NCBI RefSeq assembly: GCF_009749405.1
Contig: NZ_WBIQ01000006.1
Span: 1 to 64,000 of the forward strand
DNA length: 64,000 nucleotides
Direction of reading: 5' to 3'
From: Agromyces lapidis
Lineage (GTDB): Bacteria > Actinomycetota > Actinomycetes > Actinomycetales > Microbacteriaceae
Numbering within the stretch: the stretch's first letter is position 1; every line of letters begins with the position of its first letter. A program made the position numbers and the translations under genes. The notes beneath the pieces are model-generated. The model searched no databases, was not told the origin of the DNA, and saw nothing but the letters and a program-made list of their open reading frames with translations. Positions 1-64,000 of this stretch are shown here, in pieces.

Positions 1-1
1 G

Positions 2-169
2 GGCACGGGCGGGGTGTACGGGGTCGTGTTCCGTGGTCGCCGGTACGACACGGGTGACAAGTTGGACTACATCAAGGCCGTGATCCAGCTCGCGGTCGAT
101 CGTGATGATCTGGGTGCCGAGCTGCGTTCCTGGCTCATCGACTACACCGCCGGCCTCGAAACCCACTGA
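2..169 (+). CDS. galU: UTP--glucose-1-phosphate uridylyltransferase, C-terminal fragment
   Basis: Only the last 55 codons are in the window; the 5' part lies upstream. The readable end, GTGGVYGVVFRGRRYDTGDK followed by LDYIKAVIQLAVDRDDLG, matches the conserved tail of bacterial GalU, which makes UDP-glucose from UTP and glucose-1-phosphate for envelope polysaccharides. The reading frame begins at base 2 and ends with TGA at 167-169. The downstream neighbour is on the opposite strand, so this gene ends its transcription unit here. Identification rests on the motif only, because no catalytic N-terminal sequence is visible. Confidence 0.85.
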   Translation, partial: GTGGVYGVVFRGRRYDTGDKLDYIKAVIQLAVDRDDLGAELRSWLIDYTAGLETH

Positions 170-209
170 CGCCGGCGGGCGGCGGGGTACCGCGCGCGGC
201 ACTGCGGTG

Positions 210-713
210 TCAGCTCCCGGCGACCGCGTGCTCGTCGACCGCTCGCTCGCCGACGACGAGCGCGGCCTCGTGCCGCACCGCGAAGTTCACCGATCGCGCG
301 ATGAAGCAGTACTCGGCGACCCGCTCGTGCAGCTCGTCGACGACCGCGGGGTCACCCGCCGAGATCGTGACGGTGGGCCGCAGCACGACCTCGGAGAACC
401 GGCCGCTGCCGTCGGACGATTCGAGCATCGTGCCGAGCGGCGCGTCCTCGTACCCGGTCACGACGAGGCCGGCCGTCGTCGCGAGGTGCAGGAACCACAG
501 CATGTGGCATTGCGAGAGGGCGGCGACAAACAGCTGCTCGGGGTTCCAGCGGGCAGGGTCGCCACGGAACGAGGGGTCGCTCGACCCGTCGATCGTGCCC
601 GCCCGCGGGTGCGCGATGACGTGGTCGCGGGAGTATGCGCGGGCGTCGGCGGTGCCCCGACCGAGGTCGCCCGTCCAGTTCAGCGCGAGTTCGTAGTGGT
701 GCTCACGGGTCAT
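210..713 (-). CDS. OsmC family peroxiredoxin-like protein
   Basis: 167-residue OsmC/Ohr-family protein, a cytoplasmic thiol-dependent peroxidase class that reduces organic hydroperoxides or related oxidants. The family's two redox cysteines are both visible: one in LSQCHMLWFLHL and one in EYCFIARSVNF. The sequence NPEQLFVAALSQCH is the typical OsmC helix entry. I start at ATG 713 (MTREHHYEL), because the long upstream extension of the open frame is arginine-rich shadow sequence overlapping the GntR gene. The start overlaps the GntR stop by 4 bases (ATGA), so the two genes are translationally coupled and co-expressed. Whether the substrate is an organic peroxide cannot be told from sequence. 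Confidence 0.85.
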   Translation of the reverse strand: MTREHHYELALNWTGDLGRGTADARAYSRDHVIAHPRAGTIDGSSDPSFRGDPARWNPEQLFVAALSQCHMLWFLHLATTAGLVVTGYEDAPLGTMLESSDGSGRFSEVVLRPTVTISAGDPAVVDELHERVAEYCFIARSVNFAVRHEAALVVGERAVDEHAVAGS

Positions 714-1339
714 TCGGATCGTCCTTTCACGATGGCGATGGTTCGGAGGGCATGCGCCTCGGCGGCCTCGCGCGCGCCGGCGGGGTCGCCGGCGGCGAGG
801 GCCGCGATGAGCCGTCGATGCTCGTCGTCGACCTGCTCGACGCGCGGCGGGTCTTCGAGGCCGTGGCGGGTCGCGACGACGATGCGGTCCCACCAGCCGT
901 CGAGCGCTTCGTCGACCGCCGGGTTCGCAGCCAGGCGCGCGAGCGACTGATGGAATGCCCGGTTCGCCCGTGTCGCCGTTTCCAGCTCGCCGGCGCGCGT
1001 CGCGGCATCGGCCGCATCGGCGAGGGCCTGGAGCTCGCGCAGTGCGATCGGGGCGACCTCGCCGGCGGCGACCCGTTCGGCCGCTCGCCCTGCGGCCCAC
1101 GACTCGAGCGCCGCCCGGGCCTCGAAGACCGCGGCGAGCTCGTCGGGCTCGAGTGCACGCACCCGCACGCCGCGCCCCTGCGCGTCGACGAGGCCGGCGC
1201 CTTCGAGGCGGGAGAGCGCCTCGCGCACCGGGGTGCGTGAGACCTCGAGACGAGTCGACAGTTCGGCCTCTGAGACGCGGAGGCCGACGGGGAGTTCGCC
1301 GTCGACGACCAGTCGTCGGAGTCGCTGGTACACGGTCAT
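710..1339 (-). CDS. GntR family transcriptional regulator (FCD subfamily)
   Basis: 209-residue regulator. The N-terminal winged helix-turn-helix (about residues 1-65) contains the GntR signature VSEAELSTRLEVSRTPVREA. The rest is an all-alpha FCD ligand-binding domain with RAALESWAAGRAAE and the metal/ligand histidine region FHQSLARLA and DEHRRLIAALAAGD. It is divergent from the cytochrome-like gene at 1407, and the intergenic gap carries two identical-core palindromes, so it probably represses itself, the coupled osmC gene and perhaps the divergent gene. The effector is unknown; FCD proteins usually sense carboxylic acids or other small metabolites. Confidence 0.85.
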   Translation of the reverse strand: MTVYQRLRRLVVDGELPVGLRVSEAELSTRLEVSRTPVREALSRLEGAGLVDAQGRGVRVRALEPDELAAVFEARAALESWAAGRAAERVAAGEVAPIALRELQALADAADAATRAGELETATRANRAFHQSLARLAANPAVDEALDGWWDRIVVATRHGLEDPPRVEQVDDEHRRLIAALAAGDPAGAREAAEAHALRTIAIVKGRSE

Positions 1340-1346
1340 GCGAGGA

Positions 1347-1380
1347 TTATTGCATGCAATAACCAGTTAATGCATGCATT
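1347..1380. promoter_or_regulatory. Double palindromic operator between gntR-osmC and the cytochrome gene
   Basis: TTATTGCATGCAATAA (1347-1362) is a perfect 16-bp palindrome and AATGCATGCATT (1369-1380) a perfect 12-bp palindrome. They share the core TGCATGCA, and their centres are exactly 20 bp apart, about two helical turns. The pair lies 8 bp upstream of the GntR start and just before the divergent gene, the usual place for a GntR operator. Binding by the adjacent regulator is an inference. Confidence 0.65.
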
Positions 1381-1406
1381 GATTCGCTCGCTTCATTACG
1401 CCCGAG

Positions 1407-2417
1407 TTGCGACGACCCCGTCGCTTTGTCACGCTGAGAGGCGTGCCGTCATCCCTGCGCTCCGCGCTCTTCGCGGGCCTCTCCGCGAAGCGCCTCCTCC
1501 TCATCGCCGGCGGCGCGGTCGTGCTGCTCGCCGTCGCGGTGCTGGCGGCGCGAGGCCTGCGCACGCTGCCCGCCGCCCAGGACTTCATCGCCGAGCACCC
1601 CGGGCACAGCCCGCTGCCCGAAGGCGCCCCCGTCGGCATTCCGGCATGGCTCGGCTGGCAGCACTTCCTCAATGCCTTCTTCCTCGTGATGCTGGTGCGA
1701 ACGGGACTGATCGTGCGCGCGAAGTCGCGCCCGCCCGCCTTCTGGACCCGCGACAACACCCGGTGGCCGCGCACGAAGGGCGCCCCGCGCCGGATCGGCA
1801 TCTCGGTGTGGCTGCACCTCGTCGTCGACGCGTTCTGGGTGCTCAACGGCGTGGTCTACGTCGTGCTGCTCTTCGCAACCGGGCAGTGGGTGCGCATCGT
1901 GCCGACGAGCTGGGACGTCGTGCCCGGCTCGATCTCGGTCGTGCTGCAGTACCTCTCGCTCGACTGGCCCACCGAGAACTCGTGGGTGGCCTACAACGAC
2001 GCGCAGGTGCTCGCCTACTTCGCGATCGTCTTCGTCGCCTCGCCGCTCGCGATCCTCACCGGGCTGCGCCTCTCGCCCGGCTGGCCGCTCGAGGGCCGGC
2101 TCGCGACGGCCGTGCCCGAGCGCGTCGCGCGAACGCTGCACTACCCGGTGATGCTGTTCTTCCTGCTCTTCACCTTCGCGCACGTCGTGCTCGTGCTCGC
2201 GACGGGAGCGCTGCGCAACCTCAACCACATGTACGCGTCGCGCGAGTCCGACGACTGGGTCGGGTTCGCGATCTTCGCGGTCTCGATCGTGGTCATGATC
2301 GGCGGGTGGGTGCTCGCGCGTCCGCTGCTGCTCGTGCCGGCGGCCGAGCGCTTCGGTCAGGTGCGCCGGATGCCCCAAGCCCCGGCCGCACCGAAGCGGG
2401 CCGCCACTCGCGGCTGA
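1407..2417 (+). CDS. Cytochrome b/b561-like six-helix membrane protein
   Basis: 336 residues with six predicted membrane helices. Candidate haem-ligating histidines sit in helices: GWQHFLNAFFL (helix 2), SVWLHLVVDAFW (helix 3), and RTLHYPVMLF plus FTFAHVVLVL (helix 5). This resembles the cytochrome b subunits of molybdopterin reductases or hydrogenases (thiosulfate-reductase cytochrome b type), which pass electrons between quinone and a partner. No partner oxidoreductase is adjacent. The start is uncertain: TTG 1407 gives the longest frame without a clear ribosome site, and GTG 1443 follows GAGAGG but at very short spacing. It is divergent from the OsmC/GntR pair and shares their operator region. 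Confidence 0.7.
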   Translation: MRRPRRFVTLRGVPSSLRSALFAGLSAKRLLLIAGGAVVLLAVAVLAARGLRTLPAAQDFIAEHPGHSPLPEGAPVGIPAWLGWQHFLNAFFLVMLVRTGLIVRAKSRPPAFWTRDNTRWPRTKGAPRRIGISVWLHLVVDAFWVLNGVVYVVLLFATGQWVRIVPTSWDVVPGSISVVLQYLSLDWPTENSWVAYNDAQVLAYFAIVFVASPLAILTGLRLSPGWPLEGRLATAVPERVARTLHYPVMLFFLLFTFAHVVLVLATGALRNLNHMYASRESDDWVGFAIFAVSIVVMIGGWVLARPLLLVPAAERFGQVRRMPQAPAAPKRAATRG

Positions 2418-2455
2418 GCTCCGGGAGCCCCGACCGATGGCACAGCGCCGCTCGG

Positions 2456-3700
2456 TCATCCGATGAGCCGAAGCCCCTCGGCGACGACCCGGCCGTCGTG
2501 CAGCACCGTTCGATCGGCCCCGCGGTCCATGACGGCGCTCGTCGGGGTCTCGCCGTCGACGAGCACCAGGTCGGCGCGGTCGCCGACGGCGAGCCCTGGG
2601 CGGTCGGCGACCCCGGTGAGTCGCGGCGAGCCGTCGCCCATGATGCTCGCCCCGCCGATCGTGGCGATCGCGAGGCAGTGCTCGATGAGCTCATCGCGCC
2701 GGAACCCGCGCGTGAACGCCAGCTGCCAGGTCCGGTCGAGCAGGTCGCAGTTTCCGTACGGGCTCCAGTAGTCGCGCTGGCCGTCCTCGCCGAGGCCGAC
2801 GCGCACGCCCGACTCGGCGAGGTCGACGAGCGAGAGCTGGCCTGCGGCCGCGGGCGCGACGGTGGCGAGGGCGATGTCGAGTTCGGCGAAGCCGTCGATA
2901 AGGCGTCGGCTCGTGGCATCCGACACCGAACCGAGGCTGTACGCGTGCGACATGGTGACCTTGCCCTGCATTCCGAGCGCGCGCGTTCGCTCCATCACGA
3001 GCTCGGTGCTGAACACGCCGAGCTCGCCCGGTTCGTGCAGGTGGATGTCGACCTCGACCTGGTGCTTCTCGGCGAGGCCGAAGACGAGATCGAGGTGACG
3101 TGCCGGGTCGCGATCGAGCTGGCACGGGTCGATGCCGCCGACGACGTCGGCGCCCGCCGAGAGGGCGGCGTCGAGCACCTCGACCGAGCCTGGCTCGCGC
3201 AGCAGCCCCGCCTGGGGGAACGCGATGACCTGCACGTCGGCGTGCCCGGCGAAGCGCTCTTTCGCGGCGATCACCGCCTCGAAACGCTCCAGGCCGCAGT
3301 CGGCGTCGACCTGCGCGTAGCTGCGCACGCGCGTGGTGCCGTGGGCGATCATGCGCTCGAGCGTGCCCGCGACGCGCTCGGGCAGCGGCACCTCGGCGTC
3401 GCGCCAGTTCGCGCGGTCGTTCATCACCATCGTCCAGACGCCGGGGCCGCCGGTGTGGGGGCGGAACGGCAGTCCGATGCGCGTCGAGTCGAGGTGCACG
3501 TGCACGTCGCTGAACGCCGGCAGCAGCAGGCGGCCGCGCCCGTCGATGCGGTCCTCGCCGGGCGACGTCATCGGGTCCGGCGAGCTCTCGAGGGGTGCCT
3601 GCGCGGCGGGGTCGTGGGGGAGGAGCTCGGCGATGCGTCCGTCGAGGACGCGGACGTCGGCGGCGGCGGTGCCCCATGGGCGAACGTTCCGGATGAGCAT
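2456..3700 (-). CDS. Cytosine-deaminase-like amidohydrolase (A)
   Basis: 414-residue metal-dependent amidohydrolase of the cytosine deaminase type. The full metal and catalytic set is visible: SDVHVHLD (HxH), VDIHLHEPGE, MSHAYSLGS and GLGEDGQRDYWSPYGN, which matches the D...WYPLG/WSPYG signature of CodA-like enzymes. It hydrolyses a C-N bond of a cyclic or acyclic nitrogen compound in the cytoplasm; the exact substrate is unknown. The start ATG 3700 (MLIRNVRP) is preceded by GAAGGA on the coding strand. It follows the MFS gene in the same direction, and the 125-bp gap carries five heptamer repeats. A second amidohydrolase of the same subfamily lies at 5839. Confidence 0.85.
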   Translation of the reverse strand: MLIRNVRPWGTAAADVRVLDGRIAELLPHDPAAQAPLESSPDPMTSPGEDRIDGRGRLLLPAFSDVHVHLDSTRIGLPFRPHTGGPGVWTMVMNDRANWRDAEVPLPERVAGTLERMIAHGTTRVRSYAQVDADCGLERFEAVIAAKERFAGHADVQVIAFPQAGLLREPGSVEVLDAALSAGADVVGGIDPCQLDRDPARHLDLVFGLAEKHQVEVDIHLHEPGELGVFSTELVMERTRALGMQGKVTMSHAYSLGSVSDATSRRLIDGFAELDIALATVAPAAAGQLSLVDLAESGVRVGLGEDGQRDYWSPYGNCDLLDRTWQLAFTRGFRRDELIEHCLAIATIGGASIMGDGSPRLTGVADRPGLAVGDRADLVLVDGETPTSAVMDRGADRTVLHDGRVVAEGLRLIG

Positions 3701-3716
3701 GCGATGGTCCTTCGGT

Positions 3717-3755
3717 GGCGGTTGGCGGTTGGCGGTTGGCGGTTGGCGGTTGGCG
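3717..3755 (-). repeat. Heptanucleotide tandem repeat (GGCGGTT)x5 plus a partial copy
   Basis: Five perfect head-to-tail copies of GGCGGTT (3717-3751) followed by GGCG. They lie 17 bp upstream of amidohydrolase A and directly upstream of its ribosome-binding site, in the gap after the MFS stop codon. Such short tandem arrays are prone to slipped-strand copy-number change, which here would alter leader length but not a reading frame. Confidence 0.9.
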
Positions 3756-3825
3756 TCGGTCGCCGGCGCCGGCGACGGCGAGCGCCCGAGGTGGTCGAGG
3801 CGTCGTCGCGTCGACGGACGACGAT

Positions 3826-5073
3826 TCAGGGGACGGGGCGTTCGGCGGCATCCGGGTCGTGCGCCGTGGGAGGAGTCGCAAGTTCGGCCGCGCGGAGCGG
3901 CCTGCCGGCGAACACCCCGAAGACGAGCTGCGCGGCCACGACGGCGAGGAGGGCCGCGAGCAGCGTCGACCAGCCGACGCCCGCCGTCGAGAACATGCCG
4001 AGCGCGAGCGGGCCGAGCGCGGCGATCGCGTAGCCGACGCCCTGCGCGACCGCCGAGAAGGAGGCGGTGCGCGCCGCGCTCGGCGCCTTCTGCACGATGA
4101 GCCCGACGGCGAGGCCGAAGGCCGCGCTCTGCGCCACGCCGAGCACGGCGACGAAGGCGACGGCCGACGACGCCGGGGCGAAGGCGAGTCCGGCGAGTCC
4201 CGCAGCCGAGAGCACCGAGACCAGCGCCGTCATCGTCGACTGGCTCTTGAAGCGCGCGGCGACCGCGGGCGCGAGGAGCGCGGCGGGGATGCCGGCGATG
4301 CTGAGCCAGGCGAGCAGCAGCCCACCCGTCGCGGCGTCGGCTCCGCGGTCGACCACGATCGTCGGCAGCCAGGCGGTGAGCGCGAAGTAGATCAGCGCCT
4401 GGCATCCGAAGAAACCCGTGACCGAGCACACTCGCGGCGCGCGCAGGATGGAGCCGTCACCGGCGGCGGAGGCCGGCTCGCCGTCGCCCGCCGCGGACGC
4501 GGTGAGCCGGGGCGCCGCCAGGAGCGCGAAGGTCGCGACGAGGCAGATCGGCAGCGCCCAGACGAGCAGCGCCAGGGCGGCGTCGCCGCCGAGCGCGTCG
4601 AACAGCGGCATCGCGAGCGCCGCGCCGAGCGCGGCGCTGACGCCGAACACCGAGGTGTACACCCCCGACCAGAGTCCCTGCCGGCGTCCGAGATGGGTGC
4701 GCACGAGCTGCGGCGTGAGGATGCCGAGGAGGGAGATGCTCGCACCGACGACCACGGTGCCCACGATGAGCGCGGTCGCCCCGAGCGGTCGCACCAGCAT
4801 GGCGACGCCGAGCGCCGTGAGCAGGATGGCGGCGGCCCGGTCGACTCCGAACCGTCGCGCGACGACCGGCGCCAGGGGGGCCGCGAGCCCGAACAGCAGC
4901 ACGGGGATCGCGCTCAGCGTCGCGAGCCCCGCCGCGCTGAAGTCGTAAGCGGCATCGATCTCGGGCAGCAGTGCGGAGACGCTCGTGATCGGCGAGCGCA
5001 CCGAGAGGCCGATGCCGACCACGAGCACGCCGGCGAGGAGCGGGGCGCCGATGCCGACGCCCCGCTCAGTCAT
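3826..5073 (-). CDS. CynX/NimT-type MFS transporter
   Basis: 415-residue major facilitator with twelve predicted hydrophobic segments and the CynX/NimT-like opening LVVGIGLSVRSPITSVSALL and LPEIDAAYDFSAAGLATLS. The loop 2-3 region VARRFGVDRAAAILLTALG resembles the MFS motif A area. Members of this group move small anions or nitrogen compounds such as cyanate or nitroimidazoles; here the probable cargo is the substrate or product of the neighbouring amidohydrolases. The ATG 5073 start overlaps the upstream GntR stop by 8 bases, so regulator and transporter are coupled. The MFS type is well supported; substrate is inference. Confidence 0.82.
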   Translation of the reverse strand: MTERGVGIGAPLLAGVLVVGIGLSVRSPITSVSALLPEIDAAYDFSAAGLATLSAIPVLLFGLAAPLAPVVARRFGVDRAAAILLTALGVAMLVRPLGATALIVGTVVVGASISLLGILTPQLVRTHLGRRQGLWSGVYTSVFGVSAALGAALAMPLFDALGGDAALALLVWALPICLVATFALLAAPRLTASAAGDGEPASAAGDGSILRAPRVCSVTGFFGCQALIYFALTAWLPTIVVDRGADAATGGLLLAWLSIAGIPAALLAPAVAARFKSQSTMTALVSVLSAAGLAGLAFAPASSAVAFVAVLGVAQSAAFGLAVGLIVQKAPSAARTASFSAVAQGVGYAIAALGPLALGMFSTAGVGWSTLLAALLAVVAAQLVFGVFAGRPLRAAELATPPTAHDPDAAERPVP

Positions 5074-5743
5074 GCAGCGACTGCTCGGTCTGGTCGAGCA
5101 CGCCGAGCGCGGCGGCGGTCGCGGCGTCGACGTCGCGGGCCACGATCGCGTGCAGGAGCGCCTCGTGCAGGTCGACGACGCTCGGATCGGCGTTGTTCGA
5201 GAGGCACGAGTTGTGCGCGACCGACTGCCGCAGAGAGCCGTCGAAGCTCGCGTAGATGCCGACGAGGAGCCGATTGTGGGAGGCCTGGGCGACGCCGACG
5301 TGGAACGCGACGTCGTGGTTCGCGAAGGCATCGACGTCGTTGCGGCTGATCGCCTGACGGCGCAGGGCGAGTTCGGCCTTGAGTGCGGCGAGGTCGGCCT
5401 CGCTGCGATGCACCGCGGCCTCGCGGGCGGCGAGCACGTCGAGCGCGCGCCGCACGGTGAGGACCTCGCGCGAGTCGGCGCCGCCGAGGGTGCGCCGCAG
5501 CGCCACCTCGGTGGCGTCGCTCGCGACGACGTAGGTGCCGTCGCCCTGGCGGGTCTCGAGGAGCCCGAGTTGCACGACCGAGCGCACGGCCTCGCGCACC
5601 GAGGGTCGGCTGACGCCGAGACGTTCGGTGAGTTCGGCCTCGGTCGGGATGCGCGTGCCGATCGGCCAGGCGCCGGAGGCGATCTCGGTGTTCAGGCGGT
5701 CGACCACGGTGTCGACGAGTGACTTGCGTCGGATGGGTTCCAC
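5066..5743 (-). CDS. GntR family regulator (FadR/FCD type) of the amidohydrolase locus
   Basis: 225-residue regulator. The winged HTH at the N-terminus reads PTEAELTERLGVSRPSVREA, and the C-terminal FCD domain contains NDVDAFANHDVAFHVGVAQA and LHEALLHAIVARD. I choose GTG 5743 (VEPIRRKSLVD). The longer frame to 5815 would run through the palindromic operator and has no better ribosome site. It stands at the head of a minus-strand operon (regulator, MFS, amidohydrolase A) and is divergent from amidohydrolase B and the ABC importer, so it most likely controls both arms through the operator at 5774. Confidence 0.85.
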   Translation of the reverse strand: MEPIRRKSLVDTVVDRLNTEIASGAWPIGTRIPTEAELTERLGVSRPSVREAVRSVVQLGLLETRQGDGTYVVASDATEVALRRTLGGADSREVLTVRRALDVLAAREAAVHRSEADLAALKAELALRRQAISRNDVDAFANHDVAFHVGVAQASHNRLLVGIYASFDGSLRQSVAHNSCLSNNADPSVVDLHEALLHAIVARDVDAATAAALGVLDQTEQSLHD

Positions 5744-5773
5744 GGGTCCATTCTCTTCCAGCTCGAAAGTATG

Positions 5774-5784
5774 GTTATCATAAC
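5774..5784. promoter_or_regulatory. Candidate GntR/FadR operator GTTATcATAAC
   Basis: A perfect inverted repeat of two 5-bp arms around one base, GTTAT-C-ATAAC, in an A/T-rich patch that contrasts with the GC-rich surroundings. It lies 31 bp upstream of the GntR start and 55 bp upstream of amidohydrolase B, between the divergent arms of the catabolic locus. Size and symmetry fit FadR-subfamily sites; binding is inferred. Confidence 0.6.
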
Positions 5785-5838
5785 ATCTGACAAATGCGGC
5801 GCAGGTGCCCGCCACGCCCGAACGAAGGAGTTCGCCCC

Positions 5839-6954
5839 ATGGCAGACGCGATCACGACGGTCGACCCCGACCGTGCCGAGCCCGCCGAGCTCGCGGGCGA
5901 TCCCGCCCGTGACGGCCTCGTCGTCGCCCCGGCGCTCGTCGACGCGCACATCCACCCCGACAAGTCGAGCTGGGGCGGCCGATGGATGTCGCGTCGCGCC
6001 GCAGCATCCCTGCCCGAGCTCATCGCCGGCGATCTCGCGACGCAGCTCGCCGAAACGCGCGGCGTCGAGGAGCGCGCGTTCGCCCTGCTCGACGCGGCCC
6101 GCGCGAACGGCACTCTCGGCCTGCGCGCGCACGTCGACGTCTCGAGCGAGCTCGGCCTCCGCAACGTCGAGGGCGTGCGCGCCGCGGCCGAGCGGCTCGC
6201 CCCCGACCTCACCGTGCAGATCGTCGCCTTCCCCCAGTTCGGGCTGCTCACGAACCCCGGAACGCTCGACGTCATGGCCGCGGCGCTCGTCTCCGGTGCC
6301 GACCTCGTCGGCGGCATCGACCCGCTCGGCCTCGAGGGCGACGTCGACGCGCACCTCGACGCCGTGTTCGGACTGGCCCTCCGTTCGAGCCGTGACCTCG
6401 ACATCCACCTGCACGACGGCGGCGAACCGGGGCTCGCGCAGATCCGCGAGATCGCGGCTCGAACGGTCGCGGCCGGCATGCAGGGCCGCGTCACCGTGAG
6501 CCACGCCTTCGCGCTCGCGGATGCCTCGGCGCCGTCGCTGCGCGACACGCTCGACCGCGTCGCGGAGGCCGGCCTCTGGATCACGACGTGCGCACTCGGC
6601 GACGACCCGGTGCCCGACCTCGCACTGCTCGAGGCGCACGGCGTGCAGCTCGCCGCCGGTTCCGACGGAGTCCGCGACTCGTGGAGCCCGTTCGGGACCG
6701 GCAGCATGGTCGACCGCGCGCACCTGCTCGCATACCGCACCGGCGCGAGGACCGACGCCGAGCTCGAACGCTGCTACCGCATCTCCTCCATCGAGGGGGC
6801 GCGCCTGATCGGCGCCGCCGACCTCGCCGACTGGTCGGGGTCCACCCACCCCGCTCGGCTCGAGTTCCGGGGCGAATCGCTCGCCCAGATCGTGGTCGAC
6901 CGGCCGGCGCCCGTGCGCGTCATCCGCGACGACCGGGTCCTGCATCGGCGCTGA
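5839..6954 (+). CDS. Cytosine-deaminase-like amidohydrolase (B)
   Basis: 371-residue relative of amidohydrolase A. The metal-site motifs are complete: VDAHIHPDKSSWGG, DLDIHLHDGGEPG, VTVSHAFALAD and AGSDGVRDSWSPFG. Start ATG 5839 is set by GAAGGAG at 5824-5830; an upstream GTG-like extension through MRRRCPPRP is rejected. The shared core, VQIVAFPQFGLL here and VQVIAFPQAGLL in protein A, shows that the two enzymes are paralogs or successive pathway steps. It opens the plus-strand operon that continues with the ABC importer, so its substrate is probably imported by that system. Exact chemistry is unknown. Confidence 0.85.
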   Translation: MADAITTVDPDRAEPAELAGDPARDGLVVAPALVDAHIHPDKSSWGGRWMSRRAAASLPELIAGDLATQLAETRGVEERAFALLDAARANGTLGLRAHVDVSSELGLRNVEGVRAAAERLAPDLTVQIVAFPQFGLLTNPGTLDVMAAALVSGADLVGGIDPLGLEGDVDAHLDAVFGLALRSSRDLDIHLHDGGEPGLAQIREIAARTVAAGMQGRVTVSHAFALADASAPSLRDTLDRVAEAGLWITTCALGDDPVPDLALLEAHGVQLAAGSDGVRDSWSPFGTGSMVDRAHLLAYRTGARTDAELERCYRISSIEGARLIGAADLADWSGSTHPARLEFRGESLAQIVVDRPAPVRVIRDDRVLHRR

Positions 6955-7044
6955 ACGCGCCCTTCGGACCGCACCACGCACGACGCACCACTCCGCACAC
7001 CGACCCCCGAGCACCACCCCGACACCACGACGAAGGAGTTCCCC

Positions 7045-8673
7045 GTGTCACGACGCCGCATCCTGACCGCCTCGGCCGCATTGGCCGTCATCGGTCTCAC
7101 CCTCACCGGCTGCACCGCAGCCCAGAACGACGGCGAGGAGGGCGGGCTCTCGATCGACCTCGCCGATCTCGCGACGACCACCGAACCGGGCACGCAGCCC
7201 GTCGACGAGGTCAAGTGGAACCTGCCGTACGAGCCGATGTCGCTCGACCCGATCTTCGGCTTCAACTACGCCGAGAACACCGTCACCGCGAACCTCTGCG
7301 AGAGCCTCGTGCGGCTCACGCCCGAGCTCGCGACCGAGCCCGGCCTCGCCTCGGCGGTCGAGCAGCCCGACGACACGACGATCGTCTACACGATCCGCGA
7401 CGGCGTCACCTTCTGGAACGGCAACCCGCTCACCGCCGATGACGTCGCGTACTCCCTGCAGCGCCAGCTCGGCGAGACCGCGACGAGCTACTTCTCGAGC
7501 TACTTCCAGAACGTCGACTCGGTCGAGGTCACCGCGCCCGACCAGGTGACGGTGAAGCTCACGAAGCCCGACGTGCTCTTCACGCAGGCGATGGGCACCG
7601 CCGCCGGCGCGATCGTCGAGCAGGCCGCAGCCGAGGCGGCCGGCGAGGCGTTCGGCACGCCGAGCGGCGGGCTGTCGTGCACCGGTCCGTTCTCGCTCGA
7701 GGCGTGGAACTCGGGCAAGAGCATCGACCTCGCGGCGAACGAGGGCTACTGGGGCGAGGTGCCGCTCGCGGCGAAGCTCAGCTTCAGCTTCATCGCCGAC
7801 GAGTCGACCGCGGTCAACGCGCTGCGCACCGGCGACGTCGACGGCCAGTACTTCTACCTGCCGCCGGCAGGCCTCACCCAGCTCGCGAACAGCGACGAGG
7901 TGACGACGAGCTACGGCAAGTCGCTCGTGTTCTGGACGATGGTCACGGCGAACTTCGACGGCGGCCTCGGCGACGAGCGCATCCGTCAGGCGCTCTCGCT
8001 CGCGATCGACCGTGCGGCGCTCACGAAGGTCGTCTTCCAGGGCGCAGGCATCCCTGCGACGACGCTGGCCGGTCCCGACTACTGGGGCTACGAGCCCGAG
8101 GCCTTCGAAGCTGCGTCGAAGGAGTTCTCGGCCGATGCCGACCTCGACCGGGCGAAGCAGCTCGTCGCCGAGGCGGGGGCGCCGAGCGAACCCATCGTGC
8201 TCGCGGTGCAGGGCAGCTCGGCCGTGCACGAGCAGACCGCGAACGTGATCCAGGCGGCCGGCCAGGCGATCGGACTCGAGATCGAGACGAAGGTCATCCC
8301 GGTCGAGCAGTTCGGCAACCTGTACTTCGACCCCGCGGCGCGCGAGGGCATCGACGGCTTCTTCACCACCAACTACGGCAGCTTCGCCGACGCGCTCGAC
8401 GTGTACCAGTTCTTCGCGTCGACCGACAGCCACAACTACACCGGCTGGGACGGCGCCGACGAGCAGCTCTTCGCCGCCCGCGCCGAGACCGACCCGGCCG
8501 CCCGCGCCGAGCTCGTGATCGACGCGCAGCGCATCATCACAACCGAGCTGCCGTGGATCCCGCTCGCGTACGAGCCCGTCACCCTCGTGCAGAACGACCG
8601 CATCTCGGGCGCCACCGCCTCGTTCGCCTACCTCTACGCGCCGTGGGCGGCGACCATCGGCGGGGTGGAGTAG
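7045..8673 (+). CDS. ABC transporter substrate-binding lipoprotein (SBP_bac_5 family)
   Basis: 542-residue extracytoplasmic binding protein. The signal peptide (residues 1-22) ends in the lipobox LTGC with acylated Cys23. The mature part shows the family-5 pattern: VIVYTIRDGV-like FWNGNPLTADDVAYSLQR, then TGPFSLEAWNSG and DERIRQALSLAIDRAALTK. Family 5 proteins bind peptides, nickel or other small organic ligands. GTG 7045 is preceded by GAAGGAG. It is followed immediately by two permeases and two ATPases, a complete importer. Embedding between two amidohydrolases suggests the ligand is a nitrogen compound rather than a generic peptide. Confidence 0.9.
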   Translation: MSRRRILTASAALAVIGLTLTGCTAAQNDGEEGGLSIDLADLATTTEPGTQPVDEVKWNLPYEPMSLDPIFGFNYAENTVTANLCESLVRLTPELATEPGLASAVEQPDDTTIVYTIRDGVTFWNGNPLTADDVAYSLQRQLGETATSYFSSYFQNVDSVEVTAPDQVTVKLTKPDVLFTQAMGTAAGAIVEQAAAEAAGEAFGTPSGGLSCTGPFSLEAWNSGKSIDLAANEGYWGEVPLAAKLSFSFIADESTAVNALRTGDVDGQYFYLPPAGLTQLANSDEVTTSYGKSLVFWTMVTANFDGGLGDERIRQALSLAIDRAALTKVVFQGAGIPATTLAGPDYWGYEPEAFEAASKEFSADADLDRAKQLVAEAGAPSEPIVLAVQGSSAVHEQTANVIQAAGQAIGLEIETKVIPVEQFGNLYFDPAAREGIDGFFTTNYGSFADALDVYQFFASTDSHNYTGWDGADEQLFAARAETDPAARAELVIDAQRIITTELPWIPLAYEPVTLVQNDRISGATASFAYLYAPWAATIGGVE

Positions 8674-8678
8674 TCCCG

Positions 8679-9629
8679 ATGTCCCTCGCTCCATACCTGC
8701 TGCGACGGCTCGGCGGGCTCCTGCTCGTGCTGCTCGTGACGTCGTTCATCGTGTTCGGGCTGCTCTACCTCGCCCCCGGAAGCCCGCTGGCCTTCATCCT
8801 CGGGCCCCGGGGCGGCACACCCGAGCAGATCGCCGCCGTCACCGAGCAGTACCACCTCGACGACCCGTTCCTGCTGCGCTATGTCGCCTGGCTGGGCGAC
8901 CTGCTGCGCGGCGACCTCGGCTACTCGATCGTGTACCGGCAGGATGTCTCTGCGCTGATCTCGAGTCGCGTGGGCACGACGCTCGCCCTGGTCTCGATGG
9001 CGGCGATCATCATCGCCCTCGTCGGCATCGCGGCGGGCACCTTCGCGGCGCTCCGCGGCGGATGGGGCGACCAGCTCACCTCGACGCTCGCGGCGGTCGG
9101 TCTGTCGACGCCGTCGTTCGTCGTCGGCGTCGCGCTCATCAGCGTGTTCGCGGTGGGGCTCGGCTGGTTCCCGACCTTCGGGTCGGGAACCGGCGGGGTC
9201 GACACCCTGTACCACCTGGTGCTCCCTGCGGTGGCGCTCAGCGTCGCGAGCGCCGCCTACCTCGCCCGCATCACCCGTGCGGCGGTGCTCGAGGAGGGCG
9301 GGCGCGAGCACGTGCAGACCGCGACGGCCAGGGGGCTCGCCCCCGGGCACATCGTGCGCCACCACGTGCTGCGCAACTCGCTCATCCCGATCGTGACCGT
9401 GCTCGGCCTCACGATCGCGACGCTCATCGCGGGCGCCGTCGTCGTCGAGAACGTGTTCGCCCTCGACGGGCTCGGATCGCTGCTCGTGCGGGCGATCCTC
9501 CAGCGCGACTTCGCGGTCGTGCAGGCCGTGATCCTCGTGCTGGTCGTCGCCTTCGTCGTGGTGAACGCGATCGTCGACGTCCTCTACACCTTCATCGATC
9601 CGCGCATCACCCTCGGGAGCCGGCAATGA
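8679..9629 (+). CDS. ABC transporter permease (DppB/OppB type)
   Basis: 316-residue inner-membrane permease with the DppB/OppB opening YLLRRLGGLLLVLLVTSFIV, the conserved LAPGSP segment, and the cytoplasmic EAA loop REHVQTATARGLAPGHIVR that docks the ATPase. About six membrane helices. It starts five bases after the binding-protein stop and its own stop overlaps the next permease start by 4 bases (ATGA), so stoichiometric co-translation is likely. Confidence 0.9.
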   Translation: MSLAPYLLRRLGGLLLVLLVTSFIVFGLLYLAPGSPLAFILGPRGGTPEQIAAVTEQYHLDDPFLLRYVAWLGDLLRGDLGYSIVYRQDVSALISSRVGTTLALVSMAAIIIALVGIAAGTFAALRGGWGDQLTSTLAAVGLSTPSFVVGVALISVFAVGLGWFPTFGSGTGGVDTLYHLVLPAVALSVASAAYLARITRAAVLEEGGREHVQTATARGLAPGHIVRHHVLRNSLIPIVTVLGLTIATLIAGAVVVENVFALDGLGSLLVRAILQRDFAVVQAVILVLVVAFVVVNAIVDVLYTFIDPRITLGSRQ

Positions 9630-10516
9630 CCACGCCATCCACCATGAGCCTCGCCGTCGCGCGCGTTCGCGACCGACGACGTGCGACGGGCTTCGCGCGC
9701 CGCACCGCCGACCGGCTCGGCGTCGTCGGCTGCATCGCGGCAACGATCCTGCTCGTCATCGCGCTCGCGGCGGCATTCGCGCCGCTCGTGGCGCCGTACG
9801 ACCCCGACTACCCCGATCTGCTCGCCTCGCTCAGCGGGCCGTCGCCGGCGCATCTGCTCGGCACCGACGCGCTCGGTCGCGACATCCTCTCGCGGCTCAT
9901 CTGGGGCTCCCGGATCACGCTCGCGGGCCCCGGTCTCGTGATCGTCATCGCGACGGTGGTCGGCACCCTCCTCGCCCTCCTCGCGGCGTGGCGTGGCGGA
10001 CGCACCGACACGGCGGTCGCGTGGGTGCTCGACATCCTCTTCGCGGTGCCCGGCATCGTGTTCGCGCTCATCGCGGTCGCGATCTGGGGGCCGAGCCTCG
10101 CGACCGTCGTCGGCGGGCTCGCGATCGCCTACGTGCCCTACGTGGCCCGCGTCGTGCGGGGCGCCTCGCTCCGCGAGCGCCGGATGCCGTACGTCTCGGC
10201 CGCCTGGCTGCAGGGCCAGTCGGGCACGGGCATCACCTTCACCCAGATCCTGCCGAACGTGCAGCCGATCGTCGTCGCCCAGGCGGTGTCCTCGCTCGGC
10301 TTCGCGGTCATCGAGCTCGCCGCGGTCTCCTTCCTCGGCCTCGGCGTGCAACCGCCCACGGCCGACCTCGGACTCATGGTCAAGAGCGGCTTCGACTCGG
10401 TGCTGCGCGGCCACCCCGCCGAGGCGATCGCCGCCGGCACCCTGATCGTCCTCATCGTCTGGTGCGTCACCGTCATCGGCGACCGCCTCACCTCGAGTGC
10501 AAGGAGCATGCGATGA
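9626..10516 (+). CDS. ABC transporter permease (DppC/OppC type)
   Basis: 296-residue second permease. It contains the DppC/OppC periplasmic signature HLLGTDALGRDILSRLIWGS and the EAA-like loop region RMPYVSAAWLQGQSGTGIT, followed by AVSFLGLGVQPPTADLG. Together with the preceding protein it forms the heterodimeric channel. The N-terminal 25 residues are basic and cytoplasmic before the first helix. The start overlaps the preceding stop, and the stop overlaps the following ATPase start, both by ATGA. Confidence 0.9.
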   Translation: MTTPSTMSLAVARVRDRRRATGFARRTADRLGVVGCIAATILLVIALAAAFAPLVAPYDPDYPDLLASLSGPSPAHLLGTDALGRDILSRLIWGSRITLAGPGLVIVIATVVGTLLALLAAWRGGRTDTAVAWVLDILFAVPGIVFALIAVAIWGPSLATVVGGLAIAYVPYVARVVRGASLRERRMPYVSAAWLQGQSGTGITFTQILPNVQPIVVAQAVSSLGFAVIELAAVSFLGLGVQPPTADLGLMVKSGFDSVLRGHPAEAIAAGTLIVLIVWCVTVIGDRLTSSARSMR

Positions 10517-11367
10517 CCGAACCACTGCTGCGGCTCGACGACGTGCGGGCGACCCTCCGCCTGCGCGGCGGCGAGCAGACCCTGCTCGACGGGGTGAGCC
10601 TCACGATCGGCGAGGGCGAGTCGCTCGGCCTCGTCGGCGAGTCGGGCTCGGGCAAGTCGCTGACGACCCGCGCCATCACGCGGATGCTCGACCCCGCCTT
10701 CCGGGTGACCGGTGAGATCGCGTTCGACGGGGCATCCGTGCTCTCGATGAACCCGGCCGCCCTGCGCCGCTATCGTTCGCGCGACGTCGGCATGATCTTC
10801 CAGGATCCGCGGGCGCACGTGAACCCGGTGCACCGCGTCGGCGACTTCCTCACCGAATCGCTCGTCCGCGACCGCGGCGTCGACCGGCGCGAGGCCGAGC
10901 GCCGTGCGGTCGTGCTGCTCGACGAGGTCGGCGTGCGCAATCCCGAGCAGCGGCTCAGGCAGTACCCGCACGAACTCTCGGGCGGTCTGCTGCAGCGCGT
11001 CATGATCGCGAGCGTGCTGCTCGCCGAGCCGCGGCTCATCCTCGCCGACGAGCCCACCACGGCGCTCGACGTGACCGCCCAGTCCGACGTCATGGCGATC
11101 CTCGAGGAGCAGCGTCGCGCCCGCGGGCTCGCGCTGCTGTTCATCACCCACGACCTCGAACTGGCCGCCGCGTGCTGCGACCGTCTCGCCGTGATGTACG
11201 CGGGGCAGATCGTCGAGCAGGGCGAGCACGTCTACGAGGCGCCGTCCCACCCATACACGATCGAACTGCTCGGCGCGCGCCCGAGCATCGACGAGCGCGT
11301 CGACCGCCTGCCGGTGCTGCGCTACGACCGAGCGACCCACGAACTGCTGAAGGCGGAGGCATCATGA
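10513..11367 (+). CDS. ABC transporter ATP-binding protein (DppD/OppD type)
   Basis: 284-residue nucleotide-binding subunit. Walker A is GESGSGKS, the Q-loop region is MIFQDPRAHVNP, the signature is HELSGGLLQR, Walker B is LILADEPTTALD, and the switch His is in FITHDLELA. The signature departs from the usual LSGGQRQR at its third to fifth positions but keeps LSGG. The C-terminal HPYTIELLGARP is the oligopeptide-type extension. It pairs with the following ATPase. Confidence 0.9.
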   Translation: MTEPLLRLDDVRATLRLRGGEQTLLDGVSLTIGEGESLGLVGESGSGKSLTTRAITRMLDPAFRVTGEIAFDGASVLSMNPAALRRYRSRDVGMIFQDPRAHVNPVHRVGDFLTESLVRDRGVDRREAERRAVVLLDEVGVRNPEQRLRQYPHELSGGLLQRVMIASVLLAEPRLILADEPTTALDVTAQSDVMAILEEQRRARGLALLFITHDLELAAACCDRLAVMYAGQIVEQGEHVYEAPSHPYTIELLGARPSIDERVDRLPVLRYDRATHELLKAEAS

Positions 11368-12236
11368 ACCGCACCCACCCCGTTGAGCGCACCGGTGCTT
11401 CCGGCGGCGACCCGATCGTCGTCGCCCGAGGATTGCGCAAGGTGTTTCCCGGGCCCGTGAAGGACGACCCCGTCATCGCCGTCGACGACGTCTCGTTCGA
11501 GCTGTACCCGAACGAGTGCCTCGCGATCGTCGGCGAGTCGGGCTCGGGCAAGACGACGGTGGCCCGAATGCTCGTCGGGCTCGAGACCGTCACCGAGGGC
11601 GAGCTCTCGGTGCGCGGCGAGTCGCGGGCGAAGGGCGTCAAGCACCTCGCCGACCGGCGACGCTGGGCGCGCGAGGTGCAGTACGTGTTCCAGGACCCGT
11701 ACTCCTCGCTCAACGGGCGGCAGCGGGTCGGTGAGATCGTCGCGACGAGCGTCGCACTGCACGCGGGCAGGGGCGCGACACGAACGGAAGCCCGTGGGCG
11801 CGCCCGCGAGATCCTCGACTCCGTCGGCCTCGGCGAGCGGTTCGTCGACAAGTTCCCGCACCAGCTCTCGGGTGGGCAGCGCCAGCGCGTCGCGATCGCC
11901 CGGGCGCTCGCGGCGGACCCCGCGGTGATCGTGCTCGACGAGGCCGTCGCGGCGCTCGATGTCTCGATCCAGGCGCAGATCCTCAACCTCCTCGCCGACA
12001 TCCGCGCTGAGCGCGAAGTGAGCTACCTGTTCATCTCGCACGATCTCGCCGTCGTCAACCAGATCTCGGACCGCATGATCGTGATGGAGCAGGGACGCGT
12101 CGTCGACCGAGGACGCACCGCCGAGCTCCTCGCCGACCCGGTGCACCCGTACACGCGCTCGCTGCGCGCCGCGGTACCGCGACCCGGGTGGAAGCCCGTC
12201 CGGCGCGAACGCCTCGCCGTGCAGGCCACCGCATGA
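11364..12236 (+). CDS. ABC transporter ATP-binding protein (DppF/OppF type)
   Basis: 290-residue second nucleotide-binding subunit. Walker A is GESGSGKTT, the Q-loop is YVFQDPYSSLNGRQ, the canonical signature is HQLSGGQRQR, Walker B is VIVLDEAVAALD, and the switch is FISHDLAVV. Here the DEPTSALD consensus reads DEAVAALD; the catalytic Glu is retained, so activity should be kept. The C-terminal HPYTRSLRAAVP motif is typical of the OppF/DppF group. The stop overlaps the amidohydrolase C start, completing a seven-gene coupled operon. Confidence 0.9.
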   Translation: MNRTHPVERTGASGGDPIVVARGLRKVFPGPVKDDPVIAVDDVSFELYPNECLAIVGESGSGKTTVARMLVGLETVTEGELSVRGESRAKGVKHLADRRRWAREVQYVFQDPYSSLNGRQRVGEIVATSVALHAGRGATRTEARGRAREILDSVGLGERFVDKFPHQLSGGQRQRVAIARALAADPAVIVLDEAVAALDVSIQAQILNLLADIRAEREVSYLFISHDLAVVNQISDRMIVMEQGRVVDRGRTAELLADPVHPYTRSLRAAVPRPGWKPVRRERLAVQATA

Positions 12237-13714
12237 CGACGCTCATCACCGCCGACTTCGTGATCGCCCACGACGGGCGAGGCCACACCGAGCTCCGTGG
12301 CGGAGCCGTGCTGGTCGACGGCGCGTGCATCCTCTGGGTCGGGCGGGCCGACGACGCCCCTGCGGGCCCCGAGGTCGACGAGCGCATCGCGTTGGGGCGG
12401 AGCATCCTCATGCCCGGCCTCATCGACCTCGACGCGCTCGCCGACGTCGATCACCTCGTGCTCGACGCGTGGAGCGACGGCGCCGCGCAGCGTCGCCTCG
12501 ACTGGTCGGCCGACTACTTCGCGCGTCGGCACGAGGTGCTCTCGGCCGAGGAGCGCAGCACCATGCGGCGCTTCGCGCTCACGCAGCTCGCCCTGCACGG
12601 CATCACGACCTTCATGCCCATCGCCTCCGAGGTGCACTCGGCCTGGGCCGAGACGCACGACGACCTGCTCGACGTCGTCCGCATCGCCGGCGAGCTCGGG
12701 CTGCGCACCTTTCTCGGGCCGTCGTACCGTTCGGGCGTGCACGTCACGCTCGACGACGGCGCCGCGACGATCGCGTGGGACGAGGAGGCCGGGCGGCACG
12801 CGTTCAGCGAGGCGGTGCGTTTCCTCGACACCGTCGAGGCGCTCGGCGATCCGCTCGTCACCGGCATCCTCGCGCCCTGCCGCATCGAGACCGTGCGCGC
12901 CGAACTGCTCGAGGCGACCGCCCGCGTCTCGGCCGAGCGCGACGTGCTCGTGCGCGCGCACGCCCTGCAGGACCTCTCCGAGCGCGAACTCCTCGCGGAG
13001 GCGTACGGCACCACGCCGCTCGGGCTCCTCGAACGCGTCGGACTGCTGAACGAACGGCTCGTGCTCGCCCACGGCGTCTACCTCGACGTGCACCCCGAGG
13101 TGCACGGCGAGGACCGAGGCGACCTTGCGAAGCTCGCGGCGGCGGGCGTCTCGATCATCCACTGCCCGCTCACGAACCAGCGCTACGCGTTCCTCCTCGA
13201 GAAGCTCTCGCAGTACCTCGATGCGGGGGTCAACGTCGCACTCGGCACCGATTCGTTCCCGCCCGACCTGATCCGCGGCATCGATGCGGGCGTGCATCTC
13301 GCGAAGGCGCAGCACGCCGACCTCGGCCGGGGCCTGCTCGCCGAGTACCTCGACGCCGCGACGAGCGGGGGAGCGCGGGCGCTGCACCGCCCCGACCTCG
13401 GACGGATCGCGGCGGGTGCGACCGCCGACCTCAGCGCATTCGCGCTCGACGACGTGCGCACCGGCGCCGTCGACGATCCGCTGCGCACGCTCGTGCTCGC
13501 GGGCTCGGCGCGGGATGCCCGATTCAGCATGGTCGCGGGCCGGGTGGTGCTCCGCGACGGGACGATTCCGGGCGTCGACCTCGATCGGCTCCGGGCGGAC
13601 GGTCAGCGCATCTTCGACCGGCTGAAGGCCGCGTACTCCGAGCGCGACCACCTGGCCGCAACCGGGGAACCGCTGTTCCCGCCCGTGATTCCGCCGTTCG
13701 CCGAGTCGCACTGA
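12233..13714 (+). CDS. Amidohydrolase family protein (C) with an altered HxH metal motif
   Basis: 493-residue amidohydrolase of the chlorohydrolase/TrzN-AtzA-like branch. The usual first-strand HxH after MPG is replaced by Asp: MPGLIDLDALADVDH places D65 and D67 where the metal histidines normally sit. The other expected ligands are present: H243 in VRAHALQD, H280 in VLAHGVYLD and D340 in ALGTDSFPPD, plus H310 in IIHCPLTNQR. It may therefore bind metal differently, use another divalent ion, or have changed function. It is the last gene of the importer operon and overlaps the ATPase stop by 4 bases. Confidence 0.82.
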   Translation: MTTLITADFVIAHDGRGHTELRGGAVLVDGACILWVGRADDAPAGPEVDERIALGRSILMPGLIDLDALADVDHLVLDAWSDGAAQRRLDWSADYFARRHEVLSAEERSTMRRFALTQLALHGITTFMPIASEVHSAWAETHDDLLDVVRIAGELGLRTFLGPSYRSGVHVTLDDGAATIAWDEEAGRHAFSEAVRFLDTVEALGDPLVTGILAPCRIETVRAELLEATARVSAERDVLVRAHALQDLSERELLAEAYGTTPLGLLERVGLLNERLVLAHGVYLDVHPEVHGEDRGDLAKLAAAGVSIIHCPLTNQRYAFLLEKLSQYLDAGVNVALGTDSFPPDLIRGIDAGVHLAKAQHADLGRGLLAEYLDAATSGGARALHRPDLGRIAAGATADLSAFALDDVRTGAVDDPLRTLVLAGSARDARFSMVAGRVVLRDGTIPGVDLDRLRADGQRIFDRLKAAYSERDHLAATGEPLFPPVIPPFAESH

Positions 13715-13751
13715 GGATCGAACCGTGTTGATGCTGGACAACTCGGGCGGC

Positions 13752-13778
13752 CTGCGGTGTCATTGAGTGACAGCGCAG
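13752..13778. terminator. Imperfect inverted repeat after the catabolic operon (terminator or operator)
   Basis: Arms CTGCGgTGTCA and TGACAgCGCAG flank the 5-base loop TTGAG, giving 11-base arms with one mismatch. It lies 38 bp after the amidohydrolase C stop and 65 bp before the penicillin-binding protein gene. There is no T-tract. A factor-assisted terminator or a regulator site for the downstream gene are both possible. Confidence 0.4.
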
Positions 13779-13842
13779 GGCGGAACCTGCTCTCCCGGGG
13801 TTCCCGAACGAACTGCTGAGCGCAGAGGCGGGGTGCGGTCGG

Positions 13843-16239
13843 ATGGTCGAAGCGAATACGACGCGGAACAAGCGGAACCGCGACTTCGCCGAGACGCGCA
13901 CGATCGGCGGGGTCATCGGCGGATTCATCGGGCTGATCGTCGCGAGCACCGCGGCCGCCGCGCTCGTCGCCGTGTCGGTGACCCCGTCGATCGCGATGGT
14001 CGGACTCGCCGCCTCGGGCACGATCAGCATGTTCGACAACCTCCCCGGGTACCTCGCGATCGGCGAGCTCTCCGAGAAGAGCAACATCTACGCCACGGGC
14101 GCCGGCGGCAAACCCGTGCTGCTCGCGTCGTTCTACGACCAGAACCGCGTCGAGGTCGGCTGGGAGGCGATCGACCAGGACGTGAAGGACGCGACCATCG
14201 CGAGCGAGGACCCGCGCTTCTACGACCACGGCGGCATCGACATGCAGGGCACGCTCCGCGCAGCGGCCACGACGGCGAGCGGCCGCGACACCCAGGGCGG
14301 CTCGTCGATCGCCCAGCAGTACGTCAAGAACGTGCGCGTGCAGCAGTGCGAGCTGCTGCTCGAGGAGGAGGCCCGCGACGACTGCTACGACGCGGTGACC
14401 GAGACGACGATCGACCGCAAGGTGAAGGAGATGCGCCTCGCGATCGGCGTCGAGAAGCGCTACACGAAGGACGAGATCCTGCTCGGGTACCTCAACATCG
14501 CCGGATTCGGCGGCACGGTCTACGGCATCGAGGCGGCGGCGAACTACTACTTCGGCGCCTCCTCGTCGAATGTCAGTCTCGCCCAGGCGGCGTCGCTCAT
14601 CGCGATCGTGAACAATCCCGAGAAGTTCAGGATCGACAAGCCGGCCAACGAGCGCAACGGTGCAGCCGACGGCTACGCCGAGAACCATGGGCGCCGCGAC
14701 TACATCCTCGGCCGGATGCTCGCCTTCGGGAAGATCACGCAGGAGCGTTACGACGAGGCCATCGCGACCCCCGTCGAGCCGAAGATCACCGAGCCGAGCA
14801 CCGGCTGCCAGACGGCAGGAGCGAGCGCGTACTTCTGCGACTACGTGAAGAACATCCTCCAGACCGATCCGACCTTCGGCGAGGACGCCGAGACGCGCAT
14901 GCTGAACTTCCGGCGCGGCGGCTACGACGTCTACACCACGCTCGATCTCGACCTGCAGACCGCGGCCGTCAAGGCGATCGCCGACAACGTGCCGCAGACC
15001 TTCCCCGGATGGGACGTCGGCGGCGTCATCTCGAGCGTGCAGGTGGGCACCGGGCGCGTGCTCGCGATGGCGCAGAACAAGGTGTACAGCCAGGATCCGA
15101 CGGTGCTCGCCTCGGGGGCCCAGTACGAGAGCATCAACTACAACACCGACTTCTCGCACGGTGGCTCGCGCGGATTCCAGCCCGGGTCGACCTACAAGGT
15201 GTTCACCCTCGCGCAATGGCTGAAGGAGGGGCACGGATTGAGCGAGCGCGTCGATTCGCGACCGCGATCCAACTGGGGGGTCTTCCACGACAGCTGCCTC
15301 GGCGACATCGATGTCTCGGGCGAGGGCTGGAACCCGAAGAACGACGCGGGCGAGTCGGGTGGTGCGTATTCCGCGCTCGAGTCGACCGTGCAGTCGATCA
15401 ACACGGGCTACCTCGGCATGGCCAAGGAGCTCGACCTCTGCGGCATCCGCAAGACCGCCGAGGCGTTCGGGATGCACCGGGCCGACGGGGATCCGCTCAA
15501 TCAGAACCCCGCGTCGGTGATCGGGACGAATGAGGTCGCTCCGCTCACTCTCGCGGTGGCGTTCGCCGGCATCGCGAACGACGGGGTCACCTGCACGCCG
15601 ATCGCGATCGAACGCATCGTCGGACGAGACGGTGCCGAGGTGCCCGTGCCCGAGTCGAAATGCACCGCCTCAGTCTCGCCCGACGTGGCCGCGGGCATGC
15701 ACTACGGGATGAGCCGGGTGATGAACGGCACGGCGTTCGAGTCGAACAACAACACGGTCCCGTACGTGCCGCTCATCGGCAAGACGGGCACGACCGACGG
15801 GGCGAAGGACACCTGGATGGCGGGCGCGAGCAGCGAGGTCGCGACGGTCGCGGCGGTCGTCAGCGTGAACGGCGACGCCAACCAGCGTGGAATCGAGTTC
15901 GCGAGCGGGGAGGCGGCGACGGCGCGCCACCGGATGTGGCCCGTGGTGATGTCGGTCGCTGCGGCGAAGTACGGTGGGCACGCGTTCCGCGAACTCGGGC
16001 CCGGACCGGTGGTCGACCGGCCGCCCTCGCTCGAGTCGCCAAATGAAGACGACGAGGGTGACGAGGATTCCGGCGAGACCGAACCGGCGATGACGGGCAC
16101 GGGTGACGGCGAACCCGCGGAGACGGGCGGCGGGTTCGACGGCGATGGCCACGGTGACCGCGGCGACGGCGATCGGACCGGCCGAGGTCGCGACGGCGGT
16201 GGCGGCGGGCGTGGCGGAGGCGGCGGCCCGGGCGGCTGA
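13843..16239 (+). CDS. Bifunctional (class A) penicillin-binding protein
   Basis: 798-residue peptidoglycan glycosyltransferase/transpeptidase. After a cytoplasmic tail and one membrane helix (about residues 22-50), the GT51 domain shows ASEDPRFYDHGGIDMQGTLR with the catalytic Glu, then GGSSIAQQYVKN. The transpeptidase has SxxK (GSTYKVF), SxN (STVQSINTGYLG) and KTG (IGKTGTTDGAKDTW). Two cysteine pairs in extracellular inserts (QQCELLLEEEARDDCYD and TGCQTAG...YFCDY) could form disulfides. The last 65 or so residues are a low-complexity Asp/Glu then Gly/Arg tail, probably disordered in the wall. Transcription ends at the strong hairpin just downstream. Confidence 0.92.
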   Translation: MVEANTTRNKRNRDFAETRTIGGVIGGFIGLIVASTAAAALVAVSVTPSIAMVGLAASGTISMFDNLPGYLAIGELSEKSNIYATGAGGKPVLLASFYDQNRVEVGWEAIDQDVKDATIASEDPRFYDHGGIDMQGTLRAAATTASGRDTQGGSSIAQQYVKNVRVQQCELLLEEEARDDCYDAVTETTIDRKVKEMRLAIGVEKRYTKDEILLGYLNIAGFGGTVYGIEAAANYYFGASSSNVSLAQAASLIAIVNNPEKFRIDKPANERNGAADGYAENHGRRDYILGRMLAFGKITQERYDEAIATPVEPKITEPSTGCQTAGASAYFCDYVKNILQTDPTFGEDAETRMLNFRRGGYDVYTTLDLDLQTAAVKAIADNVPQTFPGWDVGGVISSVQVGTGRVLAMAQNKVYSQDPTVLASGAQYESINYNTDFSHGGSRGFQPGSTYKVFTLAQWLKEGHGLSERVDSRPRSNWGVFHDSCLGDIDVSGEGWNPKNDAGESGGAYSALESTVQSINTGYLGMAKELDLCGIRKTAEAFGMHRADGDPLNQNPASVIGTNEVAPLTLAVAFAGIANDGVTCTPIAIERIVGRDGAEVPVPESKCTASVSPDVAAGMHYGMSRVMNGTAFESNNNTVPYVPLIGKTGTTDGAKDTWMAGASSEVATVAAVVSVNGDANQRGIEFASGEAATARHRMWPVVMSVAAAKYGGHAFRELGPGPVVDRPPSLESPNEDDEGDEDSGETEPAMTGTGDGEPAETGGGFDGDGHGDRGDGDRTGRGRDGGGGGRGGGGGPGG

Positions 16240-16247
16240 TCCGACGA

Positions 16248-16284
16248 CGATGGGGCGGTCGAGCATCGCTCGACCGCCCCATCG
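16248..16284. terminator. Bidirectional hairpin terminator
   Basis: A perfect 17-bp inverted repeat (CGATGGGGCGGTCGAGC and its complement) with a 3-base loop. It sits between the convergent penicillin-binding protein gene and the heptad-repeat gene, 8 bp from one stop and 13 bp from the other. There is no uridine tract, which is usual for actinobacteria. Placement suggests it ends both transcripts. Confidence 0.8.
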
Positions 16285-16297
16285 GGGGAGCAGGTGC

Positions 16298-18454
16298 CTA
16301 GGCCGCGGCGGCCTCGGTGTTCGTCTCCGCCTTGCGGAACCGCACGCGGTGCACGATCCAGGCTGCGATCGCCGCCGCGCCGAGCCCGAGGAGGACGAGC
16401 AGCCACGGGGCGACCGACCCGGGAGCGACCTTCGCGGTGCCGTCGGCGAGGGTGGCGGTGCCGTCGGCCAGCTTGCCGTTGCCCGCGCTGAGCTCACCCG
16501 CACCGTTCGCGAGTTCATCGGCGCCCGCGGCGAGCGTCGAACTGCCGGCCGCGAGTTCTCCGGCGCCCTCGGCGAGCGAGTCGGCGCCGTTCGCGAGGGT
16601 TTCGGTGCCCGCGGCGAGGTCGCCTGCGCCCGCACTCAGCGTGCTGGCGCCCGCCGAGAGCTCGCCGGCGCCGTTCGCGAGGGTCTGCGCACCTTCGGTG
16701 AGGCGTGCCGTGCCCGCAGAGAGTTCGCCCGACTTCACGACGAGCCGGTTCGTGCCTGCGAGCAGGCCGTCGGCGCCCGCGGCGAGGAGGCCCGAGCTCG
16801 CGAGGAGCCGCTCGGTGCCGTTCAGGAGCCGGCCGGTGCCCGCGGCGAGCTCGCCCGACTTCACGAAGAGCGTGCCGGTGCCGGCGGCGAGCGTCTTCGC
16901 GCCGGCGGCGAGGGTGCCCGTGCCTGCGGCGAGTTCGCCGGACTTGGCGGCGAGGGTGCCGGTGCCTGCTGCGAGTTCGCCGGACTTGGCGGCGAGGGTG
17001 CCGGTGCCTGCGGCGAGTTCGCCGGACTTGGCGGCGAGGGTGCCGGTGCCTGCCGCGAGTTCGCCCGATCTCGTGAAGAGGGTGCCGGTGCCCGCGGCGA
17101 TCTGCAGCGAGCCGTCGGCGAGCTCGGCGGCCTTGCCTGCGAGCAGCGAAGACGATCCGGCGACGGACTCGCCGCCGGCGGCCAGCGTGCCGAGCGCGTT
17201 CGCGAGGTTGGATGCGCCGGTGTGGAGCCCGTCCGCGCCGCCCTTGGCGTTCGCGATGCCTGCGCTGAGCGCGGCGGAACCGGATGCGATCGACCCGGTC
17301 GCCGTCTCGAGCTGCGCTGCGCCGTCACGAGCCGACGCCGCGCCGTCGCGAAGCTGGGCGACCGAGCCGAGCAGGCTCGCGTCGGCACCCGATGCGGCGA
17401 GCTGGTCGTAGAGGCCCGAGAGGCCCGCGGCGAGATTCGCGTTCGCCGAGGCGACCGACTTCGCGCCCGAGTGCGCAGAGGCGGCACCAGCCGCGAGGCT
17501 CTCGCCGTTCGTCGTCAGCGCGGCGACGCCGCTGCGGAGCGATCCGGCGCCGGCGAGGAGCTGGTCGACCCCTGCCTTCGTCTGCCCGATGCCGCCCGAC
17601 ACCTGGGCTGCGCCGGCGGCGAGCGAGGCGGCGCCGTTGGCGAGCGCCGCGTTGCCCGCGGACAGGGCGTTCGTCTTCTCGGCGAGCGTGCCGACGCCTG
17701 CGCTGAGCTGCGCGGCGCCTCCGGCGGCCTGGCCTGCGCCTGCGGCGAGGGCGTTGGCGCCGGCGTTGACGGCTCCGGCGCCTGCGCTGAGCTGCGCGGC
17801 GCCTCCGGCGGCCTGGCCTGCGCCTGCGGCGAGGGCGTTGGCGCCGGCGTTGACGGCTCCGGCGCCTGCGCTGAGGTCTGCGGCACCGCCGGCGGCCTGG
17901 CCTGCGCCCGTGCTCAGCCGCTTCGCGCCGTCGGCCGCGGTTCCGGCCCCGCCGTTGAGCTCCCCGGCTCCGGCGACGAGTCGATCGGTGCCGTCCTCGA
18001 GTCGCACGGCACCGGCGTCGAGCTCACCCGCGCCGGTCACGAGGCGACCGGCACCTGCGTCGAGCTCGGCGGCGCCGCCGGCGGTGCGCGCTGCGCCGTC
18101 GGAGACCTTCAGTGCGCCCGCTGCGCTCTTCTCGGCGCCGGCCTTGAGGCGTTCGGCGCCGGCCGCGGCCGAGGTGGCCCCTGCCGACACCTTCTCGGCC
18201 CCCTCGGCGGCGCTCGCCGCGCCGTCTTCGAGCTCCCCGGCACCGCCCGAGAGCTGTTCGCTGCCTTCGGCGAGCTTCGACGAGCCGTCGCCGGCCTGGC
18301 CGGCGCCCGACGCGAGCTGGGTGGCGCCCGCGTGCAGCGCGCCCGTCGTGAGCAGGAAGAACGCCGCGAGGGCGATGAGCGCGATCGCGAGGATCACTGC
18401 CGTGACCTTCATGCCGTTGCCATGGCGATGCGCGGTCGGGTCGATTCTCGTCAT
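16298..18454 (-). CDS. Giant xxxLxxG heptad-repeat protein with a membrane helix at each end
   Basis: 718 residues. A short basic cytoplasmic tail, then a membrane helix at about 16-38 (KVTAVILAIALIALAAFFLL), then about 640 residues made almost entirely of a seven-residue motif of the xxxLxxG/ALAAGAG type (for example GELAAGTGTLAAKSGELAAG), then a second helix (PWLLVLLGLGAAAIAAWIVH) and a basic tail. Roughly ninety heptads are present. Such heptads (TIGR03057 type) occur in the extracellular part of YhgE/Pip proteins, but here the transporter-like domain is missing and the heptads are greatly expanded. The likely topology is a long outside loop tethered at both ends. ATG 18454 is preceded by AGGAG. 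Function unknown. Confidence 0.85.
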   Translation of the reverse strand: MTRIDPTAHRHGNGMKVTAVILAIALIALAAFFLLTTGALHAGATQLASGAGQAGDGSSKLAEGSEQLSGGAGELEDGAASAAEGAEKVSAGATSAAAGAERLKAGAEKSAAGALKVSDGAARTAGGAAELDAGAGRLVTGAGELDAGAVRLEDGTDRLVAGAGELNGGAGTAADGAKRLSTGAGQAAGGAADLSAGAGAVNAGANALAAGAGQAAGGAAQLSAGAGAVNAGANALAAGAGQAAGGAAQLSAGVGTLAEKTNALSAGNAALANGAASLAAGAAQVSGGIGQTKAGVDQLLAGAGSLRSGVAALTTNGESLAAGAASAHSGAKSVASANANLAAGLSGLYDQLAASGADASLLGSVAQLRDGAASARDGAAQLETATGSIASGSAALSAGIANAKGGADGLHTGASNLANALGTLAAGGESVAGSSSLLAGKAAELADGSLQIAAGTGTLFTRSGELAAGTGTLAAKSGELAAGTGTLAAKSGELAAGTGTLAAKSGELAAGTGTLAAGAKTLAAGTGTLFVKSGELAAGTGRLLNGTERLLASSGLLAAGADGLLAGTNRLVVKSGELSAGTARLTEGAQTLANGAGELSAGASTLSAGAGDLAAGTETLANGADSLAEGAGELAAGSSTLAAGADELANGAGELSAGNGKLADGTATLADGTAKVAPGSVAPWLLVLLGLGAAAIAAWIVHRVRFRKAETNTEAAAA
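16941..17066 (-). repeat. 42-bp tandem repeats inside the heptad-repeat gene
   Basis: Near-identical 42-bp units (two heptads each), marked by GACTTGGCGGCGAGGGTGCC starting at 16941, 16983 and 17025. They encode repeated GELAAGTGTLAAKS. High nucleotide identity between copies indicates recent duplication or gene conversion, so copy number may vary between strains. Confidence 0.85.
17701..17874 (-). repeat. 84-bp tandem repeats inside the heptad-repeat gene
   Basis: Two almost identical 84-bp units (four heptads each), marked by CGCTGAGCTGCGCGGCGCCT starting at 17701 and 17785, and a third boundary CGCTGAG at 17869. The period is exactly twice that of the other array in the same gene, keeping the heptad phase. 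Confidence 0.8.
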
Positions 18455-18807
18455 TGAGACTCCTGTGGTCGCCCGGGCGCGACGGTACGTCGTACGACGC
18501 GCGCGGCGACCGGAAGTGGAGGGTGCAGGACGATGACGGTGCAGGTCATCGGGGTGCGGGCGCTGTCTTGGTCGGGTCGCGCCCGCGAACTCAGGGGAGC
18601 CGACGCCGCGCCGGTGCGGTGCCGCCGTGGCGCCGCGATGGCGCGGTGCGCCTGAGGTGCCCCGAACGTAGCAGCGCGCGATATTCCGTCAACGGATGCC
18701 CTGGAATCTCTGTGCCGATCGACAACGGTTCGGCGGTCGGAGTCGGAGGGCTTTGTCGACGCCCTACAGAGCGACGAGCGGCCGGCCCGGCGGTTCGTCG
18801 ACTCGAC
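18455..18807. other. Gene-free 353-bp interval with one palindrome
   Basis: I find no convincing gene here. The one clear signal is CGTCGTACGACG (18488-18499), a perfect 12-bp palindrome 33 bp upstream of the heptad-repeat gene, plausible as a TetR-like or other dimeric regulator site. The remainder is GC-rich upstream sequence of that gene and the 3' flank of the hydrolase gene. Confidence 0.5.
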
Positions 18808-19446
18808 TCAGAAGTCGAGGGTGTCGCCGGGCTCGAGAACGAGGTACTCGCCGCCGTGCTGCTCGGTCGCCCAGGCGAGGCGCACGTTCGAGAGCGCCTT
18901 GCCCGCAGTCGAGAGCAGCATCTCGTGCGTCGGGAACGCGCGCCGCGGTGCGACGGCCTCGACGTAGTCCATGGCCTCGCTGATCTTCATCCACGGTGCG
19001 CCCGCGGGAGCGGCGAGCACGTCGACGGCGACGCCCTCGGGCACGGTGAACGAGTCGCCCGCGTAGTAGAACCCGTCGTTGACGAGCACCCCGAGGTTGT
19101 CGATCACCGGGATCGACCGGTGGATGACGGCATGCCGACCGCCGAAGAACCGGAGCCGGAACGGTCCGACCTCGACCTCGTCGCCTGCGGCGACGACCTC
19201 GACGGGCTGGCCGGCGGCCGCCGCGGCGACGCCGGCGGGGCCGAAGATTCGCACCTCGGGGTTCTGCTCGACGATGCGCGCGAGCTGATCGGGCGTCCAG
19301 TGGTCGTCGTGCTCGTGCGTGATCACGACGGCGACGGCGCCCGCAGACTCGGTGATCGGTGTCGTGAACTTGCCGGGGTCGAGATAGAGCTTGTCGCCCG
19401 AGTGCTCGATGACGAGGGCGGCATGTTCGAGTTTGGTCAGGCGCAT
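18808..19446 (-). CDS. Metallo-beta-lactamase-fold metal-dependent hydrolase (UlaG-like)
   Basis: 212-residue MBL-fold protein. The metal-binding motif HxHxDH is present as ITHEHDDHW, with further conserved points at FFGGRHAVIH, YYAGDSFTVP and FPTHEMLLS. The short length and N-terminal LTKLEHAALVIEHSGDKLYL match the UPF0173/UlaG-like lactonase-phosphodiesterase branch. Substrate is unknown. ATG 19446 is the natural start; the longer open frame upstream overlaps the divergent lipid kinase gene and is a shadow. The gap to the divergent kinase start is 72 bp and presumably holds both promoters. Confidence 0.82.
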   Translation of the reverse strand: MRLTKLEHAALVIEHSGDKLYLDPGKFTTPITESAGAVAVVITHEHDDHWTPDQLARIVEQNPEVRIFGPAGVAAAAAGQPVEVVAAGDEVEVGPFRLRFFGGRHAVIHRSIPVIDNLGVLVNDGFYYAGDSFTVPEGVAVDVLAAPAGAPWMKISEAMDYVEAVAPRRAFPTHEMLLSTAGKALSNVRLAWATEQHGGEYLVLEPGDTLDF

Positions 19447-19518
19447 GCTCCGAGCCAACACCGCGCCGATCAGGCGCGCAAGCGGCAGCACTGCCCGAAT
19501 CGCTGCCAGAATCGCCCC

Positions 19519-20421
19519 ATGGATCGAGCTCCCGAGCGGCTGCTCGTCGCCGTGAATCCCGCGGCGTCGTTCGGTCGCAACCGCGCCGTCGGCCCGGCGG
19601 TCGCCGAACGGCTCGCGCGGGAGGGCTTCGAGGTGGCGATGCTCCGGGAGGCGAACTTCGAGCTGCTGCGCCGCGAGGCCGAGCGCGCAGTCGCCCGCGG
19701 CGCCGACGGAGTGGTCGTGGTCGGCGGTGACGGCATGGCCTCGCTCGGGGTGAACCTGGTCGCCGGCACGGCGGTGCCGCTCGGCATCGTGGCGGCGGGC
19801 ACGGGCAACGACTTCGCGCGCGGGCTGGGGCTGCCGATCGACGACCCGGCCGCGGCAGTCGAACGCCTCGTCGTGCAGCTGCGGGCGCCGGCGCGCACCA
19901 TCGACGCCGGCATCGTGCGGCAGGGCAGCGTCGACACCTGGTTCGCGGGCGTCGTCTCTGCGGGATTCGACGCGGTCGTCAACGAGCGGGCGAACCGGAT
20001 GACCCGGCCTCGCGGCCCCAGCCGTTACACACTGGCGATCCTCCGCGAACTCGCGACGTTCCGCCCGCGCAACTACGTGCTCACCATCGACGGGGTGCGC
20101 CGCGAGCAGCGGGCGATGCTCGTCTCGGTCGCGAACAACTCCTCGCTCGGCGGCGGGATGCGCGTCGTGCCGCACGCCGATCTCACCGACGGGCTGCTCG
20201 ACGTCTTCATCGTCCATCCGCTCTCGCGGGCGGCGTTCGTCCGCGTGTTCCCGAGGGTCTTCGCGGGTGAGCACGTCGATCATCCGGCGGTCGAGTTCCT
20301 CACCGCGCGCGAGGTGACCATCGAGGCCGACGACGTCGTGGCCTACGCAGACGGCGAGCGCATCGGTGCGCCGCCGGTCTCGATCAGGGTCGTCCCGGGG
20401 GCGCTCCGCGTGTTCGCCTGA
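19519..20421 (+). CDS. Diacylglycerol kinase family lipid kinase
   Basis: 300-residue DAGK_cat protein. The nucleotide-binding GGDG appears in VVVVGGDGMASLGVN, followed by PLGIVAAGTGNDFARGLGLP, both hallmarks of the DgkB/YegS/LCB5 family. The C-terminal beta-rich half has VVSAGFDAVVNERANR and GGGMRVVPHADLTDGLLDVF. It phosphorylates a lipid such as diacylglycerol at the membrane, recycling it into phospholipid synthesis. ATG 19519 begins MDRAPERLLVAVNPAASFG. The exact lipid is not determined by sequence. Confidence 0.88.
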   Translation: MDRAPERLLVAVNPAASFGRNRAVGPAVAERLAREGFEVAMLREANFELLRREAERAVARGADGVVVVGGDGMASLGVNLVAGTAVPLGIVAAGTGNDFARGLGLPIDDPAAAVERLVVQLRAPARTIDAGIVRQGSVDTWFAGVVSAGFDAVVNERANRMTRPRGPSRYTLAILRELATFRPRNYVLTIDGVRREQRAMLVSVANNSSLGGGMRVVPHADLTDGLLDVFIVHPLSRAAFVRVFPRVFAGEHVDHPAVEFLTAREVTIEADDVVAYADGERIGAPPVSIRVVPGALRVFA

Positions 20422-20449
20422 ACGGCCGGAACCGGGGCCGCTGCTCGAT

Positions 20450-20479
20450 TTGGAATGTGCCGGAAACGTGTGTCATACT
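20450..20479 (+). promoter_or_regulatory. Candidate promoter for the tRNA-Glu pair
   Basis: TTGGAA (20450-20455) and CATACT (20474-20479) are separated by 18 bp, in a locally A/T-rich patch 43 bp upstream of the first tRNA-Glu gene. Spacing and position fit a housekeeping sigma promoter. Confidence 0.5.
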
Positions 20480-20521
20480 CTTCGAGTTGTCGAAATCAGA
20501 ATGAGAAGTTCTGAGAAACAC

Positions 20522-20594
20522 GGCCCCATCGTTTAGCGGCCTAGGACACCGCCCTCTCACGGCGGCAGCGCGGGTTCAAATCCCGCTGGGGTCA
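20522..20594 (+). tRNA. tRNA-Glu (anticodon CTC), copy 1
   Basis: 73-nt cloverleaf: acceptor GGCCCCA pairs with TGGGGTC; anticodon stem CCGCC/GGCGG with loop CTCTCAC gives anticodon CTC at 20556-20558 (reads GAG); T-arm GCGGG-TTCAAAT-CCCGC. The discriminator A at 20594 is followed by an encoded CCA (20595-20597). Confidence 0.95.
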
Positions 20595-20618
20595 CCACTG
20601 TGAAACACGACAACAGAT

Positions 20619-20646
20619 GAATGCCCTCGCCTCGGCGGGGGCATTC
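20619..20646 (+). terminator. Hairpin after tRNA-Glu copy 1
   Basis: GAATGCCCTCGC and its near-perfect complement form a 12-13 bp stem with a 2-4 base loop, 22 bp after the encoded CCA. The same hairpin recurs after copy 2, so the tRNA and its terminator were duplicated together or maintained together. Confidence 0.65.
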
Positions 20647-20676
20647 GTCGCAGAACGAATAGTTCTGCACCAGCAC

Positions 20677-20749
20677 GGCCCCATCGTTTAGCGGCCTAGG
20701 ACACCGCCCTCTCACGGCGGCAGCGCGGGTTCAAATCCCGCTGGGGTCA
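20677..20749 (+). tRNA. tRNA-Glu (anticodon CTC), copy 2
   Basis: Identical in sequence to copy 1 over all 73 nt, 155 bp downstream, anticodon CTC at 20711-20713. Unlike copy 1 it has no encoded CCA: the bases after discriminator A20749 are CGA, so CCA must be added after transcription. Confidence 0.95.
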
Positions 20750-20768
20750 CGACCGTGCTTCGCAGCAG

Positions 20769-20800
20769 ACGGATGCCCTCGCCCAGGCGGGGGCATTCGT
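20769..20800 (+). terminator. Hairpin after tRNA-Glu copy 2
   Basis: ACGGATGCCCTCGCC pairs with GGCGGGGGCATTCGT around a CA loop. It is nearly the same element as the one after copy 1, again about 20 bp beyond the tRNA. Confidence 0.65.
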
Positions 20801-20895
20801 CGTCTCCGGCGGGATGCCTCGTGCGGCGCCCGCCACGCGGCATCCGATCGCTCGACCCCGTCGCGGGTGCCGCGCGAGGCGGCACCCGCGATCGG

Positions 20896-21594
20896 TCAGT
20901 GCCGCGTGGTCGCAGGTGCGAGTTCGTCGTCGGCCTCGGCGAGGCCGACGCGCGCGTCGGGGTAGGCGACGGGAACGCCGTCGTGCACCTCGTGGGGGGC
21001 GACCTTGTGGTACGACATGCGGTCGATCCAGGCGAGAGCGACTGCGGACAGGATGAACGTCAGGTGGATGAGGACCTGCCACATGACGCCCTCGCTCGTG
21101 TAGATGTCGCCGGTCTTGTTCTCGGCCTTGGGATCTCCGAGATCGCCGACCTCGATGAAGGTCTTCAGCAGGTGGATCGAGGAGATGCCGATGATCGCCA
21201 TCGCGAGCTTCACCTTGAGCACGTTGGCGTTCACGTGCGAGAGCCACTCGGGCTGGTCGGGGTGGCCGTCGACCCTGATCCGGGAGACGAAAGTCTCATA
21301 GCCGCCGATGATCACCATGATCAGCAGGTTCGCGATCATGACGACGTCGATGAGGCCGAGCACCATGAGCATGATCGTCGCCTCGTCGATGTGCGAGAGA
21401 TCGTGCAGGGCCTCCTCGCCGAGGTGCCACAACTCGACCAGGAAGACGACCACGTAGATCGCCTGGGCGACGATCAGCCCGAGGTACAGCGGGGCCTGCA
21501 GCCAGCGACTCGCGAAGATCGCGTAGCCGATGAGCGCGGAGCCCGGCGTCGAACGGTACTGGCGGGCGGGTGGCGGCGTCTTCGTGGCGCTCAA
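20896..21594 (-). CDS. UPF0114/YqhA (TIGR00645) family membrane protein
   Basis: 232-residue inner-membrane protein. Family features are the first-helix region [18 protein letters not shown], the second [23 protein letters not shown], and [19 protein letters not shown] with IHLLK. Four predicted helices. The start is TTG at 21594, supported by GAGGAG seven to eight bases upstream on the coding strand; no ATG fits. The biochemical role of the family is not established. It is divergent from the riboswitch-controlled TerC gene, and a 60-bp gap separates its start from the riboswitch. Confidence 0.85.
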
Positions 21595-21654
21595 GCGTTC
21601 TCTCCTCGGATCGGGGGTACGAGTCTACGTGGCCGCGATTTCGACTAGACTCAC

Positions 21655-21772
21655 CGGAGCGAAGGGGAGTATCCCGCGAGGCCGTGCCTCGGCCCACGAT
21701 CGTCAGTACGAGCGCCGTCGCAGCCGCTCCGGTCGTGGAAGCTGTGCGAACAGCCTGGGAGAGACTTTCGGA
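21655..21772 (+). promoter_or_regulatory. yybP-ykoY manganese riboswitch upstream of the TerC gene
   Basis: The leader carries the signature blocks of the yybP-ykoY class: AAGGGGAGTA near the 5' end, CGTCAGTACG in the middle, and GGGAGAGACTTT at the 3' end, with intervening stem-loops (for example GAGGCCGTGCCTC). The downstream gene is a TerC-family protein, the commonest partner of this Mn2+-sensing class. The 3' strand of the closing helix, CTTTCGGA (21765-21772), is also a perfect complement of TCCGAAAG (21790-21797), which contains the ribosome-binding site. This implies an on-switch: metal-bound aptamer frees the ribosome site. Fold and ligand are inferred from motif match. Confidence 0.8.
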
Positions 21773-21789
21773 TTCCGTCGTCCCCGAAC

Positions 21790-21798
21790 TCCGAAAGG
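21790..21798 (+). promoter_or_regulatory. Sequestered ribosome-binding site of the TerC gene
   Basis: TCCGAAAGG lies 6 bp before the GTG start at 21805. Its first eight bases are exactly complementary to 21765-21772 in the riboswitch closing helix, so ribosome access should depend on aptamer folding. Confidence 0.65.
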
Positions 21799-21804
21799 TT
21801 CAAC

Positions 21805-22842
21805 GTGCTCGAACTCCCCGTCTGGTTCGAAGTCGGTTCGCTCATCGTGCTGACGCTCATCCTCATCGGCGACCTGCTGCTGGTGCTGAAGCGCCCGCAC
21901 GTGCCCTCGATGAAGGAGTCGACGCTCTGGGTCGTCTTCTACGTCGCACTCGCGCTCATCTTCGCCGGCATGATGTTCTGGCTCGGCGACGCCGAGCACG
22001 GCGGTCAGTTCCTCGCCGGCTGGCTGACCGAGTACAGCCTCTCGATCGACAACCTCTTCGTCTTCGTCATCATCATGGCGAGGTTCTCCGTGCCGCGGAA
22101 GCTGCAGCAGGAGGTGCTGATGGTGGGCATCATCATCGCGCTCGTGCTGCGCGGCATCTTCATCCTGCTCGGCGCCTCGCTCATCGAGAACTTCAGCTGG
22201 ATCTTCTACATCTTCGGCGCCTGGCTCGTGTGGACCGCCATCCAGCAGGTGCGCGGCGACCACGAGGACGAGGACAGCGAGACCTTCATCGTGCGCCTGC
22301 TCCGCAAGCGCGTGCGCATCACCGACGAGTACGACGGCGTGAAGCTCCGCACCACGATCGACGGCAAGCGCTTCTTCACGCCCATGCTCATCGTGTTCGT
22401 GGCGATCGGCACGACCGACCTGCTCTTCGCGCTCGACTCGATCCCCGCGATCTTCGGCATCACCCAGTCGGCGTTCATCGTGTTCACCGCGAACGTGTTC
22501 GCCCTGATGGGCCTGCGCCAGCTCTACTTCCTCCTCGGCGGCCTCCTCGAGCGCCTCGAGTACCTGAAGTACGGCATCGCCTTCATCCTCGCGTTCATCG
22601 GCGTGAAGCTCGTGCTGCACGCGATGCACGTGAACGAACTGCCGTTCATCAACGGCGGCGAGCACATCGAGTGGGCGCCCGAGATCTCGACGTGGATGTC
22701 GCTGGGCGTCATCCTCGCCGCGATGGCCGTCGCGACCGTCGCGAGCCTCGTGAAGGCCAGGGTCGACGCGCGTCGCCGCGGTCACAAGCTCATGGACGAG
22801 GTGCCTCACTTCACCGACGATTCCGAGCACTCGGGCCGCTGA
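21805..22842 (+). CDS. TerC family integral membrane protein, probable Mn2+ exporter
   Basis: 345-residue TerC/Alx-type protein with about nine membrane segments. Conserved acidic membrane motifs are visible: LTEYSLSIDNLFVFVIIMAR and GTTDLLFALDSIPAIFGITQ, the two Asp-containing signatures of the family. Some TerC/Alx members export manganese, and the riboswitch directly upstream supports that role: the cell would raise synthesis when Mn2+ is high. The start is GTG 21805 after the GAAAGG ribosome site. Tellurite resistance, the historical family name, is less likely to be its main function. Confidence 0.88.
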   Translation: MLELPVWFEVGSLIVLTLILIGDLLLVLKRPHVPSMKESTLWVVFYVALALIFAGMMFWLGDAEHGGQFLAGWLTEYSLSIDNLFVFVIIMARFSVPRKLQQEVLMVGIIIALVLRGIFILLGASLIENFSWIFYIFGAWLVWTAIQQVRGDHEDEDSETFIVRLLRKRVRITDEYDGVKLRTTIDGKRFFTPMLIVFVAIGTTDLLFALDSIPAIFGITQSAFIVFTANVFALMGLRQLYFLLGGLLERLEYLKYGIAFILAFIGVKLVLHAMHVNELPFINGGEHIEWAPEISTWMSLGVILAAMAVATVASLVKARVDARRRGHKLMDEVPHFTDDSEHSGR

Positions 22843-22967
22843 CGCCTGCGGCGTTCTCCACAGGGTGACGGCGTTCCGGCGTCGGAGTTGCTACCGTGGA
22901 CGGGCGGCGCCCGGCGGCGTCGCTCGGGCTGCCGTCCCGACCACACCCCGCCCTATCGAGGAGAACC

Positions 22968-23840
22968 GTGCCAGGTGATGTCGAGGGCGTCGTCGCCCTG
23001 ACCCGCGGTTCGGCGCTCATCGCCCACTCCGCCCGGAGCGACATCGGGCGCGTGCGCAGCGTGAACGAAGACGCCGTGTTCGCCGAGTCGCCGGTCTATC
23101 TCGTGGCCGACGGCATGGGCGGGCACGCCAAGGGCGATGCCGCGAGCCAGGCGGTCGTCGAGACGTTCCGGCTCCACATCGAGCAGGGCACCCCGCCCTC
23201 GCCCGAGCAGGTGCTCGACGCGATCCACAGCTCGAACGAGGCCGTGCGCGCCCTGAGCGACCGCGGTGAAGAGGGCACGGCGGTCGCAGGCACCACGCTC
23301 GCGGGCGTCGCGCTCGTCGATGCCGGAGACGCCGGGGGCTACCACTGGATGGCGTTCAACATCGGGGACTCCCGCATCTACTCGTGGAACGGCCGCACCC
23401 TCGAGCAGTTGAGCGTCGATCACTCGGCTGTGCAAGAACTGGTCGACGCGGGGCTGATCAGCGCCGAAGACGCCGAACGTCACCCCGAGCGAAACGTGAT
23501 CACGAGGGCGCTCGGCGCCGACGATGTCGTCGACCCCGACGTGTGGCTCATTCCGGCCACGGGTCGCCAGGTGTTCCTCGTCTGCTCCGACGGCCTGACG
23601 AAGGAGCTCGACGACGACCGGATCGCCGCCATCCTCGCCGGCGACGCAGCGCACCCTGCCGGCATGGCCGGCGAGCTCGTCGATGCCGCGCTCGCGCACG
23701 GCGGACGCGACAACGTGAGCGTCGTCGTCGTCGAGTCGAAGATCGGCGGCGATGACGACGACCCCGATGCGACGCGCGATCGCGGCGACGAGGCGATCGA
23801 GGTCACGAGGCCGAGGGACGAGGGGGGACGCGATGGCTGA
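22968..23840 (+). CDS. PP2C-family Ser/Thr protein phosphatase
   Basis: 290-residue PPM/PP2C phosphatase, metal-dependent. Motifs in order: RSVNEDAVF, VADGMGGHAKGDAAS, NIGDSRIYSW, VCSDGLTKELDD and GGRDNVSVVVV, which supply the Asp residues of the binuclear metal site. There is no membrane helix, so it is cytoplasmic, unlike mycobacterial PstP. GTG 22968 follows GAGGAG at 22958-22963; upstream in-frame sequence is rejected. It is the first gene of the kinase/giant-protein operon and overlaps the FHA gene by 8 bases. Its likely targets are the operon kinase and that kinase's substrates, including FHA-bound partners. Confidence 0.92.
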   Translation: MPGDVEGVVALTRGSALIAHSARSDIGRVRSVNEDAVFAESPVYLVADGMGGHAKGDAASQAVVETFRLHIEQGTPPSPEQVLDAIHSSNEAVRALSDRGEEGTAVAGTTLAGVALVDAGDAGGYHWMAFNIGDSRIYSWNGRTLEQLSVDHSAVQELVDAGLISAEDAERHPERNVITRALGADDVVDPDVWLIPATGRQVFLVCSDGLTKELDDDRIAAILAGDAAHPAGMAGELVDAALAHGGRDNVSVVVVESKIGGDDDDPDATRDRGDEAIEVTRPRDEGGRDG

Positions 23841-25062
23841 GTATCGCGCAGAGGCGAGCGGTGCCGTCGCGGCCGTGCGACCGGGGGCCGCGCTGCTGGT
23901 CTCCGGTGCATCGGCGGCGACCGTGGCCGCAGAATTGTGGGCCGTGCTCGCGCCCGATGCGACGACGGCGGTGCTCGAGCGGCTCACGGCCGACGGGCTC
24001 GGCCGCACCCCCGATTTCGCACTCCTGACGTGGCAGCCGGCCGGCGAGGGCCTCGGCGGCGTCCGCATCATCGTGCGCGGTGCGTTCGAGGTCGTCGCCG
24101 GCGAGGTCGTCGTGTCGGGCGCGGCCGTCTCGACCTGGGCCGAACGGTTCGTCGACGACGCCGAGCGCGTCGAGATCGCACATGCGGATGCCACGGGGGT
24201 CGCCTCGTGGCTGCCGATCGTCGACGGCGTGGTGGCTGCGGCGGCCGTCGTCGTGCCGGGCGCGTCGCCGACCGGCGAGGCCGTCGCTCCGAAGCCCATG
24301 GAGACCTCGGCCCCCGAACCCGTGGCGCCGGCGATCTCCGGGGCGGCGATCCCCGCGGCGCCGGCGATCCCCGTGGCGGAGGCCGACGACGCCGAGACGC
24401 TCGCGGTCACGGAGCACACGATCGCGCCGATCGACGAAGAGACCATCGTCGGGGTGACCGATTTCATCCGCCCGCCCGAGGCGACCGGGGTTCCGCCCGT
24501 GGCCGCTCCGACGGCGCCGAACGTCGTGCCGGCCGCCGCCATCGTCGGCGACCTCGACGAGACCATCGCGCGGCCGATCGGCGAGGGCGCGTCCGCGCCC
24601 TTCGCCCCCGGCGACCACGACGGCATGACCGTCGCGAGCGCCGACATCCGGCGCCTGCGGGCGGAGCGCGAGGCATCCCGCCCCGCGTCGACGCCCGACG
24701 CCCCGGCAACGGCGACGGATTCGCCGGGGGTGCGCGTGCGCATGCCCGACGGCAGCTTCGAACCGCTCGGCCACGAGATCGTGCTCGGCCGCTCGCCGAG
24801 CGTCAGCAAGGTCTCGGGCGGCCGCCTGCCGAGGCTCGTCACGATCGGGCACGGCGATCCCGACATCTCGCGCAGTCACGTGCGCCTCGCGCTCGAAGGC
24901 GGCACGGTCGTCGTCACCGACCTGCACTCGCGCAACGGCACGCTCGTGGTCGCCCCCGGCCGCGCGCCGGTGAAGCTCCGCGCCGGCGAGCCGACGCCCG
25001 TGCTCATCGGCACCGTCGTCGACCTCGGCGGCGGCTGGACGATCCAGGTGGTGGGCGACTGA
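23833..25062 (+). CDS. FHA domain protein with an unrecognised N-terminal domain
   Basis: 409 residues. An N-terminal domain of about 130 residues (starts MAEYRAEASGAVAAVRPGAA) that I do not recognise is followed by an Ala/Pro-rich linker with several DxxTI and EETIV-type Thr sites, possible kinase targets (DEETIVGVTDF, DLDETIARPIG). The C-terminal FHA domain (about residues 296-405) has the phosphothreonine-binding core LGRSP, ISRSHVRLALEG and DLHSRNGT. The TI-containing motifs resemble phospho-sites that FHA proteins present to each other. It overlaps the phosphatase and shares one base with the kinase start. Likely role: phospho-dependent adaptor. Confidence 0.85.
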   Translation: MAEYRAEASGAVAAVRPGAALLVSGASAATVAAELWAVLAPDATTAVLERLTADGLGRTPDFALLTWQPAGEGLGGVRIIVRGAFEVVAGEVVVSGAAVSTWAERFVDDAERVEIAHADATGVASWLPIVDGVVAAAAVVVPGASPTGEAVAPKPMETSAPEPVAPAISGAAIPAAPAIPVAEADDAETLAVTEHTIAPIDEETIVGVTDFIRPPEATGVPPVAAPTAPNVVPAAAIVGDLDETIARPIGEGASAPFAPGDHDGMTVASADIRRLRAEREASRPASTPDAPATATDSPGVRVRMPDGSFEPLGHEIVLGRSPSVSKVSGGRLPRLVTIGHGDPDISRSHVRLALEGGTVVVTDLHSRNGTLVVAPGRAPVKLRAGEPTPVLIGTVVDLGGGWTIQVVGD

Positions 25063-26720
25063 TGCGGCGCGCCACCTCGACACCGCCCGAGCTTCCGGGA
25101 TACAACTCGCTCGGCCTGCTCGGCTCGGGCGGCTTCGCCGACGTCTTCCTCTACGAGCAGCGCCTGCCGCGCCGCAAGGTCGCCGTCAAGGTGCTGCTCA
25201 CCGAAGAGCTCGGCCGCGACACCCGCGCCCAGTTCGTCGCCGAGGCGAACCTCATGGCGCAGCTCTCGGCGCACCCGTTCATCGTCACCATCTTCCACGC
25301 CGACGTCTCGGCCGACGGACGCCCGTACTTCGTCATGGAGTACTGCTCGGGCCCGAGCCTCGCCGAGCGCTACAAGCGCGAGCCGTTCTCGGTCGAAGAC
25401 GCGCTGCGCACCGGCGTGCGGCTCGCCGGCGCGATCGCCACCGCGCACGCCGCCGGCATCCTGCACCGCGACATCAAGCCCGCCAACGTGCTCACGAACG
25501 ACTACGGCTGGCCCGCGCTCACCGACTTCGGCATCTCGTCGAACCTCGAGGGCGAGCTTCCGGTGCATACCGTCACGGTGGCCGAGCTCGGTGCGACCGG
25601 TTCGGCGTCGGGCACCGGGCAGTCGGCGGTCGGGCTCAGCGTGCCGTGGTCGCCGCCAGAGATGTTCGACGACGACCCGAAGCCCGACCCGCGCAGCGAC
25701 GTCTTCTCGCTCGCGGCGACGGTGCACACGCTGCTCGCCGGGCGCACCCCGTTCGAGATCCCCGGGCGTTCCAACGGTTCTCTCGACCTCATGGGGCGCA
25801 TCGAGCGCGGTGCGATCACGCCGATCGGCCGCACCGATGTGCCCGCGAGCCTCGCCGCCGTGCTGGCGAAGGGCATGGCGACCCGTCGCGACGACCGCTA
25901 TCCGAGTGCGGTCGAGTTCGCCCGCGCCCTCCAACGCGTCGAGCTCGAGCTCGGCTATGCCGCGACGAACATCGAGGTGCCGAACCTCGCCGCCGAGCGC
26001 GAGGCGCAGTCGGGTGACGACGACGGCGCCGACGCGACGCGGGCCCGTTCGGTCACGACCGTCGCCGCGCAGGCCCCCGTCGCGCCGGCGGCCGCGCCCG
26101 TGGCACCCCCACCGGTCGTGCCGCCGCCCGTCGACGACGACCGAACCCTCGCCCGCTCGCCGCAGCAGGTCGCCGCGCAGCCTCCGGCGCCCGTGGTCGA
26201 CGATGCGACCATGCTCCGCACGCGTGGCCCGGCTGTGGCCGACGCCACGGTCGTCCGGCCGGCAGGTGCGACCGCTGCCTCCGCCACGACGTCGGTGCCG
26301 ACCGAGACCCGGGCGCCTCGGCGCTCGCGCGTCGGCGTGATCGTCGCCTCGGTCGCCGCGGTCGTGGTCGTCGCCGTCGTCGGCATCGCGATCGCTCTCT
26401 CGGGCACCTTGACCGCGCCCGAACCAGAGGTCGAGTCGCCGACCGGCGGCGAAGATGCGGTGATCGAGGCGACGGTGCCGGCACCGACGGTCGAGTTCGC
26501 GGGCCTCGACGGCACGTCCGCCGTCTTCGACGTGGCGCACGACGACGCCGAGGACGGCGACCGCTATCGCTGGAAGCGCGTCGACGGCTCGGGCTCGACC
26601 GAGGTCACCGAGGGCCCGACGATCACCGTCGCGAACGGCGCGGGGGGTGTCGTCTGCATCGACGTCGAGGTGCAGCGCGGCAGCAAGACTTCCGAACCGG
26701 TGAGGGGATGCTCCGGATGA
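25062..26720 (+). CDS. Transmembrane Ser/Thr protein kinase (PknB-like)
   Basis: 552 residues. The kinase domain (about 14-290) has the glycine loop GLLGSGGFADVF, Lys43 in VAVKVLL, HRDIKPAN with catalytic Asp137, and DFG at 155. The activation segment is rich in Thr/Ser, and the APE motif reads PPE (WSPPEMF). A Pro/Ala linker holding DRTLARS and DATMLRT sites leads to one membrane helix (about 423-447) and a roughly 100-residue outside domain, beta-rich, with a Cys pair (VVCIDVEV, VRGCSG) resembling an FN3/Ig fold rather than PASTA repeats. It therefore probably senses something at the surface, possibly the giant proteins from the same operon. Confidence 0.93.
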   Translation: MRRATSTPPELPGYNSLGLLGSGGFADVFLYEQRLPRRKVAVKVLLTEELGRDTRAQFVAEANLMAQLSAHPFIVTIFHADVSADGRPYFVMEYCSGPSLAERYKREPFSVEDALRTGVRLAGAIATAHAAGILHRDIKPANVLTNDYGWPALTDFGISSNLEGELPVHTVTVAELGATGSASGTGQSAVGLSVPWSPPEMFDDDPKPDPRSDVFSLAATVHTLLAGRTPFEIPGRSNGSLDLMGRIERGAITPIGRTDVPASLAAVLAKGMATRRDDRYPSAVEFARALQRVELELGYAATNIEVPNLAAEREAQSGDDDGADATRARSVTTVAAQAPVAPAAAPVAPPPVVPPPVDDDRTLARSPQQVAAQPPAPVVDDATMLRTRGPAVADATVVRPAGATAASATTSVPTETRAPRRSRVGVIVASVAAVVVVAVVGIAIALSGTLTAPEPEVESPTGGEDAVIEATVPAPTVEFAGLDGTSAVFDVAHDDAEDGDRYRWKRVDGSGSTEVTEGPTITVANGAGGVVCIDVEVQRGSKTSEPVRGCSG

Positions 26721-27430
26721 GGCCACTGCGAGTCGAATACTGCGGGGAGTGGTACACGGTCGAGGCGGGGGAGCCGTTCACGATCGGCCGCGACTCCGAC
26801 CTCACGATCGACGAGAACCCGTACCTGCACCGCACCTTCCTGACGCTGTCGTCGGAGTACGGCCTGTGGTGGCTCTCGAACGTCGGGCAGCTGCTCTCGG
26901 CGACCGTGTCGGACGCCACCGGCAGCGTGCAGGCCTGGGTCGCTCCGGGGGCGAAGCTGCCCCTCGTGTTCCAGACCGTGCACGTCATGTTCAGCGCCGG
27001 CGCGACGACCTACGACTTCACCGTGCACGCCGAGGAGGACTTCTACAACACCTCGCTCACGGCGACGCCCGCCGACGGCGGCACCACGGTGATGCCGGTC
27101 ACCCTCACGACGAGTCAGCGGCTGCTCGTGGTCGCGCTCGCCGAGCACCTGCTCGCCCAGCCGACGGCCGGGCGAGCGACGGTGCCCTCGTCGGCCGAGG
27201 CCGCGGCCCGCCTCGGCTGGAGCATGACGACCTTCAACCGCAAGCTCGACAACGTCTGCGAGAAGCTCGACCGCATCGGCGTCGACGGACTGCGCGGCGG
27301 ACGGGGCAAGCTCGCCACGAACCGTCGCGCCCGCCTCGTCGAGTACGCCGTGGCGACCCGCCTCGTGAGCGCCGACGACCTGCCGATGCTCGATCGCGCG
27401 GCCGACGACGCCGAAGACGCCCGCACGTGA
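26717..27430 (+). CDS. FHA-like/helix-turn-helix protein of the kinase operon
   Basis: 237 residues. The N-terminal 100 residues look like a divergent FHA domain (EPFTIGRDSDLTIDENPYLH, then RTFLTLSSEYGLWWLSNVGQ), with the usual Ser-x-x-His replaced by NPYLHR. The C-terminal half contains a helix-turn-helix-like stretch, SSAEAAARLGWSMTTFNRKL, followed by DNVCEKLDRIGV and a basic tail GGRGKLATNRRAR. DNA binding is plausible, giving a phospho-responsive regulator, but a protein-binding role is equally open. I choose ATG 26717 (overlaps the kinase stop, AGGGG upstream) over ATG 26708. Its own stop overlaps the first giant gene by GTGA. Confidence 0.7.
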   Translation: MRPLRVEYCGEWYTVEAGEPFTIGRDSDLTIDENPYLHRTFLTLSSEYGLWWLSNVGQLLSATVSDATGSVQAWVAPGAKLPLVFQTVHVMFSAGATTYDFTVHAEEDFYNTSLTATPADGGTTVMPVTLTTSQRLLVVALAEHLLAQPTAGRATVPSSAEAAARLGWSMTTFNRKLDNVCEKLDRIGVDGLRGGRGKLATNRRARLVEYAVATRLVSADDLPMLDRAADDAEDART

Positions 27431-30400
27431 TCCCATCGCCTCGGAGCGGGCGGACTCGCTCCGTGGCATCCATCGCCGCGATCGCCCTGCTCGCCGCGAT
27501 CCCGTTCGGCATCGCCGTGCTGCACGACGGGTTCCCCGTCACCGACGTCGACCTCGACGCGCGGACCGTTTGGGTGACGAACGGCGACGCCCTGCTCGCC
27601 GGACGGCTTTCGAAGCCCATCGCCGAGCTCGACGGCGCGGTGAACACCGCGTCTCGCAGCACCGAGGTCTACCAGCACGGCGACGACGTCTTCCTCTACG
27701 ACGGCGAGGCCGGCGCGATCGAGCGGGTCGACCCGTCGTTCACGACGCTCGTCGAGCGCACCGAGCTGCCGCCGGGCTCGAGCGTCGCCTACGGCGGTGA
27801 CTTCCTGGCCGTCGCGTCGCCCGAGGGCGAGGTCTGGATCCTCGACGCGGCCGCGCCGCTCGCTTTCGATCCCGGTTCGGCGCCGCCGATCGTCGAGGCC
27901 GGCACGGGAGCGCAGCTCGCGGTGACGGGCGAGGGCACCGTGTTCGTGAGCTCGCCGCGCGAGGGCGCGCTCTTCAGGATCGGGGCCGGCGCCGCGGCAT
28001 CCGAACGCACCGAACTGCCCGAACTCGGCGAGCACCGGCTCGCCGCAGTGGGCGAGCACGCCGTCGTGCTCGACCTCGAGCGCAACCGTCTGATCACCGA
28101 CCGGGCGACGGTCGAGCTGCCCGCTGCGGCGCTCGAACTGCAGCAGAGCGGGCCCGACGACGCGGCAGCGCTCGTGGCGACCGGAACCGGGCTCCTCGAG
28201 GTGCCGCTCGCGGGCGGCGAGGTGCGACGCATCGACGTGGGGATCACGGGCGAGCTGACCGACCCCGACGACGTCTCCGCGCCGGTGCGAGTCGACGGAT
28301 GCGCGCACGGGGCATGGGCCGGCGCCGGTCGCTACGCGGTCGCCTGCGGCGACGGCGAGGCCCGGACGGTCGAACTCGACCGAGTGACGCACAACGTCGA
28401 ACTCGAATTCCGCGTCAATCGCAGCGTGATCGCCCTCAACGACCTCACGAGCGGCAACGCCTGGCTGCTCGACTCCGAGCTGCGGCTCGTCGACGACTGG
28501 GAGCAGGCGACACCGCCCGAAGACGAGGAGACCGAGGACGGCGACGAGGAATCGCAGACCCAGTCCTTCGAGGACACCCTCGCCGAACGCACGGAGGAGA
28601 ACCGCGCCCCGCTCGCCCGCGACGACGTCTTCGGCGTGCGCCCCGGAGTGACGACCATCATCCCGGTCCTCGACAACGACTCCGATCCCGACGGCGACGT
28701 GCTCACCATCGCCTCGACGGGCGAGGTGCCCGGGTCGCGAGGGGTGCTCGAGACGATCGACGGCGGGCGGGCGCTCCAGTTCACGCCGGCCGACGGCATG
28801 CAGGGCTCCGTGAGCTTCCGCTACTCGGCGAGCGACGGCCGCCCCGGCGGCGTTGCCGAAGCGCAGGTCGACCTCGCCGTGCGACCGCTCGAGCAGAACA
28901 CGGCGCCGGCATCGCTGCGGAATACGGCGATCAGCGTGGAGCAGGGGCAGCGCGCCTCGTACAACGTGCTGCGCGACTGGCGCGATCCTGACGGCGACGC
29001 CGTCTTCCTCGTCTCGGCGACGCCGAAGGGCGACGACGCGGTCAGCTTCGCGCCCGACGGGGAACTCACCTTCACGCACACGTCGGGCGAGCTCGGCGAG
29101 AAGGAGATCGCCTTCGTCGTCTCGGACGGCGTCGACCAGTCCACCGGCACCCTCGCGATCGAGGTGAAGCCGCACGGGGAGCTGCACCCGGTGGGCACCC
29201 CCGACTTCGCGACGACCTTCACCGGCGAGACCGTGCTCATCGAGCCGCTCGCGAACGACCAGAGCCCCGGGGGCGAACCGCTCGCGCTCCTCGGCCTCGA
29301 CGAGGTGCCCGACGACGCCGAGGTCGTCCCGAACCTCGAACGCGGCACCATCGGCTTCACCGCAGCCGCGGCCGGCAGCTACACCGTGCTGTACCAGCTC
29401 GGCGCCGGCTCGAGCTCGAGCGTCGGGCTCATCCGCGTCGACGTCGAGGAGCGGCCGGCTGAGCCGCTCGCGCCGATCGCCGTGACCGATCTCGCCTACC
29501 TGCGCGCCGGCGAGCCCGTCTCGGTGCCCGTGCTCGCGAACGACGTCTCGCCGAGCGGCGACGTGCTCGCGGTGCAGGCGGTCGACACGCAGGAGGTCGA
29601 GGGGAGGCTCACGGTCGAGGTGCTGACGAATGCGGTCGTGCGGATCACCCCGTCGTCGGCGCTCACCGAACAGCTGCAGCTCGAGGTGACGATCAGCGAC
29701 GGACGGGAGAGCACGACCTCGGGACTCACCGTCGTGCCGGTGCCGCCGCTCGTCAAGCACCAACCGCCCATCGCGGTCGACGACGAAGTGCGCGTGCGGG
29801 CCGGCGACATCGTGACCGTGCCCGTGCTCGACAACGACTCCCACCCCGACCATGCGCCCCTGGCCGTCGAGCCCGAGCTCGTCGACGACGCCTCAGCCGG
29901 AGGGCTCGCGTTCGTCAGCGGCAACACGGTGCGGTATCAGGCGCCCGACGAGCCCGGCGTGTACTCGGTCGACTACCGGCTCACGGATCCCTCCCGCGAG
30001 ACCGCCGTCGCCTCGGTGCGATTCACCGTCGTGGGCCGTGGGGCGGAGAACGCCGCGCCGAGCGCGCGGCCGCTGACGACCAGGACGTTCGCCGACTCGT
30101 CGGTGAAGGTCGACGTGCCGCTCGACGGTCTCGACCCCGACGGCGACTCCGTCGCCCTCCGCGGGGTCACCTCGACGCCGAAGCTCGGACGCATCGTCGC
30201 GACCGACACCGGCAGCATCGAGTACGAGTCGTACCCGGGCATGTCGGGCACCGACAGCTTCCAGTACGAGGTGGAGGACGCGCTCGGCGAACGGGCCACC
30301 GGAACCATCCGCGTCGGGGTGATTCCTCGGGCGGGCACGGACTCCCCGCCGAACGCGGTCGACGACACGGTCGAGATCCTGCCCCGACGAGTCGCCTCCG

Positions 30401-32676
30401 TGCCGGTGTGGCGCAACGACTCCGACCCGAACGGCTACCGGCTCGAGGTCGACGAGGAGCTCGTCGAGGTCGACGAGGGCATCGAGGCCGAGGTCGACGA
30501 CGATCGCGTCGTCGTCGAGGCGCCCGACGAGGAGGGGGCGTTCACGATCCGCTATCGGATCGACAACGGGCACGGCGGCGTCGACACGGCGTTCCTGCAG
30601 GTGCTCGTGACCGAGGACGCCCGGCCGGTGCCCCCGAGCTCGGTCGACCAGTTCGTCGCCGTGGAGGACGTCGTCGACGGACGCGCTGCGGACGTGGACG
30701 TGCTCGAGGGCGCGGAGAATCCCGGCGGGCGCGTCGGCGACCTCGTCGTCTCGCTCGAGGGGCGGGGCACGGATGCCGCGGAGTTGCTGCCGGACGGCGA
30801 GGTCCGCGTGCGCGCCGGCGACGCGCGCCGAGCGATCGCCTACCGGCTCACGAACGAGGTCGACGGCCTCTCGACGACTTCGTTCATCATCGTGCCGCCC
30901 GCGCCCGACGGTGCGAGCGAGGCCCGGCCCGCACCGCCGTACCTCGCGGAGCTGCCGCCGCAGCAGACGTCGCTCGACACCCCGATCGAGTGGTCGATCC
31001 ACGACCTCGTCGTCGTGCCGTCGGGACATCCGCCGCTCGTGCTCTCGGCCTCGGCGACGAACGGCGACGGCTCCGAGGTCAAGGTCGACGGCGAGACCCT
31101 GCGGTTCACGCCGGCGAAGGGGTATCGGGGACCGGCCTCGGTGAGCTTCGCGGTGACCGACGGCACCTCCGAGTCCGACCCCGACGGCGTCTCGGCGCTG
31201 CTCACGATCCCGGTGACCGTCGGCGATCCCGATCTCGCCGACGTCGCCCCGACGTTCACCGCGCAGACCGTGACGATCGAGGCGGGCGAGGAACCGCTCA
31301 CGATCGACCTGCGCGACTCGGCCTCCCACCCCAACCCCGAGCTCGCCGACCGGATCGCGTTCGGCGGGCTTTCGGGCTCGACGAGCGAGGTGAAGGCGGG
31401 GCTCGCGGGCTCCGAGCTCACCGTCATGGCGCCCCGCGGGGTGCAGCCGGGTACGACCGCGACCCTCGAGTTCGACGTGTCGCTCGGCGAGTTCGTCGTG
31501 CCGGGTGAGGTCGTCGTGGTCGTGGCATCCTCGACCCGGCCGCCGGCGCGTACCGCCGACGACCCGAACGACGCGGAGCAGCGCACCTTCCGCCCGTCGC
31601 AGACGATCGAGCTCGACGTCCTCGCCAACGACTTCAATCCCTTCGCGGCCGAGGGCGAGCCGCTGCGCGTCGTCGGCGCCGTGCTCGACCGATCCGGGGT
31701 GGGGGAGTCCGCCGACATCGCGTTCACCGACGACACGGTGACGATCCGCACGGGGCCGGGCGCGACCGGCACGCTGAGCGCGGTCTACACGGTGCAGGAC
31801 GCGACCCGCGATCGCACGAGGCAGGTGCAGGGGCGCGTCGTCCTCTCGATCGTCGACGTCCCCGATCGCCCGCGGGCGCCCGGAGCGAGCGAAGGCGACG
31901 GCCTGGCGACGGTCACCGTCGAATCGACGGCGTCGAACAACTCGCCGATCCTCGACTACACGATCTCGTGGCCGGGCGGGCAGCTGACGGTTCCGCGCGA
32001 GGGCAGCTACACGGTGAGCGGGCTCCGGAACGGCACCGACTACGCGTTCCGGGTGACCGCTCGCAATGCCGTCGGCAGCTCGACCCCTTCGCCCGAGAGC
32101 GTCGCGGTCCGTCCGTACGGCGTACCGGGAGCGCCCGCGAGCGCGAGCCTCAGTGCGACCACGAACGGTACGGGGGACATGACGCTCAGCTGGTCGCCGC
32201 CCGCGAACGACGGCGGTCGCGGCATCGGCGAGTACCGCTGGCGGCAGGTCGGAGCGGGGAACTCCAGCTCGACGACGGCGACGGCGGTGAACTTCCGGAT
32301 GGGCGTGGGCACGCAGTACACGTTCGAGGTGCAGGCCTGCAACGCGCGCGGATGCGGCGGATGGACCCGCTCCAACCCCGCGACGCCGACCGCGCCCCCG
32401 CCGTGGACGCCGACGCACTACTCGACGACGATCACGCAGTCGACGTGCCCCGAACCCGGATCGGCGTATCCCGACGGGCCGTGGAACGGGGACAGCGGGT
32501 GCTCGTTCAAGCCGCAGGGCGCGCTGGCGCCGGGCACGGTGATCGACGCGTGGTGCTACTCGCAGCGCAACGGCGAGCACTGGCTGTACTTCACCTCCGA
32601 GAGCGGCGCCTACGACGGCTGGTTCGTCTCCGCTGCAGACACGAGTCGACCCGGACGCTCGCTCCCCGACTGCTGA
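27427..32676 (+). CDS. Giant Ig/cadherin-like repeat surface protein 1
   Basis: 1749 residues. An N-terminal signal anchor (about 12-32) exports a beta-propeller-like head (about 35-360; blades such as GDDVFLYDGEAGAIERVDPS). A very acidic linker (about 361-390, ending SFEDTLAER) leads to eleven Ig/cadherin-like repeats of about 95 residues, several with the calcium-binding style VLDNDSDPDGDVL. Then two FN3-like domains (about 1480-1665) and an 85-residue tip with Cys pairs (TITQSTCPEPGS, DSGCSF, DAWCYS, LPDC). There is no LPXTG or C-terminal helix, so it is held by the N-terminal anchor. GTG 27427 overlaps the previous stop. An adhesin, wall spacer or kinase ligand are possibilities. Confidence 0.85.
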   Translation: MIPSPRSGRTRSVASIAAIALLAAIPFGIAVLHDGFPVTDVDLDARTVWVTNGDALLAGRLSKPIAELDGAVNTASRSTEVYQHGDDVFLYDGEAGAIERVDPSFTTLVERTELPPGSSVAYGGDFLAVASPEGEVWILDAAAPLAFDPGSAPPIVEAGTGAQLAVTGEGTVFVSSPREGALFRIGAGAAASERTELPELGEHRLAAVGEHAVVLDLERNRLITDRATVELPAAALELQQSGPDDAAALVATGTGLLEVPLAGGEVRRIDVGITGELTDPDDVSAPVRVDGCAHGAWAGAGRYAVACGDGEARTVELDRVTHNVELEFRVNRSVIALNDLTSGNAWLLDSELRLVDDWEQATPPEDEETEDGDEESQTQSFEDTLAERTEENRAPLARDDVFGVRPGVTTIIPVLDNDSDPDGDVLTIASTGEVPGSRGVLETIDGGRALQFTPADGMQGSVSFRYSASDGRPGGVAEAQVDLAVRPLEQNTAPASLRNTAISVEQGQRASYNVLRDWRDPDGDAVFLVSATPKGDDAVSFAPDGELTFTHTSGELGEKEIAFVVSDGVDQSTGTLAIEVKPHGELHPVGTPDFATTFTGETVLIEPLANDQSPGGEPLALLGLDEVPDDAEVVPNLERGTIGFTAAAAGSYTVLYQLGAGSSSSVGLIRVDVEERPAEPLAPIAVTDLAYLRAGEPVSVPVLANDVSPSGDVLAVQAVDTQEVEGRLTVEVLTNAVVRITPSSALTEQLQLEVTISDGRESTTSGLTVVPVPPLVKHQPPIAVDDEVRVRAGDIVTVPVLDNDSHPDHAPLAVEPELVDDASAGGLAFVSGNTVRYQAPDEPGVYSVDYRLTDPSRETAVASVRFTVVGRGAENAAPSARPLTTRTFADSSVKVDVPLDGLDPDGDSVALRGVTSTPKLGRIVATDTGSIEYESYPGMSGTDSFQYEVEDALGERATGTIRVGVIPRAGTDSPPNAVDDTVEILPRRVASVPVWRNDSDPNGYRLEVDEELVEVDEGIEAEVDDDRVVVEAPDEEGAFTIRYRIDNGHGGVDTAFLQVLVTEDARPVPPSSVDQFVAVEDVVDGRAADVDVLEGAENPGGRVGDLVVSLEGRGTDAAELLPDGEVRVRAGDARRAIAYRLTNEVDGLSTTSFIIVPPAPDGASEARPAPPYLAELPPQQTSLDTPIEWSIHDLVVVPSGHPPLVLSASATNGDGSEVKVDGETLRFTPAKGYRGPASVSFAVTDGTSESDPDGVSALLTIPVTVGDPDLADVAPTFTAQTVTIEAGEEPLTIDLRDSASHPNPELADRIAFGGLSGSTSEVKAGLAGSELTVMAPRGVQPGTTATLEFDVSLGEFVVPGEVVVVVASSTRPPARTADDPNDAEQRTFRPSQTIELDVLANDFNPFAAEGEPLRVVGAVLDRSGVGESADIAFTDDTVTIRTGPGATGTLSAVYTVQDATRDRTRQVQGRVVLSIVDVPDRPRAPGASEGDGLATVTVESTASNNSPILDYTISWPGGQLTVPREGSYTVSGLRNGTDYAFRVTARNAVGSSTPSPESVAVRPYGVPGAPASASLSATTNGTGDMTLSWSPPANDGGRGIGEYRWRQVGAGNSSSTTATAVNFRMGVGTQYTFEVQACNARGCGGWTRSNPATPTAPPPWTPTHYSTTITQSTCPEPGSAYPDGPWNGDSGCSFKPQGALAPGTVIDAWCYSQRNGEHWLYFTSESGAYDGWFVSAADTSRPGRSLPDC

Positions 32677-32704
32677 CGGCGGATTCGATGGGGATGACTC
32701 CCCA

Positions 32705-32734
32705 TGTGACGTCGTCGCGAGCCCGTGTTAGCGT
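32705..32734 (+). promoter_or_regulatory. Weak candidate promoter in the gap before the second giant gene
   Basis: The 115-bp gap 32677-32791 is the only sizeable non-coding gap in the operon. It holds TGTGAC (32705-32710) and TAGCGT (32729-32734) with an 18-bp spacer, and a CCCC-GTTGT-GGGG mini-hairpin at 32738-32750. An internal promoter for the second giant gene and the MoxR set is possible but unproven. Confidence 0.3.
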
Positions 32735-32791
32735 GTACCCCGTTGTGGGGCCTGGTCGCCCCGAAGAAGCCGTCGTGATATCCGGGGAGCA

Positions 32792-35700
32792 GTGGTGGGA
32801 ACCTTCGCTTCGTGGGTCCGTACGCGCAAGGCCACCGCGACCACGCTCGCGCTGACGCTGCTCGCCGGTGTTCCGCTCACCTTCGCCGTCCTCCACCAGG
32901 GCTTCCCGGTCACCGATCCCGACCTCAGGGCGCGCGACGTGTGGGTGACGAACGCGAAAGACCTGCTCGCCGGGCGCCTGAACCGGCCGATCGGTGAACT
33001 CGACGCCGCGGTCAGCACGGCCACCAACGAGTTCGACGTGTTCCAGAACGGCGACGATGCGTTCCTCTACGACCGCAGCATCGGTTCGCTCGAGCGCATC
33101 GACCCGTCGTTCACGACGCTGACCGAGCGCATCGACGTCCCGCCGGGGTCGACGGTCGCCTACGGCGGCGAGGTGCTCGCCGTGCTCTCGCCGAAGGGCG
33201 AATTGTGGACGGTGCTCGCCGGGTCGGCACTGTCGTTCGACGCCGCAGGCACCGACCCGCTCCTGAAGCTGGGCGAGGGAGCCCAGGTCGCCGTCTCGAG
33301 CACTGGCACCGTCTTCGCGACGAAGCCCGCCAAGGGCGCGCTGTACACGATCGCGATCGACCAGGAGCCGGTGAAGCGCGAGGTCCCGAAGCTCGAGCAG
33401 CACCAGCTCGCCGCGGTCGGAGAGCGCGCGGTCATCCTCGACGAGAAGAAGAACCGAGTGATCGCCGACGGCACGACCGTCGAACTGCCCGACACGGGCC
33501 TCCGGCTCCAGCAGTCGGGCGCCGAGCACGATGCGGTGCTCGTCGCGGGCGCAGAGGCACTCTTCGAGGTCCCGCTCGGGGGCGGCGCGGTCACTTCGAT
33601 CCCGAACGGTGGAGACGCCCCGGCCGCGAAGGCGAGCGAGGTCGCTGCGCCCGTCTGGCTCGAGGGGTGCGCCCACGGCGCCTGGTCGACTTCGGCGCGT
33701 TATCTCGCGGTCTGCGACGGCGCAGAGCCGCGTTCGCAGGCGATCGAGCAGCGCACCGCCGGTGCTCGACTCGAATTCCGCGTGAACCGTGACGTGATCG
33801 TGCTCAACAACCTCTCGAACGGCAACGCCTGGCTGGTCGACTCCGACCTCAGGCTCGTCGACAACTGGGAGGAGGTGACGCCGCCCGAGGAGTCGGAGGA
33901 CGAGGAGGGCGACGAGAAGAGCTCCCAGCAGAACTTCGAGGACACCCTCGCCGAGCGCGGCCCGATCAACCGGCCGCCGCTCGCCCGTGACGACGAGTAC
34001 GGCGTGCGCCCCGAGCGCACGACCATCCTCGAGGTGCTCGAGAACGACACCGACCCCGACGGAGATGTGCTCACCGTGGCCGAGCTGCCGACGGCGAGCG
34101 GGGCGGCTGGGCGACTCGAGCTCATCGACGGCGGCCGCGCGCTGCAGTTCACGCCCGAGAAGGGGGCGGCGGGCACCGCGTCGTTCCGCTACACCGTCGA
34201 CGACGGACGCGGGGGCAAGGCCGAGGCATCCGTCAACGTGCGCATCAGGCCCGCGAGCGAGAACGAGGCGCCCGTCTCGATGCGCAACGGCGCCACGAGC
34301 GTCGAGCAGAGCCGGCAGATCTCGTACAACGTGCTCGCCGACTGGAACGATCCAGACGGCGATGACGTCTACCTCGTGAACGCGTCGCCGACGAGCGGCG
34401 ACTCGGTGCGCTTCAGCCCCGACGGGCTCGTGACCTTCGCGCACCAGTCGGGCGAGCTGGGCGCGAAAGAGGTGCAGTACATCGTCTCCGACGGGCAGAC
34501 CGAGGCCGCCGGCACGCTCACCGTCGAGGTGAAGCCGAGCGGCACGCTGAACCCCGTCGGCACGCCCGACTTCGCACAGGTGTTCGCGGGCGAGTCGGTC
34601 TCGATCGAACCGCTCGCGAACGACCTGACGCCGTCGGGAGCGCCCCTGACGCTCATCGGCCTCGAAGAGGTGCCCGACGGGCCGACGGTCACCCCGAACC
34701 TCGAGCGCGGCACGATCACCTTCTCCGCCGGCGAGCCAGGCGAGTACGTCTTCCTCTACAACCTCGCCGCTGACACGGCGGTGAGCGTCGGGCTCATCCG
34801 CGTGCAGGTGAACGAGCCGCCCGCCGAGGCGCCGGCGCCGATCGCCGTGAAGGACACGGCCTACCTCCGGCCCGGCGAGCCCACCACGGTGCCGCTGCTC
34901 GCCAACGACGTGTCGCCGTCGGGCCGCGTGCTGGCCGTGCAGTCGGTCGACGACTCGGCGACCGACGACCTCGTCTCGGTCGAGATCCTCACGAACACCG
35001 TGGCGCGCGTCACCGCCTCCGAGGCGATCGACCGGCAGCTCCAGTTCACGTACACGATCTCCGACGGCGTGAACACCGCGACGGCATCGGTCGCCGTCGT
35101 GCCGGTGCCGCCCCTCGTGAAGCACCAGCCTCCCGTCGCGGCCGACGACAGCGTCAATGTGCGGGCCGGCGACATCGTGACCGTGCCGGTGCTCGACAAC
35201 GACTACCATCCCGACGCCGCCGCCATCCACGTGCTGCCCGAACTCGCGAACACGAACGCCGAGGGTGGACTCGCGTTCGTGAGCGAAGACGAGGTGCGTT
35301 TCCAGGCGCCGAAGACTCCGGGCACGTACAGCACCGTCTACACGGTCGGCGACGACTTCGAGCAGACCGCCCGCGCGACCGTGCGGTTCACGGTGATCGG
35401 CCCCGACCCCGAGAACAACCGGGCGCCGCTGCCGACCCCGCTCACCTCGCGCACCTTCGAGGGCTCCGCAGTCAAGATCGACGTGCCGCTCGACGGCATC
35501 GACCCCGACGGCGACTCGGTCGTGCTCACCGGAATCTCGTCGGCGCCGGCCCTCGGCCGCATCATCGAGCGCACGAGCACCTCGATCACCTACGAGGCGC
35601 TGACCGGGTCGGCCGGCACCGACACGTTCAAGTACGAGGTCCAGGACACGGGCGGGGCGAAGTCGACCGGCACCGTGCGCATCGGCGTGATCCCGCGGCC

Positions 35701-38110
35701 CGCCGTGCAGCTGCCGCCGAAGGCGGTCGACGACACGATCGAGATGAAGCCCGGCCGCACCGTCGGCGTCGAGGTGCTGCTCAACGACTCCGACCCCTCT
35801 GGCTACCAGTTGCACGTCGCCGACCTGCCCGACGTCGACGACGGCATCGAGGCCGAGATCCGCGACCGTCGCAGGGTCGTCGTGACGGCGCCCGAGACGG
35901 AGGGCGCGTACACGCTGCGCTACGAGATCTCGAACGGCCACGGTGGCGCAGATGCCGCCTTCCTGCAGATCGCCGTGTCGAAGGACGCGAAGATCCTGCC
36001 GCCGACCGCCGAAGACCAGGTCATCGAGCCCGAAGCGGTCGTCGACGTCGACCGGGTCAACGTGCGACCGCTGAACGACGCGACCAATCCGGGCGGTCTC
36101 GTCGAAGACCTGAAGGTCGCGGTCGAGGGGCCGAACGCCGACCGTGCCGAGGTGCTGAGCGACGGCAGTATCGACGTGAAGCCCGGTCGCGAACGCTTCG
36201 CCGTCGCGTTCCGCCTGACGAACGAGCTCGACGAACTCGACGCGAAGGCCTTCGTGATCGTGCCGCCGATCCCCGGTGGCGACGACGTCGCCGAGGAGAC
36301 GCAGCGACCGAAGACCCCTGAAGAGCTCGCGGCCGAAGAGAAGGCGAAGTTCCCGGCGCCGCACCTCGCCGATCTCGGTGAGATCGTCGTGCCGATGAAC
36401 GGCAGCATCACGTGGAACGCGAACGACATCGTCGTCGTGCCCTCGGGTCAGCCGCCCCTCATCCTCTCGGCTTCGGCGACCAACGCCGGGGAGTCGCCGT
36501 TCGTCGACGGCCAGACCCTGCAGTACGTGCCCGAGCAGGACTACCGTGGTTCGGCCGCGGTGACCTTCGAGGTCACCGACGGCAAGAGCGCCGACGACCC
36601 GATCGGGCGCAAGGCGATCCTCACGATCCCGATCACCGTCGGCGACCCGAACTTCAACGACACACCGCCGACGTTCACCCCGCGCACCGAGACGATCGAA
36701 GCGGGCGAGGCGCCGCTGCAGGTCGACCTCCGCTCCTCGACCTTCCAGCCGAACCCCGACAACGTCGAGCGGGTCGAATACACGAACCTCGCCGGCACGA
36801 CGAACGACATCCAGGCCTCGATCGACGGCGGCACGCTCACCGTGACGTCCCCCCGCGGCGTGCAGCCCGGCACCGAGACGAGGCTGAGCTTCGACCTCAA
36901 GTTCGAGTCGTTCACCGTGCCCGGGTACGTCGACGTGAAGGTCGTCTCATCGACGCGCGTCAAGCCGGCGGCGAACCCCGACGGACCGATCGAGATGACG
37001 CGCAGCGATTCGCAGCCGATCGACGTGCTCGCGAACGACTTCAACCCGTTCAACGCCGAGGGCGAGAAGCTGCGCGTGGTGGCCGCTGAGATCAACTCGG
37101 CGGATGTCGGTTCGAACGCCTCTGTGAGCTTCACCGAGTCCGGAATCACGGTGCGCACCGGCGCCTCCTTCACGGGCGAGCTCAGTGTCATCTACCGCAT
37201 CGGCGACGCGACACTCGACGAGTCGCGTGAGGTGCAGGGGCTGGTGAGGGTGATCGTGCGCGACCGACCCGATGCGCCGACGATCACGGGTACTGTGAGC
37301 GGTGACGGCAACGTCAGGCTGAGCTGGCGAGCGAACGCCACGAACAATTCGCCCATCACGGGATACATCGTGTCGTCGCAGCCCGCGGCCGGCGGTCCGT
37401 GGAACTTCGGAGAGTCGGCAGCGGGCACGCCGCAGACCATCAGCGGGCTCGCAAATGGGACGGCCTACACCTTCACGGTGCGAGCGGTGAACGACAAGGG
37501 CACGTCCGAGGCGTCGAACAGCGCAACCGAGACGCCGTACGGCACTCCGAGCCAGCCCACGAACCTTCGCACCGGCGGCATCGGTTACGCGCCCGCTGAC
37601 GTCACGGTCGCGTGGGATCCGCCGAACAGCACCGGTGGCGGCGCCGTGCAGTTCCGCAGCCGCATCAGCGGCGGGAGCTGGTCGGGCTGGTCGAACGCGC
37701 AGTCGAGGACCTTCAACAACCTCGGTGCCGGCGGATATACGGTCGAGGTCGAAGCGCGCAACAACGGCAGCCAGAAGGTCGGCCCGGCGAACTCGATCCG
37801 CTTCAGCGTCGAGAACCGCCCGCCGCCTCCGAAGACGGTGTCCCTGTCGAAGGGGACGAGGGTCGGCTACTACAACGGCCAGTACGGGTATTGCGGTGGC
37901 GACTGCTGGCACTACAACGTCAGCGTCTCGAACTTCCCCGACGGCACTGCTTCCGGCTACGCCTACTGCAACGGGTCACGCCTGAATACGAACATCCGGA
38001 TCTCCGTCAGCGGCGGGAGCGGAAGTTACGCCGGCAAGTTCCCGGACTCGTGGTGCGGGCACAGCAACGCGTACGTGATCATCGACGGCGTCCAGAGCAA
38101 CAACTGGTGA
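32792..38110 (+). CDS. Giant Ig/cadherin-like repeat surface protein 2
   Basis: 1772 residues, a colinear paralog of the preceding gene: signal anchor (about 14-34), beta-propeller-like head with the same landmarks (NGDDAFLYDRSIGSLERIDP), acidic linker ending NFEDTLAER, eleven Ig/cadherin-like repeats (LENDTDPDGDVL and similar), two FN3-like domains, and a different roughly 90-residue C-terminal module with CGGDCWHYNVSVSNF, YCNGSRL and DSWCGHSNAY. Each repeat resembles the repeat at the same position in protein 1 more than its own neighbours, so the whole gene was duplicated and the tips diverged. GTG 32795, better spaced from GGGGAG, is an alternative start. Confidence 0.85.
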   Translation: MVGTFASWVRTRKATATTLALTLLAGVPLTFAVLHQGFPVTDPDLRARDVWVTNAKDLLAGRLNRPIGELDAAVSTATNEFDVFQNGDDAFLYDRSIGSLERIDPSFTTLTERIDVPPGSTVAYGGEVLAVLSPKGELWTVLAGSALSFDAAGTDPLLKLGEGAQVAVSSTGTVFATKPAKGALYTIAIDQEPVKREVPKLEQHQLAAVGERAVILDEKKNRVIADGTTVELPDTGLRLQQSGAEHDAVLVAGAEALFEVPLGGGAVTSIPNGGDAPAAKASEVAAPVWLEGCAHGAWSTSARYLAVCDGAEPRSQAIEQRTAGARLEFRVNRDVIVLNNLSNGNAWLVDSDLRLVDNWEEVTPPEESEDEEGDEKSSQQNFEDTLAERGPINRPPLARDDEYGVRPERTTILEVLENDTDPDGDVLTVAELPTASGAAGRLELIDGGRALQFTPEKGAAGTASFRYTVDDGRGGKAEASVNVRIRPASENEAPVSMRNGATSVEQSRQISYNVLADWNDPDGDDVYLVNASPTSGDSVRFSPDGLVTFAHQSGELGAKEVQYIVSDGQTEAAGTLTVEVKPSGTLNPVGTPDFAQVFAGESVSIEPLANDLTPSGAPLTLIGLEEVPDGPTVTPNLERGTITFSAGEPGEYVFLYNLAADTAVSVGLIRVQVNEPPAEAPAPIAVKDTAYLRPGEPTTVPLLANDVSPSGRVLAVQSVDDSATDDLVSVEILTNTVARVTASEAIDRQLQFTYTISDGVNTATASVAVVPVPPLVKHQPPVAADDSVNVRAGDIVTVPVLDNDYHPDAAAIHVLPELANTNAEGGLAFVSEDEVRFQAPKTPGTYSTVYTVGDDFEQTARATVRFTVIGPDPENNRAPLPTPLTSRTFEGSAVKIDVPLDGIDPDGDSVVLTGISSAPALGRIIERTSTSITYEALTGSAGTDTFKYEVQDTGGAKSTGTVRIGVIPRPAVQLPPKAVDDTIEMKPGRTVGVEVLLNDSDPSGYQLHVADLPDVDDGIEAEIRDRRRVVVTAPETEGAYTLRYEISNGHGGADAAFLQIAVSKDAKILPPTAEDQVIEPEAVVDVDRVNVRPLNDATNPGGLVEDLKVAVEGPNADRAEVLSDGSIDVKPGRERFAVAFRLTNELDELDAKAFVIVPPIPGGDDVAEETQRPKTPEELAAEEKAKFPAPHLADLGEIVVPMNGSITWNANDIVVVPSGQPPLILSASATNAGESPFVDGQTLQYVPEQDYRGSAAVTFEVTDGKSADDPIGRKAILTIPITVGDPNFNDTPPTFTPRTETIEAGEAPLQVDLRSSTFQPNPDNVERVEYTNLAGTTNDIQASIDGGTLTVTSPRGVQPGTETRLSFDLKFESFTVPGYVDVKVVSSTRVKPAANPDGPIEMTRSDSQPIDVLANDFNPFNAEGEKLRVVAAEINSADVGSNASVSFTESGITVRTGASFTGELSVIYRIGDATLDESREVQGLVRVIVRDRPDAPTITGTVSGDGNVRLSWRANATNNSPITGYIVSSQPAAGGPWNFGESAAGTPQTISGLANGTAYTFTVRAVNDKGTSEASNSATETPYGTPSQPTNLRTGGIGYAPADVTVAWDPPNSTGGGAVQFRSRISGGSWSGWSNAQSRTFNNLGAGGYTVEVEARNNGSQKVGPANSIRFSVENRPPPPKTVSLSKGTRVGYYNGQYGYCGGDCWHYNVSVSNFPDGTASGYAYCNGSRLNTNIRISVSGGSGSYAGKFPDSWCGHSNAYVIIDGVQSNNW

Positions 38111-38138
38111 CCTGTTACACAGAGAAGGATTCCCCAAC

Positions 38139-39107
38139 ATGTCAGTGACCCAAGAACAGGCCCTGTGGTTCCAGGACGCCTTCTCGAAGCTCGTCGACAA
38201 CGTCGACCGTGCGATCCTCGGCAAGCGCGAGGTCATCGAGCTCGTCGTGACGGCGCTGCTCTCCGACGGCCACGTGCTGCTCGAGGACTTCCCGGGCACC
38301 GGCAAGACCGTGCTCGCGAAGGCGCTGGCGAACACCCTCGACGGCACGAACTCGCGAATCCAGTTCACGCCCGACCTGCTGCCCTCCGATGTCACGGGCG
38401 TCACGATCTACGACCAGGGCAAGGCCCAGTTCGAGTTCCACCGCGGCCCGATCTTCGCCTCCATCGTGCTCGCCGACGAGATCAACCGTGCGAGCCCGAA
38501 GACGCAGTCCTCGCTCCTCGAGGTCATGGAGGAGGGCAAGGTCACCGTCGACGGCGTGAGCTACGACGTGGGCAGCCCCTTCATGGTCATCGCGACGCAG
38601 AACCCCGTCGAGCAGGCGGGCACCTACTCGCTGCCCGAGGCCCAGCTCGACCGGTTCCTCATCAAGACCTCGCTCGGCTACCCCGACCACGACACGGCCG
38701 TCACGCTGCTGCTCGACTCGGCCAACCGCGCGCGTGCCTCGAAGGTGTCGCCGATCATCGCGCCGAGCTCGATCACCACGATGTCGCAGCTCGCGAGCGA
38801 GGTGTACGTCGACGCGGCGGTGCTCTCGTACCTGAACGAGATCGTCTCGGCGACGCGCAGCGACAAGGACGCGGCGCTCGGCGTCAGCATGCGCGGCGCG
38901 CTCGCCCTCGCGCGTGCGGTCAAGACCCGCGCGATCTCGAACGGCCGCACCTTCGCGACGCCCGACGACGTGCGCGACCTGGCCGTGCCCGTGCTCGCCC
39001 ACCGCATCATCGTCGACCCCGAGTCGGAGTTCGCGGGCGTCTCCGCCCAGGACATCGTGAACCGGGTGCTCGCCGAGGTGGCACCCCCGGCGTACCGGGC
39101 GGCATGA
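38139..39107 (+). CDS. MoxR-family AAA+ ATPase (giant-protein operon)
   Basis: 322-residue MoxR ATPase. Walker A is DFPGTGKTVLAKALA, followed by the family-specific FTPDLLPSDVTGVTIYDQ, Walker B VLADEINRASPKTQ, sensor 1 IATQNPVEQAGTYSLPEAQL with DRF, and the C-terminal lid GVSMRGALALARAVK. MoxR proteins act as chaperone-like remodellers for partner proteins, usually those with VWA or DUF58 domains. The next gene is DUF58, so the pair probably forms the working unit for maturation of an exported or membrane product here. ATG 38139 is preceded by GAAGGA. The stop overlaps the DUF58 start by 4 bases. Confidence 0.93.
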   Translation: MSVTQEQALWFQDAFSKLVDNVDRAILGKREVIELVVTALLSDGHVLLEDFPGTGKTVLAKALANTLDGTNSRIQFTPDLLPSDVTGVTIYDQGKAQFEFHRGPIFASIVLADEINRASPKTQSSLLEVMEEGKVTVDGVSYDVGSPFMVIATQNPVEQAGTYSLPEAQLDRFLIKTSLGYPDHDTAVTLLLDSANRARASKVSPIIAPSSITTMSQLASEVYVDAAVLSYLNEIVSATRSDKDAALGVSMRGALALARAVKTRAISNGRTFATPDDVRDLAVPVLAHRIIVDPESEFAGVSAQDIVNRVLAEVAPPAYRAA

Positions 39108-40402
39108 CCGCCGAGTCCGGCGCGCCCCAGACCCCGTCTCAGGCGCGCATCGCAGTCCGCGCCGTCGCACGCTCGCTCGGGGCATCCCTGCGTTCGCTGG
39201 GCGCGACGCTCGCGCGCGCCTGGCGCACCGTCGCCGAGTTCTGCGCGCCCGTCACGGGCGTGGTCTCCACGACCGGATGGCTCGTGCTCGGCGCCGCGGC
39301 GGCGTCGCTCGTGCTGGCGTGGGTGTTCGGCTGGATCGAGTTCGCGTTCCTCGGCTTCACCCTGCTCGCGGCCGTGCTCGTGTCGATCGCCTTCGTCTTC
39401 GGCCGGATGCACTTCACCGTCGGCATCGAGCTGCAGCCGACCCGCGTCGTGGCGGGGGAGCGCGCGCTCGGTCGCATGGTCGTCCGCAATGCGGGCACCT
39501 CGCCGTCGGCGCCCGCGCGTATCGAGCTGCCGGTCGGCGCCGGCCTCGCCGAGTTCGTCGTGCCCCACCTCGCCCCCGACGCCGAGCACGAGGAGCTCTT
39601 CGCCGTGCCGACCAACCGGCGCGCCGTGATCATCGCGGGGCCCGCCGTCTCGGTCCGCGGCGACCAGCTCGGCATCCTGCGACGCACCGTGCGCTGGACC
39701 GACCCCGTCGAGCTCTTCGTGCACCCGGTGACCGCTCGGCTGCGGCCGTCGGCCGCCGGCCTCGTGCGCGACCTCGAGGGCGAGGTCACGAAGGTCATCA
39801 CGAACAACGACATCGCGTTCCACGCGCTGCGCGCATACGAGCCGGGTGATCCCCTCCGCAACGTGCACTGGCGCACCTCGGCCCGCACCGGTCAGCTCAT
39901 GGTGCGTCAGTACGAAGAGACCCGCCGTTCGCAGCTGACGCTCGTGCAGTCGACCGAGCGCGCGCACTACGCCTCCGACGACGAGTTCGAGCTCGGCGTG
40001 TCGGTGCTCGCCTCGATCGGCGTGCAGGTCGTCCGCGACGCGACGCGACTTTCGGTCGTCACCGAGGGCGTCGCGCTGCGCACGGCGACCCCGACCGTCC
40101 TCCTCGACGACTCGTCCCGCATCGAGCCGGCCGACGGCGCATACCCGTCGATGCGCGACTTCGTGCGCGACGCGACGAAGCGGCTGCCGACCCCGAGCGT
40201 CGTCATCGCGGTCGGAGGCTCCCTGCTGCCGATCGCCGAGTTCCGTTCGGTCGAGACCGTCTTCGGCAATGACACCGAGACGATCGCGATCCGCGTGGAG
40301 CTCGGCGCCACGAGCTCGCTCACCAAGGTCGCCGGCACGACGGTCGCGACCATCGGCTCGCTCGGCGACCTGCCCCGCCTGATGAGGAGGGTGCGACCGT
40401 GA
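39104..40402 (+). CDS. DUF58 domain membrane protein (giant-protein operon)
   Basis: 432 residues. Two adjacent membrane helices (about 55-100: VLGAAAASLVLAWVFGWIEF then AFLGFTLLAAVLVSIAFVFG) are followed by a beta-rich part and the DUF58 core, ALRAYEPGDPLRNVHWRTSA with RTGQLMVRQYEETRR, a VWA-like module without a full MIDAS. This is the standard partner of a MoxR ATPase. The C-terminal VIAVGGSLLPIAEFRS region is also VWA-like. It is coupled by ATGA to moxR and by GTGA to the transglutaminase-fold gene. Function of DUF58 proteins is not defined biochemically. Confidence 0.88.
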   Translation: MTAESGAPQTPSQARIAVRAVARSLGASLRSLGATLARAWRTVAEFCAPVTGVVSTTGWLVLGAAAASLVLAWVFGWIEFAFLGFTLLAAVLVSIAFVFGRMHFTVGIELQPTRVVAGERALGRMVVRNAGTSPSAPARIELPVGAGLAEFVVPHLAPDAEHEELFAVPTNRRAVIIAGPAVSVRGDQLGILRRTVRWTDPVELFVHPVTARLRPSAAGLVRDLEGEVTKVITNNDIAFHALRAYEPGDPLRNVHWRTSARTGQLMVRQYEETRRSQLTLVQSTERAHYASDDEFELGVSVLASIGVQVVRDATRLSVVTEGVALRTATPTVLLDDSSRIEPADGAYPSMRDFVRDATKRLPTPSVVIAVGGSLLPIAEFRSVETVFGNDTETIAIRVELGATSSLTKVAGTTVATIGSLGDLPRLMRRVRP

Positions 40403-42717
40403 AGCGGCTTCCCCGCAACGTGACGAGCGACATCCTCGTCCTCAGCCTGCTGTCGCTCCTCGGCATCATCGGCTACGAGACCTCCTTCGGCGACCTCAAC
40501 TTCCTCCTCGCCGCCCTCGCCGGCCTCGTCGTCGGCACGCTCGTGGCCGTGGCCGGCACGCTGTGGCGACTCGGCGTGCTCACCACCGTGCTCCTCGCAC
40601 TCGCCGCCTACTTCCTGCTCGGCACGCCGTTCACGATGCCCGAGACCGCGATCTTCGGCGTGCTGCCCTCGTTGAGTTCGCTCGCCGGGCTCGCGTACGG
40701 CGCCGTCTTCGGCTGGGCCGACATCGTGACCATCGGCACGCCGGTGGAGGCGCCGTACTACATCGCCGCGCTGCCGTACTTCGCCGCCTGGCTGGTCTCG
40801 CTCGTCGGCACGCTGCTCGTGACCCGTTGGCTGCCGAAGCGCCGCACCGCGCTTCGCGCGAGCGTGCTCGTGATCGGTCCCGCACTGCTCTACCTCTCGG
40901 GCATCCTGCTCGGCACCGACGAGGCCTACTTCGCCGGTGTCCGCGGCGTCGCGTTCGCCGTGATCGCGCTCGTGTGGATCGCGTGGCACCGCGGCACCAC
41001 CGTCGAGGCCTCCGGCGAGGGTGCGAAGCGCCTGCGCAGGCAGAAGATCACCGGCACCTCCGCGGTCGTGGCCGGCGCGGTCGCCATCGGCGCGCTCGCG
41101 GGCATCGCCTTCGCCCCGGTGAGCCCCGACCGCTTCGTGCTGCGTGAAGAGATCGTGCCGCCGTTCGACCCGCTCGAGTTCCCGAGCCCGCTGTCGGGCT
41201 TCCGCAAGTACACGAAGGACCTGGCCGAGGAGACGCTCTTCACGGTGCGCGGGCTCGAACCGGGCGACACGCTGCGGCTCGCCACCATGGACTCGTACAC
41301 CGGCCGGCTCTGGAATGTCGCCGGCCCCGAGGACGTGGGCGCCGACGGCGGCGGCTACGGCATCGTCGGCGAGACCCTGCCCGAACCCGGGCTCGCCGAC
41401 CTCGGCTCGCGGCGCGACCTCGAGGTCGAGGTGGGGGCCTACTCCGATGTGTGGCTGCCCACGGTGGGCTACGGCTCGTCGCTCCGCCTCCTCGATGAGC
41501 GCAGCTCGGCGAACGCGGGCGACCTGCGCTACAACCCCGAGGCGGGCACCGCAGTGCTCACGAGCGGGGTCGACGAGGGCACGCACTACGAGCTCCAGGC
41601 GAACGTGCAGCGCGAGCCCGACACCGAAGACCTGCTCGACGTGCCGGTCGCCGATCTCACCCTGCCGATCGTCGAGAACTCACCCGACGTCGCCGAGGCG
41701 AAGGCGAGCGAGTTCGCCGGCGACGCGGCCAGCCCGATCGAGCAGCTCCGCGCGATCGAGACGGCGCTGAAGACCGGCGGATTCCTGAGTCACGGCCTCG
41801 CCTCCGACGCGGTGCCCTCGCGCGCGGGGCACGGCGCCGACCGCATCACCGAACTCTTCACCCGTTCCCAGATGGTCGGCGACGCCGAGCAGTACGCCGC
41901 GGCCATGGCGCTCATGGCCCGCGACCTCGGCTACCCGGCGCGCGTCGTGATGGGCTTCGCGCCCGAGATCTCCGAGGGCCAGGAGGAAGTCGAGGTCGTC
42001 GGCGACGACGTCACCGCCTGGGTCGAGGTCGCCTTCGAGGGCGTCGGCTGGGTCAGCTTCCGGCCGACCCCCGACCAGGTCGACGTACCGAAGGAGGAGA
42101 CGCCGAAGCCGAAGTCCGAGCCGCAGCCGCAGGTGCGCCAGCCGCCGCGTGCCGAGCACACCGAAGACGAGCTGATCGCGACGGTCGAGATCGACGAGAC
42201 CGACGACGATGACAAGGACAGCCCGTTCAAGGTGCCGGGCTGGGTTTGGGGAACCCTCGCGGCGATCGGCATCCCCGCTGCGATCGTGTTCCTGCCCATG
42301 CTGGCCGTGATGCTCGTGAAGGCGGCCCGCCGTCGCAAGCGCCGCACGGGGCCGAACGAGCGGCAGGCTGCGGCGGCCTGGGAGGAGCTGGTCGACCGGT
42401 ACGCCGAGCTCGGCTTCGAACCTCCCGCGCAGGCCACCCGACTCCAGTCGGCGCGTGCCCTCGAGCGTCAGCTCGGCGAGCAGGGCCTCGCGGCGGCGAT
42501 GCGAACGAGCGGTGCGGATGCCACGGGGCCCGAGCCGGTCGCCCTCACGGCACTCGCGGCGACCATCGACCGCGACGTGTTCGACGGAGGGTCTGTGCCC
42601 GACGAGGTCGTCGTCCACCGCTGGACGGAGGCGGAGGCGGCCACCGCCGCGGTCACCGCCGCGGTCGGCCGGGTGCGTCGTTTCATCAGCCGCTACCGGA
42701 TCCGCTCCCGTCGGTAG
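40399..42717 (+). CDS. Transglutaminase-fold membrane protein lacking catalytic Cys and His
   Basis: 772 residues. Six or so N-terminal helices, an extracytoplasmic TgpA-like region with a transglutaminase core (about 470-560), a Pro/Glu-rich linker, one more helix (GWVWGTLAAIGIPAAIVFLP) and a cytoplasmic tail. Aligned with the paralog at 59928 (SGYCVHFASTMAVLAREVG), the core here reads VGDAEQYAAAMALMARDLG: the nucleophile Cys is Ala496. The HAW motif reads VTAW, so His is Thr539. Both catalytic residues are gone while the fold (EVAFEGVGWVSFRPTPD) is kept. It is probably a non-catalytic binding or scaffold protein of the system. Confidence 0.87.
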   Translation: MKRLPRNVTSDILVLSLLSLLGIIGYETSFGDLNFLLAALAGLVVGTLVAVAGTLWRLGVLTTVLLALAAYFLLGTPFTMPETAIFGVLPSLSSLAGLAYGAVFGWADIVTIGTPVEAPYYIAALPYFAAWLVSLVGTLLVTRWLPKRRTALRASVLVIGPALLYLSGILLGTDEAYFAGVRGVAFAVIALVWIAWHRGTTVEASGEGAKRLRRQKITGTSAVVAGAVAIGALAGIAFAPVSPDRFVLREEIVPPFDPLEFPSPLSGFRKYTKDLAEETLFTVRGLEPGDTLRLATMDSYTGRLWNVAGPEDVGADGGGYGIVGETLPEPGLADLGSRRDLEVEVGAYSDVWLPTVGYGSSLRLLDERSSANAGDLRYNPEAGTAVLTSGVDEGTHYELQANVQREPDTEDLLDVPVADLTLPIVENSPDVAEAKASEFAGDAASPIEQLRAIETALKTGGFLSHGLASDAVPSRAGHGADRITELFTRSQMVGDAEQYAAAMALMARDLGYPARVVMGFAPEISEGQEEVEVVGDDVTAWVEVAFEGVGWVSFRPTPDQVDVPKEETPKPKSEPQPQVRQPPRAEHTEDELIATVEIDETDDDDKDSPFKVPGWVWGTLAAIGIPAAIVFLPMLAVMLVKAARRRKRRTGPNERQAAAAWEELVDRYAELGFEPPAQATRLQSARALERQLGEQGLAAAMRTSGADATGPEPVALTALAATIDRDVFDGGSVPDEVVVHRWTEAEAATAAVTAAVGRVRRFISRYRIRSRR

Positions 42718-42726
42718 GCTGGGAAC

Positions 42727-43314
42727 GTGGCAGAACCGGACTTCATCGTTCCGCCGCCGGGTCTCGTGCCGACGGCGCCCGACCCGGCTGCGCCCGATCG
42801 CACCGTTCGCGCCGTGCCGACGCGATCGCTGCCGAGTTTCGCTCCGACGGGCCCGACCGTGGGCACGCCGGGCGCGCCGAGCGTGCCGGGCGTCCGCCCC
42901 GGCGCTCCCGTGCCCGGTGCAGCGCTGCCGAAGCCGCCGCAGGCCGTGCAGCCCGCGACGCCCGTGACGCCGCCGTCATGGCGTCTCGTCGGGGCATCCG
43001 GCATCGAGATCGTGGTCGACGCGGTGCTCGTCCTCGGACGCGATCCGGTCGCCGCAGCAGGATCGAACGCCCGGGCGGTCGCGATCGACGACCCGACCCG
43101 CACGGTGTCGAAGACACATGCCGTCATCGAACCGGCGGACGACGGGGTGCGCGTCACCGACCTGCGTTCGACGAACGGCTGCCGCATCGAGGCGCCGGGC
43201 GGGCCGCTGCGCGAGGTCGTGCCCGGTGAGCCGACCCCAGTGCCGGTCGGGTCGGCGCTCTTTCTCGGCGAGCTCGGTCTGCGGGTGGATCGGGTCGTCC
43301 GCCCGACGGTGTAG
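42727..43314 (+). CDS. FHA domain protein at the end of the giant-protein operon
   Basis: 195 residues. A Pro/Ala-rich N-terminal 85 residues is followed by an FHA domain (about 90-190) with [27 protein letters not shown] and [16 protein letters not shown], giving the arginine, serine and asparagine that hold phosphothreonine. It starts at GTG 42727, nine bases after the transglutaminase-fold gene, and probably closes the operon. A Thr-containing N-terminal segment ([13 protein letters not shown]) may be a kinase site. Probable role: phospho-dependent recruitment to the MoxR/DUF58/transglutaminase-fold group. Confidence 0.88.
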
Positions 43315-43317
43315 CCT
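43312..43317 (+). promoter_or_regulatory. Candidate -10 box for the leucine leader transcript
   Basis: TAGCCT ends 6 bases before the leader ATG at 43324, so transcription would start at or beside the A of that ATG, a leaderless arrangement common for actinobacterial leader peptides. No good -35 box is seen. Confidence 0.4.
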
Positions 43318-43323
43318 GATTCC

Positions 43324-43374
43324 ATGCGCGCGCCACGACTTCTCCTTCGTCGCCGCGGCGGGGCTTCGTTCTGA
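43324..43374 (+). CDS. leuL: Leucine leader peptide (attenuator peptide of leuCD)
   Basis: A 16-codon frame, [16 protein letters not shown], lies 83 bp upstream of leuC. It contains three consecutive leucine codons CTT CTC CTT (43339-43347), two of them CTT, which is rare in this GC-rich genome. That is the expected sensor of charged leucyl-tRNA. The following sequence can form a long stem (43354-43363 with 43381-43390) overlapping the end of the leader frame, so ribosome stalling at the leucines would change RNA folding and leuC expression. Assignment is by content and position. Confidence 0.68.
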
Positions 43375-43431
43375 GGCCTTCCCCGTCGCGGAGTCCGTCG
43401 TCGGCCGATTTCTCCGGATCGAAGTCGATCC
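43354..43431 (+). promoter_or_regulatory. Attenuator stem-loops between leader peptide and leuC
   Basis: CGCGGCGGGG (43354-43363) pairs with CCCCGTCGCG (43381-43390) over 10 bp with one G-T pair. A second hairpin, GGATCG-AAGT-CGATCC (43416-43431), lies 25 bp before leuC. The first stem begins inside the leader frame, as attenuation requires. No U-tract is present, so control could be by termination factor or by translation initiation. Confidence 0.5.
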
Positions 43432-43456
43432 TCCCGGAACGAAGAGAGACGAACGC

Positions 43457-44905
43457 ATGAGTACTGCGCACACGAGCGCCGACCGCCCCCGCACCCTGGC
43501 TGAGAAGGTCTGGCGCGATCACCTGGTCAAGCAGGGCGAAGACGGCACCCCCGACCTGATCTACATCGACCTGCACCTCGTGCACGAGGTCACGAGCCCG
43601 CAGGCCTTCGACGGCCTGCGCATGGCCGGGCGTCCGGTGCGCCGCCCCGATCTCACGATCGCCACCGAAGACCACAACACGCCGACGCTCGAGATCGACA
43701 AGCCGATCGCCGACCTCACGAGCCGTACGCAGATCGAGACCCTCCGCAGGAACGCCGCCGAGTTCGGCATCCGCCTGCACTCGCTCGGTGACAAGGAGCA
43801 GGGCATCGTGCACGTCGTGGGCCCGCAGCTCGGCCTCACGCAGCCCGGCATCACGGTCGTCTGCGGTGACTCGCACACCTCGACCCACGGCGCCTTCGGC
43901 GCGATGGCGTTCGGCATCGGCACGAGCGAGGTCGAGCACGTGCTCGCCACCCAGACGCTGCCGCTCAAGCCCTTCAAGACGATGGCGATCAACGTCGAGG
44001 GCACCCTGCGCCCCGGTGTGACGGCGAAGGACATCATCCTCGCGGTGATCGCGAAGATCGGCACGGGCGGTGGACAGGGCTACGTGCTCGAGTACCGCGG
44101 CTCGGCGATCCGCGCGCTGTCGATGGACGGCCGCATGACGATCTGCAACATGTCGATCGAGGCAGGCGCCCGGGCCGGCATGGTCGCGCCCGACGAGACG
44201 ACCTACGCGTACCTGAAGGGCCGCGCGCACGCGCCCGAGGGCGACGACTGGGACGCCGCGGTCGAATACTGGAACACGCTCGCGACCGACGAGGGCGCGA
44301 GCTTCGACGCCGAGGTGTCGATCGATGCCGACGCGCTCGAGCCGTTCGTGACGTGGGGAACGAACCCCGGCCAGGGCGTCTCGCTGTCGGAGTCGGTCCC
44401 CGACCCGGCGACGATCGACGACCAGCACGAGCGCGCCGCGGCCGAGCGGGCGCTCGAGTACATGGACCTCGCAGCGGGCACCCCCCTCAAGGACATCAAG
44501 GTCGATGCGGTCTTCATGGGCTCGTGCACGAACAGCCGCATCGAAGACCTGCGCGCCTTCGCCTCGATCATCAAGGGCAAGCAGAAGGCCGAGGGCGTAC
44601 GCGTCATGGTCGTGCCCGGCTCCGCGCGCGTGCGTCTCGAGGCCGAGGCCGAGGGGCTCGACAAGGTCATCACCGACTTCGGCGCCGAGTGGCGCTTCGC
44701 GGGCTGCTCGATGTGTCTCGGCATGAACCCCGACCAGCTCTCCCCGGGCGAGCGCTGTGCGTCGACCTCGAACCGCAACTTCGAGGGCCGGCAGGGCAAG
44801 GGCGGCCGCACCCACCTCGTCTCGCCGCTCGTGGCGGCCGCGACCGCCATCCGAGGCACGCTGTCGAGCCCGTGGGATCTGCAGAACGAAGGAGAGGCGC
44901 GCTGA
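43457..44905 (+). CDS. leuC: 3-isopropylmalate dehydratase large subunit
   Basis: 482-residue aconitase-family subunit that isomerises 2-isopropylmalate to 3-isopropylmalate in leucine synthesis. The [4Fe-4S] cysteines appear in [17 protein letters not shown] and in [15 protein letters not shown]; other signatures are [20 protein letters not shown] and [23 protein letters not shown] 43457 ([19 protein letters not shown]) is chosen over upstream in-frame codons because the leader region precedes it. It overlaps leuD by one base. Regulation by the leucine leader is inferred. Confidence 0.96.
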
Positions 44906-45525
44906 TGCAGAAGATCACGACCGTCACCGGCGTCGCCGTGCCGCTGCGCCGCTCGAACGTCGACACCGACCAGATCATCCCGGCCGTGTTCCTGAAGCGG
45001 GTCACGAAGACCGGCTTCGACGACGCGCTGTTCCACGGATGGCGCCAGGACCCCGAGTTCGTGCTGAACCGCCCCGAGTTCCAGGGTGCGAAGGTGCTCA
45101 TCGCCGGGCCCGACTTCGGCACCGGTTCGAGTCGCGAGCACGCCGTGTGGGCGCTGCGCGACTACGGTTTCGACGTCGTCGTGAGCTCGCGGTTCGGCGA
45201 CATCTTCCGCGGCAACGCGGGCAAGCAGGGGCTCGTCGCCGCGCAGGTCGCCTACGAAGACATCGAGCGCCTCTGGGCGGTCGTCGAGGCCGACCCGGGA
45301 ATAGACGTGACCGTCGATCTCGTTGCACGAACGGTGAGCGCGGGTGCGCTCACAGTCGCCTTCGATATCGACGACTACACTCGATGGAGGCTTCTGGAGG
45401 GTCTGGACGACATCGCCCTCACTCTCCGGGACGAAGCAGCCATCGCCGAATTCGAGACGCATCGAGCGGCGTGGCGGCCCAAGACGCTCCCCATCCGGGA
45501 GCCGGCGGAATCAGGGAGTTTGTGA
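44905..45525 (+). CDS. leuD: 3-isopropylmalate dehydratase small subunit
   Basis: 206-residue swivel-domain partner of LeuC. It has the N-terminal [18 protein letters not shown] and the substrate-binding loop [20 protein letters not shown], then [19 protein letters not shown]. Length is normal for the family. ATG 44905 shares a base with the leuC stop and is preceded by GAAGGAGAGG. The stop overlaps the murA GTG start, so leucine synthesis and cell-wall precursor genes are read on one message. Confidence 0.96.
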
Positions 45526-46889
45526 ACACACTCGGGCAGGATGCCAAGAACCACGGGACGGCAGTCGGGTTGAACGTCGACAAGATCACGATCAACGGCG
45601 GCAAACCGCTCCGCGGCCGGATCGAACTGAAGGGGGCCAAGAACCTCGTCACCAAGGCGATGGTCGCGGCGCTCCTCGGCGACACTCCGAGCGTGCTGAA
45701 GGACGTCCCGAACATCAGCGACGTCCGCATCGTGCGCGGCCTCCTCGAGGTGCACGGCGTCACGGTGACCCAGGGCGACGCGGGCGAGCTCATCCTCGAC
45801 CCCTCGGCCGTCGAAACGGCGCACATGGCCGACATCGACGCGCACGCCGGCTCCAGCCGCATCCCGATCCTGTTCTGCGGGCCGCTGCTGCACCGACTCG
45901 GCGAGGCCTTCATCCCCGACCTCGGTGGGTGCCGCATCGGCGACCGTCCGATCGACTACCACCTCGAGGTGCTGCGCAACTTCGGCGCCATCGTCGAGAA
46001 GCTCCCGAGCGGCATCCGCATGTCGGCCCCGAGCGGCCTGCACGGTGCGAAGGTCGCGCTGCCCTATCCGAGCGTCGGAGCGACCGAGCAGGTGCTGCTC
46101 ACCGCGGTGCTCGCCGACGGCATCACCGAGCTCTCGGGTGCGGCGATCGAGCCCGAGATCATGGATCTCATCAACATCCTGCAGAAGATGGGCGCCATCA
46201 TCACGGTCGACACCGACCGCGTGATCCGCATCGAGGGCGTCGACAAGCTCGACGGCTACACGCACCGCGCGCTCTTCGACCGCAATGAGGCAGCCAGCTG
46301 GGCGGCCGCGGCGCTCGCGACCGACGGCGACATCTTCGTCGGCGGTGCCCGCCAGGCCGAGATGCTCACCTTCCTCAACGTGTTCCGCAAGGTGGGCGGT
46401 GCGTTCGAGATCGCAGAAGACGGCATCCGCTTCTACCACCCGGGCGGCGAGCTGAAGCCGGTCATCATCGAGACCGATGTGCACCCCGGGTTCATGACCG
46501 ACTGGCAGCAGCCGCTCGTCGTCGCACTGACGAAGGCGAAGGGCGTTTCGATCGTGCACGAGACGGTGTACGAGCAGCGCTTCGGCTTCGTCGACGCGCT
46601 CGTCGAGATGGGGGCCTCGATCGAGGTGCACAAGGAGTGCCTCGGCGGTCGGCCCTGCCGCTTCGGCCAGCGCAACTTCCAGCACTCCGCCGTGATCTCC
46701 GGCCCGGCGAAGCTCACCGGCGCCGACGTCGAGGTGCCCGATCTCCGTGGCGGGTTCAGCCACCTGATCGCCGCGCTCACCGCAGAGGGTCGCTCGACCG
46801 TCTCCAACGTCGGAATCATCGCGCGGGGGTACGAGGACTTCATCACGAAGCTCGAACTGCTCGGGGCGGATTTCGAACTCGAAGGATAA
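45522..46889 (+). CDS. murA: UDP-N-acetylglucosamine 1-carboxyvinyltransferase
   Basis: 455-residue MurA, first committed enzyme of peptidoglycan synthesis (transfers enolpyruvate from PEP to UDP-GlcNAc; target of fosfomycin). Family landmarks: [18 protein letters not shown] at the start, the active-site loop [18 protein letters not shown] with the Cys that fosfomycin alkylates, and [16 protein letters not shown] take GTG 45522, in GTGA overlap with leuD and preceded by GGGAG, giving about 20 extra N-terminal residues before the usual start. Confidence 0.95.
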
Positions 46890-46896
46890 TAGGGGA

Positions 46897-47673
46897 GTGC
46901 AACACGACGACTCGTCTGCGAAGGCCCCCGCGAAGCCGCGTTCGGAGACTCGACGCCCCTCGTTCTTCTGGGTCCTCGCGGCACTCATCCTGCCGCTGTT
47001 CAACCTCGCCGTCCGATTCCGGTTCCATCACCGGGAGCGGATGCCCCAGTCGGGCGCCTTCGTGCTCGCACCCAACCACTACAGCGAGATCGACCCGGTC
47101 GTGATGGGCGCCGCGAGCTGGAAGCTCGGGCGCGCCCCGCGCTTCCTCGCGAAGGCGTCGCTGTTCAAGAACCCCGTGCTGGGCTGGTTCCTGCGCACCT
47201 CGGGGCAGATCCCGGTCGAGCGCGCCGGCAGCAACGGTCATGCGGCCCTCCGCGCGGCCGAGGAGCTCGTCGAGAAGGGGCGCATGGTCGTCGTCTACCC
47301 CGAGGGCTCGCTCACCCGCGATCCCGAGCTCTGGCCGATGCGCGGCAAGACGGGGGCGGTGCGCATCGCGCTGGAGCGCGACATCCCCATCGTGCCCGCC
47401 GCCCACTGGGGCACCCAGGCGCTGATGCCGCGCTACGGCAAGAAACTCAGCCTGTTCCCGCGCAAGACGATCGACGTCATCGTCGGCGAACCGCTCGACC
47501 TCAGTGCGTACCGCGGCAAGCCGATCGACCAGGCGTCGCTCCTCGCCGCGACCGCGAAGCTGATGGACGCGATCGCCGAGCTCCTCGCCGAGATCCGTCA
47601 TGAGCCGGCTCCGGCCGAGCGCTGGGATCCGGTGGCTCACGGCCAGAAGGAGACGGGTCGCCTTGAAGACTAA
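46897..47673 (+). CDS. plsC: 1-acyl-sn-glycerol-3-phosphate acyltransferase (PlsC family)
   Basis: 258-residue membrane-bound acyltransferase of the LPLAT family, which converts lysophosphatidic acid to phosphatidic acid. The catalytic NHYSEIDP is the HX4D box, followed by RFLAKASLF, GQIPVERAG and VYPEGSLTRDPELW (the PEG box). One N-terminal membrane segment (FFWVLAALILPLFNLAVRF). GTG 46897 follows GAAGGA after murA. The stop lies within the first codons of gpsA, an overlap of 11 bases. PlsC-type annotation is safe; acyl specificity is unknown. Confidence 0.88.
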   Translation: MQHDDSSAKAPAKPRSETRRPSFFWVLAALILPLFNLAVRFRFHHRERMPQSGAFVLAPNHYSEIDPVVMGAASWKLGRAPRFLAKASLFKNPVLGWFLRTSGQIPVERAGSNGHAALRAAEELVEKGRMVVVYPEGSLTRDPELWPMRGKTGAVRIALERDIPIVPAAHWGTQALMPRYGKKLSLFPRKTIDVIVGEPLDLSAYRGKPIDQASLLAATAKLMDAIAELLAEIRHEPAPAERWDPVAHGQKETGRLED

Positions 47674-48802
47674 GCAGCACCCGCGCAAGCCCGCGGGCAA
47701 GCGCGTCGCCGTGCTCGGCGCCGGCAGCTGGGGCACGACCTTCGCGAAGATCCTCGCCGACGGCGGAGCAGACGTCGTGCTCTGGGCCCGCCGCCCCGAG
47801 ATGGCCCGCGAGATCCAGGAGGCCAAGCGCAACAGCGACTACCTCCCGGGCGTGAACCTGCCGCTCGGGCTCCGGGCGACGAGTCGGCTCGACCTCGCAC
47901 TCGCGGGCGCCGAACAGGTGTTCGTCTCGGTGCCGAGCCAGTCGCTGCGCGACAACCTCAAGCTCATCGCTCCGCACCTGCACGCCCAGGCCACGGTCAT
48001 CTCGCTCATGAAGGGCGTCGAGAAGTCGACGGGCAAGCGCATGAGCGAGGTCATCGCCGAGGTGCTGCCGATCGACGAGTCGCAGATCGCGGTCATCTCG
48101 GGTCCGAACCTCGCGCTCGAGATCGCCAAGGAGCAGCCGACGGCCGCGGTGGTCTCCTCGACGAGCCTCGAGACCGCCCAGGCGGTGGCATCCGTGGCCC
48201 GCAACAAGTACTTCCACTCCTTCGTGAACACCGATGTCATCGGCACCGAGTTCGGCGGCGTGCTGAAGAACCTGATCGCGGTCGCGATCGGCATCGTCGA
48301 CGGCGCCGGCTACGGAGACAACACGAAGGCGTCGATCATCACGCGCGGTCTCGTCGAGATGAGCGACTTCGCGGTCGCGTTCGGCGCGCACCCCGAAACG
48401 CTCTCGGGTCTCGCAGGGCTCGGCGACCTCATCGCGACGAGCCAGTCGCCGCTCTCGCGGAACAACACCGCCGGACGGCTGCTCGGCCAGGGGTACCACC
48501 TGAACGACGTGGTGAACCAGATGCAGCAGACCACGGAGGGGCTCGCCTCGGTCGGGCCGATCCTCGAACTCGCGCGGGCGAAGGGCGTCGACATGCCCAT
48601 CGTCGAACAGGTGCGTCAGGTGCTCGCGGGCACCCTCGACCCGAAGGACATCGCGCCCCACCTCACGACCGACGACGAGCCCCAGGGCGAAAGGACGAAC
48701 GATGGACAAGCTCAGGGTGGTTCTGCTGTTCGGCGGGCGTTCAAGCGAGCACTCGATCAGCTGCGCAACGGCGGGCGGAGTGCTGGGGGCGATCGACCGT
48801 AG
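47663..48802 (+). CDS. gpsA: Glycerol-3-phosphate dehydrogenase [NAD(P)+]
   Basis: 379 residues; reduces dihydroxyacetone phosphate to glycerol-3-phosphate for phospholipids. The Rossmann motif is VLGAGSWGTTFAKILAD; the catalytic region GTEFGGVLKNLIAVAIGIVD contains the essential Lys; GAHPETLSGLAGLGDLIATS is conserved. TTG 47663 is used, because the Rossmann motif begins within 20 residues and AAGGAG lies upstream. The protein has a polar C-terminal extension (after DPKDIAPHL) longer than usual, whose final 33 codons lie inside the ddl gene. Confidence 0.93.
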   Translation: MKTKQHPRKPAGKRVAVLGAGSWGTTFAKILADGGADVVLWARRPEMAREIQEAKRNSDYLPGVNLPLGLRATSRLDLALAGAEQVFVSVPSQSLRDNLKLIAPHLHAQATVISLMKGVEKSTGKRMSEVIAEVLPIDESQIAVISGPNLALEIAKEQPTAAVVSSTSLETAQAVASVARNKYFHSFVNTDVIGTEFGGVLKNLIAVAIGIVDGAGYGDNTKASIITRGLVEMSDFAVAFGAHPETLSGLAGLGDLIATSQSPLSRNNTAGRLLGQGYHLNDVVNQMQQTTEGLASVGPILELARAKGVDMPIVEQVRQVLAGTLDPKDIAPHLTTDDEPQGERTNDGQAQGGSAVRRAFKRALDQLRNGGRSAGGDRP

Positions 48803-49793
48803 CCGCTTCGAGGTGATCCCGGTCGGGATCACCCGCGAAGGCGCGTACATCCTCGAATCCGACGAACCGGCGCGCTTCGCGCTCGACCCCGCGCACCTGC
48901 CCGAGGTCGTCGACAACGGCACCCGGGTGCAGTGGCCCGAGTCGACCGCGTCGCGCGAACTGACGGTGACGGATGCTTCTGGCACGCGCTCGCTCGGCGA
49001 GGTCGACGTCGTGTTCCCGATCCTGCACGGGCGCTTCGGCGAGGACGGCACGATCCAGGGCCTCCTCGAACTCGTCGGCCTGCCGTACGTCGGCAACGGC
49101 GTGCTCGCCTCGTCGCTCGGCATGGACAAGCACTTCACGAAGACCGTGCTCGAGGGCGCCGGCATCCCGGTCGCGCCGTGGGTGACGGTGACCCGTGCCG
49201 CGCTGGCCGCCGACCCCGAGCTCTGGCAGCGCCGCACTCGCAGCCTCGGCCTTCCCGTGTTCGTGAAGCCCGCACGTGCGGGCTCGTCGGTCGGTGTCAC
49301 CAAGGTGAACGACTGGGCCGAGCTCGACGCGGCGCTCGAGGTCGCCTTCGCCGAAGACGGGAGCGTGCTCATCGAGTCGGGCGTCGTCGGCCGCGAGATC
49401 GAGTGCGCGGTGCTCGAAGGCCGCGACGGTGCGGCGCCGCGGGTGAGCGTGGCGGGCGAGGTCGTGGTCACGGGTCGCGAGTTCTACGACTTCGAGGCCA
49501 AGTACCTGGATGCCCCGGGCGTCGAGCTCGTGTGCCCCGCCGATCTCGGCGACGGCGAGCTCTTCGAATTGCAGCGCATCGCGCGCCGCGCGTTCGAGGC
49601 GATCGGCGGCCAGGGGCTCGCCCGCGTCGACGTGTTCCTCACCGACGAGGGCTTCGTCGTGAACGAGCTCAACACGATGCCGGGCTTCACGCCGATCTCG
49701 ATGTTCCCGACGTGCTGGCTGAACTCGGGCCTCAGCTACCCCGAGCTCATCACCGAGCTCATCGAGGTGGGGTTCGCGACCGGTCCGCGCTAG
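48702..49793 (+). CDS. ddl: D-alanine--D-alanine ligase
   Basis: 363-residue ATP-grasp ligase making the D-Ala-D-Ala dipeptide of peptidoglycan (target of cycloserine). Motifs: VVLLFGGRSSEHSISCATAG, ILHGRFGEDGTIQGLLEL, FVKPARAGSSVGVTKV, the omega loop FYDFEAKYLD with the Tyr typical of D-Ala rather than D-lactate ligases, and VNELNTMPGFTPISM. ATG 48702, preceded by AAAGGAC, lies 101 bases before the gpsA stop in another frame. It ends the leuCD-murA-plsC-gpsA-ddl run. Confidence 0.95.
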   Translation: MDKLRVVLLFGGRSSEHSISCATAGGVLGAIDRSRFEVIPVGITREGAYILESDEPARFALDPAHLPEVVDNGTRVQWPESTASRELTVTDASGTRSLGEVDVVFPILHGRFGEDGTIQGLLELVGLPYVGNGVLASSLGMDKHFTKTVLEGAGIPVAPWVTVTRAALAADPELWQRRTRSLGLPVFVKPARAGSSVGVTKVNDWAELDAALEVAFAEDGSVLIESGVVGREIECAVLEGRDGAAPRVSVAGEVVVTGREFYDFEAKYLDAPGVELVCPADLGDGELFELQRIARRAFEAIGGQGLARVDVFLTDEGFVVNELNTMPGFTPISMFPTCWLNSGLSYPELITELIEVGFATGPR

Positions 49794-49807
49794 CGGGCCT
49801 GCACGCG

Positions 49808-50335
49808 TCAGCCCGCGGTCGCCTCGTCGACGTCGGTGCAGCCGCCTTCGGAGGGGATGACCGAGACGGCCGACGAGAGTTCGGTGATCGCCGTGGTGCC
49901 CGAGACGACGTCGTTGTCGACGAGCACCTCGACGGCGGGGGTGCGACCGTAGCTCGTGAATCGGAAGTTCGGGGCGTCGGACTCGTCGATGACCCAGTCG
50001 ACCCCGTTCACGCTCACGCAGCGGTCGGTCGTCGGGCCGGGCGTCGGCACGCCGCAGCGGAGCAGCACGGAGGCGGGGGAGCCCCACGCGCCGGTGCCCT
50101 GGGCGTTGGTCTCGCGTTCGGCCTGCTCCTGGCCGGTGTCCTTCGCGATCGAGTCGGGCAGGCGCACGACGACGGCTGCGCAGTCGGGGTCGCTCGCGTC
50201 GGCGGCGGGGTCGATCGGCACCGCCTGGCTGCACCCGCTGAGGGCGAGCGCGGCGGCGCCGGCGGCGAGCAGCGCGGCGAAGCGGAGTCGGCGGGGTCGC
50301 GGGGAGCGGTGGGTGCGGCCGGTCGGGTGTTCCAT
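49808..50335 (-). CDS. DUF3515 family lipoprotein
   Basis: 175 residues. A basic N-terminus and hydrophobic stretch end in the lipobox ALSGC (Cys35), so it is a membrane-anchored lipoprotein. The body carries the DUF3515 pattern: CAAVVVRLPDSIAK, LLRCGVPTPGPTTDRCVSVN, GVDWVIDESD and FTSYGRTPAVEV. This actinobacterial family commonly sits beside ddl and thiL, as here. No function is known. The gene is convergent with ddl, 14 bp apart. Confidence 0.88.
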   Translation of the reverse strand: MEHPTGRTHRSPRPRRLRFAALLAAGAAALALSGCSQAVPIDPAADASDPDCAAVVVRLPDSIAKDTGQEQAERETNAQGTGAWGSPASVLLRCGVPTPGPTTDRCVSVNGVDWVIDESDAPNFRFTSYGRTPAVEVLVDNDVVSGTTAITELSSAVSVIPSEGGCTDVDEATAG

Positions 50336-50381
50336 CCCCTTCAGGGTAGTGGCCGATCCCGAGTGCCTGCTGCGACGGCGA

Positions 50382-52118
50382 TCAGCAGTTCGGGCGGCAC
50401 GCGCGCTGGGAGAGGGCGTCGGTGAGCACGACGCTCAGGTCCTGCGGCTTGGCGGCGGAGTACGCGGCCCCGCCCGTGGCCTTCGCGATCGCCCGCATCG
50501 CCTTCACGTCGGTGTCGGGGCCGATGCCGACCATGATGACCGGGACGGGCTTCGCCGGGTCGTCCATCTCGCTGAGCTGGGCGAGCAGCTGGTCGAGCGA
50601 GATCCCGTTCTCGTCCTCGTTGCGGCCGTCGGTGAGCAGGAGCACCGAGTTCACCTTGCCGGTGTCGTACGTCGATCGCACGTGCGCGACGGCCGCGAGG
50701 GTCGTGTCGTAGAGCCCCGTCGCGCCGCCGAGGCGCCCGGGCAGGGAGGCGATGGCGGTGCCGAGCTTCGCCTTCTGCTCCTCGTCGCCGAGCCGCTCGA
50801 TGGGGGCGAGGGCCTCCCAGTCGCGATCGCCTGCGCGCTCGGTCGAGAAGATCCAGAGGCCGAGATCGACGTCGCCCGAGAACTGGGCGAGCGTCGAGCT
50901 CGTCGCCTGGGTGAGCAGGTCGATCCGCCGGAGGCCGGTGACCGTCGGCTCCTCCATCGAGCCGGAGACGTCGATGACCGAGAGGATGCGCGAACGCAGG
51001 CTCAGGACGCCCCAGGTGCGGAGGATCGCGACCTGCGCGCCGGCGGCGGCCGTGTCGACGGCGACGGCTTCGGCGAGGACGCCCTCCTGCTCGAGCTCTC
51101 CCGACCCGACGCCGTCGCGGAAGCCGTCGGCGGCGAAGGCGTCCTTCGCGCCCCAGAGTGCGAGCTTCAGCCCGTCGAGTTCTCTCGCCCGGAGTTCGAG
51201 GGCCCGCGACTCGGCGGTCTCGGGCGCGCGCTCGGCATCGGGAGCGGGGAGGTTCTTCGCGAGCTCGGTCTCGTCGAGGGAGCGGAGGAACGGGTAGTTG
51301 AGGGCGAGCGTGCCGTCGGCGGGGTAGAGGGCGACGAGCGGGGAGGAGCCGGCCTCCCGGTTGTGCAGCGCGATCTGCTGCTCGCTCGCGATCGCGAAGG
51401 TTCCGGCGGGGCGGGAGCCGAGCTCGGCGAACGAGTCGGCCGCCGTCGGCAGCACGGTGTCGTTGAGCTGGATCATCGCGGTCTGGAACTGTCGTGGCGC
51501 ACCGATGTCGGCGCGCCGCTCCATCGCCTGGAGGGCGCTGAGGCTCGCCGAGGAGGCCTCGGGATCGGCCAGGAGCGCCGTGAACTCGCCCTTCATGAGC
51601 GCGTTCCATCCCGGAGCGGCATCGCCGAGCTCGCTCGCCCGTTCCGCGGCGGCGGCGAAGACGACGGGACTCGAGGCGATCGATCGTTCGAGGGCGAAGT
51701 TCGGCACCGGCCGGCCGAGCGATCGGGCGGTGCTCGACATGCGCACGAGCCAGACGGGGGAGTCTGGGATCCAGGCGTCGAGCTCCGCCGCGTTGCCGGA
51801 GGCGAGCATCGCTGCGGTGTCGACGGAGGCCTGGGCGACGACCTCGGTGCGGGAGCACGACTTCTCGCTCGCGTCGTAGTCGGCCGCGATCGCCTTCACG
51901 GTCGCGGCGATCGCCGGGTCGGCGACGACGCTGAGCTCGGCCGGCGAGGTGCAGGGGATCTCGGGGTTCTGCCAGCGCTCGAGCTCGCCGCTCGCCCAGG
52001 CCACACCGGTGACGCCCGCGACGCCGACGAGGGCGACCGTCGCGGACACCGCCGCGATCGCGATGGTCGTGCGCCGGCGTCGCCGACGGTCCGCTGCTCG
52101 TTCGCTCCGTCGACTCAC
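50382..52118 (-). CDS. Substrate-binding and VWA domain-containing membrane protein
   Basis: 578 residues. A basic cytoplasmic N-terminus (RRSERAADRRRRRRT) and one membrane helix (about 18-42) precede an extracellular binding-protein-like domain (CTSPAELSVVADPAIAATVK, then ELDAWIPDSPVWLVRM, family-1/molybdate-binding style). It ends in a von Willebrand A domain with an intact MIDAS (SVIDVSGSMEEP, ATGLYDTTLAAV, LLLTDGRNEDENG). I use GTG 52118 (GGAG upstream) rather than the long frame to 52226. A metal-dependent adhesion or ligand-binding role outside the cell is likely; ligand unknown. It is divergent from thiL. Confidence 0.82.
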   Translation of the reverse strand: MSRRSERAADRRRRRRTTIAIAAVSATVALVGVAGVTGVAWASGELERWQNPEIPCTSPAELSVVADPAIAATVKAIAADYDASEKSCSRTEVVAQASVDTAAMLASGNAAELDAWIPDSPVWLVRMSSTARSLGRPVPNFALERSIASSPVVFAAAAERASELGDAAPGWNALMKGEFTALLADPEASSASLSALQAMERRADIGAPRQFQTAMIQLNDTVLPTAADSFAELGSRPAGTFAIASEQQIALHNREAGSSPLVALYPADGTLALNYPFLRSLDETELAKNLPAPDAERAPETAESRALELRARELDGLKLALWGAKDAFAADGFRDGVGSGELEQEGVLAEAVAVDTAAAGAQVAILRTWGVLSLRSRILSVIDVSGSMEEPTVTGLRRIDLLTQATSSTLAQFSGDVDLGLWIFSTERAGDRDWEALAPIERLGDEEQKAKLGTAIASLPGRLGGATGLYDTTLAAVAHVRSTYDTGKVNSVLLLTDGRNEDENGISLDQLLAQLSEMDDPAKPVPVIMVGIGPDTDVKAMRAIAKATGGAAYSAAKPQDLSVVLTDALSQRACRPNC

Positions 52119-52257
52119 GCTCGCTCCATCGCAGGGCGGTGGGCAGGGGCGTCCACCGCGATCGGGTTCTCCGCGAACCCAGCGTAGGCATCGACGCCGA
52201 ATTCGTAAAGAACCATTACACACCATCCGTCGTCCGGTGGTGACCTACGCTGAGTGG

Positions 52258-53283
52258 ATGCCCGACGACCGCCCAAGCACCGACGCAGACCTCGAGACGA
52301 TCGGCGGGATCGAGACCATCGGGGCGCTCGGCGAGCAGGCCGTGCTCGCCCGGATCCTGCCGCGCCTGCAGCCCGGCGACTCGGCGCTGCTCGGCGCCGG
52401 CGACGACGCCGCCGTGATCGCCGCGCCCGACGGCCGCTTCGTCGTGACCTGCGACATGATGGTCCACGGTCCCGACTTCCGCCTCGCCTGGTCGACGCCG
52501 TTCGAGCTCGGCTGGAAGGCGGCGGCGACGAACCTCACCGACGTCGCCGCGATGGGTGCCCGGCCGACCGCGCTCGTCGTCGCGATCGCGGCGCCGCCGA
52601 ACCTCGCGGTCGCGGTGCTCGAAGGCATCGCCGACGGGCTGCGCGAGGGACTCGCCTCCCTCGCTCCGGGGGCCGGCGTCGTCGGCGGCGACCTCTCGGC
52701 GTCGTCCGTGCTGACGATCACCGTCACCGCCTTCGGCGATCTCGAGGGCCGCAGCGCGGTCACCCGCTCCGGCGCGCGGGTCGGCGACGTCCTCGCGCAT
52801 GCCGGCGTCCGCGGCGACGCGGCGCAGGGCCTGCGCCTGCTCTTCGCCGAGGGGGTGGATGCCTCGGGGGAACCCGATCCCGAGCGTGCCGCCGCGCTTC
52901 GCGCGAGGCATCCGCGCCTCATCGCCGCACAGCTCGCACCCGAACCTCCCGTCGGTGCCGGCGTCGCCGCGGCCGAGGCGGGCGCGACCGCCATGCTCGA
53001 CGTCTCCGACGGGCTGGCGCGCGACGCGCGGCGGCTGGCCGAGGCGAGCGGGGTCGGCCTCGACTTCGACGGCGCCGCTCTCGGTGCCGACGTGCGACTC
53101 GCCCTGGCAGGCGCCGAGGACCACGGACTGCTCGCGACGTTCCCAGCCGGGGCGCCGGTGCCCGCGCCGTTCGAGGTGATCGGCCGTGTCGTCGAGGATG
53201 CCGGAGAACTTCGGGTCGACGGTGCACCGATCGCCGCCGACGGGTGGGATCCCTACTCGGGCTGGGACGGCCGCGCGGGCTGA
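52258..53283 (+). CDS. thiL: Thiamine-monophosphate kinase
   Basis: 341-residue ThiL, which phosphorylates thiamine phosphate to the diphosphate cofactor. Signatures: LLGAGDDAAVIAAPDGRFVV, CDMMVHGPDFRLAWSTP, WKAAATNLTDVAAMGARPTA and VVGGDLSASSVLTITVTAFG, and the later ATAMLDVSDGLARDARRLA. ATG 52258 lies close to the divergent VWA gene promoter region. The ribosome site is weak. It overlaps the convergent rsmD gene by 31 bases at the 3' end. No TPP riboswitch is visible upstream. Confidence 0.93.
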   Translation: MPDDRPSTDADLETIGGIETIGALGEQAVLARILPRLQPGDSALLGAGDDAAVIAAPDGRFVVTCDMMVHGPDFRLAWSTPFELGWKAAATNLTDVAAMGARPTALVVAIAAPPNLAVAVLEGIADGLREGLASLAPGAGVVGGDLSASSVLTITVTAFGDLEGRSAVTRSGARVGDVLAHAGVRGDAAQGLRLLFAEGVDASGEPDPERAAALRARHPRLIAAQLAPEPPVGAGVAAAEAGATAMLDVSDGLARDARRLAEASGVGLDFDGAALGADVRLALAGAEDHGLLATFPAGAPVPAPFEVIGRVVEDAGELRVDGAPIAADGWDPYSGWDGRAG

Positions 53284-53846
53284 TCGGGCGCCGCCCACCA
53301 CAGCGTCGTCTCGCCGTAGTCGCGTCGCCGCTCGGGTGCGAGGCCCGCGGGCCAGACCGGCTCGGGCGAGCGGCTGCTGCGCTCGACCACGACGACCGCG
53401 TCATCGGACAGGAGCGGGGCGAGCAGCTCGAGATCGTGGGCGAGCGCGGTTTCGGAGAGATCGTAGGGCGGGTCGACGAACACGAGGTCGACCGGCCCGG
53501 CCGCGCCCTCGAGGTAGGCGGCGACCGCCCGCGGCACGACGCGGACGCGCACCGCGTGCCCGCCGCCGTCGGCGCGGCCGACGGCGTCGGCGTTGCGCCG
53601 GCAGATCTCTGAGGCGGGCTTCGCCCGCTCGACGAGCACGACCTCGGCGGCGCCACGGCTCGCGGCCTCGAGGCCGAGCGCGCCCGAGCCGGCGTAGAGG
53701 TCGAGCACGCGTGCGCCGTGGATCGCGTCGCGGGCCTCGAGCGCGGAGAAGATCGCCTCGCGCACGCGGTCGCTCGTGGGACGGGTGCCGGAGCGCGGAA
53801 CCTGGAGGCTGAGAGAGCCGGCGAATCCGGCGATGATGCGGGTCAT
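53253..53846 (-). CDS. rsmD: 16S rRNA (guanine(966)-N(2))-methyltransferase
   Basis: 197-residue SAM-dependent methyltransferase. RsmD signatures: TRIIAGFAGSLSLQVP, GTRPTSDRVREAIFSALEAR, the SAM loop VLDLYAGSGALGLEAASRGA and the catalytic VFVDPPYDLSETAL. It methylates G966 (E. coli numbering) of 16S rRNA. ATG 53846. The 3' end overlaps thiL tail to tail. Confidence 0.93.
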   Translation of the reverse strand: MTRIIAGFAGSLSLQVPRSGTRPTSDRVREAIFSALEARDAIHGARVLDLYAGSGALGLEAASRGAAEVVLVERAKPASEICRRNADAVGRADGGGHAVRVRVVPRAVAAYLEGAAGPVDLVFVDPPYDLSETALAHDLELLAPLLSDDAVVVVERSSRSPEPVWPAGLAPERRRDYGETTLWWAAPDQPARPSQPE

Positions 53847-53894
53847 GCTCCCGGCAGCTTATCGACGCAGGCCCACCGCTGCCATGATGGAGGG

Positions 53895-54722
53895 GTGCCT
53901 GCCCCATTTGCTGAAGAGACCGGCTCGACCGAACGCCTGCCCGCCGAACCGTCCCGACACCGAGGGGGCGAGCAGCAGCTGATCGACCGCCTCTGGGACT
54001 TCGCCGATCCCGAGGCCAGCGCCGAGCGGTTCCGCGAACTCGCGGCCGACGCGTCGGAGACCGCGCACACCCGCGCCGTCATGCAGACCCAGCTCGCCCG
54101 CGCCCTCGGGCTGCTCGGCCGGGGCGACGAGGCGCTCGCGGTGCTCGACCAGGTCGCAGCGCTGCCGGCCGACGACGAGCCCCCCGCCTTCGCCGCAGAG
54201 CTGCGCGCCCGCGTCGCGATCGAGCGGGGCCGCCTCGCCGCGGCCGGCGGGCGGCCCGCCGACGCCGTTCCCGAGCTCACCCGCGGGGTGCGCGAGGCCG
54301 CCATCGCGGGGTCGACCTTCCTCGTGCTCGATGCGCTGCACATGCTCGCGCTCAACGACGCCGGCCACGAGGAGGAGTGGGCGACCGAGGGATTCGACGT
54401 GCTCGACGGCGCGCGCGACCCACGAGTGCTCCGCTGGGGCGTCGCGCTCCACAACAACCTCGGATGGACCCTGCACGACTCTGGCCGACTCACCGGTGCG
54501 CTGATGCAGTTCGAGGAGGCGGCACGCGCGGCCGAGGCGTACGGCACCGCCGAGCAGCGGCACGTGGCGAAGTGGTCGGTCGCGCGGTGCCTGCGCAGCC
54601 TCGGCCGCACCGAGGAGGCTCTCGAGCTCCAGCGCGCGCTCGCGGCCGAGCGCCCCGACGACCCCTACGTGCAGGCCGAGCTCGCGGCGCTGACGGAGGC
54701 GCCGCCTACGATCGAGGCATGA
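53895..54722 (+). CDS. Tetratricopeptide-like protein
   Basis: 275 residues, mostly alpha-helical, with TPR-like helix pairs (RALGLLGRGDEALAVLDQVA, HNNLGWTLHDSGRLTGALMQ with FEEAARAAEAYG, and SLGRTEEALELQRALAAE). There is no signal peptide or membrane segment, so it is cytoplasmic, probably a protein-interaction scaffold. GTG 53895 is the best start, with GGAGG closely upstream; a leaderless start is possible. The stop overlaps the recG ATG. Role unknown; location between rsmD and recG does not specify one. Confidence 0.72.
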   Translation: MPAPFAEETGSTERLPAEPSRHRGGEQQLIDRLWDFADPEASAERFRELAADASETAHTRAVMQTQLARALGLLGRGDEALAVLDQVAALPADDEPPAFAAELRARVAIERGRLAAAGGRPADAVPELTRGVREAAIAGSTFLVLDALHMLALNDAGHEEEWATEGFDVLDGARDPRVLRWGVALHNNLGWTLHDSGRLTGALMQFEEAARAAEAYGTAEQRHVAKWSVARCLRSLGRTEEALELQRALAAERPDDPYVQAELAALTEAPPTIEA

Positions 54723-56929
54723 CCGCACGACCAGCGGATGCCCCCGAGGAGGCGATCCCCGGCAGCTACACGCTCGATTCGAAGCTGGCCGGCGCCCTCG
54801 GCGGGCGCACCGCCCAGGCGATCGAGCGGGCGTTCGGCTACGTCACCGTCGGCGAGCTGCTCGCGCACTACCCGCGGCGCTACGCGTTGCGCGGCGAGCT
54901 CACGGCGCTCGCGTCGCTGCCGCTCGACGAGAACGTCACCCTCGTCGCCGAGGTGATCGAGGTGCGCGTCCGCGAGATGCGCCAGCGCAGGGGCTCGATC
55001 GTCGAGGCGAAAATCTCCGACGGTACGGGCGTGCTGACGCTCACGTTCTTCAACCAGCGCTGGCGCGAGAACGACCTGCGCCCAGGGCGCCGGGGCATCT
55101 TCGCCGGCAAGGTCGGCGACTACCGGGGCAATCGCCAGCTGGCGCATCCCGACTACGAGCTCTTCGACGACGAGGTCCCGATCGAGGTCGGCGACGCCGC
55201 CGCCAAGCGCTGGGCCGAGGCGCCCATCGCGATCTACCCCGCCACCTCGACGCTCGCGAGCTGGCAGCTCGCGAAGTCGATCGCGCTGCTCCTCGACGGC
55301 CTCGGCCGGGTCGACGATCCGCTGCCGGCTTCGGTGCGGGAGAACCGCGGGCTTCTCGCGCACCGCGACGCGCTCGAGCGGGTGCATCGACCCGAGCGCG
55401 AGCCCGATTGGAAGGCGGCCAGGCGAACCCTGCGCTTCACCGAGGCGTTCGTGCTGCAGTCGGCGCTGCTCGAGCGGCGGGCCGCGCTGCGAGCACGTCA
55501 CGCGCTCGCCCGGCGCCCGGCGCCCGGCGGCCTGCTCGAACGCTTCGACGCCGCGCTGCCGTTCGCGCTGACCGGCGATCAAGAGCAGGTGGGCGCCGAG
55601 ATCGCCCACGACCTCGGCGAGCCGGTGCCGATGAACCGCCTCGTCCAGGGCGAGGTCGGCTCCGGCAAGACCGTCGTCGCGCTGCGCGCGATGCTCGCCG
55701 TCGCCGACTCGGGCGGGCAGTCGGCGCTCCTCGCCCCGACCGAGGTGCTCGCCGCCCAGCACCTCCGCTCGATCGCGAAGATGCTCGGCCCCGAGCTCTC
55801 GGCCGAGCTGATCCCCACGCTGCTCACGGGCCAGCTGCCCGCCGCCGAACGCAAGAAGGCGCTGCTGCGCGCCGCGGCCGGCCAGTCGCGGCTCGTCGTC
55901 GGCACCCACGCGCTCCTCGGCGACACGGTCACCTTCGCCGACCTCGGGCTGGTGGTGGTCGACGAGCAGCACCGCTTCGGCGTCGAGCAGCGCGAGGCGC
56001 TGCGGCTGAAGGGCGCCGAGCCGCCGCACGTGCTCGTGCTCACCGCCACCCCGATCCCGCGCACCGTCGCGATGACGGTGTTCGGCGACCTCGACGTCTC
56101 GACGATCGCCGAGCTCCCGGCGGGCCGCGCCGGCATCGAGTCGCAGGTGGTGCCGCTCGCGATCCGCCCCGCCTGGCGACCGCGCGTCTGGGAGCGCCTC
56201 GCCGAGGAGGTCGCCCTCGGCCGCCAGGGCTTCGTCGTGTGCCCGGCGATCGAGACGCGGGTCGCCGAAGACGACGGCGCCGAGCCCGTACCGGGCGAGA
56301 CGGAGGGCGCCGGCCCCGTGGCATCCGTCGCCTCGGTGCTCGCCGAGCTCGGTGAGCACCCCCGTTTCGCCGAGCTCCGCGTCGCGCCGCTGCACGGGCG
56401 CATGAGCGCCGAAGAGAAAGATCGCACGATGCGTGCCTTCGCGGCGGGCGAACTCGACGTGCTCGTCTCGACGACGGTCATCGAGGTGGGCGTCGACGTG
56501 CCGAACGCGAGCGTGATGGTCGTCGTCGACGCCGACCGATTCGGGGTCTCGCAGCTGCATCAGCTGCGCGGGCGGGTCGGCCGGGGCGCCGTGCCCGGGC
56601 TGTGCCTGCTGGTCACGGGCGCGCCGCCGAACTCGCTCGCCCTCCAGCGCGTCGAGGCCGTCGCCGCCACCCTCGACGGCTTCGAACTGGCCCGGGTCGA
56701 CCTCGAGCTCCGGCAGGAGGGCGATGTGCTCGGCGCGATGCAGTCGGGCGGGCGATCCTCCCTCAAGCTGCTGCGGGTGGTGCGCGACGGTGAGATCATC
56801 GCCGACGCACGAGCCGAGGCCGAGGCGATCCTCGAGGTCGATCCGACGCTCGAGGGGCACCCGGCGCTCGCGGCCGCCGTCCGCCGGCGACTCGACGACG
56901 AGGCCAGCGGATACCTGAGCAAGGGCTGA
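54719..56929 (+). CDS. recG: ATP-dependent DNA helicase RecG
   Basis: 736-residue RecG, which reverses stalled replication forks and branch-migrates junctions. The N-terminal OB/wedge region (KISDGTGVLTLTFFNQRW) is followed by helicase motif I LVQGEVGSGKTVVALRAML, motif Ia LLAPTEVLAAQHLRSIAKML, motif II DEQHRFGVEQREAL (DEQH as in RecG), motif III LTATPIPRTVAMTVFGDLD, and motifs V-VI VIEVGVDVPNASVMVV and QLRGRVGRG. A short acidic insert lies near residue 520 (VAEDDGAEPVPGETEG). ATG 54719 overlaps the TPR gene stop. Confidence 0.95.
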   Translation: MTARPADAPEEAIPGSYTLDSKLAGALGGRTAQAIERAFGYVTVGELLAHYPRRYALRGELTALASLPLDENVTLVAEVIEVRVREMRQRRGSIVEAKISDGTGVLTLTFFNQRWRENDLRPGRRGIFAGKVGDYRGNRQLAHPDYELFDDEVPIEVGDAAAKRWAEAPIAIYPATSTLASWQLAKSIALLLDGLGRVDDPLPASVRENRGLLAHRDALERVHRPEREPDWKAARRTLRFTEAFVLQSALLERRAALRARHALARRPAPGGLLERFDAALPFALTGDQEQVGAEIAHDLGEPVPMNRLVQGEVGSGKTVVALRAMLAVADSGGQSALLAPTEVLAAQHLRSIAKMLGPELSAELIPTLLTGQLPAAERKKALLRAAAGQSRLVVGTHALLGDTVTFADLGLVVVDEQHRFGVEQREALRLKGAEPPHVLVLTATPIPRTVAMTVFGDLDVSTIAELPAGRAGIESQVVPLAIRPAWRPRVWERLAEEVALGRQGFVVCPAIETRVAEDDGAEPVPGETEGAGPVASVASVLAELGEHPRFAELRVAPLHGRMSAEEKDRTMRAFAAGELDVLVSTTVIEVGVDVPNASVMVVVDADRFGVSQLHQLRGRVGRGAVPGLCLLVTGAPPNSLALQRVEAVAATLDGFELARVDLELRQEGDVLGAMQSGGRSSLKLLRVVRDGEIIADARAEAEAILEVDPTLEGHPALAAAVRRRLDDEASGYLSKG

Positions 56930-56980
56930 GACTCTCGGCCGGGCCTCTCGGGGGCCCCCGCTGGCGCTACGCTGTTGCGT

Positions 56981-57468
56981 ATGCAGCGGATCGCCGTCGT
57001 CCCCGGATCGTTCGACCCCGTCACGCGCGGCCACCTCGATGTGATCTCGCGGGCCGCGGGGCTCTACGACGAGCTGCACGTCGTCGTGGTGCACAACCCC
57101 GACAAGTCGGCGCTCCTGCCGATCGCGCAGCGCGTCTCGCTCATCGAGCAGTCGATCGCCGACGCCGGCATCGAGGGTCGCATCGTCGTCGCCGCCTGGA
57201 GCATGGGCCTGCTCGTCGACTACTGCACCGACGTCGGGGCGAGCGTGCTCGTCAAGGGCGTGCGCTCGCAGCTCGACGTCGCATACGAGACGCCGATGGC
57301 GATCGTCAACCGGCATCTCGCCGGCGTCGAGACGGTCTTCCTCCTGCCCGACCCGGCGAACGCGCACGTGTCGAGCTCACTCGTCCGGCAGGTCGCGTCG
57401 CTCGGCGGCGACGTCGCGCCCTATGTACCGGCCGTGGTCGCCGACTACCTCGCGGTGGCGATGACGCC

Positions 57469-57472
<4 letters not shown>
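56981..57472 (+). CDS. coaD: Phosphopantetheine adenylyltransferase
   Basis: 163-residue CoaD, which adenylates 4'-phosphopantetheine in coenzyme A synthesis. Features: [20 protein letters not shown] with the nucleotidyltransferase T/HxGH-type site, [15 protein letters not shown], and [18 protein letters not shown] use ATG 56981 rather than the upstream TTG 56975. A -10-like TACGCT at about 56968 would place transcription start at or near the ATG. The stop overlaps the second moxR gene start (ATGA). Confidence 0.95.
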
Positions 57473-58500
<1,028 letters not shown>

Positions 58501-58501
58501 G

Positions 58502-59938
58502 ATGAGGCGCCCCCGTCCACTGCGCGTCGCGGCCTGGCCGCGGCTCACCAGGCGCGGGGGCGCACTGCTGGTGGTCGGGGCGGCACTCCTCGCCGTCTCG
58601 CTCTGGTTCGACCTGCGCGACATCATGCTGCTCGCCTTCGTCGGCATCGCGATGCCCGGCGTCGCGGCGCTCTTCGTCACGCTGCGGGTGCCGCGGCTCG
58701 GCGTGACCCGCAGGTTCTCGCCCCCGATCGTCGCCGCGGGAACCTCGACGGCCGTCGCGATCGCAGTGCGCAACCGCTCGCGGCGAACCCTCGACGGCGC
58801 GCACTGGCGGGACCGGGTGCCCGAAGGGCTCGACGCGCCGGCCGAGGCGGTGCTGCCGGCCCTCGGGGCGTACGAGGCCGTGCTGCCGTCGGGCGACGAC
58901 ACGGTGCACCTCGAGTACCGCCTGCGGCTGCCCCGCCGCGGCGTCTACGGCATCGGCCCGATGCGGATCGGCCTCGCCGACCCGTTCGGGCTCGCCCGCA
59001 TCGACCGCGACGCCGGTCCGCGCCATGAGGTCGTGGTGACGCCTCGGGTGACCCCGCTCGAGCGGGCCCTCGGTTCCGCCGCCAGCGTCGACGGCGTGCT
59101 GCACGGCCTGCAACGGCGCTCGCACCCGAACTCCGACGAGCTCATCGCCCGCGAGTACCGCTACGGCGATCCGCTGCGCCGCGTGAACTGGCCCGCGACC
59201 GCCCGGCGCGGCGAACTGATGGTGCGCGAGGAGGAGCAGCGCGGCGACCCCGAGGTCCGGATCCTCCTCGACACCACGCTCGCCGGGCAGTTCCCCGGCG
59301 GCGGCTCGAGGCCCGAGTGGGCCGAGCGCGTTCACCTCGGCTTCGAGCTCGGCGTCGAGGTGGCGGCCTCGATCGGCGTGCACCTGCTCGAGCGGGGGTT
59401 CCGCGTCCGCTGCGACCCGCTCGGCGACCCCGGGCGCGGCGGCGTCGGCGAGGGGGCGCCCGGCGCCTACCGGATGCCCGGGGGCGATCACCTGCTGCTC
59501 GAGGACCTCGCCCGGCTCGACGCCCCGGGCCGGGGCGAACGCGTCGACGGCTCGGCTGCGCGCGGCAGCCGGATCGCCGAGGGCCTCGGTCGCGGCGAGG
59601 TGCGCGCACGCGAGGCGAGGATGCCGGGGTTCGCGGTGCTCGTCGACCCCGACGACCAGGATGCCGCGACGCTCGTCTCGCTCCGCACCGGATTCGAGCC
59701 CGCGGTCGCCTTCGTCGGCGAGGGCGTCTCGACGCGGGTCGTCGACGCGCTGGAGCAGGCGGACTGGCGGGTCGTGCGGGTGCGACGGGCCGCAGTGATC
59801 GGCGACGCGTGGGCGGGCGTCGCGCAGCGCGACCGGATGGGCGGAACAGGCGCAGCAGAGACCGCGCGCGGGAGCGCAGCGGGCGCTGACGAACGCGGAA
59901 CGAACCGCCCGCCGGCACGGGGGCGCGATGCGTCCTGA
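58502..59938 (+). CDS. DUF58 domain membrane protein (second set)
   Basis: 478 residues. Two N-terminal helices (LLVVGAALLAVSLWFDLRDI and MLLAFVGIAMPGVAALFVTL) are followed by a beta-rich region and the DUF58 core AREYRYGDPLRRVNWPATAR with RGELMVREEEQR. A VWA-like tail follows (VRILLDTTLAGQFPGG). The C-terminal 30 residues are low complexity and overlap the transglutaminase gene by 11 bases. Partner of the MoxR ATPase just upstream; molecular function undefined. Confidence 0.88.
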   Translation: MRRPRPLRVAAWPRLTRRGGALLVVGAALLAVSLWFDLRDIMLLAFVGIAMPGVAALFVTLRVPRLGVTRRFSPPIVAAGTSTAVAIAVRNRSRRTLDGAHWRDRVPEGLDAPAEAVLPALGAYEAVLPSGDDTVHLEYRLRLPRRGVYGIGPMRIGLADPFGLARIDRDAGPRHEVVVTPRVTPLERALGSAASVDGVLHGLQRRSHPNSDELIAREYRYGDPLRRVNWPATARRGELMVREEEQRGDPEVRILLDTTLAGQFPGGGSRPEWAERVHLGFELGVEVAASIGVHLLERGFRVRCDPLGDPGRGGVGEGAPGAYRMPGGDHLLLEDLARLDAPGRGERVDGSAARGSRIAEGLGRGEVRAREARMPGFAVLVDPDDQDAATLVSLRTGFEPAVAFVGEGVSTRVVDALEQADWRVVRVRRAAVIGDAWAGVAQRDRMGGTGAAETARGSAAGADERGTNRPPARGRDAS

Positions 59939-62315
59939 CACTCTGCCGCTCACCCGAGGTCAGCGACTCGCGCTCACCGCGGCGAGCTTCCTGCTGCTCG
60001 CGGTCTCGACGATGGCGCTCGGACCGCTCATCTCGGGCAGCGGATGGTGGTGGCTCTGCGCGTTCGTCGCGGCCGGCACGCTGTTCGGGGGCGCCGGACT
60101 CCGGGCGATCCGGGTTCCCGCCTCGCTCGTGCCGGTGCTCGAGCTCGTCGTGCTCCTGCTCCTGCTCACACTGCTCTTCGGCGGGTCGACGAGCTTCGCG
60201 CTCGTCGTGCCGACCCAGGACACCTTCGTCCACTTCGGGGAGCTCTTCGACGGCGCCCAGCGCACGATCCAGCAGCAGTCCGTGCCGGCGATCCCCGTGC
60301 CGGCGCTCAACTTCGTCCTGGCCCTCGGCGTCGGGGTGCTCGCGATCTGCATGGACGTGCTCGTGCAGACCGTCCGCATGCCCGCACTCGCCGCGGCTCC
60401 GGCGCTCGTGCCGATCCTCATCCCCGGGTTCATCATCGAGTCGGGCGCCGAAGTGCCGACGCTCGTCTTCTCGGCGGCCTCGTACCTGCTGCTCCTGCGC
60501 ATCGACGTGCGAGCCCGCCGCCGCGCACTGCTCGCCGCCGCGGAGCGCAACGACGAGACGGGCGGCACCACGGTGATCCCGCCGGCACGGGTGCCGATCG
60601 TGTCGAGCCTCGGTGCGACGCTCGGCCTCACCGCGGTGGGCATCCTCACGGCGGCGGTGCTCACGGCCTCGACCCCGAGCATCTCCTCGAGCCTGTTGCT
60701 CGGTTCGGGCGCGCCGTCGACGAGCTTCGCGCGCGGGGTGAGCCCGTTCATCGACCTCGGACGCGATCTCCGGCGACCCGATCCGCGGCCGGCGTTCCAC
60801 TACTTCGCGAGGGACAACGACCGCCCGTACTTCACGGTGCTGACCCTCGATCGATTCGAGGGCCAGGCGTGGGGCGTCACCGAGCGGCCGGTCGACGCCG
60901 ACAACACCGTCGACGCCCTGCCGCTGCCCGACGGCCTCGACGAAGACGTCGCCGCCACGGAGCATCCGATCGACATCGTCGTCGACGAGGTGCGCACCAC
61001 CTGGCTGCCGCTGCCGTACCCGACGCGGCAGGTCGAGGGGCTCAGCGGCTCGTGGTTCTGGGACGCCGGCTCGCTGACGGTGCGCAGCGTCGATGCCGAC
61101 ACCGGCGGGCAGCGCTATCGCGCGACGTGGCTCGAGGTCGATCCGAGCCCATCCCAGCTGAGGTCGGCCGGCGGGCGGGCCGGCGAGGAGTTCGACGCAT
61201 TCCTCGAGCTGCCCGACGACGCACCGCCGATCATCGCCGAAACGGCCGCGGCCGTCGCGGACGGCGCGGCGACCCAGTACGACGCGGCGGTCGCGATCCA
61301 GGCGTTCCTGCGCTCGGCCAGCTTCGAGTACTCGACGGAGGCGCCGGTCGAGTCGGGCTACGACGGCGGCGGCTTCGACGTGATCGCCCGGTTCCTCGAG
61401 GAGCGCTCGGGCTACTGCGTGCACTTCGCCTCGACGATGGCGGTGCTCGCCCGCGAGGTCGGAATCCCCTCGCGCATCTCCGTGGGCTACACGCAGGGCA
61501 CATCGACGCAGGAACGGGTCGGGGGCGTGCAGCGCGTCGAGGTCGACTCGCACGACCTGCACGCGTGGCCCGAACTCTACTTCGAGGGCGTCGGGTGGGT
61601 GCCGTTCGAGCCCACGCCGAGTCGGGGCACGGTGCCCGACTACTCGCGGCCCGGGGCGGGCGATGCCACGGCGACGACACCGCCCACGACGGGCACCGCG
61701 AGCGCCCCGCCGAGCGGCCGGCCCGAACTCGACCCCGATCGAAACCTCGCGGGCGGCGGCGGTACCGCCTCGCCGGCCGACTCGTGGTGGTTCCGCGGCG
61801 GCGTCGCCCTGCTCCTCGTCGCAGGGCTCCTGCTCGCTCCCGCCGCGCTGCGGGCCGGACAGCGCGCCTCCCGGCGCCGGCGGATCGCACGCGGCGACCG
61901 GCCGGCGGATGCCGCGTGGGACGAGTTCGTCGCGACGGCGCGCGATCTCGGGCTCCGACCCGAGACGACCTCGACCCCGCGCGCGATCGCCGGGCGGCTC
62001 GTCGAGCGGGAGGGCTTCGCCGGCGAGGCGGGCGATGAGGCGCGGGCGGCGCTCACCGCACTCCGCGATGCGGTCGAACGCGAACGCTACGGGCCGGGGG
62101 CGGCACGATCCGGTGCCGGCGCGGTGCGCCCCGCCGGTGCGGACGGGGGCGCGGCCGAGGCATCCGACCCGCTCGTGCGCGCGCTCGCGACCGCCTGCGC
62201 CGCGCTCGCGGAGGGTGAGCCGCTGCTCGTGCGATGGCGTGCGACGCTGGTGCCGCGCTCGCTGATCGAGCGTGCACGGCCGACGTTCGGCGAACGTCCA
62301 CCTGTCGACGCGTAG
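59928..62315 (+). CDS. TgpA-like membrane transglutaminase (second set)
   Basis: 795 residues. Seven or so N-terminal helices, an external transglutaminase domain, a Pro/Thr-rich linker, one more helix (FRGGVALLLVAGLLLAPAAL) and a cytoplasmic tail. The catalytic set is present: Cys497 in SGYCVHFASTMAVLAREVG, His545 in SHDLHAWPELYF, then GVGWVPFEPTPS. It probably forms or breaks amide bonds in wall-associated proteins. It belongs with the preceding MoxR and DUF58 genes and is the catalytically intact counterpart of the protein at 40399. Confidence 0.9.
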   Translation: MRPDTLPLTRGQRLALTAASFLLLAVSTMALGPLISGSGWWWLCAFVAAGTLFGGAGLRAIRVPASLVPVLELVVLLLLLTLLFGGSTSFALVVPTQDTFVHFGELFDGAQRTIQQQSVPAIPVPALNFVLALGVGVLAICMDVLVQTVRMPALAAAPALVPILIPGFIIESGAEVPTLVFSAASYLLLLRIDVRARRRALLAAAERNDETGGTTVIPPARVPIVSSLGATLGLTAVGILTAAVLTASTPSISSSLLLGSGAPSTSFARGVSPFIDLGRDLRRPDPRPAFHYFARDNDRPYFTVLTLDRFEGQAWGVTERPVDADNTVDALPLPDGLDEDVAATEHPIDIVVDEVRTTWLPLPYPTRQVEGLSGSWFWDAGSLTVRSVDADTGGQRYRATWLEVDPSPSQLRSAGGRAGEEFDAFLELPDDAPPIIAETAAAVADGAATQYDAAVAIQAFLRSASFEYSTEAPVESGYDGGGFDVIARFLEERSGYCVHFASTMAVLAREVGIPSRISVGYTQGTSTQERVGGVQRVEVDSHDLHAWPELYFEGVGWVPFEPTPSRGTVPDYSRPGAGDATATTPPTTGTASAPPSGRPELDPDRNLAGGGGTASPADSWWFRGGVALLLVAGLLLAPAALRAGQRASRRRRIARGDRPADAAWDEFVATARDLGLRPETTSTPRAIAGRLVEREGFAGEAGDEARAALTALRDAVERERYGPGAARSGAGAVRPAGADGGAAEASDPLVRALATACAALAEGEPLLVRWRATLVPRSLIERARPTFGERPPVDA

Positions 62316-62327
62316 AATCGTCGATCG
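62313..62327 (+). promoter_or_regulatory. -10 box giving a probable leaderless DUF177-rpmF-rnc transcript
   Basis: TAGAAT (62313-62318) lies 8 bp before GTG 62327, the spacing at which transcription starts on or next to the start codon. There is no ribosome-binding site before the GTG, in keeping with leaderless translation. The -35 region is not clear. Confidence 0.5.
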
Positions 62328-62896
62328 TGGCCACCAAGCATTCCGTGTTCGATCTCAGCGTGCGCGATCTCGTGAACCGTCCGGGCGAGATGCGCGAAGA
62401 GCGCATCAGCGCACCCGCACCCGAGCAGTTCGGCGAGGCACTCGTCGCCGTGAAGGAGGGCTCGGCGATCGATCTCGACGTCCGGCTCGAATCCGTGCAC
62501 GAGGGGATCCTCGTCACCGCCGAGGTCGATGCGACCGCGGACGGCGAGTGCGGGCGCTGCCTCATCGAACTCGCCGTGCCCGTCCAAGTCGAGTTCCAAG
62601 AACTCTTCGGGTATCATGGCGGGGAAGCCATCGAGTATGAGGTTCAAGACGACCACGTGGATCTTGAACCACTCATCCGAGATGCGGTAGTGCTGGCACT
62701 GCCGTTCCAGCCGGTGTGCCGACCGGATTGCCCAGGTCTCGACCCCGAGACCGGAGTCCGACTGGCCGATCATCCGGAACTCGTCACCCCTGAGCACAGC
62801 GACCCCCGCTGGGCCGCGCTCGCGGGGTTCCAGGCTTCCGAAGACAACGGTCCGGATTCCATGTCCGGCGCCGACCAGCAGAGAGAAGAGAGATAG
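62327..62896 (+). CDS. YceD/DUF177 family protein
   Basis: 189 residues. The DUF177 metal-binding-like pairs are present: [19 protein letters not shown] and [18 protein letters not shown]. The family is encoded next to rpmF across bacteria and has been linked to 23S rRNA metabolism. GTG 62327 begins [20 protein letters not shown]. It is followed two bases later by rpmF. The N-terminal half lacks recognisable catalytic motifs. Confidence 0.88.
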
Positions 62897-62898
62897 TC

Positions 62899-63102
62899 AT
62901 GGCTGTTCCGAAGCGGAAGAAGTCACGCGCCAACACCCACGCGCGCCGTTCGCAGTGGAAGGCCGAGGTCCCCACGCTCGTCAAGACCGTCGAGAACGGC
63001 AAGGTCACCTACAGCCTTCCGCACCGCGCGAAGGTAGTCGAGGACTCGGCGGGCACCCCGCTCTTCCTCGAGTACAAGGGCCGCAAGGTCGCCGACGTCT
63101 AG
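62899..63102 (+). CDS. rpmF: 50S ribosomal protein L32
   Basis: 67-residue bL32 beginning [20 protein letters not shown]. It lacks the zinc-ribbon cysteines, so it is the zinc-independent (C-minus) form. ATG 62899 follows GAGAGAAGAGAGA. The order DUF177-rpmF-rnc is a widely conserved operon. Confidence 0.96.
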
Positions 63103-63130
63103 TCGGCCCGAGACGCACCGACGACCGGTC

Positions 63131-63859
63131 GTGACGCGAACGGAACGCATGGGAGGCGGGCGCACAGCGCTCGAAGATCGCACGCTCGACGAGTTGCAGC
63201 GAACGCTGCAGGTCGACATCGATCCCACCCTGCTCCTCCTCGCGCTCACGCACCGGTCGTTCGCGTACGAGAACGGCGGCATCCCGACGAACGAGCGCCT
63301 CGAGTTCCTCGGCGATTCGATCCTCGGGCAGGCCGTCACGGTCCGGCTCTTCAGGGATCATCCCGACCTCGATGAGGGCGAGCTCGCGAAGCGGCGCGCC
63401 AGCCTCGTGTCGAGTGTGGCCCTCGCCGAAGTCGGCCGCACCATCGGCATCGGCTCGTACATCAGGCTGGGCCGCGGCGAGACGATGACCGGCGGCGCCG
63501 ACAAGCCGTCGATCCTCGCCGACACCGTCGAGGCGATCATCGGCGCGGTCTACCTCGATGCCGGCGGAGACGCTGCGACCGAGCTCGTGCTGCGTCTCAT
63601 CACGCCGCTCATGCAGGACCCCGAGCGCTTCGGCGCCGCGATGGACCCCAAGACGAGCCTGCAGGAGATCGCGGCCCGCCGCGGTGCTCCGGCACCGTCG
63701 TACTCGGTCGCCGAATCCGGCCCCGATCACAACAAGCACTTCGTCGCGACCGTCACGGTCGGTGAACTCGTGCAGGCGTCGGGCGAGGGGTCGAGCAAGA
63801 AGCAGGCCGAGATGGCCGCCGCACTCGAGGCCTGGACCCGCATCAGCGGCGCGGCCTGA
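63131..63859 (+). CDS. rnc: Ribonuclease III
   Basis: 242-residue RNase III, which cuts double-stranded RNA in rRNA maturation. The signature [20 protein letters not shown] holds the catalytic acidic residues, with the second acidic site in [19 protein letters not shown]. The C-terminal dsRNA-binding domain spans [14 protein letters not shown] to [21 protein letters not shown] 63131 is used; ATG 63149 ([12 protein letters not shown]) is an equally plausible start. Confidence 0.95.
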
Positions 63860-63860
63860 G

Positions 63861-64000
63861 TTGCCCGAACTCCCCGAGGTCGAGGTCGTCCGCTCAGGGC
63901 TTGCACCCGCGGTGACCGGTGCCGTCGTCACCGCGGTCGAGGTGCTCGAGCCGCGCTCGCTGAAGCGCCACGATCCGGCATCCGGCGACTTCGAGGCGTT
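63861..64000 (+). CDS. mutM: Formamidopyrimidine-DNA glycosylase, N-terminal fragment
   Basis: The first 46 codons, starting TTG 63861 and running off the window edge. The opening [13 protein letters not shown] is the near-invariant Fpg/MutM N-terminus, where the Pro after the initiator is the catalytic nucleophile for 8-oxoguanine removal. It begins one base after the rnc stop, so the two are coupled. The rest of the gene is outside the window. Confidence 0.93.

Follow-up and report, generated by a model that had tools for sequence, protein, structure and literature searches.

The locus described here raises the question of why two giant genes, A and B, stand in tandem and code for proteins of the same plan with different tips, and whether duplication of a whole gene and later specialisation of the tip, as proposed in the first-pass annotation, account for the pair. 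It is located in the window, a stretch of 64,000 nucleotides of the Agromyces lapidis genome (contig NZ_WBIQ01000006.1, positions 1 to 64,000), in which both genes had been placed correctly (Table 1).

Table 1 Features of the giant locus in the window
Feature	Coordinates	Strand	Basis or remark
PP2C-type protein phosphatase, upstream cluster member	22968..23840	+	Pfam PP2C_2; gene order kept
FHA-domain protein	23935..25062	+	Pfam FHA; gene order kept
Ser/Thr protein kinase with C-terminal ectodomain	25062..26720	+	Pfam Pkinase; Pkb2 counterpart by position
Conserved protein, candidate regulator	26708..27430	+	FHA-like N-terminal half by eye; weak HTH-like stretch
Giant A, accessory copy	27427..32676	+	1749 aa; GTG start
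A: membrane helix, propeller, acidic linker	27439..28566	+	53% identical to modelled B head
A: eleven Ig/cadherin-like repeats	28603..31860	+	Pfam Big_9; segmentation
A: two FN3 domains	31861..32394	+
A: tip, class III	32395..32673	+
Palindrome ATGGGGA-N4-TCCCCAT	32688..32705	.	86 bp before B start codon
Giant B, core copy	32792..38110	+	1772 aa; GTG start
B: membrane helix, eight-bladed-like propeller, acidic linker	32807..33934	+	Structure model
B: eleven Ig/cadherin-like repeats	33971..37258	+	Pfam; segmentation
B: two FN3 domains	37259..37828	+
B: tip, class II	37829..38107	+
MoxR AAA+ ATPase	38139..39107	+	Pfam AAA_3, AAA_lid_2
DUF58 protein	39104..40402	+	Pfam DUF58
Membrane protein, transglutaminase-like core without catalytic cysteine	40399..42717	+	Pfam Transglut_core; active-site columns

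Architecture of the giant proteins

The architecture computed for A and B agreed with the plan read earlier from the sequence, in which an anchor and a beta-propeller (predicted) precede eleven Ig-like repeats and a pair of FN3 domains; the two proteins align over their full length as far as the FN3 pair, and both contain the motif FEDTLAER. Comparison of the head sequence with the PDB gave weak matches only (best E 0.027), and the fold was settled by a model of the B head (mean pLDDT 92.1), in which a helix at residues 2–28 is followed by a nearly all-beta domain. This model matched cytochrome cd1 nitrite reductase (VIA Z 21.2 over 303 residues, rmsd 3.5 Å) and designed eight-bladed propellers (Z 19–20), which bears out, at the level of prediction, both the membrane helix and the propeller-like head that had been suspected.

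Pfam passed two FN3 stretches in A but a single one in B, where the model showed a pair of FN3 domains with a third beta domain behind it. The B tip was modelled with high confidence as all-beta and is predicted to be an ordered domain. When the B FN3 and tip model was superposed on chains of three FN3 domains, the alignment spanned residues 5..287 at an rmsd of 10–17 Å; this comparison barely tests the part after residue 194. The difference between the tips was confirmed by profile comparison of class III (A) with class II (B), which gave a probability of 0.1%. The 85–90 residues allotted earlier to the differing end were too few: the second FN3 domains (FN3-2) of A and B also fell into different clusters. 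Neither window tip matched Pfam at E 1, and some of six other tips gave sub-threshold matches. Among PDB sequences, the class III tip had no match up to E 5, and the class II tip had weak matches only (best E 0.035). An SH3-like fold of the A tip is a candidate guessed by eye.

The eleven-repeat stalk

The one-to-one correspondence of the eleven repeats was upheld by direct computation: the best B match of each A repeat was the repeat at the same position in 11/11 cases (47–63% identity), against a mean repeat-to-repeat identity of 27% within A and 26% within B. An 18-residue indel before repeat 9 distinguishes A from B, which amends the earlier description. The first-pass annotation had named clustering of repeats within each protein as the outcome that would speak against it; in a tree of 66 repeats (six proteins with eleven each), the repeats grouped by position, not by protein: position required 10 changes, the minimum possible, and protein required 55. 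None of 200 shuffles reached so low a count for position. Ten positions each formed one side of a branch; the exception, position 7, needed two changes.

The same position-specific stalk of eleven repeats was present in all 11 wider relatives aligned (9–11 of 11 positions matching), among them Bifidobacterium and the second locus of this genome. Because this stalk is family-wide, colinearity of the non-homogenised repeats neither dates nor proves a duplication that gave A and B.

Copy number and probable exchange of the distal modules

The locus was found in 53 of the 60 genomes of the genus, where it carried one to three tandem giants. A single giant was present in 40 of these 53, a count that could miss a neighbour, given that several loci lie at contig ends (e.g., L062, L070, L081, and L089). 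Copies with the A tip occurred in 11/60 genomes, all of them with multi-copy loci.

Close orthologues of B already differed at the distal end. The stalks of B in the window and in the relative G024 were 94% identical, and FN3-2 and tip were different; at the DNA level, identity was 47–52% over the last 600 bp of the gene and 88–99% in the next gene, moxR. The ectodomain of the G024 kinase was 88% identical to that of the window and thus tracked the stalk, not the tip; co-variation of the kinase ectodomain with the tip, which had been considered, was not seen for G024.

Comparison of 65 genus proteins gave 121 pairs with stalks at least 80% identical, and in 71 of these the tips were less than 45% identical, with FN3-2 below 50% in 32. 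A tip below 45% was combined with FN3-2 of at least 60% in 29 pairs, and the reverse, FN3-2 below 50% with a tip of at least 60%, was found in seven. Each of the two main FN3-2 clusters was seen with both tip class I and tip class II, the four pairings numbering 23, 17, 5, and 3. Conversely, tips at least 75% identical were carried on stalks less than 72% identical in 34 genus pairs; A of the window, for example, was 81% and 79% identical in the tip, against 66% and 67% in the stalk, to L084 and L086. Three separate clades of stalks carried class III (AU p 7.8e-7, from 36 chosen rows and a quick tree without a mixture model, the group having been seen beforehand on the larger giant tree). Descent still left a mark on the distribution: on the stalk tree, tip class required 20 changes, where shuffling gave 30.8 on average, and FN3-2 cluster required 9, where it gave 16.9. 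The giant tree held 79 of 83 giants (both copies of L117, L118, and the fragment L108 were left out), and the truncated copy 1 of L059 was further omitted from tip classification and the pair comparison.

Localised replacement of the end and reassortment of FN3-2 and tip were thus computed directly, between species, since one genome per species was sampled and exchange within a species is not visible. Of seven pairs profiled in DNA, five displayed true loss of identity, and L066/L067 and L101/L103 served as same-tip contrasts; a frameshift as the source of the differing tips was excluded for all seven. In loci L068 and L069, it is the class III copy that adjoins moxR, instead of the core copy.

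Several other origins of the tips were considered and rejected. A search of the own genome for silent cassettes of classes II and III returned only B and A, respectively; as neither tip has a second copy there, no donor cassette is visible. A polymorphic toxin was discounted on the gene neighbourhood: the 3′ neighbour of A is B and that of B is the MoxR gene, with no small gene at the immunity position. Phage derivation was dismissed, neither tip having a tblastn match at E 0.01 among 50,697 phage records.

The gene cluster and a shared palindrome

All genes of the cluster lie on the forward strand in the order PP2C, FHA, kinase, candidate regulator, A, B, MoxR, DUF58, and transglutaminase-like protein. 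The candidate regulator gene overlaps the start of A by four bases and occurs in the same 53/60 genomes as the giants' locus; its Pfam HTH_8 match (E 0.044) is below the cut-off. The kinase, the phosphatase, the FHA proteins, MoxR, DUF58, and the transglutaminase-like protein may regulate or service the stalk. In an alignment of 81 cluster transglutaminase-like proteins, eight were gapped at the catalytic cysteine column; the cysteine was absent from all 73 scorable rows, and the histidine was present in 7/73. Judged by these columns, the protein would lack the Cys-His-Asp/Glu set of an active enzyme, which argues against the cross-linking and protease roles proposed for tgm. The second, unrelated transglutaminase gene of the window retains C, H, and E.

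Neither a terminator nor a sigma-70 match was found in the gap between A and B. The palindrome located there, upstream of B and not of A, hints at a possible second transcription start. It also precedes WXG100-type genes: in a survey of one site from each of 29 of the 42 genomes with a site, which covered seven own loci in addition, 15 of the 29 sites stood beside WXG100-type genes, five beside giants, and nine beside neither. Pfam confirmed just one of the small proteins as WXG100. Perfect sites were present in 42 of the 53 genomes with the giants' locus and in 0/7 without it, although these seven may be mutual relatives; a control pattern gave no site in all 60 genomes. The shared palindrome provides a testable link from the giants to the WXG100-type genes.

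Interpretation of the tandem pair

We consider it rather probable that A and B are surface receptors or adhesins of the PFNA FN3 family, with a fixed stalk and tips exchangeable together with FN3-2, B being the core and A an accessory copy. Both would be single-pass surface proteins held in the membrane by the N-terminal helix, with the propeller next to the membrane and the stalk, of fixed repeat number, carrying the FN3 pair and tip outwards. The tip, with FN3-2, would set what is bound, in adhesion or recognition, and it is plausible that A and B are adhesins with different ligands, as had been suggested. Lineages would trade the tip and FN3-2 of B, the most likely route being homologous recombination in the two conserved regions on either side, the stalk and moxR; the tip of A, not homologous to that of B, belongs to a conserved class. 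Module exchange accounts for the pattern better than divergence of each end in situ, because close orthologues of B differ and class III occurs on three clades; very fast divergence in place could still lie behind part of the within-class differences. Points against exchange are the mark of descent on tip class and FN3-2, the lack of a visible donor cassette of class II or III in the own genome, and the class III copies beside moxR in L068 and L069. The original proposal of duplication and tip specialisation therefore stands in part: A and B are paralogues of one plan with a specialised distal end, but the ends of close B orthologues change without any duplication.

The tandem position, common plan, and different tips would also be expected if a whole gene had been duplicated, the tips had diverged in place, and both proteins formed one heteromeric fibre. 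This is very unlikely, since colinearity is family-wide, close B orthologues are already unlike in the tip, and no homology is detectable between the A and B tips; with one giant as the usual state in the genus, a heteromer is no general requirement. An end that merely drifts without function on a structural envelope protein fits the strong conservation of stalk and head and is the most improbable of the readings weighed here: the tips retain class-specific cysteines and cores, the same tip recurs on distant stalks, and the B tip is predicted to be ordered. The limitation of variation to the outermost modules, with conserved stalk and neighbours, could mean that phages or predators attack the end, which varies to escape them, ligand binding being secondary. 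We regard this as unlikely, because A-type tips are more conserved than their stalks, unlike an escape target; the negative phage search bears on shared tips only, not on tips as receptors.

Unlikely as well, though the palindrome and its restriction to genomes with the locus speak for it, is a contact sensor in which the kinase, phosphatase, and FHA proteins of the cluster would pass tip binding on and so change the expression of a small regulon with WXG100-type genes. Against such a contact sensor stand the sites with neither neighbour, the possible kinship of the seven locus-free genomes, the single Pfam-confirmed WXG100 protein, and a regulator that is a guess. Equally speculative is a broader picture of a polymorphic contact-recognition organ, in which tips on a fixed stalk reassort between species, the kinase, phosphatase, FHA proteins, and candidate regulator wire the organ to a small regulon marked by the palindrome and containing WXG100-type (type VII secretion) genes, so that touch of a given partner would change secretion, A provides constant and B variable specificity, and the transglutaminase-like partner is a binding module and no enzyme. 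The natural tip exchange between the window and G024 on near-identical stalks offers ready-made experiments.

Relation to the PFNA family and other surface proteins

On sequence grounds, A and B are to be assigned to the Bifidobacterium PFNA FN3 family, which occurs across the order. The PFNA operon comprises pkb2, fn3, aaa-atp, duf58, and tgm (PMC8430577, PMC10688814, PMC12607495), and its FN3 protein has been reported to act in adhesion and to bind the cytokine TNF-alpha (PMC8430577, PMC10688814, PMC12607495); the cited part of PMC12607495 gives the C-terminal region as its most variable part. Membership was computed from the head profile, which matched the Bifidobacterium family at 1e-40 to 1e-52, from the unidirectional gene neighbourhood, and from the pair of FN3 domains with a variable C-terminal region after it. 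The Bifidobacterium loci L149–L151 have the order kinase, giant, MoxR, DUF58, TG, and PP2C, and L149 and L150 correspond to the B. pseudolongum and B. criceti records; the L149 head is 29% identical to that of B, and 10/11 of its repeats match best by position. The homologous head, the eleven-repeat stalk, the predicted membrane helix, and the core gene order are thus common to both. In contrast, the locus described here has one to three tandem giants, a short single-domain tip of several classes with signs of exchange, and additional upstream genes (PP2C, FHA, and the candidate regulator).

The statement in the cited part of PMC8430577 that the FN3 protein is unique to bifidobacteria does not fit these data, because head matches and loci occur order-wide. 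A family so far treated as cytokine-binding proteins of bifidobacteria is now seen across an order of mostly other actinobacteria, and the question shifts from which host cytokine is bound to what the tips recognise.

A long chain of beta-sandwich repeats bearing ligand-binding domains outwards is also a feature of RTX adhesins of Gram-negative bacteria (PMC7493085, PMC12077191); the giants work like these and are not members, having an N-terminal membrane helix, a propeller, and a fixed set of eleven repeats. TraA of myxobacteria (PMC6372800), a polymorphic receptor at the cell surface with a variable domain that determines recognition, possibly works in a similar way. Among plasmid records, a head relative was found in two, from Actinomyces oris and Arthrobacter.

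Architecture of the tandem giants

The two giant surface-protein genes, accessory copy A and core copy B, are neighbours on one strand with a gap of 115 bp, and the start of A overlaps the stop of the preceding gene by four bases. The pair is flanked on its 5' side by genes for a PP2C-type phosphatase, a protein with an FHA domain, a Ser/Thr protein kinase and a further conserved protein, and on its 3' side by genes for MoxR, DUF58 and TG, a membrane protein resembling transglutaminases. Big_9/cadherin-like repeats and FN3 domains are present in both giants. In the predicted structure of the head, an N-terminal anchor helix is followed by a propeller; because the anchor is N-terminal, the propeller would sit beside the membrane and the C-terminus would be outermost. 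The model of the C-terminal 287 residues of B (pLDDT 93.9) shows a pair of FN3 domains (Z about 15 for residues 4-194) followed by a third beta domain, which may be FN3-like as well, to judge only by matches spanning three domains.

Two tRNA-Glu genes with a shared anticodon lie side by side 5' of the cluster, and the window holds a second MoxR/TgpA-type transglutaminase set without a giant. Other large Big_9 repeat proteins, in which the head of the giant family is absent, occur elsewhere in this Microbacteriaceae-like genome (G000:C13, ~258-260 kb; C6, ~443-445 kb; C14, ~283-285 kb).

Coordinates of features in the window
Feature	Position	Strand	Remark
tRNA-Glu	20522-20597		
tRNA-Glu	20677-20750		
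Conserved protein	26708-27430		candidate regulator
Giant A	27427-32676	+	1749 aa
Palindrome ATGGGGA-N4-TCCCCAT	32688-32705		86 bp 5' of B
Giant B	32792-38110	+	1772 aa
MoxR, second set	57469-58500		
Transglutaminase, second set	60012-62315		

Conserved stalk and apparently exchanged C-terminal end

The one-to-one correspondence of the repeats of A and B claimed in the first-pass annotation was borne out: the best B match lay at the same position for 11/11 A repeats, with 47-63% identity between same-position repeats against an average of 26-27% for repeats inside one protein. In a repeat-by-repeat phylogeny comprising A, B, the second locus of the same genome, a Bifidobacterium and two other families (66 repeats in all), clustering followed position (10 changes, the minimum) and not protein (55 changes), and ten positions each formed a single side of a branch, position 7 being the exception. 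This colinearity is, however, not special to A and B, since it is family-wide: in each of 11 wider relatives, between 9 and 11 of the 11 B repeats had their best match at the equivalent position, so the number and order of stalk repeats have been conserved throughout the order.

The C-terminal end behaved differently from the stalk. Among 121 genus pairs with a stalk identity of at least 80%, tip identity was <45% in 71 and identity of the second FN3 domain (FN3-2) was <50% in 32, the two being decoupled in both directions (29 and 7 pairs). All four combinations of FN3-2 cluster with tip class I or II were seen (23, 17, 5 and 3). The B copy of the window and that of its nearest relative, G024, share a stalk identity of 94%, against 23-46% per 30-residue block in FN3-2 and tip; at the DNA level, the last 600 bp were 47-52% identical, as opposed to 88-99% in the next gene. 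Four more pairs with different tips gave a similar DNA profile, whereas two same-tip pairs, taken as contrasts, showed no fall to the 47-52% level.

Classing 78 giants by their final ~95 residues gave class I with 31 members, class II with 23 (including B), class III with 10 (including A) and class IV with 5, nine more falling in small groups. Profile comparison gave 97.4% for I-II, 97.6% for I-IV and 40% for II-IV; class III showed no relation to I, II or IV by this comparison (0.1-0.2%). In class I tips (L064, L078, L083 and others), a short loop varies around a constant core, often with two adjacent cysteines, and tryptophan is the last residue of most class I and II tips.

Descent accounts for part of this distribution, the tip classes requiring 20 changes on the stalk tree against a shuffled mean of 30.8. 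The ten class III giants are nevertheless spread over three stalk clades; constraining them to a single clade worsened a quick tree by 165 log units (AU p 7.8e-7), although this grouping had been seen before it was tested. Compared with loci L084 and L086, A is more conserved in its tip (81 and 79% identical) than in its stalk (66 and 67%); the accessory copy retains its tip and the core copy swaps it.

Copy number and descent of the copies

A giant of the window type (E below 1e-140) was present in 53/60 genus genomes, as one copy in 40, two in 12 and three in one. The class III tip occurred in 11/60 genomes, always as the end of a giant except for a separate frame in G024. All 11 of these genomes are multi-copy; the other two multi-copy genomes (G035 and G049) have no class III tip. 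The class III copy is the upstream one in 9/11 loci and the downstream one in L068 and L069. On the stalk tree, B fell within a starred clade of six rows, three of them from loci with a single giant. A belonged to a starred clade of four (the window, G024, G043 and G004), separate from the remaining 62 genus rows. Other tandem copies had separate origins: on this tree, the closest relatives of the two copies in L097, the three in L111 and the two in L116 are in each case the other copies of the same locus. In some loci (L060 and L112), the giant is repeated along with MoxR-DUF58-TG.

The A copy of G024 (L059, 3191-8014 and after) is broken, its frame stopping past the tenth repeat region, with the class III tip in a separate frame. 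The sole giant of G029 (L108) is a 515-residue fragment.

Relation to the Bifidobacterium operon

A head profile search gave matches in 58/60 genus, 151/199 family and 173/297 order genomes. One family of matches (f4) is Bifidobacterium, and the L149 head is identical to that of B. pseudolongum DSM 20099. The order at Bifidobacterium loci, kinase-giant-MoxR-DUF58-TG-PP2C, agrees with the gene order of the PFNA operon given in PMC8430577. That paper describes the FN3 protein as unique to bifidobacteria; contrary to that statement, relatives with the same neighbour genes exist in other families. The giant stands immediately 5' of MoxR, DUF58 and TG in most of 81 loci, some of which end at contig ends; in L157 and L158, these three genes precede the giants. 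The genome's own second, divergent cluster (L118, G000:C5) contains PP2C, kinase, giant, MoxR, DUF58 and TG, its giant having a head 27% identical to that of B and 11/11 repeats matched by position. In the literature searched, no paper on the giant family or on tip exchange outside Bifidobacterium was found; other papers used were PMC10688814, PMC12607495 and PMC12067865.

The tgm product is regarded as a putative enzyme in PMC8430577 and PMC6803598, and a literature search found no paper on an inactive form. In an alignment of 81 TG rows, 8 of them gapped at the catalytic cysteine column, Cys occurred in 0/73 rows with a residue there (E 48, D 10, A 8, Q 3, S 3 and G 1), and the histidine column held H in 7/73. 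The second transglutaminase of the window has C, H and E intact.

A palindrome and a candidate regulator

For the palindrome 5' of B, 0.14 matches were expected at up to two mismatches. A loose form of the pattern was found in 38/83 upstream windows, mostly 104-149 bases 5' of the aligned head start, and upstream of 0/10 class III copies. At no more than one mismatch, the genome itself has eight sites (one for the reversed control): besides that at B, four lie near small WXG100-like genes, one at an RDD-FHA gene and two in other places. The perfect palindrome was present in 42/53 genus genomes with a giant locus and 0/7 without, and the reversed control had zero matches across the 60 genomes; with sites beside giants removed, the counts were 38/53 vs 0/7 (hypergeometric 4e-4, relatedness ignored). 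A WXG100-type small gene stood at 15 of 29 palindrome loci, a giant at 5 and neither at 9. A single sequence was confirmed as WXG100 by Pfam (L183, E 3e-11; identical in L186), the other small genes being called by size and phmmer. In G020, one perfect palindrome lies directly 3' of the class III copy and not 5' of a giant, so the element is not bound to the core giant alone. Apart from the window site, palindrome-associated loci are L173, L177, L179, L181, L183, L186 and L187.

The palindrome may mark a small putative regulon common to the giants and WXG100-type genes. The conserved protein encoded 5' of the giants, with just a weak HTH_8 match in Pfam, was found in the same 53 genomes as the giant locus and is a candidate regulator.
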